From the NCBI GenBank assembly GCA_946615905.1, contig CAMOIE010000011.1, positions 1-64,000 of the forward strand: a DNA stretch of 64,000 nucleotides, in the 5' to 3' direction. The DNA is from an uncultured Treponema sp. (GTDB lineage: Bacteria > Spirochaetota > Spirochaetia > Treponematales > Treponemataceae). Below, one piece after another: positions 1-64,000 of this stretch (position 1 is its first letter; every line of letters begins with the position of its first letter). The position numbers and the translations under genes were made by a program. Under the pieces are notes generated by a model, which was not told where the DNA came from, searched no databases, and saw nothing but the letters and a program-made list of their open reading frames with translations.

Positions 1-103
1 ACTGGCTGCTTGATTTAAGGGGTGTTTGGGGACTGCACTAATATTGACTATTTCAATAAGATTTCGGCAGAAACAATAAAAGAAGCCAGTTTGATTCGGG
101 AAA

Positions 104-2173
104 TCAACCCTTATTCTTCTTCGATTGTGATTTGACAAAGATTTGTCCCAGAGTTCCGCCTTTTTCGAGAAAGAACTTCGCCTTGTATGCCTTTCCGTCC
201 CTTGACTTGCAGCTTTTGGTCTTTGTGGGGGTTCCAGAAAGAAGAGCCTTCGCATCGTCAAAGTTGATTGCCGCATTGTGGGCAGTCTTCCAGATTTTGA
301 AGTTGCAAGGGGGCGTAGACTTCCAGCCGGAGCATGAGAACGAGAGTTTTTGCTCAGTGACGGCTTTTCCGCAGAGCGGGCAGTTTCCAGGGCTTTCTTT
401 TGTATATGCCGTGAGGATTTCGGACCTTATGCACGAGACGACGTATTCCTTTATATGCTTCTCGAAAAGTTTCGGGTTTGCGGCGAGTTCGGCTTCCCAG
501 TATGTCGTCTGGTTCACGTTCGCGATTTTGGAGAGATTCTTGTCTTTTGCAAGGAAAGTGAGCAGCCACAGGGCTTTCTTCGTGGCATAGAGTTTTTTCT
601 TTTCCTCCGTGATGTAGCCCCTGTCGAAAAGCTTTTTGATGATTTCAGCCCTTGTCGCGGGAGTTCCAAGCCCGATGAGTTTTTCGCCGCTTTCTGATTC
701 CACGGGCTTTTCCATGAAGGAAAGTAGCGTGTCGATTGAGTATTCCTTCGGTGGCGTGGTTTTCTTTTCGAGGGGGCGGACTTTGGTTATTGAGCAGTTC
801 TTTTCGTTAAAGTCACTTGTTGTTTGTTCGCCCTCATCGTCCTTTGCCGTAAGGTTACGGCGGGCGGCTTTCCAGCCTTCCTGTACGGTTTCGCGGAATG
901 ATGCGGCAAAGTTTTTGTCACCGACGCAAAAGGTCATGTTTTTCTCGTTGTATTTGTGGTCGTCCATGCAGACGGCGAAGAAACTCTCAAGCACGATGCC
1001 GAAGACGTTTTTTTCTTCGCTGCTTGCCGAAGCGGGCAGGGGAGCAAGCGGAATCAGGGCGTGGTGCGACTCAAGTTTCTCGGAGTTGAAGATGTGCTTG
1101 TTTTCTCTGGCGACTAGGCTTCTGTTGCTGCCTTCTGAAAGTTCGGGGTATGCGGAACTGAGGGAAGCGAATTTTTGCAAGAAGAGTTCAACATTGTTGT
1201 CGCCCATCACGCGGCTTGGGGTACGCGGGTAGGAGAGGCATTTGTGCGTGTTGTAAAGGCTTTCGGCAATCTGGAGCGTCTTTTCAGGGGTGTAGCCGAG
1301 CCGCTTGTAGGCTTCCTTTTGTAGCGCGTTTATGTTCAGCAGTTTTGGAGGCTTCTCGGTTTTCGGTGCGGAACCGGACTTTGCGCCCGTGATTTTTGAG
1401 GGAAGCGGAATCTTTTCTGTGGCGAGTAAATGAGCGGTTTTTGCGTCAAAACGTGCCTTTTTGTTTTCAGGATTCACGAGGAGAGCCTTGATTCTGTTTC
1501 CGTTCTGGTCGGTGATTTCCGCTTCCAGCTCGAAGTAGGGCAGGGGCATGAAAGTCTTCACTTGGTGATTTCGTAGCGCAATCTGGAATAGGACGGCGGT
1601 CTGGACTCTGCCGATCGGGAACATTTCCGAATTTCCGGCAGAGACCAGCCGTGTGAAGTTGATGCCCACGAGCCAGTCCGCCCTTTGCCTTGCGTAGGCT
1701 TGGAGGGCAAGCTCGTTGTATTCTGAAAGAGGCTTTGCCTTTTCAAGCCCTGTTTTTATGACTTCCGGTGTGAGCGCTTCCGATACCCAGAAGCGGCGGC
1801 AGTTTGATGTGTCCGTTATTCCCGCCTCTGAAAGTGTCGTCCGTGCAATAAGTTCGCCCTCCCTGTCTGCGTCCGTCGCGATTATGATTTCATCGTTCCT
1901 GTGGGAGTTCAGGAGGGCGAGGACGGTTTTTGCCTGTCTTGCCGCTTCTGGAATTTTTTCGTAGCAAAAGTTTTGGGGAATTATGGGAAGGTATTCGATG
2001 CTCCATTTTTCGTATTTCTTGTCGTAGTATGACGGCGGGCAAAGCTCAAAGAGATGCCCCTGACAGTAGGTGATGGTGACGGCATCGTTCTTGAAGCAAC
2101 CGTCGGATTTTTCGGCGTTGAGCGCGGCCGCGAAGTCCTTTGCGACCGAAAGTTTTTCCGTAAGAATCAGCAT
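104..2173 (-). CDS. topB: DNA topoisomerase III (TopB/TraE type)
   Basis: Type IA topoisomerase that cuts and passes single strands; copies on conjugative elements (RP4 TraE is one) are thought to resolve DNA during transfer. The N-terminus is a Toprim domain (MLILTEKLSVAKDF, then TDADREGELIA near residue 100). The nicking motif CLSYPRTPSR places the catalytic tyrosine at residue 315. The C-terminus has a zinc-ribbon-like CPLCG...C...C segment and a basic tail. I start at the ATG at 2173 (689 aa) because AGGA lies 5 bases upstream; the open frame continues to 2290 but that extension lacks family similarity. Length is close to E. coli TopB (653) plus a tail. It is divergent from the relaxase. 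About 100 bases downstream (1-103) show no gene. Confidence 0.93.
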   Translation of the reverse strand: MLILTEKLSVAKDFAAALNAEKSDGCFKNDAVTITYCQGHLFELCPPSYYDKKYEKWSIEYLPIIPQNFCYEKIPEAARQAKTVLALLNSHRNDEIIIATDADREGELIARTTLSEAGITDTSNCRRFWVSEALTPEVIKTGLEKAKPLSEYNELALQAYARQRADWLVGINFTRLVSAGNSEMFPIGRVQTAVLFQIALRNHQVKTFMPLPYFELEAEITDQNGNRIKALLVNPENKKARFDAKTAHLLATEKIPLPSKITGAKSGSAPKTEKPPKLLNINALQKEAYKRLGYTPEKTLQIAESLYNTHKCLSYPRTPSRVMGDNNVELFLQKFASLSSAYPELSEGSNRSLVARENKHIFNSEKLESHHALIPLAPLPASASSEEKNVFGIVLESFFAVCMDDHKYNEKNMTFCVGDKNFAASFRETVQEGWKAARRNLTAKDDEGEQTTSDFNEKNCSITKVRPLEKKTTPPKEYSIDTLLSFMEKPVESESGEKLIGLGTPATRAEIIKKLFDRGYITEEKKKLYATKKALWLLTFLAKDKNLSKIANVNQTTYWEAELAANPKLFEKHIKEYVVSCIRSEILTAYTKESPGNCPLCGKAVTEQKLSFSCSGWKSTPPCNFKIWKTAHNAAINFDDAKALLSGTPTKTKSCKSRDGKAYKAKFFLEKGGTLGQIFVKSQSKKNKG
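846..861. repeat. 16-bp palindrome GCCGTAAGGTTACGGC, copy 1
   Basis: Perfect palindrome arms GCCGTAA/TTACGGC around GG, here inside the topB coding region. The same 16 bases recur at 11000-11015 and, in reverse orientation, at 38175-38190. It could be a dispersed repeat of the host genome. Confidence 0.7.
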
Positions 2174-2223
2174 GGAAATCCTCATGCTTGGGGAAGCTGG
2201 TTTCCCTTGTATCAACAATCCGC

Positions 2224-2263
2224 ATTTTACAGGAAGGCGCGGCAAAATCAACGAGAAACTAGA
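2224..2263 (-). promoter_or_regulatory. topB promoter with upstream TCTAG box
   Basis: Read on the minus strand: TCTAG (2263-2259), 7 bases, -35 TTGATT (2251-2246), 16 bases, -10 TAAAAT (2229-2224). It lies about 50 bases before the topB ATG. The box-to-(-35) distance equals that at the relaxase and trbF promoters. Confidence 0.6.
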
Positions 2264-2321
2264 AAAGACAAGATTATGTCTTTGGAGCAAGATAAATAAG
2301 AGTGGTGCCAGTTGCGCTTTT

Positions 2322-2349
2322 TTGAATTTCTATTTCTTTATAATATAAT
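2322..2349 (+). promoter_or_regulatory. distal rightward promoter upstream of relaxase
   Basis: -35 TTGAAT (2322-2327), 16-base spacer, -10 TATAAT (2344-2349). Predicted start near 2356 gives a leader of about 175 bases that crosses the candidate oriT and the hairpin at 2419-2437. Confidence 0.6.
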
Positions 2350-2367
2350 GATTTATATTTGAAAATC

Positions 2368-2397
2368 GTGATGCCACTTGGTATCCCTGTGATGCCA
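2368..2397. other. candidate origin of transfer (oriT) with direct and inverted repeats
   Basis: GTGATGCCA occurs at 2368-2376 and 2389-2397, exactly 21 bases apart, with a one-mismatch relative at 2302-2310. GATGCCA and TGGTATC (2370-2385) form an imperfect inverted repeat. Directly after it is TATCCCTG (2382-2389), resembling the IncP/Ti nick core YATCCTG with one extra C. RP4 also carries an inverted repeat beside nic, between the relaxase and its divergent neighbours. Position, repeats and nic-like core support oriT; the site is inferred, not proven. Confidence 0.42.
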
Positions 2398-2418
2398 GAT
2401 TTGTGTCACATTTATTTT

Positions 2419-2437
2419 GGGCAAAAAAGCCCTTTTT
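2419..2437 (+). terminator. small hairpin plus T-tract in the relaxase leader (attenuator candidate)
   Basis: GGGC, six A, GCCC, then five T. A competing pairing is possible between TTGGG (2417-2421) and CCCAA (2449-2453). It lies between the distal promoter and the relaxase, so it could limit read-through from that promoter. The stem is only four GC pairs. Confidence 0.4.
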
Positions 2438-2470
2438 AAGAGGTTTTTCCCAAGACGCTTGTCTTACTCT

Positions 2471-2511
2471 TCTAGTTTTTTCTTGAAATAGTTTTTCCTG
2501 TACGAAATTAT
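2471..2511 (+). promoter_or_regulatory. proximal relaxase promoter with TCTAG box
   Basis: TCTAG (2471-2475), 7 bases, -35 TTGAAA (2483-2488), 17 bases, -10 AATTAT (2506-2511). The -10 is weak (four of six), as expected of an activator-dependent promoter. The relaxase RBS GGAGG follows at 2519-2523. Confidence 0.5.
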
Positions 2512-2530
2512 TTTTGCTGGAGGTGCAAGT

Positions 2531-3778
2531 ATGGGGCGGAGAAAAATAAAGGAAAGCGCGTTTTTGTTTGCGACTGACCCAACGGATATTAGAGAGGGCA
2601 GGTCAGAGTATTTTAAAATTCGGAAAAAGGACGATATGAGAGAAGGCCGCCGCCTTTGGCATATTTTTGAAAGTCTTTTATCTTCATCTGACGATGGCGA
2701 TTTTTATGTGAATTCTAAGCGGGGTTGTTTTTCCCGCCAGCAGCTGTGTGTTGCAAAAATGAGAATCGGTTTTTTCAAAGGCACTCACATGGAATTTTTG
2801 GAGGAATACCTTTCCCAGCAGAAGAAAAAGAATGTGATAGAGAAGCCAGAAATATTTTCAGAAAATACCGTTGATGCCGTCTTTGTAGAGGATTACAAAA
2901 AGAATATGTCGCCGCTGCACTTCAAGTGGATTATCTCCCCTGAGAATCCTGGTGTGGACTGCAAGGCTCTTGTGAAGACTTTAATCAGACGGATGGAACT
3001 TGCGACAGGCTACAAGTTTTTATGGCTTGGGGCGGTTCACACGAACACGAGCCATCCCCACGCGCACCTCCTGATAAACGGAATCGACAGGAACGGAAAG
3101 AAAGTGGACTGCTTCCGGAAGACTTTCCTGAAGCAGACGGTGCGGGAGATGTGCCGACAAATCTGTACGGAACTGAAAGGTCTCAGGACTCTGGAAGAAA
3201 TTGAGGCGGCTAAAAAGCGGCTCCCGCTCGCTAACAGATACTGCGAGTTGGACGCTCAGATTGAAACCTGTTCGTTCCTTGACAGAAAAAATCAGGACAA
3301 GGATTTCCCCATCACGGTGAGAAGCCAGGACGGGGCGATGTTCAGCCGTCTCTGCCACCTTGAGGAGCTGGGGCTTGCAAGACGGCGGCGGGGAAGCAGG
3401 GAACTTTACGACCTTCAGAAAGGCTGGGCGGGAAAACTCCACACGGTGGGGAGGCACTCGTCTTTCCTGAAGGCGTGGAAGGAGCTTCTTTCCTCAAAGC
3501 GGATTAGCCTGGAGCTTTTTGACACGAAGGGCGGAAAACAAATCGAGGGCAAGGTGACAAAAGTGTTCAGGATGAACTACGAGGAATCCTGGGACAATGC
3601 CGTCGTGGTCGAGAACGAGGCTATGAAAAAGGCATGGTTCGTTCCCCTTTACAGGGAGCCAGACGCAAGGATTCTGGGCGCGGACGTAATCTGCAGCGCA
3701 AGCGGAAAGCGTATGCTTCCGACGCTAAAAGTCACGCGGTTGGCTAAGGAATTTGAAAAAATGCCGAGCCTGAACTGA
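2531..3778 (+). CDS. VirD2/DUF3363-type (MOBP) relaxase
   Basis: The relaxase nicks oriT and pilots the single strand into the recipient. The three-histidine metal site is clear in HTNTSHPHAHLLING (H170, H175, H177, H179). It is preceded by LHFKWIISPENPGVD, the typical HFR-I-SPED block of DUF3363 relaxases. By position in the family pattern (H-YL near the N-terminus), Tyr93 in EEYLSQ is the best candidate nucleophile. At 415 aa it is shorter than the usual ~600-aa DUF3363 proteins, and the C-terminal part is reduced. The ATG has a strong GGAGG with a 7-base spacer. It sits divergent to topB, downstream of the candidate oriT and upstream of traG, the standard relaxosome/coupling-protein grouping. 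Confidence 0.85.
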   Translation: MGRRKIKESAFLFATDPTDIREGRSEYFKIRKKDDMREGRRLWHIFESLLSSSDDGDFYVNSKRGCFSRQQLCVAKMRIGFFKGTHMEFLEEYLSQQKKKNVIEKPEIFSENTVDAVFVEDYKKNMSPLHFKWIISPENPGVDCKALVKTLIRRMELATGYKFLWLGAVHTNTSHPHAHLLINGIDRNGKKVDCFRKTFLKQTVREMCRQICTELKGLRTLEEIEAAKKRLPLANRYCELDAQIETCSFLDRKNQDKDFPITVRSQDGAMFSRLCHLEELGLARRRRGSRELYDLQKGWAGKLHTVGRHSSFLKAWKELLSSKRISLELFDTKGGKQIEGKVTKVFRMNYEESWDNAVVVENEAMKKAWFVPLYREPDARILGADVICSASGKRMLPTLKVTRLAKEFEKMPSLN

Positions 3779-3788
3779 ATCCCGGATT

Positions 3789-3839
3789 TCTAGGAAAGTA
3801 TAGGTTTTCGTTTACATTAAATTTTTCTTGTCCTAATAT
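3789..3839 (+). promoter_or_regulatory. traG promoter with TCTAG box
   Basis: TCTAGGAAA begins at 3789. After TCTAG come 17 bases, then -35 TTTACA (3811-3816), a 17-base spacer and -10 TAATAT (3834-3839). The box is one helical turn further from the -35 than at topB, the relaxase and trbF. This is probably the main promoter of the traG-trbL operon. Confidence 0.62.
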
Positions 3840-3877
3840 CTCCCTCATAAACTGATTTTCCAAAAATCCCGCCAAGA

Positions 3878-6373
3878 TTGGAAAGCAAATCTTCCAGCCG
3901 GAACTTTTTTTTGACACCGGCAGTCTCCGAGGGATTCGTGAAGCAGTCAAATGAATTTTTAAGAAAACGGCCGTCAGAGCGCAACCGCAAAGTCCTCTAC
4001 GATTTATCCAATCTTCTGATTCCGGTCATCATCGCGATTGTCGGAGTCATCGTATCGACACAAACCTTTGCCCGCATGGTGGGCTACGACCCTAAATACA
4101 CGGACTTGCCGTTCTTCGTGACGGGGAAAAAATTCCTTTTCATTGACGAGGGCTATCCTTTCTACAATCCGGGTCTTGTGTACCTGAACATACTCTCAAA
4201 GGGACTTACCGACAGCGTGATTCAGTCGGTGATTTTGCCCTCTCTTTTCCCGCTCCTTTTGTGTGCAGTCCTTTCTGTCGTCACCTTTTTTGCAATCAGC
4301 GCGATAAGGGGCTGGCATCTTAACAGGAACGACCGCCTTTACGGAACCGCCCGCTGGGGAACGGAAAAGGACGTGAGGGATTTCGGCCTTGCGGAGAAAT
4401 ACGGCGTTGTCCTTGCGGAATTTCAGAAGGCCGACGTGAGGGCGAAAATCAATCCGAAGGACGGCTCGGTGCAACTGCGCCTTAAAAAGGAAGCGGACTT
4501 GATATGCCTCGCGGGCAACACGAACGTGCTGATGATAGCCCCGACCAGAAGCGGAAAGGGAGTGGGGGCTGTTACGCCCACGAGCCTGAATTTTCCGTGG
4601 TCAATTATTTTCTTTGATCCCAAGGGGGAATTGTTCAACATAACGTCGGGATTCCGCTCGAAGTTCAGCGTCGTCCTGAAATTCGCACCGAAGAATCCCG
4701 ACGGCGTTACGGTCTGCTTCAACCCGCTGGAGGAAGTCCACCTTGACAAGCGGATTGTGAGCGATGTTGACCTCGTTATTCAGAACCTCTTCGAGGAGGC
4801 GAAGGGCGGCGAGTCCTCGAACTCCCAGTTCTTCAACGAGAACGCCAAGGACATGATAAAGACGACGATCCTTCATGTCCTTACGGCGGACAATCCCGCC
4901 TACGCCGACAAGAAGAACCTTCCCGGTGTTTTCGAGATTATGTCGCTTGCCTCAAAGCCCGATGAAAATGCCACCCCCCAACCGCAAGCGGCGGCACAGG
5001 GAGAGCAGCAGAAGGCGGGGCCGGGCGAAAAGATCTTCAGGGAAATGTTCGACACGCCGCACCTCTTGGACGGCGAGGAAGCCCCATGGCTCCAGACGCT
5101 GATTGAGGCGGGAGCGGGGCGCATGCTCCAGATGAACCCGAAGGTGCGGAGCGATGTGTTCTCGACGGTGTTCTCCAAGCTACAGCTTTTTTCAGACCCG
5201 CTCATCGCACACGCAACGGGCCATTCGGACTTCAGGCTGGACGACTTCGTTACGAGCGACGTTCCCCTTTCACTCTATCTCGTGGTTCCGTTCGCCCATG
5301 TGGACGTAATCGCGCCTGTGTTCAAGCTCCTCATAAATTTCATGCTCCGCCGCTTTTCCGACGGCGAGACCTGCTACGGCGAGATAAAGATGAAGAATAG
5401 GCTTCTCTTCATGCTGGACGAATTTCCCGTGTTGGGCAATTTCCCCTTCCTCGTGAAGACGATGGGAATACTCGCGGGCTACGGAATCAATTTCTTCCTT
5501 ATCTGCCAGGGCTTGAACCAGCTCGTTGACATCTACGGGCAGAACCACCCCTTCCTTGACCACTGCAAGACCATGTGCATTTACGCGCCGGGAAAGGTCG
5601 AGGACGCGAAGGTGTTCACCGAGGCAATCGGGAAGGAGAGCGTGACGAAGGAAAGCCTTTCCGCGAGCGGAAGCCGCTATGCCGTCGCGCTGAACAACCT
5701 GAACGCTTCGAGCCAGGAAGTCGCCCGCGACCTCATGAACCCCGACGAGCTTATGCACCTTCCGCCGAACGAGTGCCTCGTAATAAACCAGAACATGTGC
5801 ACCTACATCGCGAAGAAGGTCGTCTACTACGACGACCCGCGCTTCAAGTACAAGGCGTATTCCCTGCGCGAGGTCAGGGACTGGCTCAGGCTGAAGTTTT
5901 TCTTTGTCCCGGTTTTCACGTTCCCGCTCGGAAAGAAGGAAATCTCCATCGGCTATCCGCTTCTCCGTCTTACGGTTTACGAGGACAAGGAAAAATCCAC
6001 GGAGGAGAAGAAAGTCTGGCGGTACAGGGAATCGGGGAACTGTCGGAAAGGCTTGATCGTTCCGTTCACGCGGAAAAAGCGGGCGATGATGACGGGAATT
6101 GAGCCTTTGAATAGCAAGGACTTGCTTGAGGCCGAGTTCATGTCGCTCCCGTCGAACGCGGGGCGGGACTTTGAGAAGGAGAAAAAGACCGAAAGGGCAA
6201 TCCAAATAAAGGAAGAAAAGAACGCTGCTGCGAACGAGGACGCGAAATTCAGCCTGGAGACTTACCTTGAAAGCTGCGCCGAGCTTGAGGATGTCGCGCC
6301 GTATCAGGGCGAGGTCAGCGATGACGGAATACCGCCGACGGTGGTTCCGCTGACCCTAGACTCGTTCGTTTGA
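3878..6373 (+). CDS. traG: TraG/VirD4 coupling protein (T4CP)
   Basis: Inner-membrane ATPase that brings the relaxosome to the Trb channel. Two N-terminal membrane segments lie at about 45-66 and 115-142. The TraG signature YGTARWGT is present, followed by Walker A APTRSGKGVGAV near residue 220 and Walker B LLFMLDEFPVLG near 508. A Gln/Ala/Pro-rich insertion lies near 365-385, and the C-terminus beyond ~740 is charged. The start is uncertain. The frame opens at TTG 3878 with a poor RBS; GTG 3938, preceded by GAGGG, would remove 20 residues. It heads the trb operon, 14 bases before the next gene, as in Tn4371-type elements. Confidence 0.93.
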   Translation: MESKSSSRNFFLTPAVSEGFVKQSNEFLRKRPSERNRKVLYDLSNLLIPVIIAIVGVIVSTQTFARMVGYDPKYTDLPFFVTGKKFLFIDEGYPFYNPGLVYLNILSKGLTDSVIQSVILPSLFPLLLCAVLSVVTFFAISAIRGWHLNRNDRLYGTARWGTEKDVRDFGLAEKYGVVLAEFQKADVRAKINPKDGSVQLRLKKEADLICLAGNTNVLMIAPTRSGKGVGAVTPTSLNFPWSIIFFDPKGELFNITSGFRSKFSVVLKFAPKNPDGVTVCFNPLEEVHLDKRIVSDVDLVIQNLFEEAKGGESSNSQFFNENAKDMIKTTILHVLTADNPAYADKKNLPGVFEIMSLASKPDENATPQPQAAAQGEQQKAGPGEKIFREMFDTPHLLDGEEAPWLQTLIEAGAGRMLQMNPKVRSDVFSTVFSKLQLFSDPLIAHATGHSDFRLDDFVTSDVPLSLYLVVPFAHVDVIAPVFKLLINFMLRRFSDGETCYGEIKMKNRLLFMLDEFPVLGNFPFLVKTMGILAGYGINFFLICQGLNQLVDIYGQNHPFLDHCKTMCIYAPGKVEDAKVFTEAIGKESVTKESLSASGSRYAVALNNLNASSQEVARDLMNPDELMHLPPNECLVINQNMCTYIAKKVVYYDDPRFKYKAYSLREVRDWLRLKFFFVPVFTFPLGKKEISIGYPLLRLTVYEDKEKSTEEKKVWRYRESGNCRKGLIVPFTRKKRAMMTGIEPLNSKDLLEAEFMSLPSNAGRDFEKEKKTERAIQIKEEKNAAANEDAKFSLETYLESCAELEDVAPYQGEVSDDGIPPTVVPLTLDSFV

Positions 6374-6386
6374 TTTTGGGGGAGCA

Positions 6387-6827
6387 ATGACGGAGGAAAT
6401 GAAATATTCAAGCCGCCTCATGTTCAGAACTACGGCGAACACGAAAAAGCTCCTTTCGCAGAGGGCAGTTGACGAGGGAATCAGCATGAACGAAGTGCTG
6501 AACAAGGCTGCGGTCATGTACCTGACGAAGGACACCACGGAGACGAGCCTTCTGATAGCGAAGCTGAGCGACATCCAGAACTCGCTCGGAAAGATGAGGC
6601 GGCGCGACGACTTGCGGGAGAAATTCGAGCTTGACGTGTACCAGTTCCTTTTCACGGTCATGCCGGAGATTCCGGAGGAAAGCAAGGCGGGAATCGCTGT
6701 CCTTGAAAGGGGCAAGCAGCGGTTCGGAAGCTTCCTGAAAGGCTTCAGGAACAGGGTAAGGCTCTTGAAGCCGGTCATGGAAACGGTTTTCGGCGACATG
6801 CTCGAAGAGGAAGCGGGGGAGGGATGA
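6387..6827 (+). CDS. ribbon-helix-helix (CopG-like) protein of the traG-trbB interval
   Basis: A 146-aa protein with an N-terminal segment like a ribbon-helix-helix DNA-binding fold (RLMFRTTANTKKLLSQRAVD, then GISMNEVLNKAAVMYL, about residues 9-48), followed by a helical C-terminal region. Many Tn4371-like elements have a CopG-type gene at exactly this place. The role there is not settled: either an operon regulator or an accessory factor of the coupling protein. GGGGGAG lies upstream and the stop overlaps the trbB start (ATGA), so translation is coupled. Met5 also has GGAGG close by and is an alternative start. Confidence 0.7.
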   Translation: MTEEMKYSSRLMFRTTANTKKLLSQRAVDEGISMNEVLNKAAVMYLTKDTTETSLLIAKLSDIQNSLGKMRRRDDLREKFELDVYQFLFTVMPEIPEESKAGIAVLERGKQRFGSFLKGFRNRVRLLKPVMETVFGDMLEEEAGEG

Positions 6828-7816
6828 TGGAAAGCTTGCCGTTCTCGGCCTTCGCCGCAGACAGGGAGAAGAAGTCAAGGCTCAACAACAATTTCCTCTC
6901 CGACATTTCCGCGCTGAAAAAATACCTCGAAGACCCCGCCGTTACAGACATCTTCGTGCTCGGTTCTGGCGAGGTGGTCATAAAGGCATTCGCGAAGGGA
7001 AAAATCTTCACGGGCGAAAGGCTCCCGCCGTCAAAGGTGCGCGGAATCATACTGAGCGCGGCGGCATTGCTTGATAAGCAGATTGACCCGATTGGCGGGC
7101 TTCCCAAGCTGGAGGCGGTAATCCCGCCGCCGTACAACGCGAGAATCACGGGTCTTCTGCCGCCCTGGGTGGAAACGCCGGAGCTTACGTTCAGGAAGCC
7201 GCCGAGGGAAGTGTTCAGCCTGGAGTCCTACGTTGAGGGCGGGCGCATGAAAAGAATTGAGTACGAGACCATCTGTGCCTGTATCAAGGACAGGAAAAAC
7301 ATATTGATTGGAGGTGGAACTGGAAGCGGAAAATCTACGCTCACCAATGCCGTGATCAGGAAGATGACGGAATACACTCCGGACGACAGGTTCTACATCG
7401 TGGAGGACGTGCCTGAGCTTCAGTGCGCCGCGCGGGACCGCACCATGATTTCGGTGAACCCGAAGGACGCGGCGGAGGCAATCAGGACGGCCCTGCGCTG
7501 GACCCCCGACAGGATTATCTTTGGTGAGATTCGTTACGGCGAGGTCGCCAACGAGTACATAAAGGCGCTCAACACCGGGCATACAGGCTCGGTCACGACA
7601 ATCCATGCCGATTCGTGCGCCTCGATGCTCTCCCGTATGGAAGACCTCTTGCGGGAAGTCATACCGGGGGCAGTGCCGAGGCTGGAGAATACGATTCACC
7701 TCTGCGTCCACATGGCGGGCGGAAAGAACGGTCCCCATGTGGACGAGGTGATGCCGACCGGCTCCCTGTCCCCCGTGGCTTCATCATTCGGAAAGAAAAG
7801 AAATTTTTTTGCCTGA
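6824..7816 (+). CDS. trbB: TrbB/VirB11 secretion ATPase
   Basis: Hexameric cytoplasmic ATPase that powers pilus assembly and DNA transfer. A Walker A motif (GGGTGSGKSTLTN, about residues 161-173) is followed by the Asp-box region and RIIFGEIRYGEV (Walker B-like), then the GHTGSVTTIHADS histidine box. At 330 aa it has the normal length. ATG 6824 overlaps the previous stop and has GGGGAGG upstream; ATG 6827 is equally possible. The C-terminal ~20 residues after the conserved core are poorly conserved. Confidence 0.95.
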   Translation: MMESLPFSAFAADREKKSRLNNNFLSDISALKKYLEDPAVTDIFVLGSGEVVIKAFAKGKIFTGERLPPSKVRGIILSAAALLDKQIDPIGGLPKLEAVIPPPYNARITGLLPPWVETPELTFRKPPREVFSLESYVEGGRMKRIEYETICACIKDRKNILIGGGTGSGKSTLTNAVIRKMTEYTPDDRFYIVEDVPELQCAARDRTMISVNPKDAAEAIRTALRWTPDRIIFGEIRYGEVANEYIKALNTGHTGSVTTIHADSCASMLSRMEDLLREVIPGAVPRLENTIHLCVHMAGGKNGPHVDEVMPTGSLSPVASSFGKKRNFFA

Positions 7817-7820
7817 ACAC

Positions 7821-7836
7821 TGTCTATAAATAGACA
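7821..7836. promoter_or_regulatory. perfect palindrome between trbB and trbC
   Basis: TGTCTAT-AA-ATAGACA, 16 bases, in the only sizeable gap of the early trb operon. It is followed by a full AAGGAGGA (7853-7860), 9 bases before the trbC ATG. It could be an RNA processing or stabilising hairpin that raises pilin yield, or an operator. No convincing promoter is seen. Confidence 0.5.
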
Positions 7837-7869
7837 TATAAAAACAGACATTAAGGAGGATTTTAAATT

Positions 7870-8214
7870 ATGGAAAAAGTTAAGGGGCTTTTGTGCGACA
7901 AGAAGTTCATCATGTTCTTGCTGATGGGGGCGGTTTTCGTCTCCTCAACCTTCGCGGAGGACACTTTCGGTCTGAACTCGAAGGTTCAGATTCTCGTGGA
8001 CCTGATTTCAAGCCCGTGGGTCAAGGGAATCGCCTGTATTGCGCTCGTGGTTGAGTGCATAGGGCTTGTCACCGCCGGACGGCAGGAACCCGGCATGTTC
8101 AAGAAGTTCATTCCCTGGATTGCGGGGACAATCATCTTCATGGCTGCGGGAACTATTACCAACAAGTTCCTCTCGCTCAACTCATCCACGTTCACCGATG
8201 TGATGAAGGAATGA
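7870..8214 (+). CDS. trbC: TrbC/VirB2 pilin
   Basis: Major conjugative pilin precursor, 114 aa. A signal peptide ends at about VSSTFA-ED. Two long hydrophobic segments follow (WVKGIACIALVVECIGLVTA and FIPWIAGTIIFMAAGTI), joined by a short charged loop as in VirB2 pilins. It has the strongest RBS of the operon, fitting a structural protein made in excess. Position between trbB and trbD is canonical. Confidence 0.88.
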   Translation: MEKVKGLLCDKKFIMFLLMGAVFVSSTFAEDTFGLNSKVQILVDLISSPWVKGIACIALVVECIGLVTAGRQEPGMFKKFIPWIAGTIIFMAAGTITNKFLSLNSSTFTDVMKE

Positions 8215-8229
8215 CGGGAGGTGGATTGT

Positions 8230-8484
8230 ATGGCGACGTTGCAGGACTTTTCCGTTCCGGTTCACAAGAGCCTTCAGCAGCCGGATTTGCTTCTGGGGAT
8301 TCCGAAGGTGATTGCGGCTATGATTTTCTGCCTCACTGTTCTTCTGGTCTACATCTTCGGGTTCGGCTTCTCCCTTGTGGCTCTAGTCCTGTACGTGCCG
8401 TGCAGGATCATCTCGAAGGACGACCCGCTGCTTCTTTCTATGGCTCTGGGAAGCCTTTTTGAGATGGACGAGCTGGAGGGCTAG
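8230..8484 (+). CDS. trbD: TrbD/VirB3 inner-membrane protein
   Basis: Small channel component, 84 aa, with one long hydrophobic hairpin (IPKVIAAMIFCLTVLLVYIF... through LVALVLYVPC) and the VirB3-like ending KDDPLLLSMAL. I start at ATG 8230, which has GGGAGG at 8216-8221; a GTG at 8221 in the same frame lies inside that RBS. It is followed directly by trbE (TAG-ATG), and VirB3 and VirB4 proteins are often fused or coupled. Confidence 0.86.
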   Translation: MATLQDFSVPVHKSLQQPDLLLGIPKVIAAMIFCLTVLLVYIFGFGFSLVALVLYVPCRIISKDDPLLLSMALGSLFEMDELEG

Positions 8485-10989
8485 ATGCTGGGGATTGATT
8501 TTTTCAACGGGTTCAGTTTGAGGCCGTACCGCGAGAGGAACGACAGGCTCTCTTCTTTCTGCCCTTGGTCATATCCGGTGGGGAAGGAAAACGAGGGGAT
8601 AATCCTCTTGAAGCCGGGCGCCCTGATGCGGGCATATTCCTTCGTCTGCCCCGACCTCGGTTCTTCGAGCGCGGAGAGCATCCAGTCTGTATCCTTCTTC
8701 TTCAACGAGGCCCTGCGGCAGCTGGGGAACGACTGGGGATGCCAGTTTGAGAGCCAGCGGGTTCTGTGCGCAGACTATCCAGGGACGGACTGGGAGGACG
8801 AGGCGGGCTATCTGATTGACCGCCACAGGCAGAGGCTCTTTCAGGAGAAGGACGCTCATTTTCTGAACTATTACTTCCTGATTCTGACGAAGAACCTTCC
8901 CTCGGAGATTTATTCGAGGGCGAAGGGCTTCTTGTACAAGAAGGAATCGGAGGAAGGCGAGGGCTGGTTCAACCTTGAGGCGTGCGAGAAGGAGATACAG
9001 GCTTTCCGCGACACGACTTCGGGGATAATGAGCCACCTTACCGGGCGCATCAGCTTCAGGATGCTTGGGAACGATGAGGTTGCGACCTTGTGCCACAACT
9101 CCGTTTCCTCCAGGCATCACAAAGTGACGTGTCCTAAGAATCCGACCCTTTTTGACTATTACATCACCGACGACAACCTGAAAATCGCGAGCACCTTGCA
9201 GCTGGGCGACACCTACATTCCGATTGTCGCGGTCCGCGAGTTCCCCATGCAGACGCGGCCCGACATTCTTGGGGTCTTGAATTCAAGCCAGATTGAGTAC
9301 CGCTGGTCATCGCGCTGGATTGGTCGCGACAAGGCCGATTCCGCGAAGGACATAGAGAAGTACCAGAAGCGCTTTTACGGAAGCCGCAAGTCCTGGGGGA
9401 CTGCCCTTGCCGAGACGATGGGAAACTTCGAGTCGGGGCGCGAGGATCCTGCTGCAAGCGCGTTTGAGTCCGACACGAACGCCGCGAAGGTGGAGCTTTC
9501 GACGGACGTTTATTCCTTCGGCTACTACACATCGTGCGTCATGGTCTGGGACACGGACTATGGGGTTGCTCTTGAAAAGGCGAGGTACATAATAAGCCTG
9601 ATAAACTCGACTGGATTCACCGCGAAGCTTGAGACGGTCAATTCGTTCAACGCCTTTTTGGGTATGCAGCCGGGGAATATGTACGCGAACGTCCGTCGCC
9701 CGGTGATTTCCTCCGGGAACATGAGCCACATCGTTCCGCTTTCCTCTATATGGAGCGGGGCTAAGTTCAACCGGTGGACGAAGGAATGTTTCGGCTGCTT
9801 TGCGCCGCTCCTCACTTGCTCCACTTCAAGCGGCGTTCCGTTCTTCCTCAACCTGAACGTGGGCGACGTGGGGCATTGCTTCGTCTTCGGGCCTTCGGGC
9901 GCGGGAAAGTCAACCCTGCTCTCGCTCCTTGCAAATCAGTTTAAGAAATATAGGAATGCGAACGTCGTCTTTTTGGACAAGGACAAGACGAGCCGCAGCG
10001 TGACTATGGCGGCGGGAGGGATGTACGTGGAGCCTGGCGCGAACGACGTTGCCTTCCAGCCGCTAAGGGAGCTTGAGGGCGAGGTCGATTTGTCCTGGGC
10101 TTCGGAGTTCATAAAGCTGCTTCTGGAGATGCAGGGAATAAAGGCCGACGCGGTTATGAGCGAGGCGATTTCCGTCGCGCTCAGGCAAATCCGCGATGAG
10201 AAGGAGCCGTGCGACAGGACGCTCACGACCTTCCAGCAGTACGTGAACTACACGAATCCGCTCACGGGTCAGAACGACATAAGGACTGGAATCCAGCCCT
10301 ACACGATAAACGGCGAGTACGGGCGGATTTTCGACGCTTCGGACACGAACCTCTCGCTTTCCAAGTGGATTATGATTGAGATGGGGACGCTGATGAAGAT
10401 GGGGCAACAGGCGGTCACTCCCGCGCTCTTTTTCATCTTCCATTTCATCGAGAAGGTCTGGTCGAAGCCGAACGGAGACCCCACTGGCGACCCGACGCTT
10501 CTGATTCTGGACGAGGCATGGGTATTCCTTGACAACCCGTTTTTCGCCAGGAAGATTGAGGAATGGCTTGTCACGCTGCGCAAGAAGCATGTCTTCTGCG
10601 TTTTTGCCACTCAGGAGGTCGCGAAGGCCTGCAAGTCGAGCCTTGCCACCACGATAATCAGCCAGTGCCTCACGAAAATCTACCTGGCGGACAAGAACGC
10701 CTCCTCTGCGGTCATTGCGGATTACTACCGCTTCTTCGGGCTGGAGGACAATGAGATTTCGGCATTGAGCCGCGCGAGAATGAAAAATGATTATTTCTAC
10801 AAGTCCCCGAACGGCGCGCGGATGTTCGAGCTTGCCCTTGACGGCTACCAGCTTGCGCTCCTCACCCCCGATCACGACCTTCTGGACAGCCTTGAGCGTG
10901 AGTACGGGAAGAATTCGGGGATTCCTCTCGTTGAGGAAATTTTGGGCAGAAAGGGAATAACGGAATACAGGGAATACCTTAAATCTTGA
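8485..10989 (+). CDS. trbE: TrbE/VirB4 secretion ATPase
   Basis: Largest ATPase of the channel, 834 aa, the usual length for the family. The N-terminal half is the VirB4 core domain. Walker A GPSGAGKSTLLSLL lies near residue 470, Walker B TLLILDEAWVFLD near 672, and ATQEVAKA, a typical VirB4 block, near 710. The ATG follows the trbD stop without a gap. VirB4 works with VirB11 to extract and assemble pilin and to energise DNA passage. Confidence 0.96.
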   Translation: MLGIDFFNGFSLRPYRERNDRLSSFCPWSYPVGKENEGIILLKPGALMRAYSFVCPDLGSSSAESIQSVSFFFNEALRQLGNDWGCQFESQRVLCADYPGTDWEDEAGYLIDRHRQRLFQEKDAHFLNYYFLILTKNLPSEIYSRAKGFLYKKESEEGEGWFNLEACEKEIQAFRDTTSGIMSHLTGRISFRMLGNDEVATLCHNSVSSRHHKVTCPKNPTLFDYYITDDNLKIASTLQLGDTYIPIVAVREFPMQTRPDILGVLNSSQIEYRWSSRWIGRDKADSAKDIEKYQKRFYGSRKSWGTALAETMGNFESGREDPAASAFESDTNAAKVELSTDVYSFGYYTSCVMVWDTDYGVALEKARYIISLINSTGFTAKLETVNSFNAFLGMQPGNMYANVRRPVISSGNMSHIVPLSSIWSGAKFNRWTKECFGCFAPLLTCSTSSGVPFFLNLNVGDVGHCFVFGPSGAGKSTLLSLLANQFKKYRNANVVFLDKDKTSRSVTMAAGGMYVEPGANDVAFQPLRELEGEVDLSWASEFIKLLLEMQGIKADAVMSEAISVALRQIRDEKEPCDRTLTTFQQYVNYTNPLTGQNDIRTGIQPYTINGEYGRIFDASDTNLSLSKWIMIEMGTLMKMGQQAVTPALFFIFHFIEKVWSKPNGDPTGDPTLLILDEAWVFLDNPFFARKIEEWLVTLRKKHVFCVFATQEVAKACKSSLATTIISQCLTKIYLADKNASSAVIADYYRFFGLEDNEISALSRARMKNDYFYKSPNGARMFELALDGYQLALLTPDHDLLDSLEREYGKNSGIPLVEEILGRKGITEYREYLKS

Positions 10990-10999
10990 TGAGAACATC

Positions 11000-11015
11000 G
11001 CCGTAAGGTTACGGC
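11000..11015. repeat. 16-bp palindrome GCCGTAAGGTTACGGC, copy 2
   Basis: Lies in the 44-base gap between trbE and trbJ, 11 bases before the trbJ RBS (GGAGG). Identical to 846-861 and to the reverse strand of 38175-38190. Here it would form a stem-loop in the operon mRNA. Confidence 0.7.
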
Positions 11016-11033
11016 GGGAAAACGGAGGACGAA

Positions 11034-12011
11034 ATGAGAATCAAAGGACGGACGGCGGCAAGGAGTTTTGTTGCGGGTATGGTGATGCTTGCCTTCAGCG
11101 GAAGCCGGGCGTTCGCGAACTATCCCGTAATCGACATCTCGAACCTGATGAACGCGGTCACGCAGCTCTACGCGATTTACGACGAGATTAACGCCACGAT
11201 TGAGCAGGTGCAGAACACCTACCAGCAGCTCCAGAAGCAGATTGACTCGGTTAGGAACATGAACTGGGACGATTTGGCGAGTTCCTTCGACAACTGGGAC
11301 GAGGGCGGCGGCTTGGAGGGCGCGTGGAACAACATCGGGAATTTCCGCACGAACCTTACCAACGCTACGAACGCCATAAACGACAACATGAACCTGATAA
11401 ACAGCGTGAAGCACACTCTGGAGAACAAGACCGTTACGTGCATGGGGAAGCGGTATACGGTCGCGGGTCTTTTCGGCGTGGGCCGCTACGGGCAGAACAA
11501 CTTGATGAACCTTCCCCACACGGCGGTTGACTACGCGAAGGAGGCCGGTGGGGAGATTGCGGCGGGTTATGCGGGAAAATTAACCTACCGTGAGAAGGAA
11601 GCCATCATGCGGAAGTGGGGTCTTGACCCTGAGAACTACGCCTATGTCAAGCTGGTTGAGGAACAGGTTTCAGACCTTACATCGACCCTTTTCTCGAAGG
11701 GAACTGACGAGTATTACACCGCGGAGCTTGCTCAGGCGGCCGCCAACAACGAGGCGATTCTTGCCCTTTCCAACAATGCGGGCGAGTCGATTACCGGTCA
11801 GATGCAGGCCACAACTGGCGCGATTCTTTCGCTTAAACAGGACATCCTGAATCTTTCGCACGGCGTGAGGGAAACGGGTGCGATGTTCGCGGCGGAGTCC
11901 ACGAGGCGGGCGCTTGCAGAGGACGTAAAGAAAGAGAACGATGCCAATCGCCGCGAGCGCATTCAGTTGGAGTTCCAGAAGGCTACTGGCTATGTTCCTG
12001 ACTGGCTCTAG
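11034..12011 (+). CDS. trbJ: TrbJ/VirB5-like periplasmic protein
   Basis: A 325-aa secreted protein, probably the minor pilin or pilus-tip component. It has a signal peptide with cleavage near SRAFA-NYPVID. After it comes the TrbJ-type start VIDISNLMNAVTQLYAIYDEI with long amphipathic helices (TIEQVQNTYQQLQKQIDSVRNM). The C-terminal part is also helical (GESITGQMQATTGAILSLKQDI). GGAGG lies 8 bases before the ATG. Position after trbE is canonical. Confidence 0.85.
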   Translation: MRIKGRTAARSFVAGMVMLAFSGSRAFANYPVIDISNLMNAVTQLYAIYDEINATIEQVQNTYQQLQKQIDSVRNMNWDDLASSFDNWDEGGGLEGAWNNIGNFRTNLTNATNAINDNMNLINSVKHTLENKTVTCMGKRYTVAGLFGVGRYGQNNLMNLPHTAVDYAKEAGGEIAAGYAGKLTYREKEAIMRKWGLDPENYAYVKLVEEQVSDLTSTLFSKGTDEYYTAELAQAAANNEAILALSNNAGESITGQMQATTGAILSLKQDILNLSHGVRETGAMFAAESTRRALAEDVKKENDANRRERIQLEFQKATGYVPDWL

Positions 12012-12038
12012 TCCCAGGCTGTATGGAGATGTGACTGA

Positions 12039-14141
12039 ATGAAATTTAAGAAGAAATATTTGCTGCTGCTGCTTATTTTTACGGGAGGGGCTTCAAGCCT
12101 CTTCGCTGGCGGTGTGGACTGGGCGTTGAAGAACGGCGCGGCATCCACTTACCGCATTTTCGATGCCCCGCTTGTCGAGGGCATGGGGTATTTCATCAGG
12201 ACGATAAGCACTTTCGGCTATGTTGCGGGCTACCTTGCGACCGTTCTGGGGCTTGTCGGCGTTTTGTGGAACGCTTTCCGCCTTATGTTCGGGACTCAGC
12301 AGGTCAGGAAGGCTTGCATTGACATCGCCCTAAAATTCCTTGTCTTTACCGTGGTGGTGAACATTTACGGCTCCGTCATAAGCGGTGTGATGAACTTCTC
12401 TACGAAGCTCGGAATGTACGCGGGCGGGGGCTATTACAACACGAAGGTCACAATGGAAACCTTGTATGCAAACCTCTATGACCAGACGAAGGAAGCGAAG
12501 GATGCGATTGACGCTCTGATGAACTCAATCGGCTCCGAGGGCGGCAAGGTGAACGAGAAGGCAATCCGTGCGCTTTCGGCGAACACCGGCTATTCGACAG
12601 ATGAGATACGCAAGATGTTTGAGGCGGAGAACATCGACGTGAACGGCGGAATCTCCAAGTATGTTGTCGAGGGGTCTGCCGTGGCTGGTGGTCTTGCTGG
12701 TGCTGCTGCGGGGGCTATGATAGGCTCCGTTGTTCCAGGGGTAGGCACGGTGATAGGTGGGATTATCGGTGGTCTTGTCGGGGGAATCGGCGGCTACTTC
12801 GGCGTGGGCAAGGCCGCGACCGCGATTGAGCAGGTTGCCGGTGAAAACGAACTGTATAAGAAGGCTCAGGACGCACAGGAGAAGGAGCTGATTAAGAAGC
12901 TCAACGACGGCGACTATGCCGATGCCTTCAAGATGTTCAAGGCCCTGAACGACGTCATCACTCCCGTGACCGACGAGTCGGGGAAAATTTCCTATGTCTA
13001 TGACCCGGTTATGACGGTGAAGGGGACGAACGGAAGCACGACCTATCTTCTTTCTCCTGGGGCGATAATCAAGACGGGCGTTCTGTGGGCGAACCTCATG
13101 AAGACTTTTGAGGAGACCGAGTACGACTCCGACAACAGGACTTTCTTGGGGCGTGCTATTGACGGAACATTCCAGTCGCTCACCCACTGGATTTTGCAGC
13201 TCATCCTTGTTCTGGGAATCATCTTCTCGATGATTTTCGCGACGATTCAGTATGTGATGGCGATTTTCGAGTATTTCATCGTGACTAGCATGGGGGTAAT
13301 TTTCATTCCCTGCGTCCTCTTTGACGGAACGAAGACCTACGCCTCAAAGCTGATTACTCTTTTCCTCTCGTTCTTCGTGAAGATTACGGTGACGATTATG
13401 TGCCTCTTTTTCGTGGTGAATATGTTCTCCAAGAACGCGAGCATAATCCTTACGACGGGGAAGCCCTGTTCGCTTGCAAACTTTTCCTACCTTCTGTTCA
13501 CGATGCTTTTGGGCTTTATCTTGACCCAGAATGCGCCGCAGGTCGCCATGACCATGCTGAACGGAACTCCGCAGCTTTCTATGGGCGAGTTTCTTCATGC
13601 GGCTGGAACAATCGGGGCGGGGGCTGTTGCAGCCCGGAAGACTTACCAGACTGCCGGGAAGGCGGCCGCAGGGGTCGCTGCTGGCGGAATGGAGGGAGCG
13701 GCGGCGTTTGCCGGAACGGTGAAGGGCGGCGAGATTAAGGAAACTGACGCTGACGGCGTTGAGCGTGTTGTCGGCCACGAGAAGGGAACTTTCGCGAAGG
13801 CCTTCAGGAACTCAGTCGCCTCGGCGGGAAACGCCTGGGGAAGCGGAATCGGGAACGCGGTGGCCTCGTTCTCCGGCCTAAGGCCGATTTTCGGGCTGAA
13901 CAAGGGAAGCGTGGGCTACGGAAAGTCCGTAAGGGACAACGCTGACATAACCAACACGAACGAGAGTCGCCTTGACGACACAGGGAACTTCAGGACCAAC
14001 CGAAACTACTGGGAGAACGTCACGAAAAAGCAGAACGATGCCGCAAGAAAAGCGGAACAGACGGAAACAAAGCCCGTTGAAGATGAGCCGACGGCGGATT
14101 ACACTGAACCCGCGAAGAAGAGTGAGTGGGAGAGGGAATGA
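12039..14141 (+). CDS. trbL: TrbL/VirB6 polytopic inner-membrane protein
   Basis: Channel protein of 700 aa. It has a signal-like N-terminus ending LFAGG, then membrane segments at about 50-125. A glycine-zipper stretch (about 208-250, many GxxxG/AxxxG steps) could insert in a membrane. A second cluster of hydrophobic segments lies at about 385-500. The C-terminal ~200 residues are soluble, Gly/Ala- then Glu/Lys/Pro-rich, as in TrbL tails. It is the last gene of this block; trbF, normally next, lies 2.4 kb away because of the AbiE insertion. Confidence 0.9.
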   Translation: MKFKKKYLLLLLIFTGGASSLFAGGVDWALKNGAASTYRIFDAPLVEGMGYFIRTISTFGYVAGYLATVLGLVGVLWNAFRLMFGTQQVRKACIDIALKFLVFTVVVNIYGSVISGVMNFSTKLGMYAGGGYYNTKVTMETLYANLYDQTKEAKDAIDALMNSIGSEGGKVNEKAIRALSANTGYSTDEIRKMFEAENIDVNGGISKYVVEGSAVAGGLAGAAAGAMIGSVVPGVGTVIGGIIGGLVGGIGGYFGVGKAATAIEQVAGENELYKKAQDAQEKELIKKLNDGDYADAFKMFKALNDVITPVTDESGKISYVYDPVMTVKGTNGSTTYLLSPGAIIKTGVLWANLMKTFEETEYDSDNRTFLGRAIDGTFQSLTHWILQLILVLGIIFSMIFATIQYVMAIFEYFIVTSMGVIFIPCVLFDGTKTYASKLITLFLSFFVKITVTIMCLFFVVNMFSKNASIILTTGKPCSLANFSYLLFTMLLGFILTQNAPQVAMTMLNGTPQLSMGEFLHAAGTIGAGAVAARKTYQTAGKAAAGVAAGGMEGAAAFAGTVKGGEIKETDADGVERVVGHEKGTFAKAFRNSVASAGNAWGSGIGNAVASFSGLRPIFGLNKGSVGYGKSVRDNADITNTNESRLDDTGNFRTNRNYWENVTKKQNDAARKAEQTETKPVEDEPTADYTEPAKKSEWERE

Positions 14142-14210
14142 CGGGGAATATGCGCATTTTTAGCTATGTAATATAGGGGATTTTGTGCAAATTCTCTTGA
14201 ATTTATCGGG

Positions 14211-14240
14211 GATTTCTGCCAAAAGATTCTGGCAGAAATC
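14211..14240. promoter_or_regulatory. inverted repeat upstream of the abiE promoter
   Basis: GATTTCTGCCA and TGGCAGAAATC, 11-base perfect arms with an 8-base loop. The repeat CTTGAATTTA stands on both sides (14196-14205, 14242-14251). It ends two bases before the abiEi -35. AbiEi antitoxins of known systems bind two inverted repeats in their own promoter; this would be the upstream one. No T-tract, so it is not a typical terminator for trbL. Confidence 0.5.
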
Positions 14241-14242
14241 AC

Positions 14243-14270
14243 TTGAATTTAAAAATCAATGTGGTATAAT
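14243..14270 (+). promoter_or_regulatory. abiEi-abiEii promoter
   Basis: -35 TTGAAT (14243-14248), 16 bases, -10 TATAAT (14265-14270). The -10 overlaps the left arm of the palindrome 14269-14308, a layout suited to autorepression by AbiEi. Confidence 0.7.
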
Positions 14271-14308
14271 ATGTTTTGGCAAAAAATTAAAAAATTGCCA
14301 AAACATAT
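14269..14308. repeat. abiE palindrome, left copy (operator candidate)
   Basis: ATATGTTTTGGCAA (14269-14282) and its exact complement (14295-14308) flank a 12-base A/T loop. It ends on the base before the abiEi ATG. An almost identical palindrome follows abiEii at 16063-16106. Confidence 0.8.
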
Positions 14309-15022
14309 ATGATGAACGAAGTTTTAAGGACAGTCCAGGATTCTCGTGTTCTTTCAAGGCGGCAGCTTTTTGAAATGCTTTCTGCTGTTCGTCCGGGGCT
14401 TTCCGACCACTCTTTTAACTGGTTGATTGGGGATGCAAAGGAAAAGCATCTCATTTATCAGGTCGGTCGTGATGCATATTCAAAAAATCCAGATACGAGA
14501 AAAGAGTATGTACCAAAATATTCTCCGCAAGCCGAGTCTCTTCTTTTGAAAATGGCGGAAGAGTATCCCGAACTTGGCTATACTGTATTTGAAACTTTCT
14601 TGCTCAATGAATTTGTCAACCACATGATTGCGAATAATACGGTCGTGCTTCAGATAGAAAAAGGGCTTTCACAATTTACTTTTGACTATCTGAATGGACA
14701 ATTTCCCGGAAAAGTTTTGTTCAAGCCTAAAGCTGACGACATTATGCGTTATCGGACTCCGGGCTGCATAATTATTGAGGATTTGATTTCAGAATCACCA
14801 ACAAACAGAGAAAGTCCTCATGTTATGACGACCGAGAAATTACTGGTAGATTGCGTCTGTGATAAAGTAATTACGGAATTGCTTGCAAGCAGTGAGATTT
14901 CAAATATCTATGATAATGTTCTTTCGCATTATAAGGTTGACTTGAACAGGGTAAGGCGCTATGCGAACCGGCGTTCTGCACGCTCACAGGTTGAAGGGCT
15001 TTTAACGGGGAATAGTAAATGA
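14309..15022 (+). CDS. abiEi: AbiEi-type antitoxin/repressor (first copy)
   Basis: Antitoxin of a type IV toxin-antitoxin pair. A winged-helix-like N-terminus (SRRQLFEMLSAVRPGLSDHS, about 16-36) precedes a C-terminal domain that neutralises the toxin's effect, here ending LNRVRRYANRRSARSQVEG. The same ending pattern is seen in the second copy at 35.5 kb. The start ATG (14309, or 14312) follows the palindrome with no Shine-Dalgarno sequence, so initiation on a short leader is likely. The stop overlaps the abiEii start. The cassette splits the trb operon and is visibly more AT-rich than the flanking trb genes, suggesting separate acquisition. Confidence 0.82.
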   Translation: MMNEVLRTVQDSRVLSRRQLFEMLSAVRPGLSDHSFNWLIGDAKEKHLIYQVGRDAYSKNPDTRKEYVPKYSPQAESLLLKMAEEYPELGYTVFETFLLNEFVNHMIANNTVVLQIEKGLSQFTFDYLNGQFPGKVLFKPKADDIMRYRTPGCIIIEDLISESPTNRESPHVMTTEKLLVDCVCDKVITELLASSEISNIYDNVLSHYKVDLNRVRRYANRRSARSQVEGLLTGNSK

Positions 15023-16062
15023 TTTTAAAAGAAAATTATGGCTACGAACATATAAAATCTCTGAAAGAGCAGACAGGCGCAAATGAAGATATTATTGAGA
15101 AATCCTTGTTTGCCTTTGGCCTTTTGGAAGCAATAACTATGTCAGGGCTTTCATTTGTGTTCAAAGGCGGGAGTTGTCTCATGCTTTTGCTTAAAGAGCC
15201 AAAAAGATTCAGTACTGATATTGATATAATCGTAAAACCAGGGACAGATATAGATGATTTTATTGAAAAGGCAGGGCATATTTTTCCGTTTTTTCATCAT
15301 GAGGAGCAATTCAGAAAGGCGAAAGGAAATATTGAGAAAAGGCATTTCAAGTTCATTTATCTTTCTCCGGTACGGGATTCCGAGGTTTCAATACTTCTTG
15401 ATGTCCTTTTTGAAGATTACAAATATTCCTCAACTATGACAAAGCCGATAACAAATGATTTGGTTCTGTCAGATGCACAAGACGTGGAAGTTCAGATACC
15501 GGGTATAAATTGCATTCTTGGGGACAAACTGACGGCTTTTGCGCCTCACACGACTGGAATCAGAATAGACGAGCAGAAGGAACTTGAAATCATAAAGCAA
15601 TTGTTTGACTGTGCAACGCTTCTTAGAGAAATGACGGATTTTAACGAAGTAAAGGAAACCTATATGAACATTGTAAAAACGGAAATGGAATATAGAGAGC
15701 TTACCGTATCCGTTGATGATGTCTTGTTTGATACAATTAGGTCGGCGACTTGTATAGTTGGACGAGGTTCTTTGTATAAGTCTCCTGACTATGAAGTTTA
15801 TGCAAAGGGTGTCAGAGCAATCGGCTCACATCTTCTGACAAAAAAATATGATATGACAACAGCGGGACTTGATGCCTGTCAGGTAATGTATTTGGCGAGT
15901 TGCATTCTAAGCAATAAAAATGAATTTTCATTGCTTTCCGATTACGAATCTTATCGGGGTGAAAGAATTTTACAGGATGAATTCAAGAGCCTAACTTCGA
16001 TAAAGAAAGTTAGCATTGAAGATTATGCTTATCTGATAGAAACTTTCAGGAATTTGCCATGA
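15019..16062 (+). CDS. abiEii: AbiEii-type nucleotidyltransferase toxin (first copy)
   Basis: A 347-aa toxin of the DUF1814/AbiEii family. The nucleotidyltransferase core is visible as KGGSCLMLLLKEP followed by RFSTDIDIIV (aspartates near residues 67 and 69). GDKLTAFAPHTTGI near 173-186 supplies the conserved lysine block. Family members modify tRNA or other RNA with NTPs and cause growth arrest or phage abortive infection. ATG 15019 overlaps the abiEi stop. The gene ends exactly where the right-hand palindrome begins. The active-site residues look intact, so the toxin is probably functional. Confidence 0.88.
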   Translation: MILKENYGYEHIKSLKEQTGANEDIIEKSLFAFGLLEAITMSGLSFVFKGGSCLMLLLKEPKRFSTDIDIIVKPGTDIDDFIEKAGHIFPFFHHEEQFRKAKGNIEKRHFKFIYLSPVRDSEVSILLDVLFEDYKYSSTMTKPITNDLVLSDAQDVEVQIPGINCILGDKLTAFAPHTTGIRIDEQKELEIIKQLFDCATLLREMTDFNEVKETYMNIVKTEMEYRELTVSVDDVLFDTIRSATCIVGRGSLYKSPDYEVYAKGVRAIGSHLLTKKYDMTTAGLDACQVMYLASCILSNKNEFSLLSDYESYRGERILQDEFKSLTSIKKVSIEDYAYLIETFRNLP

Positions 16063-16106
16063 TATATGTTTTGGCAAAAATTTAAAAAAAATTGCCAAAA
16101 CATATA
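16063..16106. repeat. abiE palindrome, right copy
   Basis: Arms TATATGTTTTGGCAA (16063-16077) and its complement (16092-16106) around a 14-base A/T loop. The repeat starts on the base after the abiEii stop. The 14 inner arm bases match the left copy exactly. It could act as a bidirectional terminator toward the convergent gene at 16120-16323, but it may also mark the cassette boundary. Confidence 0.8.
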
Positions 16107-16119
16107 ATCCTTGAACTTT

Positions 16120-16323
16120 TCAAAACTCAATCTCAAAATCATCATCAACAGATTTGTTCTGAACTGGCAGATGGACTTCCTGACCTGGGGAATCGGGAGC
16201 TTTTCGCTTGAAGATAATCTGCCCCGACATGCCTGGGTTTATGCCCGCCATCTCCCAGCCTTGTTTCCCGTATTTGTTCAGGTCGTCGTTCGCACTGACT
16301 TTCAGATATTCCCATTTGTCCAT
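16120..16323 (-). CDS. small DUF4177-like protein
   Basis: A 67-aa protein beginning MDKWEYLKVSANDDLNKYGK followed by QGWEMAG and IIFKRK, the pattern of small DUF4177-type proteins (WEY...LN..G..GWE.....FKR). Function unknown. GAGGAG lies 8 bases before the ATG at 16323. It is divergent from trbF and shares the control region with the TCTAG boxes. The opposite strand is also open here, but only this strand has an RBS and family-like sequence. Confidence 0.6.
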   Translation of the reverse strand: MDKWEYLKVSANDDLNKYGKQGWEMAGINPGMSGQIIFKRKAPDSPGQEVHLPVQNKSVDDDFEIEF

Positions 16324-16388
16324 TGAAAAAAACTCCTCAGAAATCGGTATCTGGAAATGATACCTTGTCGGAACATTGACTTCAAGTT

Positions 16389-16470
16389 TTTCCTAGATTT
16401 TCGTAGATTCTCCGTTGCATCTAGCATTTTCTAGGAAATCGTTTAATTTTCCTCTTCAACTTCATATAAT
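16389..16470 (+). promoter_or_regulatory. trbF promoter region with clustered TCTAG boxes
   Basis: Probable -10 TATAAT (16465-16470), 17-base spacer, weak -35 TTTAAT (16442-16447). TCTAG occurs 7 bases (16430-16434) and 17 bases (16420-16424) upstream of the -35. A reverse-oriented TTTCCTAGA lies at 16389-16397. The weak -35 with helically phased boxes suggests activation. A separate promoter is needed because the AbiE cassette separates trbF from the upstream operon. Confidence 0.55.
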
Positions 16471-16551
16471 CCCCAGTAAATAATCAGATTGCAGCTGCCG
16501 TCCCGCCAAGTCTTGCGGCTGCGGAAAGTCTTTTTCCAAAGGAGAGGCGGG

Positions 16552-17238
16552 ATGGCGCAGAATTTTTTCCCTCCGCAGGGAACGAACCTCACTTCATTTT
16601 CAGAGGACAAAAAGAAGAAGGGAATGGCCGCCCTTGATTCGGTCGAGGGTATACTCCAAAAGCGGGTGCGGACGCTGGTCCTGAGCAATTTCGCTTGGAT
16701 GGCGGCGGCGTTCCTTTGCATCGCTCTTCTTGTCTACGCGGTGAACCTTCCCAAGATGATTCCGGTCGTCGTGACTGTTGACGGCGAGGGCAGGGCGAGC
16801 TACGCGGGCAAGGTCGATAAGTCGCTGTACGGCAACACGGCGATTCCCGAAACCGCGAAGTACTACCAGATGAAGCGGCTCATCCGCAACATGTTCACGA
16901 AACTCATAGACCCGAACGCCCAGCAGTCCTACATCGCGGAGGCAAGCGCAATCGTGCAGCGCGGGGCAGTGAAACAGCTTGATTCCTTCTACCGCGAGAA
17001 CAATCCATTCGAGAAATTCGGTGAATACACGCAGTCGGTCGAAATAGAGCAGCCGCTCAGGCAGACCGACAAGACCTACTTCGTTAATTTTACCGTCACG
17101 AGAAAAACGTCCGATGGCTACACGCTTTTTTCCGAGGACTATACCGCCCTCATAAACATCGAGTTCTACGCCTCAATCCCCGAATCGAACCCGCTCGGAA
17201 TCTTCATCACCAACTTTGACATAAAGAGAAAAAACTAA
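16552..17238 (+). CDS. trbF: TrbF/VirB8 inner-membrane scaffold protein
   Basis: Bitopic assembly factor of the secretion channel, 228 aa from ATG 16552. It has a cytoplasmic N-terminus, one membrane helix at about 47-65 (FAWMAAAFLCIALLVYAVN) and a periplasmic VirB8/NTF2-like domain (TAKYYQMKRLIRNMFTKLID...SFYRENNPF...FTVTRKTSDG). I prefer this start because GGAGAGG precedes it; the frame is open from 16489, and the extra 21 residues are not family-like. trbG follows after 16 bases. Confidence 0.88.
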   Translation: MAQNFFPPQGTNLTSFSEDKKKKGMAALDSVEGILQKRVRTLVLSNFAWMAAAFLCIALLVYAVNLPKMIPVVVTVDGEGRASYAGKVDKSLYGNTAIPETAKYYQMKRLIRNMFTKLIDPNAQQSYIAEASAIVQRGAVKQLDSFYRENNPFEKFGEYTQSVEIEQPLRQTDKTYFVNFTVTRKTSDGYTLFSEDYTALINIEFYASIPESNPLGIFITNFDIKRKN

Positions 17239-17254
17239 AACCTAGGAGAAAAAA

Positions 17255-18379
17255 TTGAAACCATTGCTGTATTTGTTGGGGGCGGCATTCTTGCTCGCCT
17301 CGTGCCAGACGGTTGATTTGAGCGAGTCGACCGCCATTGAGAATGAGAAGCTGCCCGAAAACATCAGGAGCCTGGGCGACGAGCAGAAAGCCAACGAGTC
17401 CGAAATCGAGGAAATTCTGATTGACGAGGAGCTGAAGGAAGTTGACATCCAGAAGTCCGTGGTCTATGTCGAGAAGCCGGTCTACTATCCGATTGAAAAA
17501 CCGGAAACCCGGCCGACGGGGAAGGAAGCGGCGAGCCTTTCGCTTGAAAAGGCGATACAGGAGCCGCAGAAATTTTCGGGTGGGACGATGTTCTATGACT
17601 TCGACGAGAAATTCGTCTATGAAATCTACTGCCAGCCCTACCGCATAACCGACCTTGCTTTGGAGCCGGGCGAGATGGTCTTGGAAAATCCCTTCCTTTC
17701 GGAAAGCCAGGTCTGGGAAATGGGCGCGGGCGTTTCAAGGAAGAACGGACAGGATGTGCAGCATTTTTACCTAAAGCCCGACATCTCGGGACTCACGACA
17801 TCAATGATTGTCATCACCGACCGCCGCGTCTACCACTTCCTCCTGCGCTCATTCAAGGACTGCTACATGGCGATGGTTGAATTCGAGTACCCGAACACGA
17901 TGCCCTTCAACATAAAGACGGACGCGATGACGGAGCGGCTCAACTCAAGGACAAGCGCGTTCTCAGGCGTGAACCCAGAATTCCTCTCGTTCGACTACAA
18001 GATGAGCTACTCGATTTTCAAAAAACCGCTCTGGCTTCCAAAGCGCGTCTATGACGACGGGCGGAAAACCTACATACAGATGGACGAGAAAGTTCTGCAC
18101 ACGCAAAGCCCTGTCCTCTTCAAACACAGAAACGAGCGCATAAACTACCGCGTCGAAAAGAACCTGATTGTAATCGACGAGCTTATCGAGAAGGTGACGC
18201 TACGGCGCGGGAAGGAAAAAGTCACCATAAAAAAGAAGAACTATGTGGAGCCTAAGCCTGTGGAAGAAAGCGCGGAAGAGGCGGCGGAAATCCAAGAGGA
18301 AACGAAAAAACTTGAAGGCAAACCTGAACGCAAGGGCTACAGCCTCCACGCACAGTTTCCTGAAAAGGAAGGGGAGTGA
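17255..18379 (+). CDS. trbG: TrbG/VirB9 outer-membrane-complex lipoprotein
   Basis: A 374-aa component of the outer-membrane core complex. The start is TTG 17255 with AGGAG 6 bases upstream. The signal peptide ends in the lipobox LLASC (Cys17), so the protein looks lipidated; in the VirB system the lipoprotein is the separate VirB7. The VirB9 domain is recognisable as QPYRITDLALEPGE and SMIVITDRRVYHFLLRS. A C-terminal lobe follows and the tail is Glu/Lys-rich. trbG is followed at 3 bases by a small membrane gene. Confidence 0.88.
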   Translation: MKPLLYLLGAAFLLASCQTVDLSESTAIENEKLPENIRSLGDEQKANESEIEEILIDEELKEVDIQKSVVYVEKPVYYPIEKPETRPTGKEAASLSLEKAIQEPQKFSGGTMFYDFDEKFVYEIYCQPYRITDLALEPGEMVLENPFLSESQVWEMGAGVSRKNGQDVQHFYLKPDISGLTTSMIVITDRRVYHFLLRSFKDCYMAMVEFEYPNTMPFNIKTDAMTERLNSRTSAFSGVNPEFLSFDYKMSYSIFKKPLWLPKRVYDDGRKTYIQMDEKVLHTQSPVLFKHRNERINYRVEKNLIVIDELIEKVTLRRGKEKVTIKKKNYVEPKPVEESAEEAAEIQEETKKLEGKPERKGYSLHAQFPEKEGE

Positions 18380-18382
18380 CGC

Positions 18383-18733
18383 TTGCTTTTCAAGAAAAAC
18401 AGGAAGCCTTTCAGACTCCGCATAGACAGGAAACAGGCAGAGCGCGAGCGGAAAATCTTTGAGAGCGAACCAGAGGAAGTGAAGGCGAATTTGAAAGTCT
18501 GCAAGGTCTTCATGGTGACATTCATTCCTCTAGGTGCGGTGCTTTCATTCTTGCCGAATATTCTGACTTCGATACCCATTTTTTTTGTTTTGGCGGCAGC
18601 TTCTTCCATCGTCGTAAAACTGAAAACGCGTTCGGGCTGGAAGATGCCCCTCGTTCCCGTGGTCTGCCTTGTATTCGGATTCTTGAGTGGGCAGTTCATC
18701 CTGAAAAATTTAATCGCAACAATTTTGAGGTAA
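18383..18733 (+). CDS. small membrane protein between trbG and trbI
   Basis: A 116-aa protein from TTG 18383 (GGGGAG 6 bases upstream). The N-terminus is basic (about residues 1-40). Then come three hydrophobic stretches: FMVTFIPLGAVLSFL, SIPIFFVLAAASSIVV and PLVPVVCLVFGFLSG. It occupies the place of trbH in RP4, but TrbH is a lipoprotein and no lipobox is seen here, so I do not call it TrbH. Tight packing (3 bases on both sides) says it belongs to the channel operon. Confidence 0.65.
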   Translation: MLFKKNRKPFRLRIDRKQAERERKIFESEPEEVKANLKVCKVFMVTFIPLGAVLSFLPNILTSIPIFFVLAAASSIVVKLKTRSGWKMPLVPVVCLVFGFLSGQFILKNLIATILR

Positions 18734-18736
18734 AAA

Positions 18737-20449
18737 ATGGACGGAAAAAACAATGAGGGCGAGGAACTCGGCTCCGTTTTCGGGTCAATAATGGACTCTT
18801 CGGACAAAGGCGAGGAAGATTTGGCGGCACTCGCACTCGGAAACGGTGGGATTATGGAAGTCGAGGTTCCAGACACTTCGTATGAGGCAAGAGTGGCAGA
18901 AACCTTTGAGGACACCATTTCAGAAAACGCTGAAGGAAATCTCATAAAAACGCAAAATGAACGGAACGACGGAAAAACTGATGGTCAAGGCACGAAAGAA
19001 AGTGACACCGACAGTCACAAAACTCAAAATCAAAAACCGGAAGAAGCCTTTTCAACCGAGGAAAAGAACGCGGACGAGGTGAAGCCGTTTGTTCCGAAGA
19101 AAATGTCCGCGAAGGAGGCGATGAGCGGAAAGAAAAAGCCGCAAGTCCTGAACAAGCAGCTGATTCTTTATCTAATCGTGGGAATCTCGGCGTTTTCCAT
19201 CATTTTTGCCGTAATAGTTTTCCCACTCCTCACAAAGAAGCGGGAAAAGGCGGCGAACGAGAAGCCGATTGCAAGCGAGAACCTTGTGACGGACTACTCA
19301 AAGCTCGTCGAATCTTATGGAAAGAAAAGGAGTGGGAACGAGGCGGACGGAAATTCCAAGGAAGAGGCGAAAGAGGCAAAGAAATCCGATGAAGAAGTCC
19401 TCGATGGTCTTCCGCCAGTGAACGAGAAATACAGGCCGAAGGAAGAGAAGCAGAGCCAGCTGGCTTACTATGCATCTACTCCAGCCTATTCATACGAAGT
19501 TCCCGACACGAGAAGCGACTCATTGCAGTCGAAGACCATAAACGGAATAAAAGGAATCACCTCGACACAGAAAAACTACATGACCCCCGACTCATACGCG
19601 CCCGGAATGGGAAACACGCAGAGCACGGGCACGGCTTCCGGCGGAATCTCATACCTTACAGGCAGCGAAAGCGACTCTGCAAATCCCTACGCGAAGTTCG
19701 GGCTTCCCGCGGACAGGAACGCATACGCGAGCCAACTTTTAAACCAGTACAACCAGACCAACAACTCCTACGCACAGCAGAACGACCAGAGCGGGAAAAA
19801 TTCCTTCTACAACCAGAACAGGGGCAACGTTTCGGGACAGTGGCTTCCCCTGAACTCGATATGGCAGGGAACGATTTTCGATGTGACGCTCACAAGCGAC
19901 ATCTGCACGGACTTGCCGGGCGAATGCACGGCGGTCGTCACGAAGAATGTCTATTCAAGCCAGGACGGGCGCTACCTTCTCATCCCGCAGAACTCGAAGC
20001 TGCTTGGCTCTTACAACTCCTCCATTTCCTATTCGCAAAGCCGCGTCCAGGTGGGATGGCACACGCTCATCCGGCCGGACGGCTACATGGTGAACATCGG
20101 AAACTTCAACGCGACCGACACGAAGGGAGCGTCCGGCCTGAAAGGGGCGATAAACGACCATCCCTTCGCCTACCTGAAGGCAATCGTGCTTATGAGCGCG
20201 GTGAACATCGTGAATTCGGAGCTACAGGCGACGGCGGCAACATCTTCCAACGAGTACGTGCAGAATGTGATGGCTAACTCCCAGGAAGTCGCGACGACGC
20301 TCGGCTCCAAGCTGATTGACCGTGCGATGGACGTGCAGCCAACCATCACGATCAATGCGGGGACGAACATCAACATCGTGGCGAATACGACGCTTGAACT
20401 CCCGCCGCTCGAACCTTGGGCAGTGAGCGAACCCTACCACAAAAAATAA
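18737..20449 (+). CDS. trbI: TrbI/VirB10 channel protein
   Basis: Spans inner and outer membranes and senses ATP use by the channel. The N-terminus is long, acidic and cytoplasmic (1-138). A membrane helix lies at about 142-165 (LILYLIVGISAFSIIFAVIV), followed by a Gln/Asn/Ser-rich periplasmic linker. The conserved C-terminal barrel domain (about 370-560) contains IWQGTIFDVTLTSDI, GRYLLIPQNSKLLGSY and RVQVGWHTLIRPDG. The 570-aa length is slightly above average because of the N-terminal extension. It is the last core T4SS gene; the two giant lipoproteins follow at 22 bases. Confidence 0.93.
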   Translation: MDGKNNEGEELGSVFGSIMDSSDKGEEDLAALALGNGGIMEVEVPDTSYEARVAETFEDTISENAEGNLIKTQNERNDGKTDGQGTKESDTDSHKTQNQKPEEAFSTEEKNADEVKPFVPKKMSAKEAMSGKKKPQVLNKQLILYLIVGISAFSIIFAVIVFPLLTKKREKAANEKPIASENLVTDYSKLVESYGKKRSGNEADGNSKEEAKEAKKSDEEVLDGLPPVNEKYRPKEEKQSQLAYYASTPAYSYEVPDTRSDSLQSKTINGIKGITSTQKNYMTPDSYAPGMGNTQSTGTASGGISYLTGSESDSANPYAKFGLPADRNAYASQLLNQYNQTNNSYAQQNDQSGKNSFYNQNRGNVSGQWLPLNSIWQGTIFDVTLTSDICTDLPGECTAVVTKNVYSSQDGRYLLIPQNSKLLGSYNSSISYSQSRVQVGWHTLIRPDGYMVNIGNFNATDTKGASGLKGAINDHPFAYLKAIVLMSAVNIVNSELQATAATSSNEYVQNVMANSQEVATTLGSKLIDRAMDVQPTITINAGTNINIVANTTLELPPLEPWAVSEPYHKK

Positions 20450-20471
20450 ACGCCAGAAAACAGGAGAACCT

Positions 20472-23400
20472 ATGAAAAAATCAACGAAAATACTTCTTTT
20501 AATCCCGCCGACAATCGCGCTTCTTATTGCATCGCTCGTCTTTGAAGGCTGCTCCTTCCTCGTGGACAAGGGCGAAAGCGAGCGGGAGGAGGCGAGCGTA
20601 ACGGCCATCTCATTCGCACGTCAGAGCCTTACCGTGCAGAACGGCGGGAACGACTACCTTAAATACTCTGTGACACCTTCCTCAATCCAGAACACGACCA
20701 GCGTCTCGTGGAGCTACGACAAGGACATAATCTCGATTGATGCTGACAGGTACGGAGTCGTGGTCACGGGAAAGAAGTCGGGGCAGACCTACCTGAAGGC
20801 CACCGCGAACGGAATCACGGCGACCTGCCTTGTTACCGTTGAGGGAAATCCCGACATCTACGAGGGCGATCCTTACATCTACTCGAATTTTTCGGTGGTG
20901 GAGCTTACGCCCGGCTCCAGTTCGACCGTCTCAGCCTCGTTGTACGGCGGTACGGCTTCCGACCTTGAGGATTTTTCATGGGAGATAAACGACCCGTCAA
21001 TCGCGGACATCAGTTTCGCTCGCGGGTCATGCGTTGTCACGGCGAAAAAGACGGGAAGCACACAGATTAGGGCGAGCCATCCGAAGGCTGAATACGATTA
21101 CAGCATGGTTCTCTTTGTCTATTCGGACAGCGTAAGCGAGAGCTACATCACCACGAGGGAGAACGTCATCGTCATAAATAAGAGCGAGATTTCCTCACGG
21201 ACAGTGATATTCAAGGTGAAGAACCCGGTTTCTGAGAATTACCAGCCGGGCTTTTCATACGAAATTCTTTCTTCCGACGGAAAGGAAGGCTGCTGTTCGG
21301 TTATGGGGAACGGCAACACGGCGGTCATTACTCCCGAAAGGAACGGCATTTCCGTTCTCCGTGTGGGCCACGAGAACTGCCGCTATCCGCTTGACGTGCT
21401 TGTGAAGGTGACGACGGCAGTCCAGAACGTCTACATCGTTCCATCGGCGACAACCCTGCTCGTGACAGGCTCGGAGGAAACTTACAGCATTTACGCAGAC
21501 ATCGAGGGAACGGACAGGTTCGTGAATCCCGACGGTTTTGAGTGGACTCTTTTTGACGAGGCGGGAAATGAGATAACGGAAACCGACAAGATGGACTTTT
21601 CCGCAAACGGAAACCAGTTCTCAGTGACCGGAAAGAAAAACGGTGCGTTCAAGGTAAAGGTGAGCCATGAGCTTTCCGAATACTCGCGGACGGTGCTGAT
21701 AATCCTTCGCGGTCAGGCGGGGAGCACCGTCGATTCGTCAATGTACATCACTACGACCGCAAACTACGTCAAGACGAAAGTCGGCGCGGACACCACGGAG
21801 ATTTCAGTCCAGTTGATGGGCGGTATGACTGGCGACGAGAACGATTTGGTCTGGACGATAGATAACGGCGAGGACAACGACATCTGCCGGATTGTCACCC
21901 CCACTGGGAAAATAAATTCGCGCTCTGCGGGAAGCATAACGAGCGGAAACCTTTATGTGACCCCTCTGAAGGCGGGAACTGCTACAGTTTCTGTCTCCCA
22001 TCCGAAAATCCTTTACTCGACCGACATAGTGATAAAAGTCCTCTCGGAATATGCCGTTCTGGAAGAGCCTGTTTACATAAACGCCGATTTATCGCTCGTG
22101 AAAATGCTGAACGGAAGCACAAGGGAAGTCTCCGTGAGCCTTTCGGGAAACGCGGCCACCGGCGATGAGAACGGAATCCTCTGGAAAAGCGATGACGAGT
22201 CAGCCCTAAAAATCAGCCCGATGACAGGCCCCGTGGTTCAGCTCTCGGCAAGCGGAAGCGGGCAGCATCAGACCTATGTGAAGGTCTCTCACGATAAGGC
22301 GCTTTCCGAAAAGAAAATCCTCGTGCTTTCCGCCGACAGCGAGGAAGAACTTGCGGCAATGAAGTTTTTTTTTGCCGAGACCACCTATTTCAGGATAAAC
22401 GAGAACTCGGCTTGCCCCCTTTCGCTGGAGCAGTTCGGCCTGGAAGACAGCGACATCGCGAACATCAAATGGACTTCCTCCGATGAAAAAATCTGCGTCC
22501 CAAGCCCCGGCAGGGGAAGCCTGAAAACTACGGTGGCGGGGATTTCTTCGGGTCGGGCGACAGTCACGGCAAGCCTTGCGGGGTGCGAGTCTTGCGCCTT
22601 CAACGTCACCGTTCTGCCGGAAGGGGAGGAAATCGGAATCATAAGCTCTAAGTACCTCACTTCGGACAAGAACGCGGTCGTCATTCAGAGCGTGGGCGGC
22701 ACGGCGGGCCTTAAAGTTTCGGGCGTGAACATCTCGGAAAGCGACATGGCGCGGACTTTCTGGAAAAGCGAGGATTCCTCCGTCGCGTCCGTCACGGGAA
22801 ACGGCGAGTCTGCCGTAGTTACTGCTGAAAAGGAAGGTCGCACAAGAATCAAAGTCTCCAACCCTGAGAGCGAAAACGAAATCTTCATAGACGTGAAGGT
22901 TGGCTCATTGTTCGAGTGGGCGGACGACTTCTATGTCTACATAACGACGGAAAGCGACACGCTTACGCTCGTAAAGGGCGAGACAAAAACAATTGGTGCC
23001 GCGTTGGAAAATTCTTCGGCGAAAAACGGATTCAGCTGGAAAGTGAGCGGAAAGGGCGGAATCATCGAGACGACAGGAACCAGCGACGGAACTTGCTTCA
23101 TCGAGGCGGTCGAAGCCGGAATGACGGAACTGACCGTAAGGAATCCGAATGCCGATTTTGACAAGACAATCCTCGTTGCCGTGGCGAATTCCCCCGAAGA
23201 ACTTGCCGCGATGCGCTACCTCACCACAAGCCAGAATGTCGTAACGCTGGGCGAGACATACAGTGAGACCGTAAGCGTTTCGATTAAGAACGCCGACAGG
23301 GAAATCCTTGACGGCTACCACTGGCTTTCTTCAGACTCGCGGATTCTGAGCGTCGTTTCAAGCGGAAGCACTGCGGTTTTCTACGCTCTGAAGCAGGGGA

Positions 23401-26036
23401 GCGCAAAAGTGACCGTCACGAACGACTGGTGCGACTATCCGCTTGAGATAATCGCGAACGTGGTTGACCCGGTTCTTGCCGCCGCGAATCCCTACATCGC
23501 CTGTCAGAACATCGTCACGCTGAAAGTCGGGGAGGACGCGCGGACGCTCACCGCGGACTTGGTGGGCGGCACGGAGAGCGACTTCAGGAACTTCACATGG
23601 CACTGTCAGGACCCAAGCATAGCGGCCCTTTATTCCAGCAACGAGACGGCACAGGTCAAGGCTCTGAAAGAGGGCGTGACCCAGATTGTGATTTCCCATC
23701 CGAAGGCTGGCGGCGTTGACAGGACTGTGCTTGTAATCTGCGAACCTAAGACAGTTACTAACTGCTACATCACCGTGCCGGAGAGCATAATCAAGATGTC
23801 TCCGTCAGACGGCTCCAAGACAATCACCGCGAACCTCATTAACGGAAGCGCGGAGGATGCCTACAACTTCAAGTGGTGGGCGGACTCCTACGACATAATC
23901 GACATGAACTACACGGGCGAGTCATGCGTCATAACTCCTGTCGCGACGGGAACGACCACGCTGCACTGCTCGCACCCGAAGGCAGCCTACCAGAAGGACA
24001 TAATCCTTTATGTCTCGCAATATTCGGAGCTTGCCTTTGAGACCGACTCAATTCAGGTGACGGCGGGAAGCCAGACTTTCGTCAAGATGGAAGTTCCAGC
24101 GACAAACATAAAGACGAAGGTCGTCTATTCCGTGAAGAAAACCGACGGAACGAGTGCGCAGGGCCTTTTAACCGTGAGCGGAACTGATTCTGTCTGCATA
24201 CTGAATCCTGTTTTAGAAGGAACCTGCTTCGTTCAGGCTGACTTGGTCGCCTCCGCTTCGGGAATCGTCCAGGCGACGGCACAGCTTCTTGTGAACATAG
24301 AAAAGTCATCGTCTGACGTTACCTACATAAGCTATTCGGGAAGCACGATAATCACGCTCGAAAAAGGCGAGGCCGTGACCTTGAAGGCGGGTCTTTCCGG
24401 AGCGGACGCAAAGACCGGCGACGAGAAATACCTCAAATGGAAGTCTTCGGAAACAGGGAAGGCAAGCCCCGCCTTCTCGCTTTCACCGTCACCGAGCGAT
24501 TCCGGAATTACGATGAACGATGAGGTTCAGATTAAGGGCATGACGGCGGGAACTGAGGCGACCCTTACGGTTACGCACTCAAAGGCGCAAAGTCCACTTG
24601 TTCTGTACGTCATCGTGCCGGGCGAGAACACGGCGAACATACTACTTGACCGCACGGCGATGAACCTGATAGAGGGCGACGGGGCGCAGTCGATAACCGC
24701 CTCAATCACGAACGCCCGCGAGGGTGACTACGACGGACTTGTCTGGACTGTCCAACAGGACGAGTTGAATCCTACAGTCAAACTGAGTGGCGAGGGGAAG
24801 AAAATATCAGTTCTTCCAAAGCACGAAGGAACTGCACTTATAACCGCGACAGTGCCATCTTCAAAAAGAACGGCGACCTGTACCGTCACCGTGGAGCCGC
24901 CTAAGCAGATAATTCTGGACAGAAGCACGGTCTCATGCTATCCGGGGGAGAAATTCACCGTAACCTACACGGTTTCACCCTCAGACGAACTTTCGACCGT
25001 CACCTGGACTACGAGCGACAAGAGCATAGTAGGCTGGACTGCTCCTGTGATTTCGGACGGAAAGGCGACAATTACATTCTTCGGAAAAACCACCGAGGGA
25101 GCCGTCACAATAACGGGAACTACAAAATCGAAGGCAAAGGCATCCATAAATGTGGTGAACGAGTGGGGGAACACGCTTTCGCTCTCAAAGTCCTTGATAA
25201 AGACTATACCAGTCTACAAGAATGACGGAACTTTCGACGTTGATTTTGAGCTGAAGCCTGCCTGTGCGGAACTCCACGTTACGGGAAGCCAGTTCGGGAC
25301 GGCAAGCCAGCTGAAACTCAAATCGGGAACTTACTCAAGCTACGACCAGGGAAAGAGCCTTTATGTCATAAAAAGCGAGAAATTCACCAAGGTTGATCCG
25401 GACACGGGAACCGCCTACGGCACGATTCACTTTGAGCCGGTGAAGGAATCCAATTCCCCCGTGGTCGTGTCGGCATACAATCCCGTGAGCGTGGACGGAA
25501 GCGACCCAATCGGTGTTTTCCAGTCTCGTGAGATTCAGATGAGCGTCTATTACTCCGCACAGGATTTCACGCTTTCCGATTTCTCAACGACAGGGAAATA
25601 CTCGGCGTTTGATTCCTCCACGAAGATTCTGACGGTCGGCGACGGCGAAAAAGTCACGTTCAAATGTACCGACCAGAACGCCAATTCTTCCCCGACCGTA
25701 ACGAACGTTGAATTCCGCTGGAACAGCGAGAACTTGAAGAAAATCTACGTTACCGGCGACTCGGCAAAGGCGGAGATGCTGGAGCTTGAAAAGTCCGGAA
25801 CGAACTCATCGGGCTGGAGCCTGAAACTCTCGAAGGACTTCAACAGGACAAACGGCTTTTACAAGGCGAACAAGAACGATTCGGGCGACATCGTGAACAA
25901 CCAGAACAACAGGACGCGCATGGAACACATCTATGCGGGAAACCTGACCATCTATTACGACTGCGCTTACTCAAGGGGCAGGACCTACGTGATTCCAGTC
26001 TACCTGGACATCCGTAACTGCGCCTGCAACTACTAG
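20472..26036 (+). CDS. giant Ig-like-repeat surface lipoprotein, 1854 aa
   Basis: A signal peptide with lipobox FEGC (Cys27) predicts lipid anchoring. The rest is about 15-16 tandem Ig-like (BIG2-type) repeats of ~90-110 residues. Each has an entry such as YITT..N.V.L..G, a central W..S/D..I, and an exit such as VSHPKA.Y...ILV.V. The C-terminus is different and ends in NCACNY. Probably a fibrous surface adhesin. Large Ig-like proteins carried by IncHI plasmids are known to be required for their conjugation, so a role in mating-pair contact is reasonable. It is co-directional with trbI and has a paralogue 11 bases downstream. Function is inferred from architecture and context only. Confidence 0.8.
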   Translation: MKKSTKILLLIPPTIALLIASLVFEGCSFLVDKGESEREEASVTAISFARQSLTVQNGGNDYLKYSVTPSSIQNTTSVSWSYDKDIISIDADRYGVVVTGKKSGQTYLKATANGITATCLVTVEGNPDIYEGDPYIYSNFSVVELTPGSSSTVSASLYGGTASDLEDFSWEINDPSIADISFARGSCVVTAKKTGSTQIRASHPKAEYDYSMVLFVYSDSVSESYITTRENVIVINKSEISSRTVIFKVKNPVSENYQPGFSYEILSSDGKEGCCSVMGNGNTAVITPERNGISVLRVGHENCRYPLDVLVKVTTAVQNVYIVPSATTLLVTGSEETYSIYADIEGTDRFVNPDGFEWTLFDEAGNEITETDKMDFSANGNQFSVTGKKNGAFKVKVSHELSEYSRTVLIILRGQAGSTVDSSMYITTTANYVKTKVGADTTEISVQLMGGMTGDENDLVWTIDNGEDNDICRIVTPTGKINSRSAGSITSGNLYVTPLKAGTATVSVSHPKILYSTDIVIKVLSEYAVLEEPVYINADLSLVKMLNGSTREVSVSLSGNAATGDENGILWKSDDESALKISPMTGPVVQLSASGSGQHQTYVKVSHDKALSEKKILVLSADSEEELAAMKFFFAETTYFRINENSACPLSLEQFGLEDSDIANIKWTSSDEKICVPSPGRGSLKTTVAGISSGRATVTASLAGCESCAFNVTVLPEGEEIGIISSKYLTSDKNAVVIQSVGGTAGLKVSGVNISESDMARTFWKSEDSSVASVTGNGESAVVTAEKEGRTRIKVSNPESENEIFIDVKVGSLFEWADDFYVYITTESDTLTLVKGETKTIGAALENSSAKNGFSWKVSGKGGIIETTGTSDGTCFIEAVEAGMTELTVRNPNADFDKTILVAVANSPEELAAMRYLTTSQNVVTLGETYSETVSVSIKNADREILDGYHWLSSDSRILSVVSSGSTAVFYALKQGSAKVTVTNDWCDYPLEIIANVVDPVLAAANPYIACQNIVTLKVGEDARTLTADLVGGTESDFRNFTWHCQDPSIAALYSSNETAQVKALKEGVTQIVISHPKAGGVDRTVLVICEPKTVTNCYITVPESIIKMSPSDGSKTITANLINGSAEDAYNFKWWADSYDIIDMNYTGESCVITPVATGTTTLHCSHPKAAYQKDIILYVSQYSELAFETDSIQVTAGSQTFVKMEVPATNIKTKVVYSVKKTDGTSAQGLLTVSGTDSVCILNPVLEGTCFVQADLVASASGIVQATAQLLVNIEKSSSDVTYISYSGSTIITLEKGEAVTLKAGLSGADAKTGDEKYLKWKSSETGKASPAFSLSPSPSDSGITMNDEVQIKGMTAGTEATLTVTHSKAQSPLVLYVIVPGENTANILLDRTAMNLIEGDGAQSITASITNAREGDYDGLVWTVQQDELNPTVKLSGEGKKISVLPKHEGTALITATVPSSKRTATCTVTVEPPKQIILDRSTVSCYPGEKFTVTYTVSPSDELSTVTWTTSDKSIVGWTAPVISDGKATITFFGKTTEGAVTITGTTKSKAKASINVVNEWGNTLSLSKSLIKTIPVYKNDGTFDVDFELKPACAELHVTGSQFGTASQLKLKSGTYSSYDQGKSLYVIKSEKFTKVDPDTGTAYGTIHFEPVKESNSPVVVSAYNPVSVDGSDPIGVFQSREIQMSVYYSAQDFTLSDFSTTGKYSAFDSSTKILTVGDGEKVTFKCTDQNANSSPTVTNVEFRWNSENLKKIYVTGDSAKAEMLELEKSGTNSSGWSLKLSKDFNRTNGFYKANKNDSGDIVNNQNNRTRMEHIYAGNLTIYYDCAYSRGRTYVIPVYLDIRNCACNY

Positions 26037-26047
26037 CGGAGGGGAAA

Positions 26048-29000
26048 ATGACGAAGAGAATCTTTTGGAAAACGCTGTGCGTAACTTTTTTGGCGGTGCT
26101 GCTTTCAGCCTGTCATTTCATCGACTCTTTCAGCCCTGAAGATGACGAGGGCGTAAGGAGCATGGGCTTTGACAGGAACTCGCTGGAGCTTTACGTCGGC
26201 TCGATGGACATAATAAACCTGACCGTGGATTCTTCGCGCGGGCAGAACAATGAGGGCGTGAATTGGGAATACGACTCCTCGCTCGTCATGGCAAAGTGCG
26301 ATAATTATTCCATCGTCCTGACTGGGATTCAGGAAGGAACTGCGACTGTGAAGGCAAAATGCGGCGGAAAAAGCGTATCGTGCGCACTTCGGGTTTTGTC
26401 AGCGGACGAGACCGTGAGAATCGAAAATCCTTATGTCTATGTTTCCTCCGATTTCGTTAGTCTTGAACCAGGAACGACCGAAAAGGTCTTCGCCTCGGTT
26501 TACGGCGGAACTTCGGGCGACAAGGACGGCTTCACCTTCACGATTGACAAGCCGGCCATCGCATCTCTGTACACGGAAGGAAACTACTGCTGGCTGACCG
26601 GAAAGAGCGAGGGAATCGCGCGTGTTACTTGCCGCCATCCGCGAAGTTCATGGGGATACAGTTTCCTTGTTTCTGTCGCGGCTTCTGAAAAAACTGTCTC
26701 CTACATCACCACGACAAGCAACATCGTGACAATCAACAGACAGACTGACGGAAAAAAGGATTTTATCGTTGACCTTAAAAACGCGGCGTACACGACTTAT
26801 GCCGATGATTTCACTTATTCCATTACCGATGAGAATGGGAACGACTGTACAGACCCGCCGATTTCGTTTGAAACGCACGGAAGCAATGTGAGCGTGACCG
26901 CACTGAAAGGCGGCAATTGCTACATAAGGGTTTCGCACCCTGCCGCTACCTATGATCTTGATATTCTAGTCCGTGTGGTCGAGGACATCGAGAATGCCTA
27001 TATCGAGCCGTCGCTTTCTTATGTCGAGCTGTTCGGAAGCCAGAGCCAGACGGTGGGGCTTTCTGTGGCTGGCATCGCGGACTCCGTTTCAGTGAATCCC
27101 GACTTGTTTGAGTGGTCTTTTTCTGCGGACGCGGAGAGTTACGTTGACTACAAGATTTACGGTGGGAGCGAGAGCGGAAAGGGGGATTCAATCTGGCTTA
27201 CGGGGAAGAAAAACGGCGCGGTAAAGATTACGGCGCGTCATCCCCTGTGTCAGGAAAGCCGCACGGTTCTTGTCATCGTGAAGGACATTGCGGGCGAGGC
27301 TTCATCCTCAAAGATTTACATTACCACCTCACAGGATTATGTGGAGACCAAGGTCGGGGCAGAGGAAACGGCAATCAGCATCACGCTGAACAACCTTTCT
27401 GCGGGCGAGGAGGAAAATCTTGAATGGAAAATAGAAAGTTCCGCCTCCGACGGCTCGGCAAAGCCCGTAATCATGTTCGAGAGCGTTACCGGAAGACAGG
27501 CTTCCTCGTCAAGGAGCGCGATTTCCGTGGCGTTCGGGAAGGCTGTCATAAAGCCGCTGAACGAAGGAACTGCGGCAATAACTATTTCGCACCCGAAGGC
27601 AGCCTACCCGACAAAGATACTCGTTCAGGTTTTCGCACAGGATTACACAAGCGCCTCTCCGCTCGTTCTTTCGACTGACAGGCCTTTCCTGACCATAAAA
27701 AATGGCGAGACGGCAAGCCTATCCGTAAGTCTTTCCGGAATCTCAAAATCGGCCGGGGAAGAGAGGAACATCGTATGGAAATGCTCCGACTCTTCTTTCA
27801 TCGTGAATTCTGATGGAGAGAACGCGAGCATTACCGCAAGGGGAAGCGGACTTCACAAGGCGATCCTTACGGTGAGCCACGAGAAGGCAAGCTATCCGCT
27901 TAACATCGTCCTCGCGGGCTATGATGACGCGGCGGAGCTTTCGAGCCTCGACACGATTTATGCGTCCAAGACTTTCTACACACTTATGAAAGGCGAAACT
28001 TGCAATCTGTCCGTTCAAGGAACAAAATTCATCGTTGCCATGAATTCTGACGGAAGCACTTACACGGAAAACGGCGGGAATCCTGAAATCGACTGGCTGG
28101 TGGAGGAGGGGCTTGATTCCATCTCGTTTACTCAAAACGGAAGCACGGCGTTTGTCGAAGGTGTTCGGGCGGGAACTGCGCGGATAAGGGCGACTTTGCG
28201 GGGAACTGACGAGAGCGTGTTTTTCTATGTGGCGGTCAAAGAGCCGGGAGTAATCGAGGAAGGAAAGCCCTGCTACCTCACCACGGGTCAGAATGTCGTA
28301 ACCGTAAAAAAAGGCGGGACGGCGGACATTTCCGTAACGAGCGTGAACATTGACGGCTCTGTTTTGAACCAGATTGAATGGAAGAACTGCAATCCCGAAC
28401 TTTTTTCGGTTTCCGCGAACGGCGAAAACGCGACATTAATCGCGTTGGAAGAAGGAAGCGGGACAATCGAGGTGAGCCATCTGCTTTCAAAGAACACTCT
28501 GGTTTTAAACGTGCGGATAGGAAGCGAGTTCACCTACAAGAATGATGATGTCGCATACATTTCTTCCGATGACATAGTGCGGCTTAAAACCGATTCCGAC
28601 GACTCCATGCTCTCTTGCGTCCTTGCGCACACCGAGTCCTCTTTGACGGAAACCGAAGGCTTTGGCTTTTTCTCATCGGACAAGAGTTTGTTCGATGTCT
28701 TTTACAGTTCTAACGTGAACTATTGTCTCATAAAGCCCAAAAAGGCGGGGCAGGGAACTTTGAGGATTCACCACGAGAAGGCCGCATTTGACAAGGAAGT
28801 TTTGGTTATAATCGAAAAGACCGTCGCAGAGCTTTCAGAGATTCCCTATCTTTCCACAAGTCAGAATGTGGCGACCGTAATTCAGGGCGAGTACGTCACG
28901 CTTTCGGCGAACCTGAACAACGCCAGCGGCCATGACGGCTCTAAATGGCACTGGATGCCGCAGGACGGTAACATCTCAGACCTTGTTGTTGCTTCCGGTT

Positions 29001-32000
29001 CAAGCGCTCTTGTTTCTGGCGTGAGTCCGGGAACGACTAAGTTTTCCGTCACGCATGATGACTGCCTCTATCCGCTTGAGATAATCGTGATTTGCCTTGA
29101 CTCCTCTTCGGTTCGCGAAAAGCCGTTCATCCATACAAGCACGAACATCGCGACGCTCGGACTGGGAAAGTCAGGAACGATAACTGCGGAGCTGGTCGGC
29201 GGCGAGAACAGCCCTTCCAATTTTGTCTGGACTGTCTCAGATTCTTCCGTTGCCCTTGTTTCCGGCGGCGGATCTTCCTGTTACGTGCGCGGTCTGAAGG
29301 CTGGGCAGACCTACATCACGGTAAGGAGCCAGGATTATCCCGAATCCTATTCAAAGACGGTTTTCGTCAGGGTTGAGGAGACGACCGACGAGAAATGCTA
29401 CATCACGCTCTCAAAGAAAGTGCTGAAAATGAACCCTGCTCAAAATGGCGGCGAAACTGTTACGGCGACCCTTGAAAACGGCGACGTTCTGGATGCGAAG
29501 GATTTTGTCTGGTGGGCGGACGACTACAACATCGTCTCATTGACCAGCGTGACCGACACGGCGAAAATCGTGCCGACGGGGATTTCCGGGACGACTTACG
29601 TCCACGTGAAGCATCCCAAGGTTCTGGATGCGGTAGACATTCTCGTGATGTGTTCTGAATATTCTGAATTCGCCTTTTCTTCCGACAGCAAGAGCATACT
29701 GGAAAAGTCGATTTCCTTCATTCCGATGCAAGTCCCTGCGACAAGCGAGAAAGCCTGGATTGAGTATGAGTCCTCTGACAGTGACATCTGCGTTGCGACT
29801 GGAAGCGACAGGGTGTGCATGGTTGCGGGAGTTTCAAGGGGAAGCGCGGCCGTTACCGCGACCTTGCGGACGGCTGGCGGGGTTGTCGCGACGGCGCAGA
29901 TGGCGGTCATAATCGGGAAAGCAGAAGAGGCGGTGAACACGGTTTCCTGCGAGACCACAATCATCAACATGGAGACAGGCGAGAGCAAGACGCTTGAGGC
30001 ACTTCTTTCTGGCTCCGGTATTACTGCGGTCGATTCATACGGAATTTCTTGGACTTCAAGCGACTTAAATGTTGTTTCCGTGCTTCAGACCGGCGAGGGA
30101 ACTTCTCTCGGAAAGAACGCCTACATAACTGCGCACAGGGCTGGAACTGCGGTGATTACGGTGAGCCATCCCAAATGCCTTTACGACCTTTCAATCTGGG
30201 TACTTGTTCCCGAAAAAGAGGAGGCGACAATCACGCTTGACCAGACCTATGTAGAGATGAACAAGTCGGACGGAGCGGTGGCAGTCACGGCGAAACTTTC
30301 CCACGCGAAGGAAGGCGACGAGAACTCAATCACCTGGACTGCGCCCAAAGTCGGCGGGGTGAACATCATCACGGTGTCAAAGTCCAAGGGGAAAACCTGT
30401 AATATTGTGCCTCGCAACACCGGAAGCACGACATTGCGCGCCCAGCTCCCGAACGGAAATTATGCCGACTGCATCGTTACCGTTCTTTCCGACGCGGAGA
30501 TTGTGTTAGAGACAAAGACAATCCATGTGAACCCCGGTTTTTCCGAAACGGTCAGTTATACGGTCACGCCTGAATCAGCCTCAATAAACTGGGTCAAGAT
30601 GATGAACGGCTCCCAGTCAATGTCCTCTCCGACGGAATTCTTCGACTTTGCCGTGAACGAGTCTTCAAGGACAATCACGGTTACAGGGAAGGCTGTCGGC
30701 ACGGGGCTTCTGTACGGATATTCCGCGACCGACGCGGGAACGGCGAAGGCGGAGCTGAACGTAATCTGCGAATACAATTACGTTCTGGAGTTCGATGACG
30801 CTGCGGGAGTGATTTCAATGCGCCCTGACGACAGCGGCTTAGTCACTTCCTACGGGAATCCGCATAATCTTGCGGAGATTCCTTTTCATGTCTACCCGAA
30901 AAGCGGAATGGACATCAGCGTGGAGAGTTCGACTGAAAAACTGGAAATCACCTCGTATTCGTTTGACCCGGCGACAGGGAAGGGAAAGATTTTTGTGAAG
31001 GCTTTGGGCGAGGAAACGGGCGGCTACATCACGCTGATTGCCACGAATCCCGACGACAAGGCTAACACTCCCATCAGGCGGAAGAAATATATAAACTCAA
31101 AGTACGATTCCTACACGATAACCCCTGTCTTTGACTTCAAGAGCGGAAGTTTCAGCGCTTATTCTGGCAAGGGAACTGGGCAGGGAGGTACGCTTACCTT
31201 GGGTGATGGCGAGAGCATTCTTTTCTACCTTGATGTCGCAGAGCCTAATGCGAATTTAAGCAACATAGAGATAAAATTTCAGAGCGGAGTGGGAGTGGAC
31301 GCGAACGCGGGAAGAAATCCGTCGAATGGCGGCACTATTTCCGAAACCGAGAACCACATTTATTTTTCGGGAAGCGGCTCGAATCTGACCCCGGAGACCA
31401 CCGGCACCGACGGGAAGGCTTATTACAGAATCGGGCATAACTACGACTACACGGAGACTGGCTATTGGGTGAACGGCGATGCCTATTTCGGTCATACGAT
31501 AAGCAGCGTCCATGTGAAGTGGCATGATTACAGCTGGTACGAAAGTGGCTCGGACTGGACGGACAACTATTGCGTGATAGACGGGCGTGACACGAAAATC
31601 AATCCCTACGGTTCTCGCAGCGCGGGCTGCAACAATGATGAATTCTCAACGTATATGAAGCGTCTTTGCGTGGTGAAGGACAACAGCTTCTATTACTATG
31701 AGAAGTCCGCCTTCCGCCCCGACAATGTTGATTCCGCTGATAATTACACTAATGCCCATTACAGCAACAATCTTCCCTATTGGTGGGTTCAGCGGCATGA
31801 CTGCCCGTCTCACTGCCCGAACGTCAGGATAAACACGACCTGTCATCCTTGCTACATCGGCACGACCGTCAGCAAGAATCAGAACGTGCGGGGAACCTCG
31901 ACCTTTTACCTGATGATAACCTACCAGACCATAGACGGCGGCGGCAAGACCGAGGCAATCCGCGTTGACGTGAAGAAAAGGATGTGCCAGGCGAACACCA

Positions 32001-32476
32001 AGGGGCTTTGGACTTCGACCTACGACTCCAACGGGAAGTATTGCTGGAAGTTTGTCGGACAGGCATACACGCTAGAGCCGTACATCGTGCAGAAAAGCTA
32101 TGAGGCAAACTATAATTCTACGGTAACTCTGCAACTTGACACGAACATTGCCCTGCGTCCCGGGAACGCGACCGTATCTTCTGACAAGACGAACGTGAGC
32201 GGGCGGATTTCTTCGGACGGGAAATTGATTGTGACGGCCGGAAGCCCGAAATACCTTGGAACAGGATATTATGAATGGACGAGCGTAGACGACGGCGATG
32301 ACGACTACCATTATGAGTGGGTTGAGGTTTCAAAGTCTGAATACGATGAGCTAGATGAAGATAGCCGGAAGACGGAGGAAAAGTACGAGGGCGAGATGTC
32401 CGCTACGCTGACGGTGACTTACGAGAACACGGACGGAAGGAATTACACTTCGCGGGTTACGGTGAATGTGAAATAA
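26048..32476 (+). CDS. second giant Ig-like-repeat surface lipoprotein, 2142 aa
   Basis: Paralogue of the preceding gene with the same repeat pattern in the same order. It shares the opening repeat with NPYVYVSSDFVSLEPG and an IENAYIEPS segment. Lipobox LLSAC (Cys22). It is longer because of a C-terminal module of about 500 residues rich in Tyr, Trp, Gly and Asn. That module carries a cysteine cluster (CPSHCPN...CHPCYIG, about residues 1918-1935) not found in the first protein. Such a distal module at the tip of a repeat stalk is a likely ligand-binding head. RBS GGAGGGG lies before the ATG. It is convergent with the HTH gene, separated by only 13 bases with no clear terminator. Confidence 0.78.
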   Translation: MTKRIFWKTLCVTFLAVLLSACHFIDSFSPEDDEGVRSMGFDRNSLELYVGSMDIINLTVDSSRGQNNEGVNWEYDSSLVMAKCDNYSIVLTGIQEGTATVKAKCGGKSVSCALRVLSADETVRIENPYVYVSSDFVSLEPGTTEKVFASVYGGTSGDKDGFTFTIDKPAIASLYTEGNYCWLTGKSEGIARVTCRHPRSSWGYSFLVSVAASEKTVSYITTTSNIVTINRQTDGKKDFIVDLKNAAYTTYADDFTYSITDENGNDCTDPPISFETHGSNVSVTALKGGNCYIRVSHPAATYDLDILVRVVEDIENAYIEPSLSYVELFGSQSQTVGLSVAGIADSVSVNPDLFEWSFSADAESYVDYKIYGGSESGKGDSIWLTGKKNGAVKITARHPLCQESRTVLVIVKDIAGEASSSKIYITTSQDYVETKVGAEETAISITLNNLSAGEEENLEWKIESSASDGSAKPVIMFESVTGRQASSSRSAISVAFGKAVIKPLNEGTAAITISHPKAAYPTKILVQVFAQDYTSASPLVLSTDRPFLTIKNGETASLSVSLSGISKSAGEERNIVWKCSDSSFIVNSDGENASITARGSGLHKAILTVSHEKASYPLNIVLAGYDDAAELSSLDTIYASKTFYTLMKGETCNLSVQGTKFIVAMNSDGSTYTENGGNPEIDWLVEEGLDSISFTQNGSTAFVEGVRAGTARIRATLRGTDESVFFYVAVKEPGVIEEGKPCYLTTGQNVVTVKKGGTADISVTSVNIDGSVLNQIEWKNCNPELFSVSANGENATLIALEEGSGTIEVSHLLSKNTLVLNVRIGSEFTYKNDDVAYISSDDIVRLKTDSDDSMLSCVLAHTESSLTETEGFGFFSSDKSLFDVFYSSNVNYCLIKPKKAGQGTLRIHHEKAAFDKEVLVIIEKTVAELSEIPYLSTSQNVATVIQGEYVTLSANLNNASGHDGSKWHWMPQDGNISDLVVASGSSALVSGVSPGTTKFSVTHDDCLYPLEIIVICLDSSSVREKPFIHTSTNIATLGLGKSGTITAELVGGENSPSNFVWTVSDSSVALVSGGGSSCYVRGLKAGQTYITVRSQDYPESYSKTVFVRVEETTDEKCYITLSKKVLKMNPAQNGGETVTATLENGDVLDAKDFVWWADDYNIVSLTSVTDTAKIVPTGISGTTYVHVKHPKVLDAVDILVMCSEYSEFAFSSDSKSILEKSISFIPMQVPATSEKAWIEYESSDSDICVATGSDRVCMVAGVSRGSAAVTATLRTAGGVVATAQMAVIIGKAEEAVNTVSCETTIINMETGESKTLEALLSGSGITAVDSYGISWTSSDLNVVSVLQTGEGTSLGKNAYITAHRAGTAVITVSHPKCLYDLSIWVLVPEKEEATITLDQTYVEMNKSDGAVAVTAKLSHAKEGDENSITWTAPKVGGVNIITVSKSKGKTCNIVPRNTGSTTLRAQLPNGNYADCIVTVLSDAEIVLETKTIHVNPGFSETVSYTVTPESASINWVKMMNGSQSMSSPTEFFDFAVNESSRTITVTGKAVGTGLLYGYSATDAGTAKAELNVICEYNYVLEFDDAAGVISMRPDDSGLVTSYGNPHNLAEIPFHVYPKSGMDISVESSTEKLEITSYSFDPATGKGKIFVKALGEETGGYITLIATNPDDKANTPIRRKKYINSKYDSYTITPVFDFKSGSFSAYSGKGTGQGGTLTLGDGESILFYLDVAEPNANLSNIEIKFQSGVGVDANAGRNPSNGGTISETENHIYFSGSGSNLTPETTGTDGKAYYRIGHNYDYTETGYWVNGDAYFGHTISSVHVKWHDYSWYESGSDWTDNYCVIDGRDTKINPYGSRSAGCNNDEFSTYMKRLCVVKDNSFYYYEKSAFRPDNVDSADNYTNAHYSNNLPYWWVQRHDCPSHCPNVRINTTCHPCYIGTTVSKNQNVRGTSTFYLMITYQTIDGGGKTEAIRVDVKKRMCQANTKGLWTSTYDSNGKYCWKFVGQAYTLEPYIVQKSYEANYNSTVTLQLDTNIALRPGNATVSSDKTNVSGRISSDGKLIVTAGSPKYLGTGYYEWTSVDDGDDDYHYEWVEVSKSEYDELDEDSRKTEEKYEGEMSATLTVTYENTDGRNYTSRVTVNVK

Positions 32477-32489
32477 ACGGTTAGGGGAG

Positions 32490-33248
32490 TTAATACCCCC
32501 GAAGCCGTGCGACCCATTCTCCCGCAGAAAGGCTGATTTTTCGCAAGATGTCCTGTGAAACTTCGTCCGGGTAAATGAACCAAAAGTCCGGGTGAATGTC
32601 TGTCCTGAATTTTGTGATGAAAGGAACTGCCGGGCGTTTTAGGCAGCGGCGGTCTTCCGTGGGGTGCTTCTTCATGTAGATTACGTTGGCGATTTCTGCA
32701 GCCGGGCAGTTGTGGACGGCACAGAATTTTGAGAGGACATGACCTTCCTTGATTGCGTCAAAATAGATGTGACCGAGTGATTTCCTTGTCGAAAGTTCGG
32801 TGCGGGCTTCCATGTTGTAGACGGGGAATTTTTCCTCGACAAGCGGCCTGAATGAAACGGGGGCGGGGAGTTCCTCGTCTTCCTTGAAGACCCACTGTGC
32901 GGGCGAGATGAAGCGACGCAGCGAGAAGATTATTCCGTAGGTCGGTCGGACTTTGCCAAGAATGATTTGGTTCAGGAATTTTATTCGCGCCTCCGAAAGC
33001 CCCAGATTTTTTGCGGTTTCGGTGAATTTGCATTCTTTCGCAAGATTCCTGAAATACCGTGCCGCATGAGTCGTGATTTCGGCATCGCCGGCCTTTTCTT
33101 TAATCTGCTTCAGAAGGCTGTCTTTGAGAGCCAGAAATTCCGTGCTGGAGATTGAATATTTTTTGAGGATTTCTTTCTCACCGAGTCCGTTAAAAATGTC
33201 GGCCAGAATCTCGCCTTGAATCTGCCTTGCTATGTCCATTCCTTCCAC
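32490..33248 (-). CDS. HTH DNA-binding protein, candidate regulator of the element
   Basis: A 252-aa protein with an Xre/HTH_3-like segment at about 68-115 (RNLAKECKFTETAKNLGLSE, then a second helix pair). The rest is unassigned and has several aromatic residues. Its own upstream region carries three CTAG-containing boxes, two oriented as TCTAG toward its promoter, which suggests autoregulation and makes it the best candidate for the TCTAG-box regulator. GTG 33248 lies 7 bases after the -10, so the mRNA may be leaderless. ATG 33239 is an alternative, but AAGGA touches it without a spacer. Confidence 0.62.
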   Translation of the reverse strand: MEGMDIARQIQGEILADIFNGLGEKEILKKYSISSTEFLALKDSLLKQIKEKAGDAEITTHAARYFRNLAKECKFTETAKNLGLSEARIKFLNQIILGKVRPTYGIIFSLRRFISPAQWVFKEDEELPAPVSFRPLVEEKFPVYNMEARTELSTRKSLGHIYFDAIKEGHVLSKFCAVHNCPAAEIANVIYMKKHPTEDRRCLKRPAVPFITKFRTDIHPDFWFIYPDEVSQDILRKISLSAGEWVARLRGY

Positions 33249-33254
33249 AAGTAA

Positions 33255-33343
33255 AGATTAACGGTTTTGGGGGATTTTTGTCAAATGCTAGACGGATTGG
33301 AATGGATAGAACTAGAAGTATCAATTTGTCTAAAATTATCTAG
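33255..33343 (-). promoter_or_regulatory. promoter and TCTAG boxes of the HTH gene
   Basis: Minus strand: -35 TTGACA (33284-33279), 18 bases, -10 TAATCT (33260-33255). TCTAG boxes end 3 bases (33292-33288) and 27 bases (33316-33312) upstream of the -35. A further CTAG site in the opposite orientation lies at 33339-33343, overlapping the end of the neighbouring gene. Confidence 0.6.
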
Positions 33344-34407
33344 GACTTGGTTTTATACCAAGTGTTAAGTTCTTTTATCAAATTTTCCGTGTTTACCAAA
33401 AGCCATTGCTCTAATAGTTCTTTTTCTTTTGCACTGTTTATCTTCAATTTGTTGAGCAGTACAAAGAATTCTTTATAAGTTATATCAACTATTCCATACA
33501 AAAAACGTATAATTTGATTAAATTCAGGTCTGACTGCAAGCGAAAAAGATGTTGCATGGGAGTAGCGACAGGCGAGACGATAGTAATAATTAAATTCTTC
33601 TCCTAAGTTTGATTCCTCAAACATTGTTTTTAGAGTTCTATTGTTTCTTTCTTTTATGACAGCACTTGTCCATCCGTAATTATCGTCAAAATGTTCGCCG
33701 TAGGTTGAAATCAAGTTATTGTAAATTTCTGAAACTTCATCAGGAATTTTAGAGTTGTTTATTTTTGCCATTTCAATCTGTAAAAGACAATCATCAATTC
33801 TTGCATGGTCAAGAAAAGCGTTTATCAATTCTGGATGTCTTTGCAAATACGCAAAAACTATGTAAGTTTCATAAAAAGTCCTGTACACAGAAATTACGCT
33901 ATTATTGTTTCCACTTAAAAGTAAATTGTTTATTCCATTAAGTAAATCTAATGAATAGGTTAGAAATTCGTGTATAACAGAAATCTCTAAGTCATTGGCG
34001 GATTTTCTTATGTATTTTTCTTGAATATAAAAATAGAAAACTCGCATCAATTCAACATACAGAACGAATGCTTGCAAGGGAATATTTAACAGATTCAAAA
34101 GCTCATTGTTCTTATTTCCTTCAAGAATGTTGAACATCGTTTCTGGTCGCATAAGCGGATAGTTTTCTTTTATGTAATCGGAAGTATAGCCCTTTAGTTC
34201 TTCCTGACATTTTTCATAATTGTTGTTGATTGGGCATTTCCGCACAAGTCTTTCTATGACAGCCATATAATTCTTCTTCTCAATTTTTTCTGCATGTTGA
34301 GCATCGAACTTAGACAAATCAGGAAGCAAGTTATTCTCTAGTTTGTATTGAAAATTTTTATCAACAAGTTTTCCAATTTCATTATAAAAATCAGGTGTAG
34401 TAAGCAT
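33340..34407 (-). CDS. DUF5677/HEPN-like protein, third gene of the AbiE operon
   Basis: A 355-aa helical protein resembling DUF5677: ISVYRTFYETYIVFAYLQRHPE, then YYYRLACRYSHATSFSLA. The latter contains R277 and H284 in an R-X6-H arrangement, the motif of HEPN ribonucleases. CAGGAG precedes the ATG and the gap to abiEii is only 17 bases, so it is co-transcribed with the toxin-antitoxin pair. It could be an additional RNA-targeting effector or an accessory of the AbiE response; neither is shown. The 3' end overlaps the CTAG site of the regulator's control region. Strongly AT-rich compared with the trb genes. Confidence 0.6.
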   Translation of the reverse strand: MLTTPDFYNEIGKLVDKNFQYKLENNLLPDLSKFDAQHAEKIEKKNYMAVIERLVRKCPINNNYEKCQEELKGYTSDYIKENYPLMRPETMFNILEGNKNNELLNLLNIPLQAFVLYVELMRVFYFYIQEKYIRKSANDLEISVIHEFLTYSLDLLNGINNLLLSGNNNSVISVYRTFYETYIVFAYLQRHPELINAFLDHARIDDCLLQIEMAKINNSKIPDEVSEIYNNLISTYGEHFDDNYGWTSAVIKERNNRTLKTMFEESNLGEEFNYYYRLACRYSHATSFSLAVRPEFNQIIRFLYGIVDITYKEFFVLLNKLKINSAKEKELLEQWLLVNTENLIKELNTWYKTKS

Positions 34408-34424
34408 AGAATTATTCTCCTGTT

Positions 34425-35480
34425 TTATGGCTCAAAAGTTATGCTTTCTCTAAGCATGATGTCAGCATTAACCGCATAAAAGTAGCCTTCTGGAGTTCGC
34501 TTCCGAAGGTGATTCACAGTATTTAAACCTTTATGCTTGAATTTCCACTCATTTATGGTTTCCCCATTGTATAATTTAAATGGCTGATTCTCTAAAAGGG
34601 CAGAAGCGAAGCTGATTAGAAGCGGAACTCTGTCCGTTGCCTTTTCGGGAGTGAATTTTTCACTGAAAATAAAATTCTGAATTTGGCGTGAGCCATCCAT
34701 TAGGAAAGGATAATCTTCACGGAGAATTTTTCCGCGAGAGGCAATGCATACTCCAGTTTTTATTGTGTCTATCAGACATTCATCGAGACTGTATTTTCCA
34801 CCTCGGTAATCAATTTCTGCTTTTGCAACTCTTTCATAAGATTCTTTCACTTCGTTTAAATTATCCATTTTTGGAATCAGGGAACAGATGTCGTACATTT
34901 GTTTTATCACTTCAAGGTCTTTTTCTTTTCGGAGTGGAATTCCTGTCGTATGGGGCGCAAACGCAGTTAATTTATCACCAAGGATGCAATTCAAGTTTGG
35001 AATTTTGACTTTTAGGGATTCTCCTTCTGACAGAAGTAAGCTGTTCTTGATTTCTTTTTCTGTCAATGTCGGGTAATTGTTTTCTTCAAAAAGTATGTCG
35101 AGCAAAATATAAAATTCAGTGTTTCTGACTGGAGAATAATATGTAAATTTGAAGTGCCGCTTCTCTATATTGTTCTTGCCCTTTCGTATTTGTTCTTCCT
35201 GGTTCAGAAATGGAAATATTTTGGAGGCTTCTTCTATGTATTTTTTTACATCGGTTCCTGGCTGAACGACAATATCAATATCCGTTGACAATCTTTGCGG
35301 ATAGTCGAGCAGCAGAATAAGACTTGTTCCGCCTTTGAAGATAAAAGGCATATCGACTTTTCGGAGTGCCTCAAGCATCCCAAAGGCAAAGATTGTTCGT
35401 TCTAGTAAAATAGGGTCTCTGTTTGATTCAGAGCGGAGATTATCAATGTGTTCCTTTGTGAAATTTTCTTTTAGTAGCAT
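34425..35480 (-). CDS. abiEii: AbiEii-type nucleotidyltransferase toxin (second copy)
   Basis: A 351-aa homologue of the protein at 15019-16062. It has the same core: FKGGTSLILLLDYPQRLSTD then DIDIVVQPGTD, EKRHFKFTYYSPVRN, NCILGDKLTAFAPHTTGIP. The active-site aspartates and the lysine block are intact. Divergence from the first copy is clear in the C-terminal half, so this is an old paralogue or an independent acquisition, not a recent duplication. Three bases separate it from abiEi, and the DUF5677 gene follows 17 bases downstream. Confidence 0.88.
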   Translation of the reverse strand: MLLKENFTKEHIDNLRSESNRDPILLERTIFAFGMLEALRKVDMPFIFKGGTSLILLLDYPQRLSTDIDIVVQPGTDVKKYIEEASKIFPFLNQEEQIRKGKNNIEKRHFKFTYYSPVRNTEFYILLDILFEENNYPTLTEKEIKNSLLLSEGESLKVKIPNLNCILGDKLTAFAPHTTGIPLRKEKDLEVIKQMYDICSLIPKMDNLNEVKESYERVAKAEIDYRGGKYSLDECLIDTIKTGVCIASRGKILREDYPFLMDGSRQIQNFIFSEKFTPEKATDRVPLLISFASALLENQPFKLYNGETINEWKFKHKGLNTVNHLRKRTPEGYFYAVNADIMLRESITFEP

Positions 35481-35483
35481 TTT

Positions 35484-36170
35484 CTATTCCTGTTTCAAAT
35501 ATTTTTCCAATTCTTCTTTTGCTGACCTTCGCCTTGCATAGCGGAGCATTTTACCCATATCAAGTGAATACCCGCTCAGAAATCCATCATAAATCATCTG
35601 AAACTGTGATTTTGGTATGAGCGCATTCAAATTTTTGTCCGCTACAATATCAACCAAGAATTTTTCAGGCAGGGATGTCCATTTTTCTTGCCGCCCTTTC
35701 GGGGATTCTGTTGTAAGCCTGTTTGCGATGATTGTATCTTTTTGCAGATAAGTCCACATGATGTCTGGCGTAGGTTTCAGCAATATTTTTCCTGGATACA
35801 GTTCGTTTAAATCCTTAAAAACGAAATCAAGTTGCTCATGCTCAATATACAAGAATAGCGTGTTGCTTCCTAATTGTTGGTTCATGAACTCATTTAACTG
35901 TCTTGTTTCAAAAATGCTGAAATTCAGGTCGATATATTTTTCACTAAGCACTTTTGCCAGCGATAGCGCCCACTCTGAATAAGACCAATCATAAACTTTC
36001 TTTGTATTTTCAATTAAGGAGTACGAGTTTCTTCCTGTCCTCGTAATCTTGCCGGAGTTTATCAGGGATTCAATGTTGCGATATTTAGATGAGAAACTTT
36101 GTTTTTTGGGAGAGAGAAATTTATTCAATATTTCTTCCCTATTATAAACAGATACCCCTGCTTTTATCAT
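35484..36170 (-). CDS. abiEi: AbiEi-type antitoxin/repressor (second copy)
   Basis: A 228-aa antitoxin matching the architecture of 14309-15022: N-terminal winged helix (YNREEILNKFLSPKKQSFSS) and the C-terminal block IYDGFLSGYSLDMGKMLRYA followed by RRRSAKEEL. Unlike the first copy it has a clear RBS, AAGGAG, 6 bases before the ATG. Upstream is a 16-base-arm palindrome and a promoter. First gene of a three-gene operon. Confidence 0.82.
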   Translation of the reverse strand: MIKAGVSVYNREEILNKFLSPKKQSFSSKYRNIESLINSGKITRTGRNSYSLIENTKKVYDWSYSEWALSLAKVLSEKYIDLNFSIFETRQLNEFMNQQLGSNTLFLYIEHEQLDFVFKDLNELYPGKILLKPTPDIMWTYLQKDTIIANRLTTESPKGRQEKWTSLPEKFLVDIVADKNLNALIPKSQFQMIYDGFLSGYSLDMGKMLRYARRRSAKEELEKYLKQE

Positions 36171-36185
36171 TTAAATCTCCTTTTT

Positions 36186-36262
36186 GGGAATATCGGCAAA
36201 AATATTAAATTTTGCCGATATTCCCATGCTTATAATATAATACAGAGATATGATAAAATCAA
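36186..36262 (-). promoter_or_regulatory. operator palindrome and promoter of the second AbiE operon
   Basis: Perfect inverted repeat GGGAATATCGGCAAAA (36186-36201) and complement (36210-36225) around an 8-base A/T loop, lying between promoter and abiEi RBS. On the minus strand -35 TTGATT (36262-36257), 17 bases, -10 TATATT (36239-36234). The arms share the GGCAA core with the first abiE palindrome but differ outside it. The rest of the gap to 36372 shows no gene. Confidence 0.7.
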
Positions 36263-36372
36263 TAGGTCTCATTGAATTATGGTTATGTTTACAAATTATT
36301 AAGTAGCCTTAAAAATCTTCCTTCCCTGCTACAAAACAACATAAATGTAGCATAAATGGAAGTGGGCTTTAT

Positions 36373-36531
36373 CTATATCTGCAAAATATCAAGCAAATGC
36401 AGGACATAATATCTGACCGAGTTAATCAAATGCCGGATTTCCCTTACTCCTTCCGGAATATGCGGGGCAATCAGTGCAATCAAGAGCAGAATGATGACGA
36501 TGCGCCAAAAGTGTCTGGTCGAATACAGCAT
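36373..36531 (-). CDS. small single-span membrane protein
   Basis: A 52-aa protein from the ATG at 36531, which overlaps the upstream stop as TAATG and has GGAGGAAG just before it. One hydrophobic helix (FWRIVIILLLIALIAPHIP) is followed by an amphipathic C-terminus. Not recognised. Coupling to the preceding gene suggests a joint function. Entry exclusion or a regulatory membrane peptide are possible, without direct support. Confidence 0.5.
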   Translation of the reverse strand: MLYSTRHFWRIVIILLLIALIAPHIPEGVREIRHLINSVRYYVLHLLDILQI

Positions 36532-36977
36532 TAAAACTTCCTCCCGAAGCGGCGGCAAAGAATCATCAGGTTGGTCTTGACGGTGCCGCTTCTTTTTCCG
36601 TCAAAACTGTCCAAAAGGCACGAGACTTCTTGCCAGAACAAAATCGGAAAGTCGTAGGCTTCTTTTCCCGCAAGGCTTTCGATGTTGAATACTGCCGTCC
36701 GAAGCAAGTCTATCCGCCGCCCGTAAACGGCACTTATGAGGGCGACTTTCTCGCGGACATTTGGAAGGTAGACGCTCTTTATAAATTCTGCCTCATCGGA
36801 AGGGCAGACTATGTAAGCCCGCCTGTGCGGGCGGTAATTGTAGTCCAGAACAACAACGCCCCTGTCGGAGACGAAAAGCGAGCCTCTTTCCTCATCGTAT
36901 GCGGAGTCAATGAAATTTCCGTGGGCGTACAAGTTGAAAGCCTCCTTGTTCTTGTGCGGAACTCTGACGGTAATCAT
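36531..36977 (-). CDS. hypothetical protein, 148 aa
   Basis: Soluble protein beginning MITVRVPHKNKEAFNLYAHG, with a beta-rich N-terminal half (GSLFVSDRGVVVLDYNYRPH) and a helical C-terminal half ending basic. Not recognised. No clear RBS. Its upstream region (36978-37030) is shared with the divergent ArdC-like gene and contains a TCTAG box read in the opposite sense. The next gene is coupled by a TAATG overlap. Confidence 0.5.
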   Translation of the reverse strand: MITVRVPHKNKEAFNLYAHGNFIDSAYDEERGSLFVSDRGVVVLDYNYRPHRRAYIVCPSDEAEFIKSVYLPNVREKVALISAVYGRRIDLLRTAVFNIESLAGKEAYDFPILFWQEVSCLLDSFDGKRSGTVKTNLMILCRRFGRKF

Positions 36978-37008
36978 AAAGAGAGGATAAATATTTGGTC
37001 TTGCATTG

Positions 37009-37060
37009 TCTAGGAAAATCTACATTTTTATAGACACGAGCAAAAGGCAAAAACTATAAT
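37009..37060 (+). promoter_or_regulatory. promoter of the polyvalent-protein cluster with TCTAG box
   Basis: TCTAGGAAA begins at 37009. After TCTAG come 17 bases, then -35 TAGACA (37031-37036), an 18-base spacer and -10 TATAAT (37055-37060). The leader carries a short GC hairpin (CGGGC-GTT-GCCCG, 37076-37088). It is the likely promoter for the 27-kb rightward run of genes. Confidence 0.6.
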
Positions 37061-37159
37061 CCAACTAAAATACACCGGGCGTTGCCCGTCAAAAGGAAAA
37101 GGTTGGAAACCCGCCATTCTTCACCGATCCTAAATGATTTTTATAGGTAGGTCTGAAAA

Positions 37160-38164
37160 ATGGAAAATCAGAACACGAACGAAATTCCTGTTGAACAGGA
37201 AAATGCCGCCACTGATGCGGTTCAGGGTGCTGCCAGCACGAACAAGGACTGGCAGGCATACAACGTCGCGAAAAAGGACAGAAACCTCTTTGCGAGGGCG
37301 ATTGAGAACGGAACGCTCCTTCCGGGCGAGGACGGCAAGGTTGACACGTCCAACGCAAGGAGCCTCGTGCGCGGCACGAAGTACCAGGGGATGACGAACA
37401 TCATCCTCAAAAGTTTCACCAAAGAGAACAATTTCCCCACAAACGAATTCGTTACCGCAAACCAGCTTGACCATGTGAACATGACGAAGCAGCTTCCCTT
37501 CGAGGATTCGGTGAAAATCAAGAAGGGCGAAAAAGGAATCACAATCCACATCAGCGAAAAGAAAAAGGACGACAACGAGCGCGACATTATCGACCAGGAG
37601 ACTGGAAAGCCGGTCTACGAGACGAAATACATCACGCTCTTCAACATAGCCCAGATTGAGAACGTGCAGCCTGTCATGGACTTCGCGAAGGAGGAGGTCG
37701 ACCGCCGCCTTGAATGGGCGAAGTCACAGAAAAATTACCGCGAGCCGAACCCGGACAAAATCCGCGAGACCGTACAGGCATCTTCGGGAGAGCCTACCGT
37801 CTACCTTTCCGAGTATTTCAACGCGGTCGAGAAGGGCAAGGACTTTTCGGCAACGCCTGAAATCGCGGAGGAATTCAAGGCAAAGGCAAACGAAGTCCTT
37901 TTCGGTCAGGCGAAGACCCAGGAAGAACGCGACAAGGCCAATCCGTTCAATTTCGCAAAACTCAGTATTGCGGTGAACAAACTTCACAAAGAACAGCGGA
38001 AGGAAATATCGCAGAAAATACGGAACGAAAAGGCCAGAGAAAAATACAACCAGCGGCTCGCTGACTATGCGGAAAAACACGCTCTTCAGCCGCAAGCCCG
38101 GCAACAGCCGCAAGTGCAAGCGACACAGCAAGAAGTTCCTGATGATTACGAAATGTGCTTTTAA
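37160..38164 (+). CDS. ArdC N-terminal-like ssDNA-binding/antirestriction protein
   Basis: A 334-aa protein. Residues ~28-170 follow the pattern of the ArdC N-terminal domain: RGTKYQGMTNIILKSF, FVTANQLD, VKIKKGEKGITIHIS and YITLFNIAQIENV, corresponding to Y-G-N...T..QA...VRKGEKG....YTVFN..Q. That domain binds single-stranded DNA and, in ArdC, protects incoming plasmid DNA. The C-terminal metalloprotease part of full ArdC (HExxH) is absent; instead there is a charged helical region and a Gln-rich tail ending PDDYEMCF. First gene of the cluster, so it would be made early. Confidence 0.65.
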   Translation: MENQNTNEIPVEQENAATDAVQGAASTNKDWQAYNVAKKDRNLFARAIENGTLLPGEDGKVDTSNARSLVRGTKYQGMTNIILKSFTKENNFPTNEFVTANQLDHVNMTKQLPFEDSVKIKKGEKGITIHISEKKKDDNERDIIDQETGKPVYETKYITLFNIAQIENVQPVMDFAKEEVDRRLEWAKSQKNYREPNPDKIRETVQASSGEPTVYLSEYFNAVEKGKDFSATPEIAEEFKAKANEVLFGQAKTQEERDKANPFNFAKLSIAVNKLHKEQRKEISQKIRNEKAREKYNQRLADYAEKHALQPQARQQPQVQATQQEVPDDYEMCF

Positions 38165-38174
38165 AAGTACCGTC

Positions 38175-38190
38175 GCCGTAACCTTACGGC
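38175..38190. repeat. 16-bp palindrome, copy 3 (reverse orientation)
   Basis: Lies in the 50-base gap between the ArdC-like gene and the next gene, 12 bases before its RBS (AGGAG). The middle CC shows the orientation is opposite to copies 1 and 2. Confidence 0.7.
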
Positions 38191-38214
38191 GGCAAAATCA
38201 TCAGGAGATTTTTG

Positions 38215-39324
38215 ATGCGACACGAAGAAATCAAGACTTATGCGATAAATGTCGGCACTGACGGCATTGACATGAACTACAAGGAAATAAATTCTCTCAT
38301 CAAGGAAAACCTCTTCCACGGAACGCTCCCATTTTTAAGCGAAAGGATTTTTCCGCCTGATATGAACGTGATTACTGGAAAGGGAACCCCCGACATCAAT
38401 TTGGAGAAGATTCTACTGAAAGCGGCGAGCATCGGCTCTCACTCGACCATGTGGATATACGGAGCAGATGCCGAGTATCTGGGGCTTGAGCTGAAATCCT
38501 CCAGCCCGACCGAGTACCGGGAAGCGGTAAAGAAGAACACGAACTTCAACTGCCGCCCCGTCGTCATTCAGAAAGTCAGGGAGCGGTTCTCAGACCGGAA
38601 CATGAGGGGCAATACCAATGTCCTCAGCGAGGGGCTTTGCCGTGATGCACAGTGTGCCTATCTCCTCGACCAGTTCACTGAAAAATCCATTGAGAAGGTT
38701 TTCAACCTGAGCCGATTGGAGAAAAAACTTGGTGGCGGACTGAACGCAAAATCATTTCTCGCAAGAAAAATAATTGAAAACAGAATCGAATACAACACGG
38801 GAAAAAAAGCTTCCGAGCACACGAAGGCTGCAAAGGCAAACCTCGTCGCCAATATGAAGAAAAATTCGTCCGTCTTTCAGGAGATAGTCAACAAGCGCAA
38901 TGCTGACTTCAAAAATTACCTTCCAGAGCAGAAAGCCGTCTACGACTTCTGCTACAAGCATTTCCTTGAACAGGAAACAGGCGAACGGCTCTATTCGTTC
39001 ACGGAAAGCGACAGGGCGGGAATCGCACAGTCTTTCGAGACGCTTCTTGAAAAAATTGAGGAGAACCCGAAAATCAGCGGAATCATCGCGCGGACAATCT
39101 TCGACGCATACTCATTCAGCCAGCGGCTCATCCACAGGAATTTCTCGCTGGAGCCAATCTTCACGAAAGAAGACGAACTCAACAGGAAGCACAACACCGC
39201 ACGGAAGCTGCCCGATGCACTCACGCGCCAAGAAAACATCCTTTCAATCATCGACGAGAACGCAAGGGAAAAATACCGCTCTCGGTCATTCTCAATGCAT
39301 GTCGGCGAGGAAATCGGAATGTAG
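38215..39324 (+). CDS. hypothetical protein of the polyvalent cluster, 369 aa
   Basis: I use ATG 38215 (AGGAG, 7-base spacer); TTG one codon upstream is also open. The protein is mixed alpha/beta at the N-terminus (INLEKILLKAASIGSHSTMW, IYGADAEYLGL) and mostly helical from residue ~130. No known catalytic motif was recognised and no HExxH is present. It ends HVGEEIGM, a tail shared with two other proteins of this cluster. Probably co-transcribed with its neighbours (18 bases to the next gene). Confidence 0.6.
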   Translation: MRHEEIKTYAINVGTDGIDMNYKEINSLIKENLFHGTLPFLSERIFPPDMNVITGKGTPDINLEKILLKAASIGSHSTMWIYGADAEYLGLELKSSSPTEYREAVKKNTNFNCRPVVIQKVRERFSDRNMRGNTNVLSEGLCRDAQCAYLLDQFTEKSIEKVFNLSRLEKKLGGGLNAKSFLARKIIENRIEYNTGKKASEHTKAAKANLVANMKKNSSVFQEIVNKRNADFKNYLPEQKAVYDFCYKHFLEQETGERLYSFTESDRAGIAQSFETLLEKIEENPKISGIIARTIFDAYSFSQRLIHRNFSLEPIFTKEDELNRKHNTARKLPDALTRQENILSIIDENAREKYRSRSFSMHVGEEIGM

Positions 39325-39342
39325 GGGCGGGGAGAGAAGAAC

Positions 39343-39942
39343 ATGGAAAAACAGAAGGCTTTTATCGCCACGGAAAACTACATCAAAAATGTCTCACTGC
39401 CGTTCGGGGTAGGTGTCGTCACGAGCTTCGATGAGGAAGATGCCATGCGGTGTACGACAAGACGGAAGAATCTTGCGACTCAGAATGAATGGCTGGACAT
39501 CAAAATCCCAGCACGGAGTTCATTTTTGAGGCTTGATGTTCCGCTTTATGAACACGGCAAAGAAACGCTTGCACAATTCTTTTCCCCAAAGTCTCTTTCA
39601 CTTCTTTTTTATGCCGAAGGGCAGAAATATTTTACGAAAACGACTGACGTGATAAGCGGACTGGTTGATTTTCCGGAAGAAAAGAAAGAAGCACCACATG
39701 AGGAAGTCGGCAGATTCTATGCAGAAAAGCGAAACGAGCTTGAACGACTTCCGAGCGTCCATGCACTCGTTCAGTTTATCACGGAAAAGACACGCAACCG
39801 CGATCTGGCGGTAACTTCGAGCTTTTTGCAGATGGTCGGAATCAACGGAATCATCTTCAGCGAGGACGAGACGGAGCGGGCATTGATTTTTGATGCAAGG
39901 AATCAGATTGAAGTTCTGCACTTCAATTCTGAAAGACTTTAA
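39343..39942 (+). CDS. hypothetical protein of the polyvalent cluster, 199 aa
   Basis: GGGGAG precedes the ATG. The C-terminal part (GINGIIFSEDETERALIFDA then RNQIEVL) resembles the 'F-D-ss-Q-I-K' strand pattern of small domains often fused to polyvalent proteins, but I cannot name a family. It lies 18 bases after the previous gene and 20 before the 4421-residue giant. Confidence 0.55.
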   Translation: MEKQKAFIATENYIKNVSLPFGVGVVTSFDEEDAMRCTTRRKNLATQNEWLDIKIPARSSFLRLDVPLYEHGKETLAQFFSPKSLSLLFYAEGQKYFTKTTDVISGLVDFPEEKKEAPHEEVGRFYAEKRNELERLPSVHALVQFITEKTRNRDLAVTSSFLQMVGINGIIFSEDETERALIFDARNQIEVLHFNSERL

Positions 39943-39962
39943 TTTTCAAACGAGGGGACATT

Positions 39963-42900
39963 ATGACATACAAGAAATTTATTGAAAGATATTGTAACGG
40001 AACATGGGAAGTTCAGGACGATGGTGGCGTGACCAGCCGAGAATTTGACCAGTTTGCCCGCGACTTCAAATCGGTGCTGAAAGAAATCTGCAGCCAGGAT
40101 TGGGAAGTCGCCGATTACAGCAAGGGGCATTATTTTGTCTCCAGTTTTTTGCGGAACGCCTCCCATCCCGAAAATTATCTTTATGTTCATGTCAGCGACA
40201 TTCGCTACAATCCGAACTGGTACGAGAGCATTCTTTACCGCACGGCAGAAAACGAAAAAGATTACCGTGGTGGGGGTAATCGGTATGCGTCACTTGGAGA
40301 ATTGTCCGCCGCACTGGAAAGGGAAAACCGAGCCATTGAAAGGGAAGTTCAGAAGGAATTTGAAAAAACACCTGATGACAACAACATTTCACAAACCCAG
40401 ATTCAGGAAGCCGAGGAAGAACGGAAACGGATAACAGAGCCTGTTTTGAGCGGCACGAAAGGCGGGCTTTATTCGGCATTCAAGACTTTTGAGGAGAAAG
40501 GCGTTTTTGAGATTAAAGGTCAGAAAGTGGACTTGGATGACGGGCAGCTTACCGAAAGCGGATGGAAACAGCTTGAGGCGGCAATGGAAATCTACCGCAA
40601 CAAGAAATTCGAGACGTTCCGCTATGTTCTGATTGACAGAAAATCCGGAGAAATTCTCGACCAGCTCGCTATCTCTGCCCACATGCCGAATTTCTGCCTT
40701 GCCTCGCTTCCAAATAACGAAACCTTGAAGCAGGTCATCACACAGGCGGAAAAACTCGACTGTCTTGTTGCAGTCTGCCACAACCATCCCAGTGGGAACA
40801 CGAAGGAGTCGCTATTAGACCAAAAACTCACGCTAAAACTAGAAGAAGCAATGAAAAATCAGTTTGAGAGTCGCTTTGCGGGTCATATAATCCTTGACCA
40901 CGGAAATTTCAACCTCTATATTCCTGACCTGGGCTGGAAATTGGTAAAGACTCTGACAGAAAGCGAAAAAGACCCTCTTGAACTTGAAGAAAAGCCTGAA
41001 TGGGCAGAGCAAGATGCGGCCAATGCAGCTTCACTGCTTGCGGGCGCAAGAAAGATTGATGGCGATGCAAACTGGAACGATGACTACATCCCGGTCGCAT
41101 TCACGAACATAGACAATAAAATCACCGCGATTCAGTATTACGGAAAAGATTTTTTCAAGGAAAGCCCGAATAATGTGCGGAACGGGTTTATGGAAACGGC
41201 GATGGACTCAGGCACGGTTTCCGCTTTCCCGATTGTGACAGATTCCCTCTTAAAAAAACTTCCAGAATACGAACGGACGGAACTTGAAGCCGCATTAAAA
41301 AATCATGTTGAGAACAACGCCTTTACAGACGCAGTTTTCGGCTCGCTGACAATCACTGAAAAATTCAACATCAACCCTGGGGAAAAATACAACAACGCTT
41401 TCGGCGATATGCTGGAAGAAAATGTTTCCGTCCAGTCCACATGGAACCGGGAGATTGACGAGAGTCTTTTTAAAACGAAAGAGCCTATGGTCGCTGCGGA
41501 GCGGACAGCCGAGCCGGAAGCGGAATCATACGGAAAAAACGACGGCGCAAGAGCAGCAAGCGAAAAACTCGACAGAATCATCCATGAGACTTTCCTCACG
41601 CTGACTGAAAGCGAAAGAAACGAGGGGCTTACCGAGGAAGCAAAGAGAGCGCGTTATGAAAATTGGCAGAAGCCTATTGTTGACGAGATAAAGGCGGCAA
41701 TCACTGACGGAAATCCTGATGTCATCAAAGAAATTGAAGATTTCAGCGAAGACAGGGGCGACCACAAGAGCGAAAATTCCTGGCAGACCGATGAGGAAGC
41801 CTTCAGAAATGACGTGACGGGAAAACTGCTTCCCGAACTTTACGGGAAAGTCCAGGAGAAAATAAAGGCTGAATTCGATGAGAAGAAAATCCCCTATGTG
41901 CAGCTTGTTTTCAGCGAAAGCCGTGATTTCGGCCCAGACGGAAAAGTTTATTCGCTCAAGGAATTCAACGAAATCCTCACCGAGAGCGATTCTGTCTTCC
42001 ACAACCGCCGCACTTACGCCGCCGAAAAATACGGTTCTGCGGACAGATACTGGGAACTGGAAAATGAAGAAAAAATCCCCGACGAGGACAAGGGAATCAG
42101 GTTCGGCTATGACAAGACGGAGTTCAAGATTTTCAACATCCCGAACCTTGCCAATCCAGGCGACACCATCACCTACGAGCCTGGGCGGTACGACATCGGC
42201 GACGGGCACGGCTCTGTCTTTGACTATATCCGCGCCACCTGTTCGCACGACTCAATAATCGAGGGCATGAATTCTCTGGAAGAAGAAATGCTCTTTCCCC
42301 ATGTCGCCGACACTCAGAAACTTTTCGTCGAGCGGGCAGTCACTTCCGTTGCAAAAAACCTGAAAGAAAACGCAAGTAAGGCACGGGAAGAAGTCATATT
42401 GGCGAATGAACTTTATAAAAAAGCACACGACCGTATTCTGATAGACAGGTCGGAACTGGATGCGGCGGAGAGGGCATTGAAGGAAAGTTCCGCTTCAGTC
42501 AGAAAAACTTATGATGATGCCGTGACCAGCCTCTGCTGGCGGGTTTTGAATGAATATCCCTTTGCGCCCAGTTCAGGGAAGAATTCGGAGTTCATGCGTT
42601 ACATCGCGAATGCCGCCAAGAAAATGGTTGAGGAGGAACTTTACCGCCCGACAAGGGAATCACAAAAGGCGATGAACAAGGGCGAAAACTTTGAAATCGA
42701 CTGGGTCGTTCAGCATAAAATCTGGGGCGCGATGCCCAGTGCCGTGAACCTTGACGACTACACAAGCAAGATTCTGTGGAATGTCGCGGAAGAACGCGGA
42801 ATTTCGGTGAGCGAGACTAGGGAAGAAGAAATTTCCGAAGAAACAGCCTTGACCGAAAAAATGGTCGCCAAATATGCCGAAAAAGCAGAAAAATACAAAG

Positions 42901-45900
42901 ACGCACTCAAAGTAGCATACAAAAGCGGCGAAGTTTCCGATTCGGAGCGTGAAAAACTTGATGCGCTCAAAAATGAACTCGGTCTTTCAGAAGCGGAAAG
43001 AGATGCCTTTGAAAAACCGTATATCCTCGCGAAAAAACCACAGGAAAAAGGAAAACCGCTTCACTTCAACGACATCTGCGACTTTCACAATATGCACCTT
43101 TGCGATGCTGCGGACGGAGGCTTGCGCTGGGAAACCATCGACCATTCCGACATCGAGTATCTGGAAGTGGGAGACACCTACATCGAAAAATGCGTGGGCG
43201 GCGGTTACGGAATTTCCAACGCCTTCATATCAATCGGGGGATCTATCGAAGACCTTTATGCCGAATATGGCGAGAATCATTTTCCAGAAGAAGCGGTCAA
43301 AGATGGAAAAGTCATCCTTTTTGACAGAAGCGAAGGTGGCGTTTCAAGCACGATTGAAAATTACATACGGACTCGCTTCAACATCCTGTCGGCGATGGAA
43401 ATCGAGGAGGAATACACCGAGTCGCTGGGGATTCACGGCGAAGTTCTGAAAGATTACATAAAACAGGCGAACGAGAAGGAATTTTATGATGTTGAGATTT
43501 CGGACGAGGATGCGGAGAACCTTGCGACCTTGTGCCGTGATTTTGACGACATCGACCTCTACATGTTCAAGCTGCCTTTCCCGATGAACCAGGACATTCA
43601 GCTTGTCGAATGGGATGAAAAAGACCGCCCGATTATTCAGGAAATCGACACGGAAAACGGCTTCGTGCATCTTCTCCACGAACTGCACGAGCATTTCAGC
43701 GGGGACGTATACTATGATAGCGAAGTTGCCACGGTTGACCGACTGATTGCGGCTTTTAATAGAGGTGTGAACGAGGAACGCTATCTTGCCTCAATCCCGA
43801 CTTTTGAGGACGACCGCGAAAAGATGGAGGACTTCTTCAGAATCAGCAAGGATGATTTTCTCCTGTCTTACAGCTACCTCACCGAGCGGGAATATGATGC
43901 CACCGCACAGAAGGTGAGCGAACGTTTCTTGCAGAAAGAAGGGGAGAAAAAGGAAATCAATCTTGCAGGACTTTTCAACGGAATGATCTCCGAGTCGGAA
44001 ATTGCAGCAGGTTCTGAAACAGTTCTGCTTTCAAGCGGAAACACGATTGAGCGAAGCCAGCCGAACGGCGACAGCGACGTCCGCTATTACGACATGAGGA
44101 ACAACAACGCCGAAAAATATATCGCGTTTGACAGAATCGAGGTTACAAAAATCGCGGAAATAAACGGAATCTCGTATTTCAAGACAGACCACGAAGACCC
44201 AGAGTTTTGCGGCGAGGTATTTTCCCTGAATGAAAGCGAGGTGAATCTTGCTTTTATGGCTTCTGATATGGAACTTTCCGCAAATGAAGCAAAGAAAGAA
44301 GCGTTCATTTCCTATGACACCGCGAAATCAGTCATTTTCGACGAGGAAATAATTTACGACAAAGAGGACGGAACGATCAACTTCTACGCCTGGGCTACGG
44401 ACAAGCTCGTTGAGCAGTTCGTGCCTTCTGAAAAGAGGCTGGGGCTTTCGGACTCGGACAACGAATTCAATTTTCATTTCACCTACAAGGACGAAAAGAA
44501 CATCACGCTGGATTTTTCCTATTACAAGGGCGATGAGCAGATTTTTGAGACGTTCAAGATTTCGCCTGAATCGGAAGGATTCGACCAGCTCAAAGAAATC
44601 ATGGATGCATATACGGTGGAGCGTGACGGAAAGCACATCGGGGATTACAAGGCGCTTGATGACCTTGAGCCGCTTGAATATGCGAAATTGTCACAGATTG
44701 TCAACGCTGCCGCAGTTCCGCTTTTTTCCGATGAAATGTCACGGAAAATCATCGGTCATTACGAGCGGCACGGCATTCCGCTTTACAAGAATGATGAAAA
44801 TGAGGTTTTCGTCTACCACAAGAATTACGATGACCCGCATCGGGAATATGAGGAGTCACCCGTAGAGAAATTCAGGTTGGCTGATGTCCTTAAAAACTAC
44901 ATTGACGAAGTAGGTGCGGTTTCGGAGAAAAATGGCAAGGAATCGGACGGTATGTTGAATCAGATTAAGAAAGTCTGCGATTCGCTTACCGTCAAAGAAA
45001 ACATCGTGGGAAATCCAGAAAAAGGAATCGACTTTGCGGAGAATTTTTTCTGCGAGCACTTCACGGAACAGGAAAAGCGGCTTGCCCGTGAGCAGCCCGC
45101 CGAGGGAAAATCTGGCGACTTGATGTCATACCCGCAAACGCTCGCCTACATGAAGCTGACCGAACGCATGAGGGGCGAAATCACCCTCAAAAACGGGGAT
45201 GCGATAGCCGACGTTTTGGAGAAAATCGCAGGAAAAATTGTTTCCGACCCGAACTACACGCTTGATGTTGCCTTCAAGGAATACACCGCAGTCGTTCCGA
45301 TGAACACGGAAGAAATCCTTGACGAATATGGGCTTGACGACATCGGCGACTATTCGTTTGGTATTGCGGATAACTTGCGCCGTTGGATTGAAAATTATGG
45401 TGACAACGACAAAGAGCAGACTTTTTATGTGGAGAAGGCGATTCTTGAATTCGACCGTGCCGCAAATGACGGCTCGCTCATTCCCTTTTCCGGCATAAAC
45501 AGGTATGGGGAAAACGACACCGATTATAAGGCACTCCCGCCAGATGAAAAAGCGAAAGTAATCCGTGCGGCAGAAAGTGCGATTTTGGAATTAGCAGAAA
45601 AAGAAACCGACTCTGATTTTTCCAACAGAAATCTTGAAAACGCGCTTTCATATCTTTATTCGTTTAAGAGCGACGGCGACAAGGGCATTGACCGGAACAT
45701 AGCCTATGCCGAACTTAACCGGTATTTTCAGTTCGCGTCACAGGACGAGTCGGGAATCAGAAGTGCAAAATACGGAGATATGCCGACAGACGGCGAATAT
45801 CTCAAAATCAAGAACATCACGAACATTTTGAACAGGATTTTGTCGGATGATGGCACGACAATCACCCCTGACGGCCGTTTTTGCATGAACTGGTCACTTG

Positions 45901-48900
45901 ACGCAGGTCCGTATTATGAGCTTTGGAACAACGGTTGTTTCTTCGACATTTCGGGGGAGTGGGACAATCAGGCTACGGACTGCTACATCGACGGAATTCT
46001 TGATGCGGTGAATGCCGCGGCGGAAAAATCAGGAATGAAGACCGTGAGCCTCTATGAATATGAGGAGCGAGAAAAACAAATTCTTGATTCAATAAAAAAC
46101 GACCTCGTGCTTGCCGCGCTGAACCGTTCAAGCGATGAGCGGTACACCGATGACGACATAAAATTTCTTCTTACGGAAGAGAACATCGAACATGCGCTCG
46201 GCTCAGACATTTTGGAAAACAAGACTGAAATCGAGGCTTTCTATGACAAGTATGGCGTGGACGGCATAAAAAACGCAGTTCTTTGCGATTCGCTCAATCC
46301 CGATGATTTTCCCAAGCCAAAGAATGTGCTTGATTCAAAATATGCTCCCTTGCCCGCTGAAAAACTTATTCATTTCATCAACATCGCGCAGCTTGATTCC
46401 TTCGATACGGAAATGGCGGACGAATGTCTTAAAACTTTCGTGAGCGGAAAAATCCCGCTCGTTTATGATGAACTCGGAAATGTCTATCAGAGAAACATAG
46501 GAAATTCCCGCACGGATTCGGAAGATGATTTTGAGATGCTCAATCCTTCCGCAGTAATTGAATTTTACAAGGACGACCTTGAACGACAGGCGGCGATTGC
46601 AGATGAGGAATGGTTTTCCGAACACAAGAACACAATCGACACGCTGAACGACATTCAGGATTACCTTGTGAAGATTGAGAACACAGTAGAGGTCACGACC
46701 GAGAACGCGGAAATCCTTTCGGACTTCGTGAACGGCCACAAGGAAGAATTCGGAAAAGCCTTCAACAAGACTGACGGCAGAGTTCCCGCTTTCGATGACA
46801 TGACAAAGGAGCTTGCCGAGGACATCATCGAAACGCTTGAAGTCGGCGATTACTCTGTCCGCTACGATGAGGCAGAAAAGAAGTTTTTCATCTATGACCA
46901 GCAGTCTGCCGACGAAACGCTCTTTGAGGAAGTTGACGCAAGCACGCTTGTTTCAAAAGCGGATGAGATAGCGGACAACTGGCACAGGGATGCAGAATCC
47001 ACTACGCATGAAAATGAAATCTGCGAGCGGCTAGAAAAATTCCTTTATCCGACGGAAAGCTTTTATCCTGTAAGGCTTACTTTTGACATGAATGTTCCTT
47101 CGTCCTTCATTGACCTCTTGAAAAAAGACAACAATACATTCTACTCGACTTTTCTGCAAACGACAAAAGAGGTTTTTAAGACAGATACAACAGTCAGCAA
47201 TGCCTACAACGGAAAGTTGGATTCTAAAAACAGATTCAATTTAACTTTTGACCTCGACACCAGCATAGTCGTAAAAGAACCTTTCCACGAAACAGACTTA
47301 AATCAAAAAGAAATTGAAGAGGAACTTTCCAGAAATATAGGAAATGCACTTCAGAACAGGTTCTTGGATTATATTCCGAGAAAGCCTACATGGGAGGACT
47401 TGAAACAACTTTTCAACGAGAAAGAACTGGAGACTGCAAGACAGAGGGCTGAGAAATATGTTGCGAAGAACATATCCGTCTCTGACTTGATTGCCGCGAC
47501 CGTGGTTGAGCTTGGCAGGGATTGCACCGTCACGTTCAACAGCATCACTGCAAGGGAACTCCCGAAAGAACGCACCTGGGATGAAATCAGCGCGGACTGG
47601 AACAATCGTGATTTTGACGAAGCCAAAGAACGCTCAAAAGAAATCTTACAGGAACAGAAAAAAGATTATTCGGAACGAGAACTCAAAGAGGAGACCGTCT
47701 ACCAGCTTTTGTATGACAAAATCCCCGCAAAGCCAGACCGTTCAAGCGAGGAACTTTCCTTCAACAGTTCAGTGCTTGAAGAAATGTCCGAAAAATATGT
47801 CGCAAAAGAACTTTCGTTCGGTGATTTTCAGAATTATTTTGAGGAAAAACAAATGGAACGACAGGAAGAAAATTCCACGCAAAAAGAAGTGAAGGCAGAA
47901 TTCGATGCGGAAAGTTTCAAAGAAAACAAGGCGTATCAAGAATTTCGGGAAGAAGCATTGCGTTTTTCCGAAAGCTACATGAAAAACGGAATAAAGGAAG
48001 TTGACTTCTTCCAGACGCAAACCGCACATTCGACCTCAAGCATAGATTTTTACAGGCTCAAAAAATCCAAGTCACCTGAAGGAAACGAGAATCTTATAGT
48101 CGAATACAACAGAAGCTTCGGAAGCAAGATGAATTTGCTAAACCTGACGACGAATGAATTTATAGGCGATTCCATAAATGAAAAGACTAAATCGTTCATG
48201 GAAAGACAGACCCAAAGCTTCCTGAACCTGTGCGAAAGTCATGCTGATGAATTCATAGATAACGCCGTCAAAAGAGCAAAACTTTTGAGAAAGTTCCAGC
48301 AAGAAACAATGGAGCGGAAATTCTACGACCGCTACGTTGAAGTCTGGAAAAAGGAACACGAGTATGAGGAAGGAGTCTCAGAACCGGCTTCATTCGGTGA
48401 ATTTCTGGACAACGAGTACCTCGATGCACGGATAATGAAAGACTGCCTCTCGGAAGAACTCTACAAGGACTATGCGGGCTACATAAAGGCTTTCTATAAA
48501 AATAAAGTGGAGCAGGGCGAGTTCCTCTCATTTGAAGAGGCGGACAATCTTTCTTTCACACTTTACTCTCTTGACAAGGACTCTGTGAGACCCAGCGGAG
48601 AGCAGATTCTTACAGGGCTTGAAGACGGCTGGGATTTTGATGATGCCTGCAACGGCTACATGATTGCCAACAGCGACGACCTCCCCGAAGGCGTTACCGT
48701 CATCATGCGGCTTGACGACATGCAAGTTTTCGGTGATGACCATGCGGCCGCGCTCCAGGCGGAGAAAGACGGCATAAAGCTCATTCCGAAAGACGAACTG
48801 GATTTCAGGCTTGACGAGGACGGTGAGATTGACGAGCGAAGCCATTACGACTACATCGACACACCAGAAAACCGAAAGCTTTTGAAAGAGGCGGGGCTTC

Positions 48901-51900
48901 TTCGCGGAATAGAAATCGGCGAGTATGTCACGCTCGACCTGAAGGCACTCTCCCAAAGCGAAAAATACCGCCGCACAGGTTTTGACATTGAAAGCGAGAG
49001 CGTTGTGGGAGGCACGACCGAGTGGCTTGAAAACACCTCCAATCGCATCAAGTTCACCCGCGAAGACGGCGAAACTTTTTTTGACCTCATAGATGATGTC
49101 GGAACGGTGCTTGCGGAGAACGGCGAGGAAGTCCGTGTCGTCGAACGAAAAGACGGTATGTATAAGCTCATTGCCGATGAAGAATCCGAGTTGCCTTTTA
49201 CATTCTATCTTTCGGACGAGGACTTCGAGATTGCAACGGGCAGGGTGAGCTTCTCTCAGTTGCGGGAAGAACAGGAAAAAAATGCCGCACATCTTGAAGA
49301 GGCAAAACGGCTCATTTCAGACTTCTGCTTTTCGGGATATATGTCAACGCCCGATTTTGAGGACTTGCGGAACATAGGACTTGCATACACGGATTATTTC
49401 GACCCGGTTACACAGTGCGAATACCCGATTCAGGTGAGCGTGAACCTTGTAGAGCCATCAGTCACCGCGACACTTAACGGAAAGGAAATCTGGAAAGACA
49501 GCTACAAGGACTTGAAGGAACTTAACGAGCTTGCCCTCGCAAACCTCGACTTTGAAAGCCTTGTTTCAACCAGCAATGTTGATGTCGATGCCGCACTCAA
49601 AGATGAGCGTGATTCCCTTGAAGCAGACTTAAAGACTGCCGCCGAAAGAATACTCGGAGAAAGTTTTGAAGAAACAGCGATTAAAGATGTAAAACTGTAT
49701 GACCCTTACGCCTACGGACTTCCGGAAGACAACAAGATTCACATTCTCATCGAAGTAGACTCAAAGTCACGCGAGGACTCCCTTTTCAACGCACTAAATG
49801 CGGGTGGATTCAAACTCCCCAATGGAAAGGAAGTTGACTTCAACCCGATTACGCCGCAAGAGTCTGGAACGATAGAAGAATATCTTGAACATTTAAAATC
49901 TTTGAATGAAAAGGAACGGCATCAGGAAAGCGAAAAATCCGCCGTCACCAACGGAAACTGCCTCGGCTGGGAAGACGAGATTGAATCCTGGCTGAACAAA
50001 AACTTTTACCGTGAGGGAGACCATTTCAACGGAACAAAAACGGTGGGAAAATATTCCTACACGCTGAACCCGTCACTTGCAGAGCGCATTAAGGGAAGTG
50101 AACTCGCCTTGTTTGAGAATGCGAAAGAACCGCCTGAAGAAATACTAAACAGAATCAAGGACTCGAAATTTGACGAAGCCCAAGACTCAAAAATCGCGGA
50201 CATCGTTTCCGACCTTCAGGAATACATGAGGCAGACCTACAACGCCGCATTAAGCGAAGGCGACATTCGGGATTATCTATTTGATGACGAAAAACTGCAA
50301 GTCTTGCAGCCGCCGAATGAGGAATGGCTCTCGCTTGAAACTGACGAAACGAAAAGAAAACTCATAAAAGCGGGAATTCAGATTGCTGAAAACCCACAAA
50401 ACACAAATCAAAAGGAGAACGAAATGGAAAACAACGAAGAAACAGCGGAGAGAAAGACGATGCCTGTCTACACATTCTCGCCGTTCGGATATGAAGGCGC
50501 ACTTGTCCAGATAGAGACTGACCTTCGTCGCGGAATCCCCGCATACGATATTGTAGGAATTTCGGACGGAGTGGTGAAGGAAACGCGCGAGCGGATACGG
50601 GCGGCATTCAGGAACTCTGACCTTGACTTCCCTGCGGAACGAGTCTTGCAGTCAGCAAGCCCAGCCGACCTCAAAAAAGAAGGTCCTTTGGATTTGGCAA
50701 TGGCGGTCGGAATTCTTGCTCAAAAAGGAGACTTCATCAAGGGACCTGTTATGGTCTTGGGTTCGCTTGAGCTTTCAGGACAAGTCCGCCCAGTGAGAGG
50801 TGCGACTGCCGCCGTGAGATGTGCAGTCGAATCGGGAATCAAGAACATCGTCTGCGACCCGATGACAGCAAAGGAAATCGAGAATGTCAGTGGAATCAGA
50901 ATCCTTGAAGTCAGAAACCTTTCCGAGGCGAACGCGGGACTTAAAGACATAGAAAATTTCAGACAGACTGGAACGGAAAAATCACAGGACGCAGAAAATA
51001 AGGTAGAGTTCACTACTAGTCACGATGACGAGGAACTTCCTGACATCGTGAAGGGAAACTATGAGACTGTCCGAGCAATGGAAATTGCTGCGGCGGGAAA
51101 GCACAACATCCTTATTACAGGTGCGCCAGGCTGCGGAAAAACAATCCTCAACACAGAACTCCTTCCCAAAATCACGCCACGGCTCACGCTAGAGGAAAGT
51201 TTCAGCAAGCAAAGAATCTGGTCAATTGCAGGCCTTTATTCCCCAAAGAACGATGACCGCTTGCCATCAATCCGTATGCCCCATCCTACTGCAAGCATTG
51301 AAGGCATGTTTGGCGGTGGGGAGCAATGCAGACCCGGCGAAATCTCGCTTGCACATCACGGAATACTTTTCTTGGATGAGGCGGCAGAATTCAAGACGAG
51401 CGTCCTTCAAATGCTACGCATTCCTCTTGAAAATCGGAGCGTTACCCTCAGCCGTGCGGGAAGAAGCACGGTTTATCCAGCCGACCTTCAGCTTTCAATC
51501 GCGATGAATCCGTGTCCATGCGGGAACAAGGAAACAAACGGCGGAAAACTCTGTCTCGACAGCGAAAAATCAATCGACCAATATTGGGGAAAACTTTCTT
51601 CCTCGCTTCTCGACAAAGTTGAAATCAAAAATTTTATGCAGAAGGACGAGAACGACAAGCGGGAAACAACGCTACAAGAAATGCGTGAGCGAATTGCTAC
51701 CGCAATCAAAATCCAGCGGGAGCGTGGAGTCTACAACTCACGCCTATCACCACAAGAAGTCGCCCACTACTGTGAGATTTCCGATGAGGACAGGAAACTT
51801 CTTGAAAACTTTGCTGAACGCTATGACCTTCCGCAGCGGTCAATCTCGAATACGCTCAAAGTCGCGCTTACGGTAGCCAACATGGACGGAAGAACTCAAA

Positions 51901-53228
51901 TCCGCACGAACGACCTGAAGGAAGCGATGGAAATGACGGCTCCAGTGTTTGAAAAACCCCGCGAATATCATTTTGACCCCGCCTTCCCGCACGGAATCTC
52001 AGCAGATGAGCTGAAAAAGAACATCTCATTCTTCGTGACAGAGACACAGGAATTCAGGGGAGAAATCATCGAAACCGATTTGACCGCACGAGAAGCCTTC
52101 AAACTTGCGGCTGAAAAGAACAAGAATTCGCTTGGCGAATACGGAGTGGGCGCATACTCACCGGACGACATCGCGCTGAACTTCAAGCCCGAAAAAAACG
52201 GCGAAGGGCTTTTCTACTGGATTGTTCCAAACGCAAAGAATCCCGCAGGGTGCGAAATCGACACGACGCTCCTTGAACAGCGACCAAATGAATTTGTCCT
52301 GAATGAAGTAAAGAATCAACTTGAAGAAGCACGGGATTATTACGCAAGGGAAGTGGCGGAGACTCTGGAGCGGAAAACTGAACGAGCAGAAGTAAATGCC
52401 CGCTCCCATAGCCTCGTGAACTCAACAAAAGGAATTGAAATTACTCCCGATGACCTGAAATATGCAAAGACTTTCCTTCCAAAGAGCCAATATTCGCTCG
52501 TCTTGCAGAACACGACCGGCGAAGAAGGCGAACATTTCAAGGAAATAATCAAGAACATCGCTGACAAGGCTCGCTCAATCGAAGGAAAATCAGAAATCGT
52601 TGACGAGAACGGAAAGCATCCGCTGGCGTTCAAGTACACTTTTCCGAACGACACAAAATTCTACATCTCCGAATGGAACGGAGAGGATGAAGTTTTCGGC
52701 TACACCGTCCTCAAAGGCGACACCCAGATGTCCGAATGGGGCTACTCGTCTTTGAGAGAAATCCGCGACCTTTCCCTAAAGGCAAGCAACGGCTTCCCTG
52801 TCACGAGCGAGATGACTTTCTACGGACTGGAGACGACCATCGAGAAAATGGCGGCGAGCGACTATCCCGAACTTGCATCAAGCATGGGCGAGGAAAAGAA
52901 AAGCCACGAAGAAGAAATGATTGCCCAGTTCAGCAAGGAAATGAACGAGGCATTTGCGGAAAAGCACCTTGAGCCGACAACAGAAAACATTCCTGTCGTC
53001 TCCTTCCATGTCATGCAGTCGATGGATTCTTCTGAAAAGAAGGAAATCATCAGCCTCATGGAAAAATGCGGCTGCACCGACGAGACGAAGGCAAATGAAT
53101 TCTTGCTTGCGGTGAAAAACTACGGAACGCCGGGCGGAAAGGCAAAAATCAGACAGGCACTCGAAGCGATTAAGAATCCCGAAAATACGCGGCAGATTGA
53201 GGAAGATGAGCCGGAAGCGGGAATGTAG
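39963..53228 (+). CDS. giant polyvalent protein: RadC/MPN, LPD-like modules, ComM AAA+, DUF2958-like (4421 aa)
   Basis: Multidomain protein of the kind described as 'polyvalent' in phages and conjugative elements. Visible order: an unassigned N-terminal domain (1-140); a RadC/JAB domain with HNHPSGN and SLLD near 273-285; about 3000 residues of mostly helical, acidic LPD-like modules; a complete ComM/YifB protein (about 3500-4010) with ChlI-like part SPFGYEGALVQIETDLRRGI, Walker A TGAPGCGKT near 3720 and Walker B GILFLDEAAEF near 3800; and a DUF2958-like domain (FYISEWNGEDEVFGYTVLKG...WGYSSL). ComM is a helicase that promotes branch migration of incoming ssDNA. The protein ends EDEPEAGM. RBS GAGGGG lies before the ATG. 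An internal start site lies at 50424. Confidence 0.85.
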   Translation: MTYKKFIERYCNGTWEVQDDGGVTSREFDQFARDFKSVLKEICSQDWEVADYSKGHYFVSSFLRNASHPENYLYVHVSDIRYNPNWYESILYRTAENEKDYRGGGNRYASLGELSAALERENRAIEREVQKEFEKTPDDNNISQTQIQEAEEERKRITEPVLSGTKGGLYSAFKTFEEKGVFEIKGQKVDLDDGQLTESGWKQLEAAMEIYRNKKFETFRYVLIDRKSGEILDQLAISAHMPNFCLASLPNNETLKQVITQAEKLDCLVAVCHNHPSGNTKESLLDQKLTLKLEEAMKNQFESRFAGHIILDHGNFNLYIPDLGWKLVKTLTESEKDPLELEEKPEWAEQDAANAASLLAGARKIDGDANWNDDYIPVAFTNIDNKITAIQYYGKDFFKESPNNVRNGFMETAMDSGTVSAFPIVTDSLLKKLPEYERTELEAALKNHVENNAFTDAVFGSLTITEKFNINPGEKYNNAFGDMLEENVSVQSTWNREIDESLFKTKEPMVAAERTAEPEAESYGKNDGARAASEKLDRIIHETFLTLTESERNEGLTEEAKRARYENWQKPIVDEIKAAITDGNPDVIKEIEDFSEDRGDHKSENSWQTDEEAFRNDVTGKLLPELYGKVQEKIKAEFDEKKIPYVQLVFSESRDFGPDGKVYSLKEFNEILTESDSVFHNRRTYAAEKYGSADRYWELENEEKIPDEDKGIRFGYDKTEFKIFNIPNLANPGDTITYEPGRYDIGDGHGSVFDYIRATCSHDSIIEGMNSLEEEMLFPHVADTQKLFVERAVTSVAKNLKENASKAREEVILANELYKKAHDRILIDRSELDAAERALKESSASVRKTYDDAVTSLCWRVLNEYPFAPSSGKNSEFMRYIANAAKKMVEEELYRPTRESQKAMNKGENFEIDWVVQHKIWGAMPSAVNLDDYTSKILWNVAEERGISVSETREEEISEETALTEKMVAKYAEKAEKYKDALKVAYKSGEVSDSEREKLDALKNELGLSEAERDAFEKPYILAKKPQEKGKPLHFNDICDFHNMHLCDAADGGLRWETIDHSDIEYLEVGDTYIEKCVGGGYGISNAFISIGGSIEDLYAEYGENHFPEEAVKDGKVILFDRSEGGVSSTIENYIRTRFNILSAMEIEEEYTESLGIHGEVLKDYIKQANEKEFYDVEISDEDAENLATLCRDFDDIDLYMFKLPFPMNQDIQLVEWDEKDRPIIQEIDTENGFVHLLHELHEHFSGDVYYDSEVATVDRLIAAFNRGVNEERYLASIPTFEDDREKMEDFFRISKDDFLLSYSYLTEREYDATAQKVSERFLQKEGEKKEINLAGLFNGMISESEIAAGSETVLLSSGNTIERSQPNGDSDVRYYDMRNNNAEKYIAFDRIEVTKIAEINGISYFKTDHEDPEFCGEVFSLNESEVNLAFMASDMELSANEAKKEAFISYDTAKSVIFDEEIIYDKEDGTINFYAWATDKLVEQFVPSEKRLGLSDSDNEFNFHFTYKDEKNITLDFSYYKGDEQIFETFKISPESEGFDQLKEIMDAYTVERDGKHIGDYKALDDLEPLEYAKLSQIVNAAAVPLFSDEMSRKIIGHYERHGIPLYKNDENEVFVYHKNYDDPHREYEESPVEKFRLADVLKNYIDEVGAVSEKNGKESDGMLNQIKKVCDSLTVKENIVGNPEKGIDFAENFFCEHFTEQEKRLAREQPAEGKSGDLMSYPQTLAYMKLTERMRGEITLKNGDAIADVLEKIAGKIVSDPNYTLDVAFKEYTAVVPMNTEEILDEYGLDDIGDYSFGIADNLRRWIENYGDNDKEQTFYVEKAILEFDRAANDGSLIPFSGINRYGENDTDYKALPPDEKAKVIRAAESAILELAEKETDSDFSNRNLENALSYLYSFKSDGDKGIDRNIAYAELNRYFQFASQDESGIRSAKYGDMPTDGEYLKIKNITNILNRILSDDGTTITPDGRFCMNWSLDAGPYYELWNNGCFFDISGEWDNQATDCYIDGILDAVNAAAEKSGMKTVSLYEYEEREKQILDSIKNDLVLAALNRSSDERYTDDDIKFLLTEENIEHALGSDILENKTEIEAFYDKYGVDGIKNAVLCDSLNPDDFPKPKNVLDSKYAPLPAEKLIHFINIAQLDSFDTEMADECLKTFVSGKIPLVYDELGNVYQRNIGNSRTDSEDDFEMLNPSAVIEFYKDDLERQAAIADEEWFSEHKNTIDTLNDIQDYLVKIENTVEVTTENAEILSDFVNGHKEEFGKAFNKTDGRVPAFDDMTKELAEDIIETLEVGDYSVRYDEAEKKFFIYDQQSADETLFEEVDASTLVSKADEIADNWHRDAESTTHENEICERLEKFLYPTESFYPVRLTFDMNVPSSFIDLLKKDNNTFYSTFLQTTKEVFKTDTTVSNAYNGKLDSKNRFNLTFDLDTSIVVKEPFHETDLNQKEIEEELSRNIGNALQNRFLDYIPRKPTWEDLKQLFNEKELETARQRAEKYVAKNISVSDLIAATVVELGRDCTVTFNSITARELPKERTWDEISADWNNRDFDEAKERSKEILQEQKKDYSERELKEETVYQLLYDKIPAKPDRSSEELSFNSSVLEEMSEKYVAKELSFGDFQNYFEEKQMERQEENSTQKEVKAEFDAESFKENKAYQEFREEALRFSESYMKNGIKEVDFFQTQTAHSTSSIDFYRLKKSKSPEGNENLIVEYNRSFGSKMNLLNLTTNEFIGDSINEKTKSFMERQTQSFLNLCESHADEFIDNAVKRAKLLRKFQQETMERKFYDRYVEVWKKEHEYEEGVSEPASFGEFLDNEYLDARIMKDCLSEELYKDYAGYIKAFYKNKVEQGEFLSFEEADNLSFTLYSLDKDSVRPSGEQILTGLEDGWDFDDACNGYMIANSDDLPEGVTVIMRLDDMQVFGDDHAAALQAEKDGIKLIPKDELDFRLDEDGEIDERSHYDYIDTPENRKLLKEAGLLRGIEIGEYVTLDLKALSQSEKYRRTGFDIESESVVGGTTEWLENTSNRIKFTREDGETFFDLIDDVGTVLAENGEEVRVVERKDGMYKLIADEESELPFTFYLSDEDFEIATGRVSFSQLREEQEKNAAHLEEAKRLISDFCFSGYMSTPDFEDLRNIGLAYTDYFDPVTQCEYPIQVSVNLVEPSVTATLNGKEIWKDSYKDLKELNELALANLDFESLVSTSNVDVDAALKDERDSLEADLKTAAERILGESFEETAIKDVKLYDPYAYGLPEDNKIHILIEVDSKSREDSLFNALNAGGFKLPNGKEVDFNPITPQESGTIEEYLEHLKSLNEKERHQESEKSAVTNGNCLGWEDEIESWLNKNFYREGDHFNGTKTVGKYSYTLNPSLAERIKGSELALFENAKEPPEEILNRIKDSKFDEAQDSKIADIVSDLQEYMRQTYNAALSEGDIRDYLFDDEKLQVLQPPNEEWLSLETDETKRKLIKAGIQIAENPQNTNQKENEMENNEETAERKTMPVYTFSPFGYEGALVQIETDLRRGIPAYDIVGISDGVVKETRERIRAAFRNSDLDFPAERVLQSASPADLKKEGPLDLAMAVGILAQKGDFIKGPVMVLGSLELSGQVRPVRGATAAVRCAVESGIKNIVCDPMTAKEIENVSGIRILEVRNLSEANAGLKDIENFRQTGTEKSQDAENKVEFTTSHDDEELPDIVKGNYETVRAMEIAAAGKHNILITGAPGCGKTILNTELLPKITPRLTLEESFSKQRIWSIAGLYSPKNDDRLPSIRMPHPTASIEGMFGGGEQCRPGEISLAHHGILFLDEAAEFKTSVLQMLRIPLENRSVTLSRAGRSTVYPADLQLSIAMNPCPCGNKETNGGKLCLDSEKSIDQYWGKLSSSLLDKVEIKNFMQKDENDKRETTLQEMRERIATAIKIQRERGVYNSRLSPQEVAHYCEISDEDRKLLENFAERYDLPQRSISNTLKVALTVANMDGRTQIRTNDLKEAMEMTAPVFEKPREYHFDPAFPHGISADELKKNISFFVTETQEFRGEIIETDLTAREAFKLAAEKNKNSLGEYGVGAYSPDDIALNFKPEKNGEGLFYWIVPNAKNPAGCEIDTTLLEQRPNEFVLNEVKNQLEEARDYYAREVAETLERKTERAEVNARSHSLVNSTKGIEITPDDLKYAKTFLPKSQYSLVLQNTTGEEGEHFKEIIKNIADKARSIEGKSEIVDENGKHPLAFKYTFPNDTKFYISEWNGEDEVFGYTVLKGDTQMSEWGYSSLREIRDLSLKASNGFPVTSEMTFYGLETTIEKMAASDYPELASSMGEEKKSHEEEMIAQFSKEMNEAFAEKHLEPTTENIPVVSFHVMQSMDSSEKKEIISLMEKCGCTDETKANEFLLAVKNYGTPGGKAKIRQALEAIKNPENTRQIEEDEPEAGM
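50412..50426 (+). promoter_or_regulatory. internal in-frame RBS and start codon before the ComM domain
   Basis: AAGGAG (50412-50417), 6 bases, ATG (50424). The ATG is Met3488 of the giant, in frame, and lies about 13 codons before the ComM homology begins. It could give a separate 934-aa ComM-DUF2958 product (50424-53228), or be a remnant of a formerly separate gene joined by loss of a stop codon. Confidence 0.6.
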
Positions 53229-53249
53229 GCGACAAAAGGAGCGGAACTT

Positions 53250-56200
53250 ATGGAAAGAAACATACTTTTGCAGAACGAAAAAATCACAATCCGGGAGAAT
53301 ACCGCAAAGCGTGGAATAGAAGTCATTTTTCCCATGAAGCCGGACGAAAAGGCGCGGCAATCCTTAAAAGACGCGGGTTTTCGCTGGTCACGACCGCAGC
53401 AGCTTTGGTGGGCCTATGACAATGAGCGGACACGGCAGTATGTCGAGGAAGAAATCTCATACCAACGCGACATGAAGAAGCTCGCCGATTGGGAAGAATT
53501 TTATCAGGAATATACGGAACTCACGAAAAACGGAAAAAATGAAGAAATCGAGCAGAAATCGCTTTTCTCGCCCGAAAGTTACCTTGAAACTTTCCGCGAA
53601 AAGGCCGAGATGCTGTTTGACAGCCCTTCATTTAAAGATTATACTATCTATAACAAGATAGATAGTAATAGACAGACAGAAGAAACGGAGGTGTCTTATG
53701 AAAGCGATGAATCCAGTGGCGGTGCGTCCGGTCAAGGTGGAGAGCCTTCTGGGAATGGAAGCGGAGAAAGTTCAGGCGGAAATCCTCCTGAACTCGCGGA
53801 ACGGACTGATTCCCAAGTGGAAGGAAATTCCGGAAGCGGACACTCCGGAGATGGACACGGAGACGATCTTCCGCTCGCAGACGGGAGACGGTCTGACGCT
53901 GAGCCTTCACCAGTCTACGGTGCCGCTCCCGATGGACAAATTTCCGAACCTGTTGGGCAAGATGTCGGCGACAAGGACGCTCCAATACGTGCAGAAAATC
54001 TGCAAGCGGGAGGGGTGGTCTATGGAATACCCGAACATCATGGCAGTGCTGAACAACCTGGACATGGAGACAGCCTAAAAATCATAGAACCGACCGAGCC
54101 TTACCGTACAAAGCCGGAAAGTTCGGCCGGGCAATCCCCACAAGCAAGACTCACGAAATCACAAGCCCGCGACATCCGGAGCGAAGTCAAGGAGCTTCTA
54201 TCAAAATTCACAGATGAAGAAATCAAAAGCAATCCCGATTACTTGTCCCTTCTTTCCCAGTATGAGGGCGGTGGTGGTCTGAAGGAACAGGATGCCACAA
54301 GCACGGAAACGTTGAACGCCTTTTACACCCCAAGAAACATCGTGCAGTCAGTCTGGAGCATTGCGGACTTCTACGCTCCGAACGCAAAGACCGTTCTGGA
54401 GCCTTCAAGTGGAATCGGACGCTTCGCCGAGAACAGACCGCAAAACAAATTCACCCTTCGGGAACTTGACGAAACTTCGGCGCGAATCGCGAAAATCCTT
54501 CATCCCGATGCGGAGGTGATTCAAGGTGCGTTCCAGTCGCAGTTTTTTGATGCGGAAGGAGTCGCCCGCAACAAGGACTATGTTCTTCCCAAATATGACC
54601 TCGTTATCGGAAACCCGCCTTACGGCGCGAACTCAGGCGAATGGAAGGGAAAGGGCGAGGGAAAAGAATTCGACCGAATCGAAGAATACTTCCTAAAAAG
54701 AGGTCTGGAGTCGCTCAAAGACGAGAATTCTCTGCTCGTGTTCGTGATGCCGAGCGGATTTCTGAACAGTGCGGACGACGTGCAGAAGCACATCATCGCG
54801 GAGCAGGGGCAGCTTGTCGGAGCGTTCCGCCTTCCTGAAAGGGCATTCCCCACGACTGAGGTCGGAACTGACATCCTCGTGATGAAAGAATACGACCACT
54901 GGCAACGAAACCACATCTCGGATGCGATGACGGACGATGAGCGCGAGACGCGGCGTATTCTAAGCGGCGGTATATATTTCAAGGAACACCCGGAAAACAT
55001 ACTTGGTGAGGTGAATACGCGGACAAACCGGTTCGGGCGTGAAGAGGAATATGTCACAACCCACGAAGGGCTTTCCGTTCAGGACGAGCTGAACAAAATC
55101 GCAAAAATCATCGGCTTTGCGTCAAGAAATGAGAAAATTGAAAATCAGGAAGTTTCGGATGACGGAAATCCGCGATTCGCTCAGACTTCAACCGCTTCAT
55201 CTGCAATTGCAGAAGCCCACGAATTCAAGACGAAAAAATATCCCTACATAAACGAGGACGGAACGCTGAATCCCGACCGAATCCGTGCGGGCGACATCAT
55301 CATTCGTAAAGAGGACGGGATGCCCTATGGCGTTCAATTTGTCATGGGCGACTATATTCGTCTCAACACAATCACAATGAAAAAGGAAAACACCCAAAAC
55401 ACAGAATTGTTTGTGGAAAAAGAAGAAAAACGGTCTGATGAGAAAAGTTTTGAGCTGGGGCAGGACTGGAAAGACGTCGCGAACGAAAGATTTTATGCGC
55501 CGACTCTGGAGCAGCTTGAAAACTGGAAATATCCGTCCTGGTACAAAGAGCATATTGACTATCAGGACAATTTTGAGAGACTGCGTGATAAAATCAGAAA
55601 GCCATTGGCAACGCTTGATTATGAAAGACTTTCAAAAGATGAAGTTTTAAAAAATTTTGCAAAAATCTGCACAAAGGAACTTGAGTTTCTCTGCGAATGG
55701 AACGACAAGACTCGCGAAAATCGAGTAAATCCTAACACGAGCGAAACGCTCACCTACGGAACCGATGAATACGGCTATGCCCGTGTCGCCCATGAACTTG
55801 CGGAAATCTGCGACTTCTACGGCTCCGATCTGGTGCTTGCTGTCGTCACGAATTCCGCACGGTTCATGGCAGAAAACAGTCAGATTGACAGGAATTATTA
55901 CGAACGGTGCATCGAAGAATACAAGGACGATATTTTTAAGACGGCGGAAACAATTCCTTTTGCCGAAGAAATCAAGGATATTGTCTGCTCAGAGGAAAAA
56001 GTAGGCAAAAAAGGACGAGGAAACGAAATCTGGGATTTGAGCCGTGAATACAAGAATCTCACGAAGCACCATGCGATAACTCCCGAATGGACTTTTGATA
56101 AAGTCCTTGAAAAAGAAAACATAACGCTGAATGACATCGCGAAAAATTCTCCATCCTTTATGACTGAGCCGAAAAAAGAAGAAACTGAAGAAGAGGCGGA

Positions 56201-59200
56201 AAAACTTGCCTACTCGGACGGACAGGTTTATTCATATGTTCACGAAGGCTATGCTGCCAAAATCTGCCACGCCGTAAAGGAAGGAAACGAGGATGCCCTA
56301 AACACAATGGCGACATTCCTTGCCAAAAACGTGAGCGAGCCTTGCGTCCTGGTTCCGATTCCGCAGCATACGGGAAAAGCTGAATACACGCTGGAACTCG
56401 CAAAGGAAGTTCAGCGGATTGTAAAGGAAGAAAAAAACATCGACGTTGAGATTGCGGACGTTCTTTCCTCAATGCCACACGAAACTCTTTACGAGCAAAA
56501 AAAGAAGCTCAAAAAACAAGAGCTTACAGACGAGGAGATAAACGCCCTTGATTACGGAAACCTGAAAGTTGACTCGAATTTCAAACTTGAAAGCGGGAAA
56601 ACCTACCTTGCGCTCGACAACGTTTATTCCACGGGAAAGACCTTTGAGGAAACTGAAAAACTCATTTCGGGGATTAGACCGCTAGTTTTCGCAGTAGGGC
56701 ACAGGGGAAAAGAAAAATTCCTTTCTGAGTTCGGAATTAAAAAAGAAACTCCCTACATCGAAAAAGCCTTGCAAAGGGCAAAAGAGAGGACGACCGAAAT
56801 CTCCAGAAAACAGGACGTGCGAAATCTCTTGGGCATTGAGCGAGATTTAAGAATCTCCGACTTCAATTCGTTCTCAAAGTTCCAGTGGTCAAATTCGCAC
56901 AGCGTCGAGTGGTATTTTAAGCCGCATTTCGACATAAACACAAGGCAGCTTCTCATCACCACGGAAGTCGAGCGGAACGGAAAGACGGAAAAAGTCCTTC
57001 TCGGAACAATCATGCCGGACGGCGAGGTAATCAAGACCTACGACGAATACTCCGAGGATTTTCAGGAACAGCGAAAAAAAGGCGGCTGCATCACCAACGC
57101 ACGAAAAGAGCGGCTTGATTTCATATTCGAGGAAATCTCAAAAAAATATCTTCCCGTGATGGATTCATTTCTGGGAGCAAAAGACGGTAGGGCATATTTT
57201 GCTTCATTAGAAGACGATGTGCCTGAAAGAATCTGTGAGCAAAAATATTCCTACGGAAGGGAAGTCGTCGTTTTTTCCTCTGAAAACCTTGAAGAAGTCA
57301 AATTCAAAAATCCGATGAAAATTGTTCTCAACAAGGATTTTTACCCACAAATCTACGAAATGAAAAGGGACGGGGATGACTATGACGGGATTGCAGTCTT
57401 CGCGAAATTGCAGTCGGTCTTTCCCAGAAAAGGAGAGGTAAACCTTTCTGAAATCGAAGATGACAATGCTGTTGCACGGCTTTCAGGTGATGAGGTGGAG
57501 ATTCCGCCCGAAAAATCATTCTACGAATTTGGCGGTGGTTGGAGCGGAGAGAATTCAGACGAGAACTGGAAGAAATACAGCGATTACACCGACTCAATCG
57601 AAGAAGCCCACAAAAAGCAGTGGAATACGGCACTTGATGAGGTGGTGCGTCTTTCAGGCTTTAAGTCACAGGAAGAATATTTTGAAAAAGCAGCTGAAAT
57701 CATAAACACAAGGATTCAGAAGCGGGAAAAGGCATTTGAAGAAAAGATGAAGGAAATACGAGAAGATCAGGATGCCGACATAATCCTGAACGAAATCCTC
57801 TCGCATCGCTTTCAGGTAGGACAGGGTGAATTCACCGTAGCGGGCTACAAAATCAATTTCTCGCAGAACAAGAACGACCATGCGGCAGTTGACGTTTTAA
57901 TTGACGGGAAGAACGTCCTCACGATAAACGAAGAAGAAGCGAGCCTGACTTCCCACGGAAATTTCCGAATTACGCCAAATTTCATAACAAAAATCATGGA
58001 ACGCTGGAACACCTGGCCCACGGTCTCGGACAGCGACACAGAAGAAGAACGGCTTTCCTTGAACGAAATGCTTTCTGAAAAACGCTTCTCGAAAAATGAC
58101 ATCGAAAAGGGCAAATTTATTGCGGAAAATTTCATCACCCTCTCAAAAGAACAGTGGCAGTCTCACGGCTTTGACTACGAAGGGGAAGAGTTTTCCATCC
58201 GAAAATTCGGAACACTCCAGAAAGCCTATCAGGGAAAATCGAACTACCCGCTCTTTGAATTTGACAACCGGAGCGACATCTTGAAACTCTGTCAGGAATC
58301 ATACGACAGGGGAATAATCACCGCAGTCGAGGAAGCGTTCCGAAAAAGGTACGCGAACCTCACCGTCATAAAGGACATAGTAATCGACAAGAACCGCTAC
58401 ATCGACACGGACGGCTCCACGATTATCGCTCCCGCAGAAAGCCCGCGCTACACGCCGGTGAAGGAAGAACTTCTTTCCAACTCCGGCTTTGCGGAAATTT
58501 ACGGGAAGAAATGGAACGAGGGCGAACGCGCGTTCTGGGCGGCGACGGACAGAAAAGGCTATGTTGACACCTCAAAACTCACGGATGAGCAACTGGCGAG
58601 CCTGAAACAGAGCGACAGCTACATCCTTGATTTTGACGGAAAGAGCGAGAGATATATCCACAAGGAACTTTACGCTTCCGAGAACATCTACAAAAAAATC
58701 GACCGTCTGGAAAAACTTTACAAGATGGGAAAAATTGACGAGAAGAATTACAGCCGCAACAAATCCCTTCTTTCCGAATCGCTCCCGGAGCCGAAGCGGA
58801 TTGATGAAATTGAAGTCTCCTTGATTTCTCCTTTCGTTGAGGATTTACGGCTTGACGGCGAGGAACTCAAAGAACGCTTCATAGAGTGGGCAACGGGCTG
58901 CAACATCGAGGACTCGGAGAACAGGCGAGACGACATCACGGACTTCACTGTTGCTGGCATCACGCGCGATGACGTTCCCGCGACAATCACCTGGGGTGAC
59001 ATCGTTGACTATGCGGACGGAACGCCGCTTCCCGCAATCAGGAACGACGAGCTTTCCGACGAGGAGAAGGCACAGGTCCGCAACCAGAAAATCAACGACA
59101 GGAAAGAAACGGCGGAAAGGCTTTTCAACCATTTCCTTCACAATGAATTGACCGATGCGGAAAAAGCCGTAATTGCTGATTCCTACAACCGCAGGTTCAA

Positions 59201-62200
59201 CTCGAACCGCGAGCCAGACTACTCAAAGCTCCCGCTTTTCATCGACGGAATGAACATGTACCGCAAGGGCGAGAAATTCCGTCTCTACGAGCAGCAAATC
59301 AAGGGAATCTCCTTTCTCGGCAACAAGGGAAACGGAATTCTTGCATACGATGTCGGGGTGGGAAAGACCGCCGCCGGAATTGTCGCCACCGTCCAGCAGA
59401 TTCAGAGCGGAAGGGCATTGCGACCATTGATTATCGTTCCGAAGTCAGTAATCGGGAAATGGGAGAGCGACCTGCATGAGCTTTTTCCGAACATTCCCGT
59501 GAACAACCTCGGAAATTTCAGCGAGAGGGCGACAGGCGCATTTTATGACAAGAAATCGCACGGCCTTAACATTCCCGCCGGTTCAATAACGCTGATTACG
59601 AAGGACGCACTCTCAAACCTTCACTGGGACAAGGACACCGTGGACAGGCATCTTTTCTGGGAGTACGCCGACCTTCTTTCCCTGAACGACAGGCTTTCAA
59701 GCGACAATCCAAATGAAAGGGCAATGGCAAGGGAAAGGATTTATGAACTTGCCTGCGGAAAGGCGGGAACAGTCCGCGATTCCTATTATGTCGAATGGAA
59801 GGCGACCAACTTTGACCATGTTACGGTTGACGAGGCTCACGCCTACAAGAACCTCTTCAAGGTGCCGCGACCGAAAAGGGGCGACAAACGTTCCGCGAAC
59901 GAATTCTCGCAGATGGGGTCTGGCGAGCCTTCAAAGCGCGCCCTCAAGATGTTCAACATCACGCAGCTTGTCCAGAAGCAGAACGAGGACAGGAATGTTT
60001 TCATGCTCACGGCGACACCGTTCACGAATTCGCCGCTCGAAGTGTATTCGATGCTCGTCTATGTGGCTCGTAAGGAACTTGAGGAAAAGGGAATCAAAGA
60101 CCTCTACGACTTCTGCGCCCAGTATGCAAAAACCCGCTTTGAGCGCGTGGTTACTGCAAAAGACGTGAAATACGGAACCGTCATGAAAGAATTCGGCGAC
60201 TTGCCCGGCTTGCAGAACATCCTGAAGCAGTATATCGACAAGGTGGACGGAGACGAGGCGGGAATCATACGGCCTGACAAGGCGACTCACGAAGCCTATC
60301 TTGCTCCGTCGGACATTCAGAAAGAAATATTTGAATTCGCGACCGAAATTCTCATGGAATACAAGCCCGACAGGAACAAGGACGAAAAACGCGCCCCAGT
60401 CCTTGAGGCGATGAACATGATGCGTACCGCCTGTCTTTCCCCGGCTTTGGTAAAGCAGTCAAAGCTCATCGACCCGAACAACAATCTGCCCGTTGGCATT
60501 CAGGTTCCGCCTATTCAGGAAGTCGTCACCTCATCGCCGAAACTGAAGCTTGTCTGCGACACCGTTATCAAGAACTGGCAGAAGCACCCGGACTGCGGAC
60601 AAGTAATCTATATGCCCGAAGGAACGGACGCATACCCCCATGTAATAAAATACATGAAGGACAAGGGAGTCCCGTCAAGCGTGTTCGCGAGCATTGACGG
60701 AAGCGAGGCAAAAATCGGCGGTGTCAGGGTAGGGAAGAAAAGCCGCGGCCGCGATGATGACGACGAGGACATCGGGGACGACGTGCGGGCGAAAGTCGCG
60801 GAGGCTTTCAACGATAAGAAAAATCCCTGCAAAATCCTGATTGGCTCCGCCGCAATCAGCGAGGGAATGGACTTGAACGGAAATTCAATCGCGCTCTACA
60901 ACACCATGCTCGGCTGGAATCCGACGGAGAGCGTCCAGGTAGAAGGACGAATCTGGCGGCAGGGAAACGAGCAGGGAAAAGTCCATGTCGTTTACCCGCT
61001 GATTTACGACAGCATCGACTCGCTTTTGTTCCAGAAGCATGACGAGAAGCAGTCCAGAATCAACGACCTTTTTTCATTCAAGGGAAGCTCGCTCAATGTC
61101 GCGGACATAAACCCGGAGGAACTCAAATACGCGCTCATCAAGAATCCAGTCCGCAGGGCAAAGATTGAGATTGAGGATGTCGCCGTGGAAAAGAGAAAGG
61201 AAATCCTCTTGCTTGAAAATCAGCTCATGGACTACGAACAGCTTTGCGAGAGCCGAATCAAATGGAAGGAAAAACTTTCCGAAAAGGAAGCCTCAAAACA
61301 GACCTACATACAAAATCATAAGGATTCGCTCTTTGATGGAAAGCCAAACCGAACGGAAGAAGAGCAGAAAGAAGGCGAGGCACGGTTCGACAAGTCCATC
61401 GAAGACTGCAAGAGGCAGATTGAAAACATCCGCCGCAAATTTGCCGGAATGGGAATAAAGACAAAAGCGGACGAGGCGAACTTTACCGAGAAGGTCAATT
61501 CGGCAAAACGGGTCAAGGAAGACGAGCTTTCCGCACTTTACGACAGCGAGAACTTCCAGAGAATCGTCAGCAAATACAGAAAAATCCTTGAGGCGGAAAA
61601 AATAGAGCAGATTGAGAAAACGCTGACACACCCGCTGGAACAGGACATCCAGAATGACATGGTTCCCATGCATGTCGTGGAAAAGCGGACAAAGGAGAGT
61701 CATTACAAGGAAGCGATGAAGACCGCAGAGGGAAATCCCGAACTCCAGAAGGAACTCACGGAAAACTGGAACGATTATCTGGCAAAATACGAAAATAAGT
61801 GGAATCCAAAGCCACAAGCCGAGGCAAAGCCCATGGTCGAAGTTAAAACTGGGAGCGTGAAGGAATCAAATTCCGGACAATCAGAGCCGCTGGTCAGAAT
61901 CATCAAGACTCAGATTGATGAGATTGACAACGAGCGTGACAAAGAGGCTCTCTCGCAAGGTTTCCTTTTTGCCGTAAAGACCGTACCGCTTGATGTCACA
62001 AGGGTGCTTGACGCGAAGGAAATTGAGTGGGAAAGCACCACGGCGGAGAACTTCTCGGACAACATGCGGGCTGTCTTCACGAATGCAAGACAGATTTCCC
62101 GCGAGGCAGTCCTAAAAACCGCATATAAGCTGCTGAACTCAATGCCGCAGGCGGAAAAAGAAAAGTTCCTTGAATCGGCAAGTCAGATGGGCATATCGAC

Positions 62201-62315
62201 AAAGGAAAAGTCCGATGCGTTCTTCATGGACATGGCGAAGGGCAAGAATCCCTTCTTGAAAAACAAAATGCTTGTCGCAGAAAAAGCCGAAGAGCCTGAA
62301 TACGACATTTTTTAG
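53250..62315 (+). CDS. giant polyvalent protein: N6-MTase, PRTase, SNF2 helicase (3021 aa)
   Basis: The order read from sequence is as follows. A small domain (1-70) has RGIEVIFPMKPDEKARQSLK and FRWSRPQQLWWA. A Gly/Ser/Pro-rich linker lies at about 148-280. The N6-adenine methyltransferase has motif I VLEPSSGIGRF near 384 and DLVIGNPPYG near 455. The phosphoribosyltransferase domain has LALDNVYSTGKT near 1120. Mixed modules follow. The SNF2-like helicase has AYDVGVGKTAAG near 2032, VTVDEAHAYKN near 2190, MLTATPFTNS near 2252, SEGMDLNG near 2538 and EGRIWRQGN near 2565. The MTase-plus-helicase layout recalls phage P1 DarB, which enters the cell with DNA and protects it from restriction. RBS GGAG lies before the ATG. 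The linker is overprinted by a nested gene (53698-54078). Confidence 0.88.
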   Translation: MERNILLQNEKITIRENTAKRGIEVIFPMKPDEKARQSLKDAGFRWSRPQQLWWAYDNERTRQYVEEEISYQRDMKKLADWEEFYQEYTELTKNGKNEEIEQKSLFSPESYLETFREKAEMLFDSPSFKDYTIYNKIDSNRQTEETEVSYESDESSGGASGQGGEPSGNGSGESSGGNPPELAERTDSQVEGNSGSGHSGDGHGDDLPLADGRRSDAEPSPVYGAAPDGQISEPVGQDVGDKDAPIRAENLQAGGVVYGIPEHHGSAEQPGHGDSLKIIEPTEPYRTKPESSAGQSPQARLTKSQARDIRSEVKELLSKFTDEEIKSNPDYLSLLSQYEGGGGLKEQDATSTETLNAFYTPRNIVQSVWSIADFYAPNAKTVLEPSSGIGRFAENRPQNKFTLRELDETSARIAKILHPDAEVIQGAFQSQFFDAEGVARNKDYVLPKYDLVIGNPPYGANSGEWKGKGEGKEFDRIEEYFLKRGLESLKDENSLLVFVMPSGFLNSADDVQKHIIAEQGQLVGAFRLPERAFPTTEVGTDILVMKEYDHWQRNHISDAMTDDERETRRILSGGIYFKEHPENILGEVNTRTNRFGREEEYVTTHEGLSVQDELNKIAKIIGFASRNEKIENQEVSDDGNPRFAQTSTASSAIAEAHEFKTKKYPYINEDGTLNPDRIRAGDIIIRKEDGMPYGVQFVMGDYIRLNTITMKKENTQNTELFVEKEEKRSDEKSFELGQDWKDVANERFYAPTLEQLENWKYPSWYKEHIDYQDNFERLRDKIRKPLATLDYERLSKDEVLKNFAKICTKELEFLCEWNDKTRENRVNPNTSETLTYGTDEYGYARVAHELAEICDFYGSDLVLAVVTNSARFMAENSQIDRNYYERCIEEYKDDIFKTAETIPFAEEIKDIVCSEEKVGKKGRGNEIWDLSREYKNLTKHHAITPEWTFDKVLEKENITLNDIAKNSPSFMTEPKKEETEEEAEKLAYSDGQVYSYVHEGYAAKICHAVKEGNEDALNTMATFLAKNVSEPCVLVPIPQHTGKAEYTLELAKEVQRIVKEEKNIDVEIADVLSSMPHETLYEQKKKLKKQELTDEEINALDYGNLKVDSNFKLESGKTYLALDNVYSTGKTFEETEKLISGIRPLVFAVGHRGKEKFLSEFGIKKETPYIEKALQRAKERTTEISRKQDVRNLLGIERDLRISDFNSFSKFQWSNSHSVEWYFKPHFDINTRQLLITTEVERNGKTEKVLLGTIMPDGEVIKTYDEYSEDFQEQRKKGGCITNARKERLDFIFEEISKKYLPVMDSFLGAKDGRAYFASLEDDVPERICEQKYSYGREVVVFSSENLEEVKFKNPMKIVLNKDFYPQIYEMKRDGDDYDGIAVFAKLQSVFPRKGEVNLSEIEDDNAVARLSGDEVEIPPEKSFYEFGGGWSGENSDENWKKYSDYTDSIEEAHKKQWNTALDEVVRLSGFKSQEEYFEKAAEIINTRIQKREKAFEEKMKEIREDQDADIILNEILSHRFQVGQGEFTVAGYKINFSQNKNDHAAVDVLIDGKNVLTINEEEASLTSHGNFRITPNFITKIMERWNTWPTVSDSDTEEERLSLNEMLSEKRFSKNDIEKGKFIAENFITLSKEQWQSHGFDYEGEEFSIRKFGTLQKAYQGKSNYPLFEFDNRSDILKLCQESYDRGIITAVEEAFRKRYANLTVIKDIVIDKNRYIDTDGSTIIAPAESPRYTPVKEELLSNSGFAEIYGKKWNEGERAFWAATDRKGYVDTSKLTDEQLASLKQSDSYILDFDGKSERYIHKELYASENIYKKIDRLEKLYKMGKIDEKNYSRNKSLLSESLPEPKRIDEIEVSLISPFVEDLRLDGEELKERFIEWATGCNIEDSENRRDDITDFTVAGITRDDVPATITWGDIVDYADGTPLPAIRNDELSDEEKAQVRNQKINDRKETAERLFNHFLHNELTDAEKAVIADSYNRRFNSNREPDYSKLPLFIDGMNMYRKGEKFRLYEQQIKGISFLGNKGNGILAYDVGVGKTAAGIVATVQQIQSGRALRPLIIVPKSVIGKWESDLHELFPNIPVNNLGNFSERATGAFYDKKSHGLNIPAGSITLITKDALSNLHWDKDTVDRHLFWEYADLLSLNDRLSSDNPNERAMARERIYELACGKAGTVRDSYYVEWKATNFDHVTVDEAHAYKNLFKVPRPKRGDKRSANEFSQMGSGEPSKRALKMFNITQLVQKQNEDRNVFMLTATPFTNSPLEVYSMLVYVARKELEEKGIKDLYDFCAQYAKTRFERVVTAKDVKYGTVMKEFGDLPGLQNILKQYIDKVDGDEAGIIRPDKATHEAYLAPSDIQKEIFEFATEILMEYKPDRNKDEKRAPVLEAMNMMRTACLSPALVKQSKLIDPNNNLPVGIQVPPIQEVVTSSPKLKLVCDTVIKNWQKHPDCGQVIYMPEGTDAYPHVIKYMKDKGVPSSVFASIDGSEAKIGGVRVGKKSRGRDDDDEDIGDDVRAKVAEAFNDKKNPCKILIGSAAISEGMDLNGNSIALYNTMLGWNPTESVQVEGRIWRQGNEQGKVHVVYPLIYDSIDSLLFQKHDEKQSRINDLFSFKGSSLNVADINPEELKYALIKNPVRRAKIEIEDVAVEKRKEILLLENQLMDYEQLCESRIKWKEKLSEKEASKQTYIQNHKDSLFDGKPNRTEEEQKEGEARFDKSIEDCKRQIENIRRKFAGMGIKTKADEANFTEKVNSAKRVKEDELSALYDSENFQRIVSKYRKILEAEKIEQIEKTLTHPLEQDIQNDMVPMHVVEKRTKESHYKEAMKTAEGNPELQKELTENWNDYLAKYENKWNPKPQAEAKPMVEVKTGSVKESNSGQSEPLVRIIKTQIDEIDNERDKEALSQGFLFAVKTVPLDVTRVLDAKEIEWESTTAENFSDNMRAVFTNARQISREAVLKTAYKLLNSMPQAEKEKFLESASQMGISTKEKSDAFFMDMAKGKNPFLKNKMLVAEKAEEPEYDIF
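53617..53697 (+). promoter_or_regulatory. promoter, palindromic operator and RBS of a nested gene
   Basis: -35 TTGACA (53617-53622), 17 bases, -10 TATACT (53640-53645). The perfect inverted repeat ACTATCTAT-N6-ATAGATAGT (53643-53666) overlaps the -10 and the expected start site. GGAGG (53687-53691) lies 6 bases before ATG 53698. All four signals occur in order inside the coding region of the 3021-residue protein. Confidence 0.68.
53698..54078 (+). CDS. nested out-of-frame gene inside the 3021-residue giant (126 aa)
   Basis: A 126-aa protein read in another frame through the Gly/Ser-rich linker of the surrounding giant. It begins MKAMNPVAVRPVKVESLLGM, has normal amino-acid composition and a likely helical C-terminus (TRTLQYVQKICKREGWSMEY). 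Its codons follow the G/C-ending preference of the neighbouring genes (CTG, AAG, GAG, CCG, GCG, ATC, AAC). The enclosing frame here reads as low-complexity linker. It has its own promoter, operator and RBS. I do not recognise the family. A small regulated gene may have been overrun by, or inserted into, the giant gene. Expression is not shown. Confidence 0.58.
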   Translation: MKAMNPVAVRPVKVESLLGMEAEKVQAEILLNSRNGLIPKWKEIPEADTPEMDTETIFRSQTGDGLTLSLHQSTVPLPMDKFPNLLGKMSATRTLQYVQKICKREGWSMEYPNIMAVLNNLDMETA

Positions 62316-62325
62316 GGGAGACACC

Positions 62326-63141
62326 ATGAACAGATTTGACGAACGAGCCTACAACATCTGGCTTTCAGACCTCATACGGAAACAAAAGGAGTCCTCGCCG
62401 TATTTCACCGACGAGCATTCAGGCCGCAGGGAAATTGACGTGACGATTGTCGCGGAAGAAATTGCGCGTAAGCATCCCGAAGTCCTTGAAAGGCTCCTTT
62501 CATTCGCGGTGGACGCAAAAAACCGTAACATCTCGCAAAAGGACATCCTCGAATACCTCGGCACTCAGGAAAAGGGCGCGTCCGTAATCTGGCACGACAA
62601 ACACGGGAACGAGATTCTTTTCGTGAACACAGGCAAGAGCGAAAAAATCGGGAAAAAGAAAATCATAATCCTGAACGAGGCGTTCTCAAACAGCGACATC
62701 GAAACCTTGAAGAAAAATCTCCTGAAAGAAATCCTGAAGAATGACGTTGCTAAAATCTACAAGGAAATCGCTCCAAAAGAAAACGAGCGGATCAGGCGTG
62801 AGGAAAAATCTTCATGGCAGAAAAGAATCAGGGCGGCCGACAAGGACACCGTTTCTGCTGCTATCGGGTTTGAGAGGGATTTCAAGAGGCGCATAAAGTC
62901 GCAAGGATTCGGTGCATCGTCAGCAAAGACTTTCTCAAAAATGGTAAACGATATGTCGGGAAGCCAGGCGAAATCGCTTTTAAAAACCTTGACCGCACTG
63001 GGCATAAAGCCCGGCGAGGACTTCAAGAACCTTCTCTCTCGCTGGAGAACGGAGGCACTGAATGAAAAGACTGCGGAAGCCAAAAAACCGCAAAGAAACT
63101 TCACCTGGTCGCAGAGTCAGGAAATGGAAATCGGAATGTAG
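62326..63141 (+). CDS. hypothetical protein of the polyvalent cluster, 271 aa
   Basis: Start at ATG 62326 with GGGGAG 5 bases upstream; the frame is open from 62272, but that overlaps the previous gene. The N-terminal half is helical, with a beta segment (GASVIWHDKHGNEILFVNTG). The C-terminal half is highly basic and helical (RIRAADKDTVSAAIGFERDF followed by KRRIKSQGF), suggesting nucleic-acid contact. The tail QSQEMEIGM matches the shared C-terminal ending. The gene lies 10 bases after the giant and 3 before the next gene. Confidence 0.6.
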   Translation: MNRFDERAYNIWLSDLIRKQKESSPYFTDEHSGRREIDVTIVAEEIARKHPEVLERLLSFAVDAKNRNISQKDILEYLGTQEKGASVIWHDKHGNEILFVNTGKSEKIGKKKIIILNEAFSNSDIETLKKNLLKEILKNDVAKIYKEIAPKENERIRREEKSSWQKRIRAADKDTVSAAIGFERDFKRRIKSQGFGASSAKTFSKMVNDMSGSQAKSLLKTLTALGIKPGEDFKNLLSRWRTEALNEKTAEAKKPQRNFTWSQSQEMEIGM

Positions 63142-63144
63142 CGT

Positions 63145-64000
63145 ATGGGAAAAATCACGGTTAACATTCCAACAATCAAAGAGGGAGAACTTTGGTCGCC
63201 TCTGCAAGAATACAGGGAGAAAAGCGTCATGGAAATTATCGGAAAGAGGCTTAATCTCAACACAGACACTGAATCTGTTCCTGATTGGATTGAGGCGGAA
63301 AAAGTTTTGAGCATCTACAACAACCCGCGTTTCGAGACCGCCCGCTACATCATTACAAAGGACGGCAGAATTACGGAACACATCGCCGTTTCATCGCAGA
63401 TTCCGGCTTCCACGAGCGTATGGCCGCACACATGGATGCTCAACAGGCTTAGGAAGCAGCTTGAGGAAACAGATTCATTCGTCCTCTTCTCGCACAACCA
63501 CCCGTCGGGAATCGTGCTTCCGAGCCAGAACGACATAAGCGTTACGAAATACCTTGCCCAATATTTCATTGACGGAAATGGAAAGTCGCGCTTCTTGGGG
63601 CATATCATCACAGGAACAAGCGGGGCGAGCTTTGCGGAATCAAACGGAAAAGACTGGTCGGGGCTTTATGAAGGCAAAATCGTTCCGCTCGATAAATTCC
63701 CGCAGACACCCTCCAACTTGAAGTCGCTGAACGTGCATGGGGATTTGGGGCTGTCGAAGTTGCACATATATATAGAAGAAATCAGCAAAAAATCCAACAT
63801 CGACAAAGACAAAAATCTATTTGCCTGTTATTCGGACACGGCGGGATTCGTCACTGGAATAAAGACCATGCCGACTGAACTTTTTTGGAAAAACCACGAT
63901 ACGGCAACCGATGACATCAACGAGTCAGCAAAGAAATCTGGAGCCGCAAGCGTCTATCTTGTCGTCTGCAAAAACAATCCTGGTCTTTTTTCACAGATTG
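63145..64000 (+). CDS. second RadC/JAB-domain polyvalent protein (cut by window end)
   Basis: The frame opens at ATG 63145, three bases after the previous stop, and is still open at the window edge after about 285 codons. A RadC-type MPN domain lies at about 50-165: ARYIITKDGRITEHIAVSSQ, FVLFSHNHPSGIVLPSQND (the H-x-HPSG...S..D metal site is intact) and FLGHIITGTSG. The domain is preceded by a short unassigned region (WSPLQEYREKSVMEIIGKRL). The RadC domain of the 4421-residue protein is a distant paralogue. RadC-type domains are frequent in conjugative elements and are proposed peptidases or nucleic-acid-binding modules; their substrate is unknown. Probably another giant. Confidence 0.75.
   Translation, partial: MGKITVNIPTIKEGELWSPLQEYREKSVMEIIGKRLNLNTDTESVPDWIEAEKVLSIYNNPRFETARYIITKDGRITEHIAVSSQIPASTSVWPHTWMLNRLRKQLEETDSFVLFSHNHPSGIVLPSQNDISVTKYLAQYFIDGNGKSRFLGHIITGTSGASFAESNGKDWSGLYEGKIVPLDKFPQTPSNLKSLNVHGDLGLSKLHIYIEEISKKSNIDKDKNLFACYSDTAGFVTGIKTMPTELFWKNHDTATDDINESAKKSGAASVYLVVCKNNPGLFSQI

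Follow-up and report, generated by a model that had tools for sequence, protein, structure and literature searches.

The stretch of DNA analysed here (the window), 64,000 nucleotides from an uncultured Treponema species, raises the question of whether one gene of a conjugative element contains another. A reading made from the sequence alone had proposed that the gene for a 3021-aa polyvalent protein harbours, within the region encoding a linker, a separately regulated gene of 126 codons in a different frame.

A 126-codon frame inside a DarB-like gene

The enclosing gene (53250-62315, forward strand) encodes an N-terminal domain, a linker, an Eco57I-type adenine methylase (aa 430-515) and a SNF2/helicase region (SNF2, aa 2026-2108; Helicase_C, aa 2509-2572). 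The union of an adenine methylase and a SWI2/SNF2 helicase in one mobile-element protein assigns this giant to the DarB-like polyvalent proteins (PMC5512222), and on the precedent of P1 DarB it would protect the element’s DNA against restriction (PMC5512222). The source genome (2.96 Mb, 47 contigs) carries a conjugative element with a relaxase, VirD4, VirB11, VirB4, TrbL, CagX and TrbI, of which the relaxase, VirD4, VirB4, CagX and TrbI share the giant’s contig. Further proteins of the element include one with an ArdC-N domain and a 4421-aa polyvalent protein; the latter, encoded directly upstream of the DarB-like gene (39963-53228), combines RadC and LPD25 with a complete magnesium-chelatase/ComM-like module at its C-terminus.

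The nested frame (53698-54078, forward strand; stop codon at 54076-54078) is offset by +1 from that of its host, and is a complete open reading frame with its own start and ribosome binding site inside another. The Shine-Dalgarno sequence GGAGG (53687-53691) lies 6 nt before the ATG at 53698, and a sigma-70-like promoter (53617-53645) stands upstream, with TTGACA (53617-53622) and TATACT (53640-53645) separated by 17 bp and matching at 11 of 12 positions. All of these elements, and the 126 codons that follow, are present just as the sequence-only reading had described them. The perfect palindrome it placed over the start site is also there, with arms of 10 bp rather than 9 bp: this inverted repeat (53642-53667), a candidate operator, has arms at 53642-53651 and 53658-53667 around a 6-nt spacer, and overlaps both the -10 element and the predicted start site.

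The composition of the two frames likewise agrees with what had been claimed. GC content at the three codon positions of the nested frame is 0.56/0.37/0.77, bearing out the proposed codon bias, and the order is inverted in the host frame over the same stretch. The overprinted part of the host (53697-54074, host aa 150-275) is a linker rich in G, S, P and D, with 21% glycine versus 5% elsewhere in the protein, and the proposal that the nested gene shapes its composition is supported.

The length of the frame is a different matter. The +1 frame is open for 138 codons at this locus, including an upstream opening from 53662, yet a different part of the gene has a still longer +1 run, the host maximum of 160 codons, and when the host codons were permuted synonymously, 712 of 1000 trials produced a +1 run of at least the length seen here. 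An open frame of this length alone is unremarkable, and hence the case from this one sequence is weaker than it had appeared. What does go beyond chance expectation is the codon-position composition, the promoter (the window has three sites that match at 11/12 positions, this one included), and the perfect 10-bp inverted repeat, which arose in 2 of 2000 shuffles and 1 of 180 tiles.

Homologues and selection on both frames

Querying with the 126-aa protein found relatives in seven other genomes of the genus, a profile search extended this to 31 of 200 genus genomes, and a profile search of a phylum sample found members in five genera of the family. There was no homologue in viral contigs, nor in phage or plasmid records searched by tblastn with the window protein. 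The small protein belongs to an undescribed family of Treponemataceae conjugative elements.

The family exists in two states. Twelve copies are nested, every one of them in the +1 frame of a DarB-like giant and positioned shortly before its methylase domain; other giants were found using the methylase segment directly downstream of the nested gene (54150-55350, forward strand) as the query. These copies are those in the window, T. porcinum ATCC BAA-908 (G080) and genomes G055, G111, G230, G085, G268, G002, G519, G531, G397 and G622; a further nested copy, in G070, is truncated and lies outside this count. Some nested copies are short (68-77 aa), retaining the C-terminal core alone. Stand-alone homologues, which the sequence-only reading had named as a check on itself, occur at about 20 loci. 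These free genes are often divergent from virD4, preceded by a ribbon-helix-helix (RHH) gene and followed by a gene for a lipoprotein of about 210 aa, itself without a Pfam match; this cassette is seen at around 9-10 kb in five Treponema loci (L012, L011, L109, L106 and L107). One free copy has been annotated, as WP_013702793.1 on T. succinifaciens pTRESU01. The T. succinifaciens genome (G278, contigs C1 and C2) holds two elements that each combine a giant with a free small gene; the large contig carries one of them, and a contig matching pTRESU01 the other.

On several contigs the free gene shares an element with a giant that has no nested copy, and hence an element generally has a single copy, whether nested or free. 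The small gene was not found in four genomes with a giant (G084, G087, G625 and G628), and it is also present in genomes in which no giant was detected (e.g. G015, G214 and G099). It is therefore not strictly a partner of DarB-like proteins, which argues against its product being an obligate DarB subunit.

Comparison between homologous elements, also named as a check, shows constraint on both frames. Differences between the window and T. porcinum at the first, second and third positions of the nested codons number 40/24/63 (chi-square p = 1e-4), and amino acid identity is 62% in the nested frame versus 36% for the host frame read from the identical bases; similarly, all three of the differences that separate the G230 and G085 copies are at nested third positions. 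Hence the nested frame is under purifying selection. The host-type frame contains no stops in 11 of the 11 nested copies tested, whereas stops interrupt it in 18 of 20 free copies. Synonymous shuffling of the nested gene left the host frame open in 0 to 40% of shuffles, with at most 13% open for nine of the eleven nested copies. The host frame is thus maintained where the small gene is nested, and both frames are therefore under selection. The host linker has a G/S/P/N content of 0.33-0.50 in nested copies, versus 0.24-0.35 in the same phase of free copies, and so seems to have adapted to disorder within the constraint imposed by the nested gene. Another long +1 frame of the giant (59713-60168, 151 aa), used as a control, has its substitutions distributed as is usual for the host frame (42/40/118) and is interrupted by eight stops in T. 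porcinum; both results mark it as a chance opening.

Expression and origin of the nested gene

Translation signals are conserved along with the frame. A Shine-Dalgarno sequence precedes the nested start in 12 of 12 copies, or 9 of 9 on a fair count, as three starts were placed at internal ATGs chosen by searching for such a sequence; by comparison, 31 of 933 (3.3%) alternative-frame ATGs of the giants have one. Together with the homologues and the selection on both frames, this upholds the claim of a gene within a gene with its own ribosome binding site, and the comparative evidence leaves no reasonable doubt that the gene is real. No unusual RNA fold was found at the nested ribosome binding site.

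Transcription signals are more local. The T. porcinum copy has the same promoter with the same 17-bp spacing, 55 nt in total to the ATG versus 52 in the window, although its conservation is partly explained by that of host residues (LFD...Y), and no promoter-like site was found in the other nested copies. The dedicated promoter therefore holds as a proposal for the lineage of the window and T. porcinum, in which it is predicted to be active, and fails for the remaining copies. The same is true of the suggestion that the small protein is made independently of the 9-kb mRNA, which is possible in this lineage and is not general, as distant nested copies without such a site would have to rely on internal initiation on the long mRNA. 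Internal translation initiation is thus the likely general mechanism. The palindrome has no second copy in the 2.96-Mb genome and is not conserved in relatives; a shared operator was rejected on the former ground, and the description of the gene as constitutively repressed finds no footing.

Leaving aside what the small protein does, we consider it very probable that this is a dual-coding locus with internal initiation at the nested ATG. The same bases at 53698-54078 would be read in the +1 frame, after initiation at GGAGG-N6-ATG, as a structured 126-aa protein, and in the host frame as a disordered linker joining the N-terminal domain of the giant to its methylase; in this lineage, the internal promoter could additionally allow the small protein to be made without the long mRNA. 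This account draws on the open frame, the selection on both frames, the conserved Shine-Dalgarno sequence, the free homologues, and the recurrence of a single place and frame. The G/S-rich codon usage of the linker might instead leave the +1 frame open by accident, as frame length by itself would allow, but the free homologues, the constraint on the nested frame and the conserved Shine-Dalgarno sequence refute this, reducing its probability to practically nil.

Programmed +1 frameshifting, which would produce a fusion of the N-terminal domain to the small domain rather than a protein initiated at the nested ATG, is a further alternative. The nested frame is open upstream of its ATG from 53662, Shine-Dalgarno-like motifs can stimulate frameshifting, and in the record of Sinorhizobium phage PBC5 the N-terminal half of a giant is in frame with the small domain. 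However, nearly all copies across families have a properly spaced ATG, the free homologues are complete alone with their own Shine-Dalgarno sequences, short nested forms begin right at the core, and no slippery site was noticed. The PBC5 record is also a single old entry, whereas six phages have the small gene nested at +1, and frameshifting is accordingly judged highly unlikely. In that record (L144, AF448724) the giant appears as two parts, orf33 and orf23, and the frame changes just before the nested domain; the cause is either a mistake in the early sequencing or a genuine fusion of the N-terminal half to the small domain. This domain also forms the end of phrog_938 (endolysin, 2185 positions).

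How dual coding arose is a more evenly poised question. A free element gene may have been captured by, or overlapped onto, the giant on one or more occasions, as opposed to originating de novo within the linker and escaping later, and we would put the two on a level footing. Capture is suited by the number and diversity of the free copies, by the stronger constraint on the nested than on the host frame, and by the clustering of nested copies in the tree of the small gene. However, the basal giants of the methylase tree are all nested, which suits ancient nesting followed by escapes, and the nested state does not form one clade in that tree, with recombination blurring the direction. The methylase tree requires at least five changes between nested and free states and rejects a single nested clade (AU p 4e-6); the small-gene tree has 3 state changes, versus 9.3 when shuffled, and does not reject one (p 0.26). 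Both trees would fit a single nesting followed by recombination or escape, with the direction left ambiguous.

Parallel arrangements in other giants and the role of the small protein

Comparable arrangements were found in other DarB-like giants, which were picked from search hits rather than sampled at random, such that their numbers imply no frequency. TnpV (PF14198), a gene of about 113 aa, is nested in the +1 frame with a Shine-Dalgarno sequence upstream of the methylase in eight Bacillota-type loci, several of them gut contigs, and one Arthrobacter plasmid (Actinomycetota); the host frame is again linker-like, and TnpV also occurs free-standing. It differs in often lying 1-3.5 kb upstream of the methylase, whereas the Treponema gene is directly upstream, and in showing no sequence relationship that hhalign could detect (probability 0.1%) to the Treponema family, whose protein has neither a Pfam match nor profile similarity to PF14198. 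A phage family (MNLxxW...YLFPPEE), nested in giants of PEp14, SopranoGao, Itty13, Atu_ph08, POI1126 and VvAW1, shares the +1 frame, the Shine-Dalgarno sequence and the position directly before the methylase; its relationship to TnpV is weak (Pfam E 4e-4, which misses the cutoff), and none to the Treponema family was detectable. A third family, of 158 aa, has homologues in 212 Campylobacter and Helicobacter plasmid records, and is nested in the +1 frame of SNF2 giants of conjugative plasmids in all three loci examined (L127 and L139, both 5288-5764; L148, 2501-2977), again with a Shine-Dalgarno sequence and directly upstream of the methylase. Its differences between H. apodemus and C. lari (29/12/65, p 1e-9) and a host frame open against expectation match the Treponema pattern, although no sequence relation to the Treponema family was found. 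The C. fetus giant contains a different nested frame, of 168 aa. Homology of the Treponema family to TnpV or the Campylobacter family was not detected, with profile probabilities of at most 1%, like those of reversed-sequence controls.

The arrangement is not universal, as no nested gene was found at the corresponding place in P1 DarB or the giants of Leptospira LE1/pLiSL40, Chryseobacterium and Acetobacter. P1 DarB resembles the enclosing gene in joining an Eco57I-type methylase to a SWI2/SNF2 helicase in a mobile element, but its methylase is near the N-terminus. Complete small genes within other mobile-element genes are known, including Rz1, embedded in Rz on the same strand (PMC9144972), and ardD, antisense within tniA (PMC3533173); these are other genes, without a methylase/helicase giant, and ardD lies on the opposite strand. 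The paper on polyvalent proteins is silent on both overlapping genes and TnpV (PMC5512222), and no description of +1 nested genes in DarB-like giants was found in the literature searched, coverage of which was incomplete.

We are evenly divided as to whether DarB-like giants of phages, plasmids and ICEs, spanning at least five phyla, habitually carry a +1 nested small gene in the linker upstream of the methylase, with several unrelated or highly diverged families (that of Treponema, TnpV with its phage relatives, and the 158-aa family of Campylobacterota) sharing a niche that would imply a role linked to the giant. If so, the shared role could be that of a co-delivered or co-regulated partner protecting incoming DNA, and TnpV would be misnamed as a transposon protein. 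Few long nested genes on the same strand are well supported in bacteria, and here a single type of mobile-element gene shows the arrangement in several phyla; as the same small gene exists both nested and free, nature offers an unusually clean comparison with which to test overlapping coding. The parallels suggest that a widespread anti-restriction system has partners hidden from view, and indicate where the function of TnpV might be sought. Annotation pipelines suppress the arrangement, and it is usually the small gene that is missed. For the Monoglobus and Cohnella plasmids, the gene table lists TnpV and lacks the enclosing methylase/helicase giant of >2000 aa (L136, 6334-12888; L137, 6142-12375), the PLSDB table being known to be incomplete; elsewhere the reverse is seen, with the giant annotated and TnpV omitted.

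An AlphaFold2 model of the Treponema protein has a pLDDT of 77 overall and about 90 over residues 80-126, the C-terminal third, which form one strand and three helices; a fold search with this model gave no match in PDB or BFVD. Sequence searches of Pfam, PHROGs, NCBIfam, PADLOC and PDB were also negative, such that PADLOC, NCBIfam and PHROGs assign the protein to none of the known families of defence or anti-defence. A DNA mimic of the ArdA/Ocr antirestriction type was rejected, as the protein is not strongly acidic (net charge -2, K+R minus D+E). The original suggestion of an immunity, anti-defence or regulatory factor is therefore unsupported, being decided by neither family, fold nor context.

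Our tentative first choice is that the product is a small cytosolic accessory, made alongside the antirestriction giant and serving the establishment of the element or anti-restriction, because the gene is linked to conjugative elements and to such a giant both here and in the parallel families. Nearly as likely, though still doubtful, is a regulator of the element's transcription or a factor of the excisionase type, as suggested by the small size of the protein, the palindrome at its promoter, the RHH gene adjoining free copies (a weak RHH_7/NikA match) and the naming after a transposon of TnpV, the counterpart at this position in Bacillota giants; against this, there is no match to an HTH or excisionase family or fold, and the palindrome is neither repeated in the genome nor conserved. 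A component of exclusion is a distant third, and improbable. A toxin-antitoxin reading of the RHH and small gene pair is unlikely, as no GAGRK-type RHH gene was present in the nested-type loci searched. Separately, an AbiEii nucleotidyltransferase toxin adjoins a DUF6577 protein on the reverse strand of the window (34425-36170), so that the element apparently also carries a toxin-antitoxin pair of type IV.
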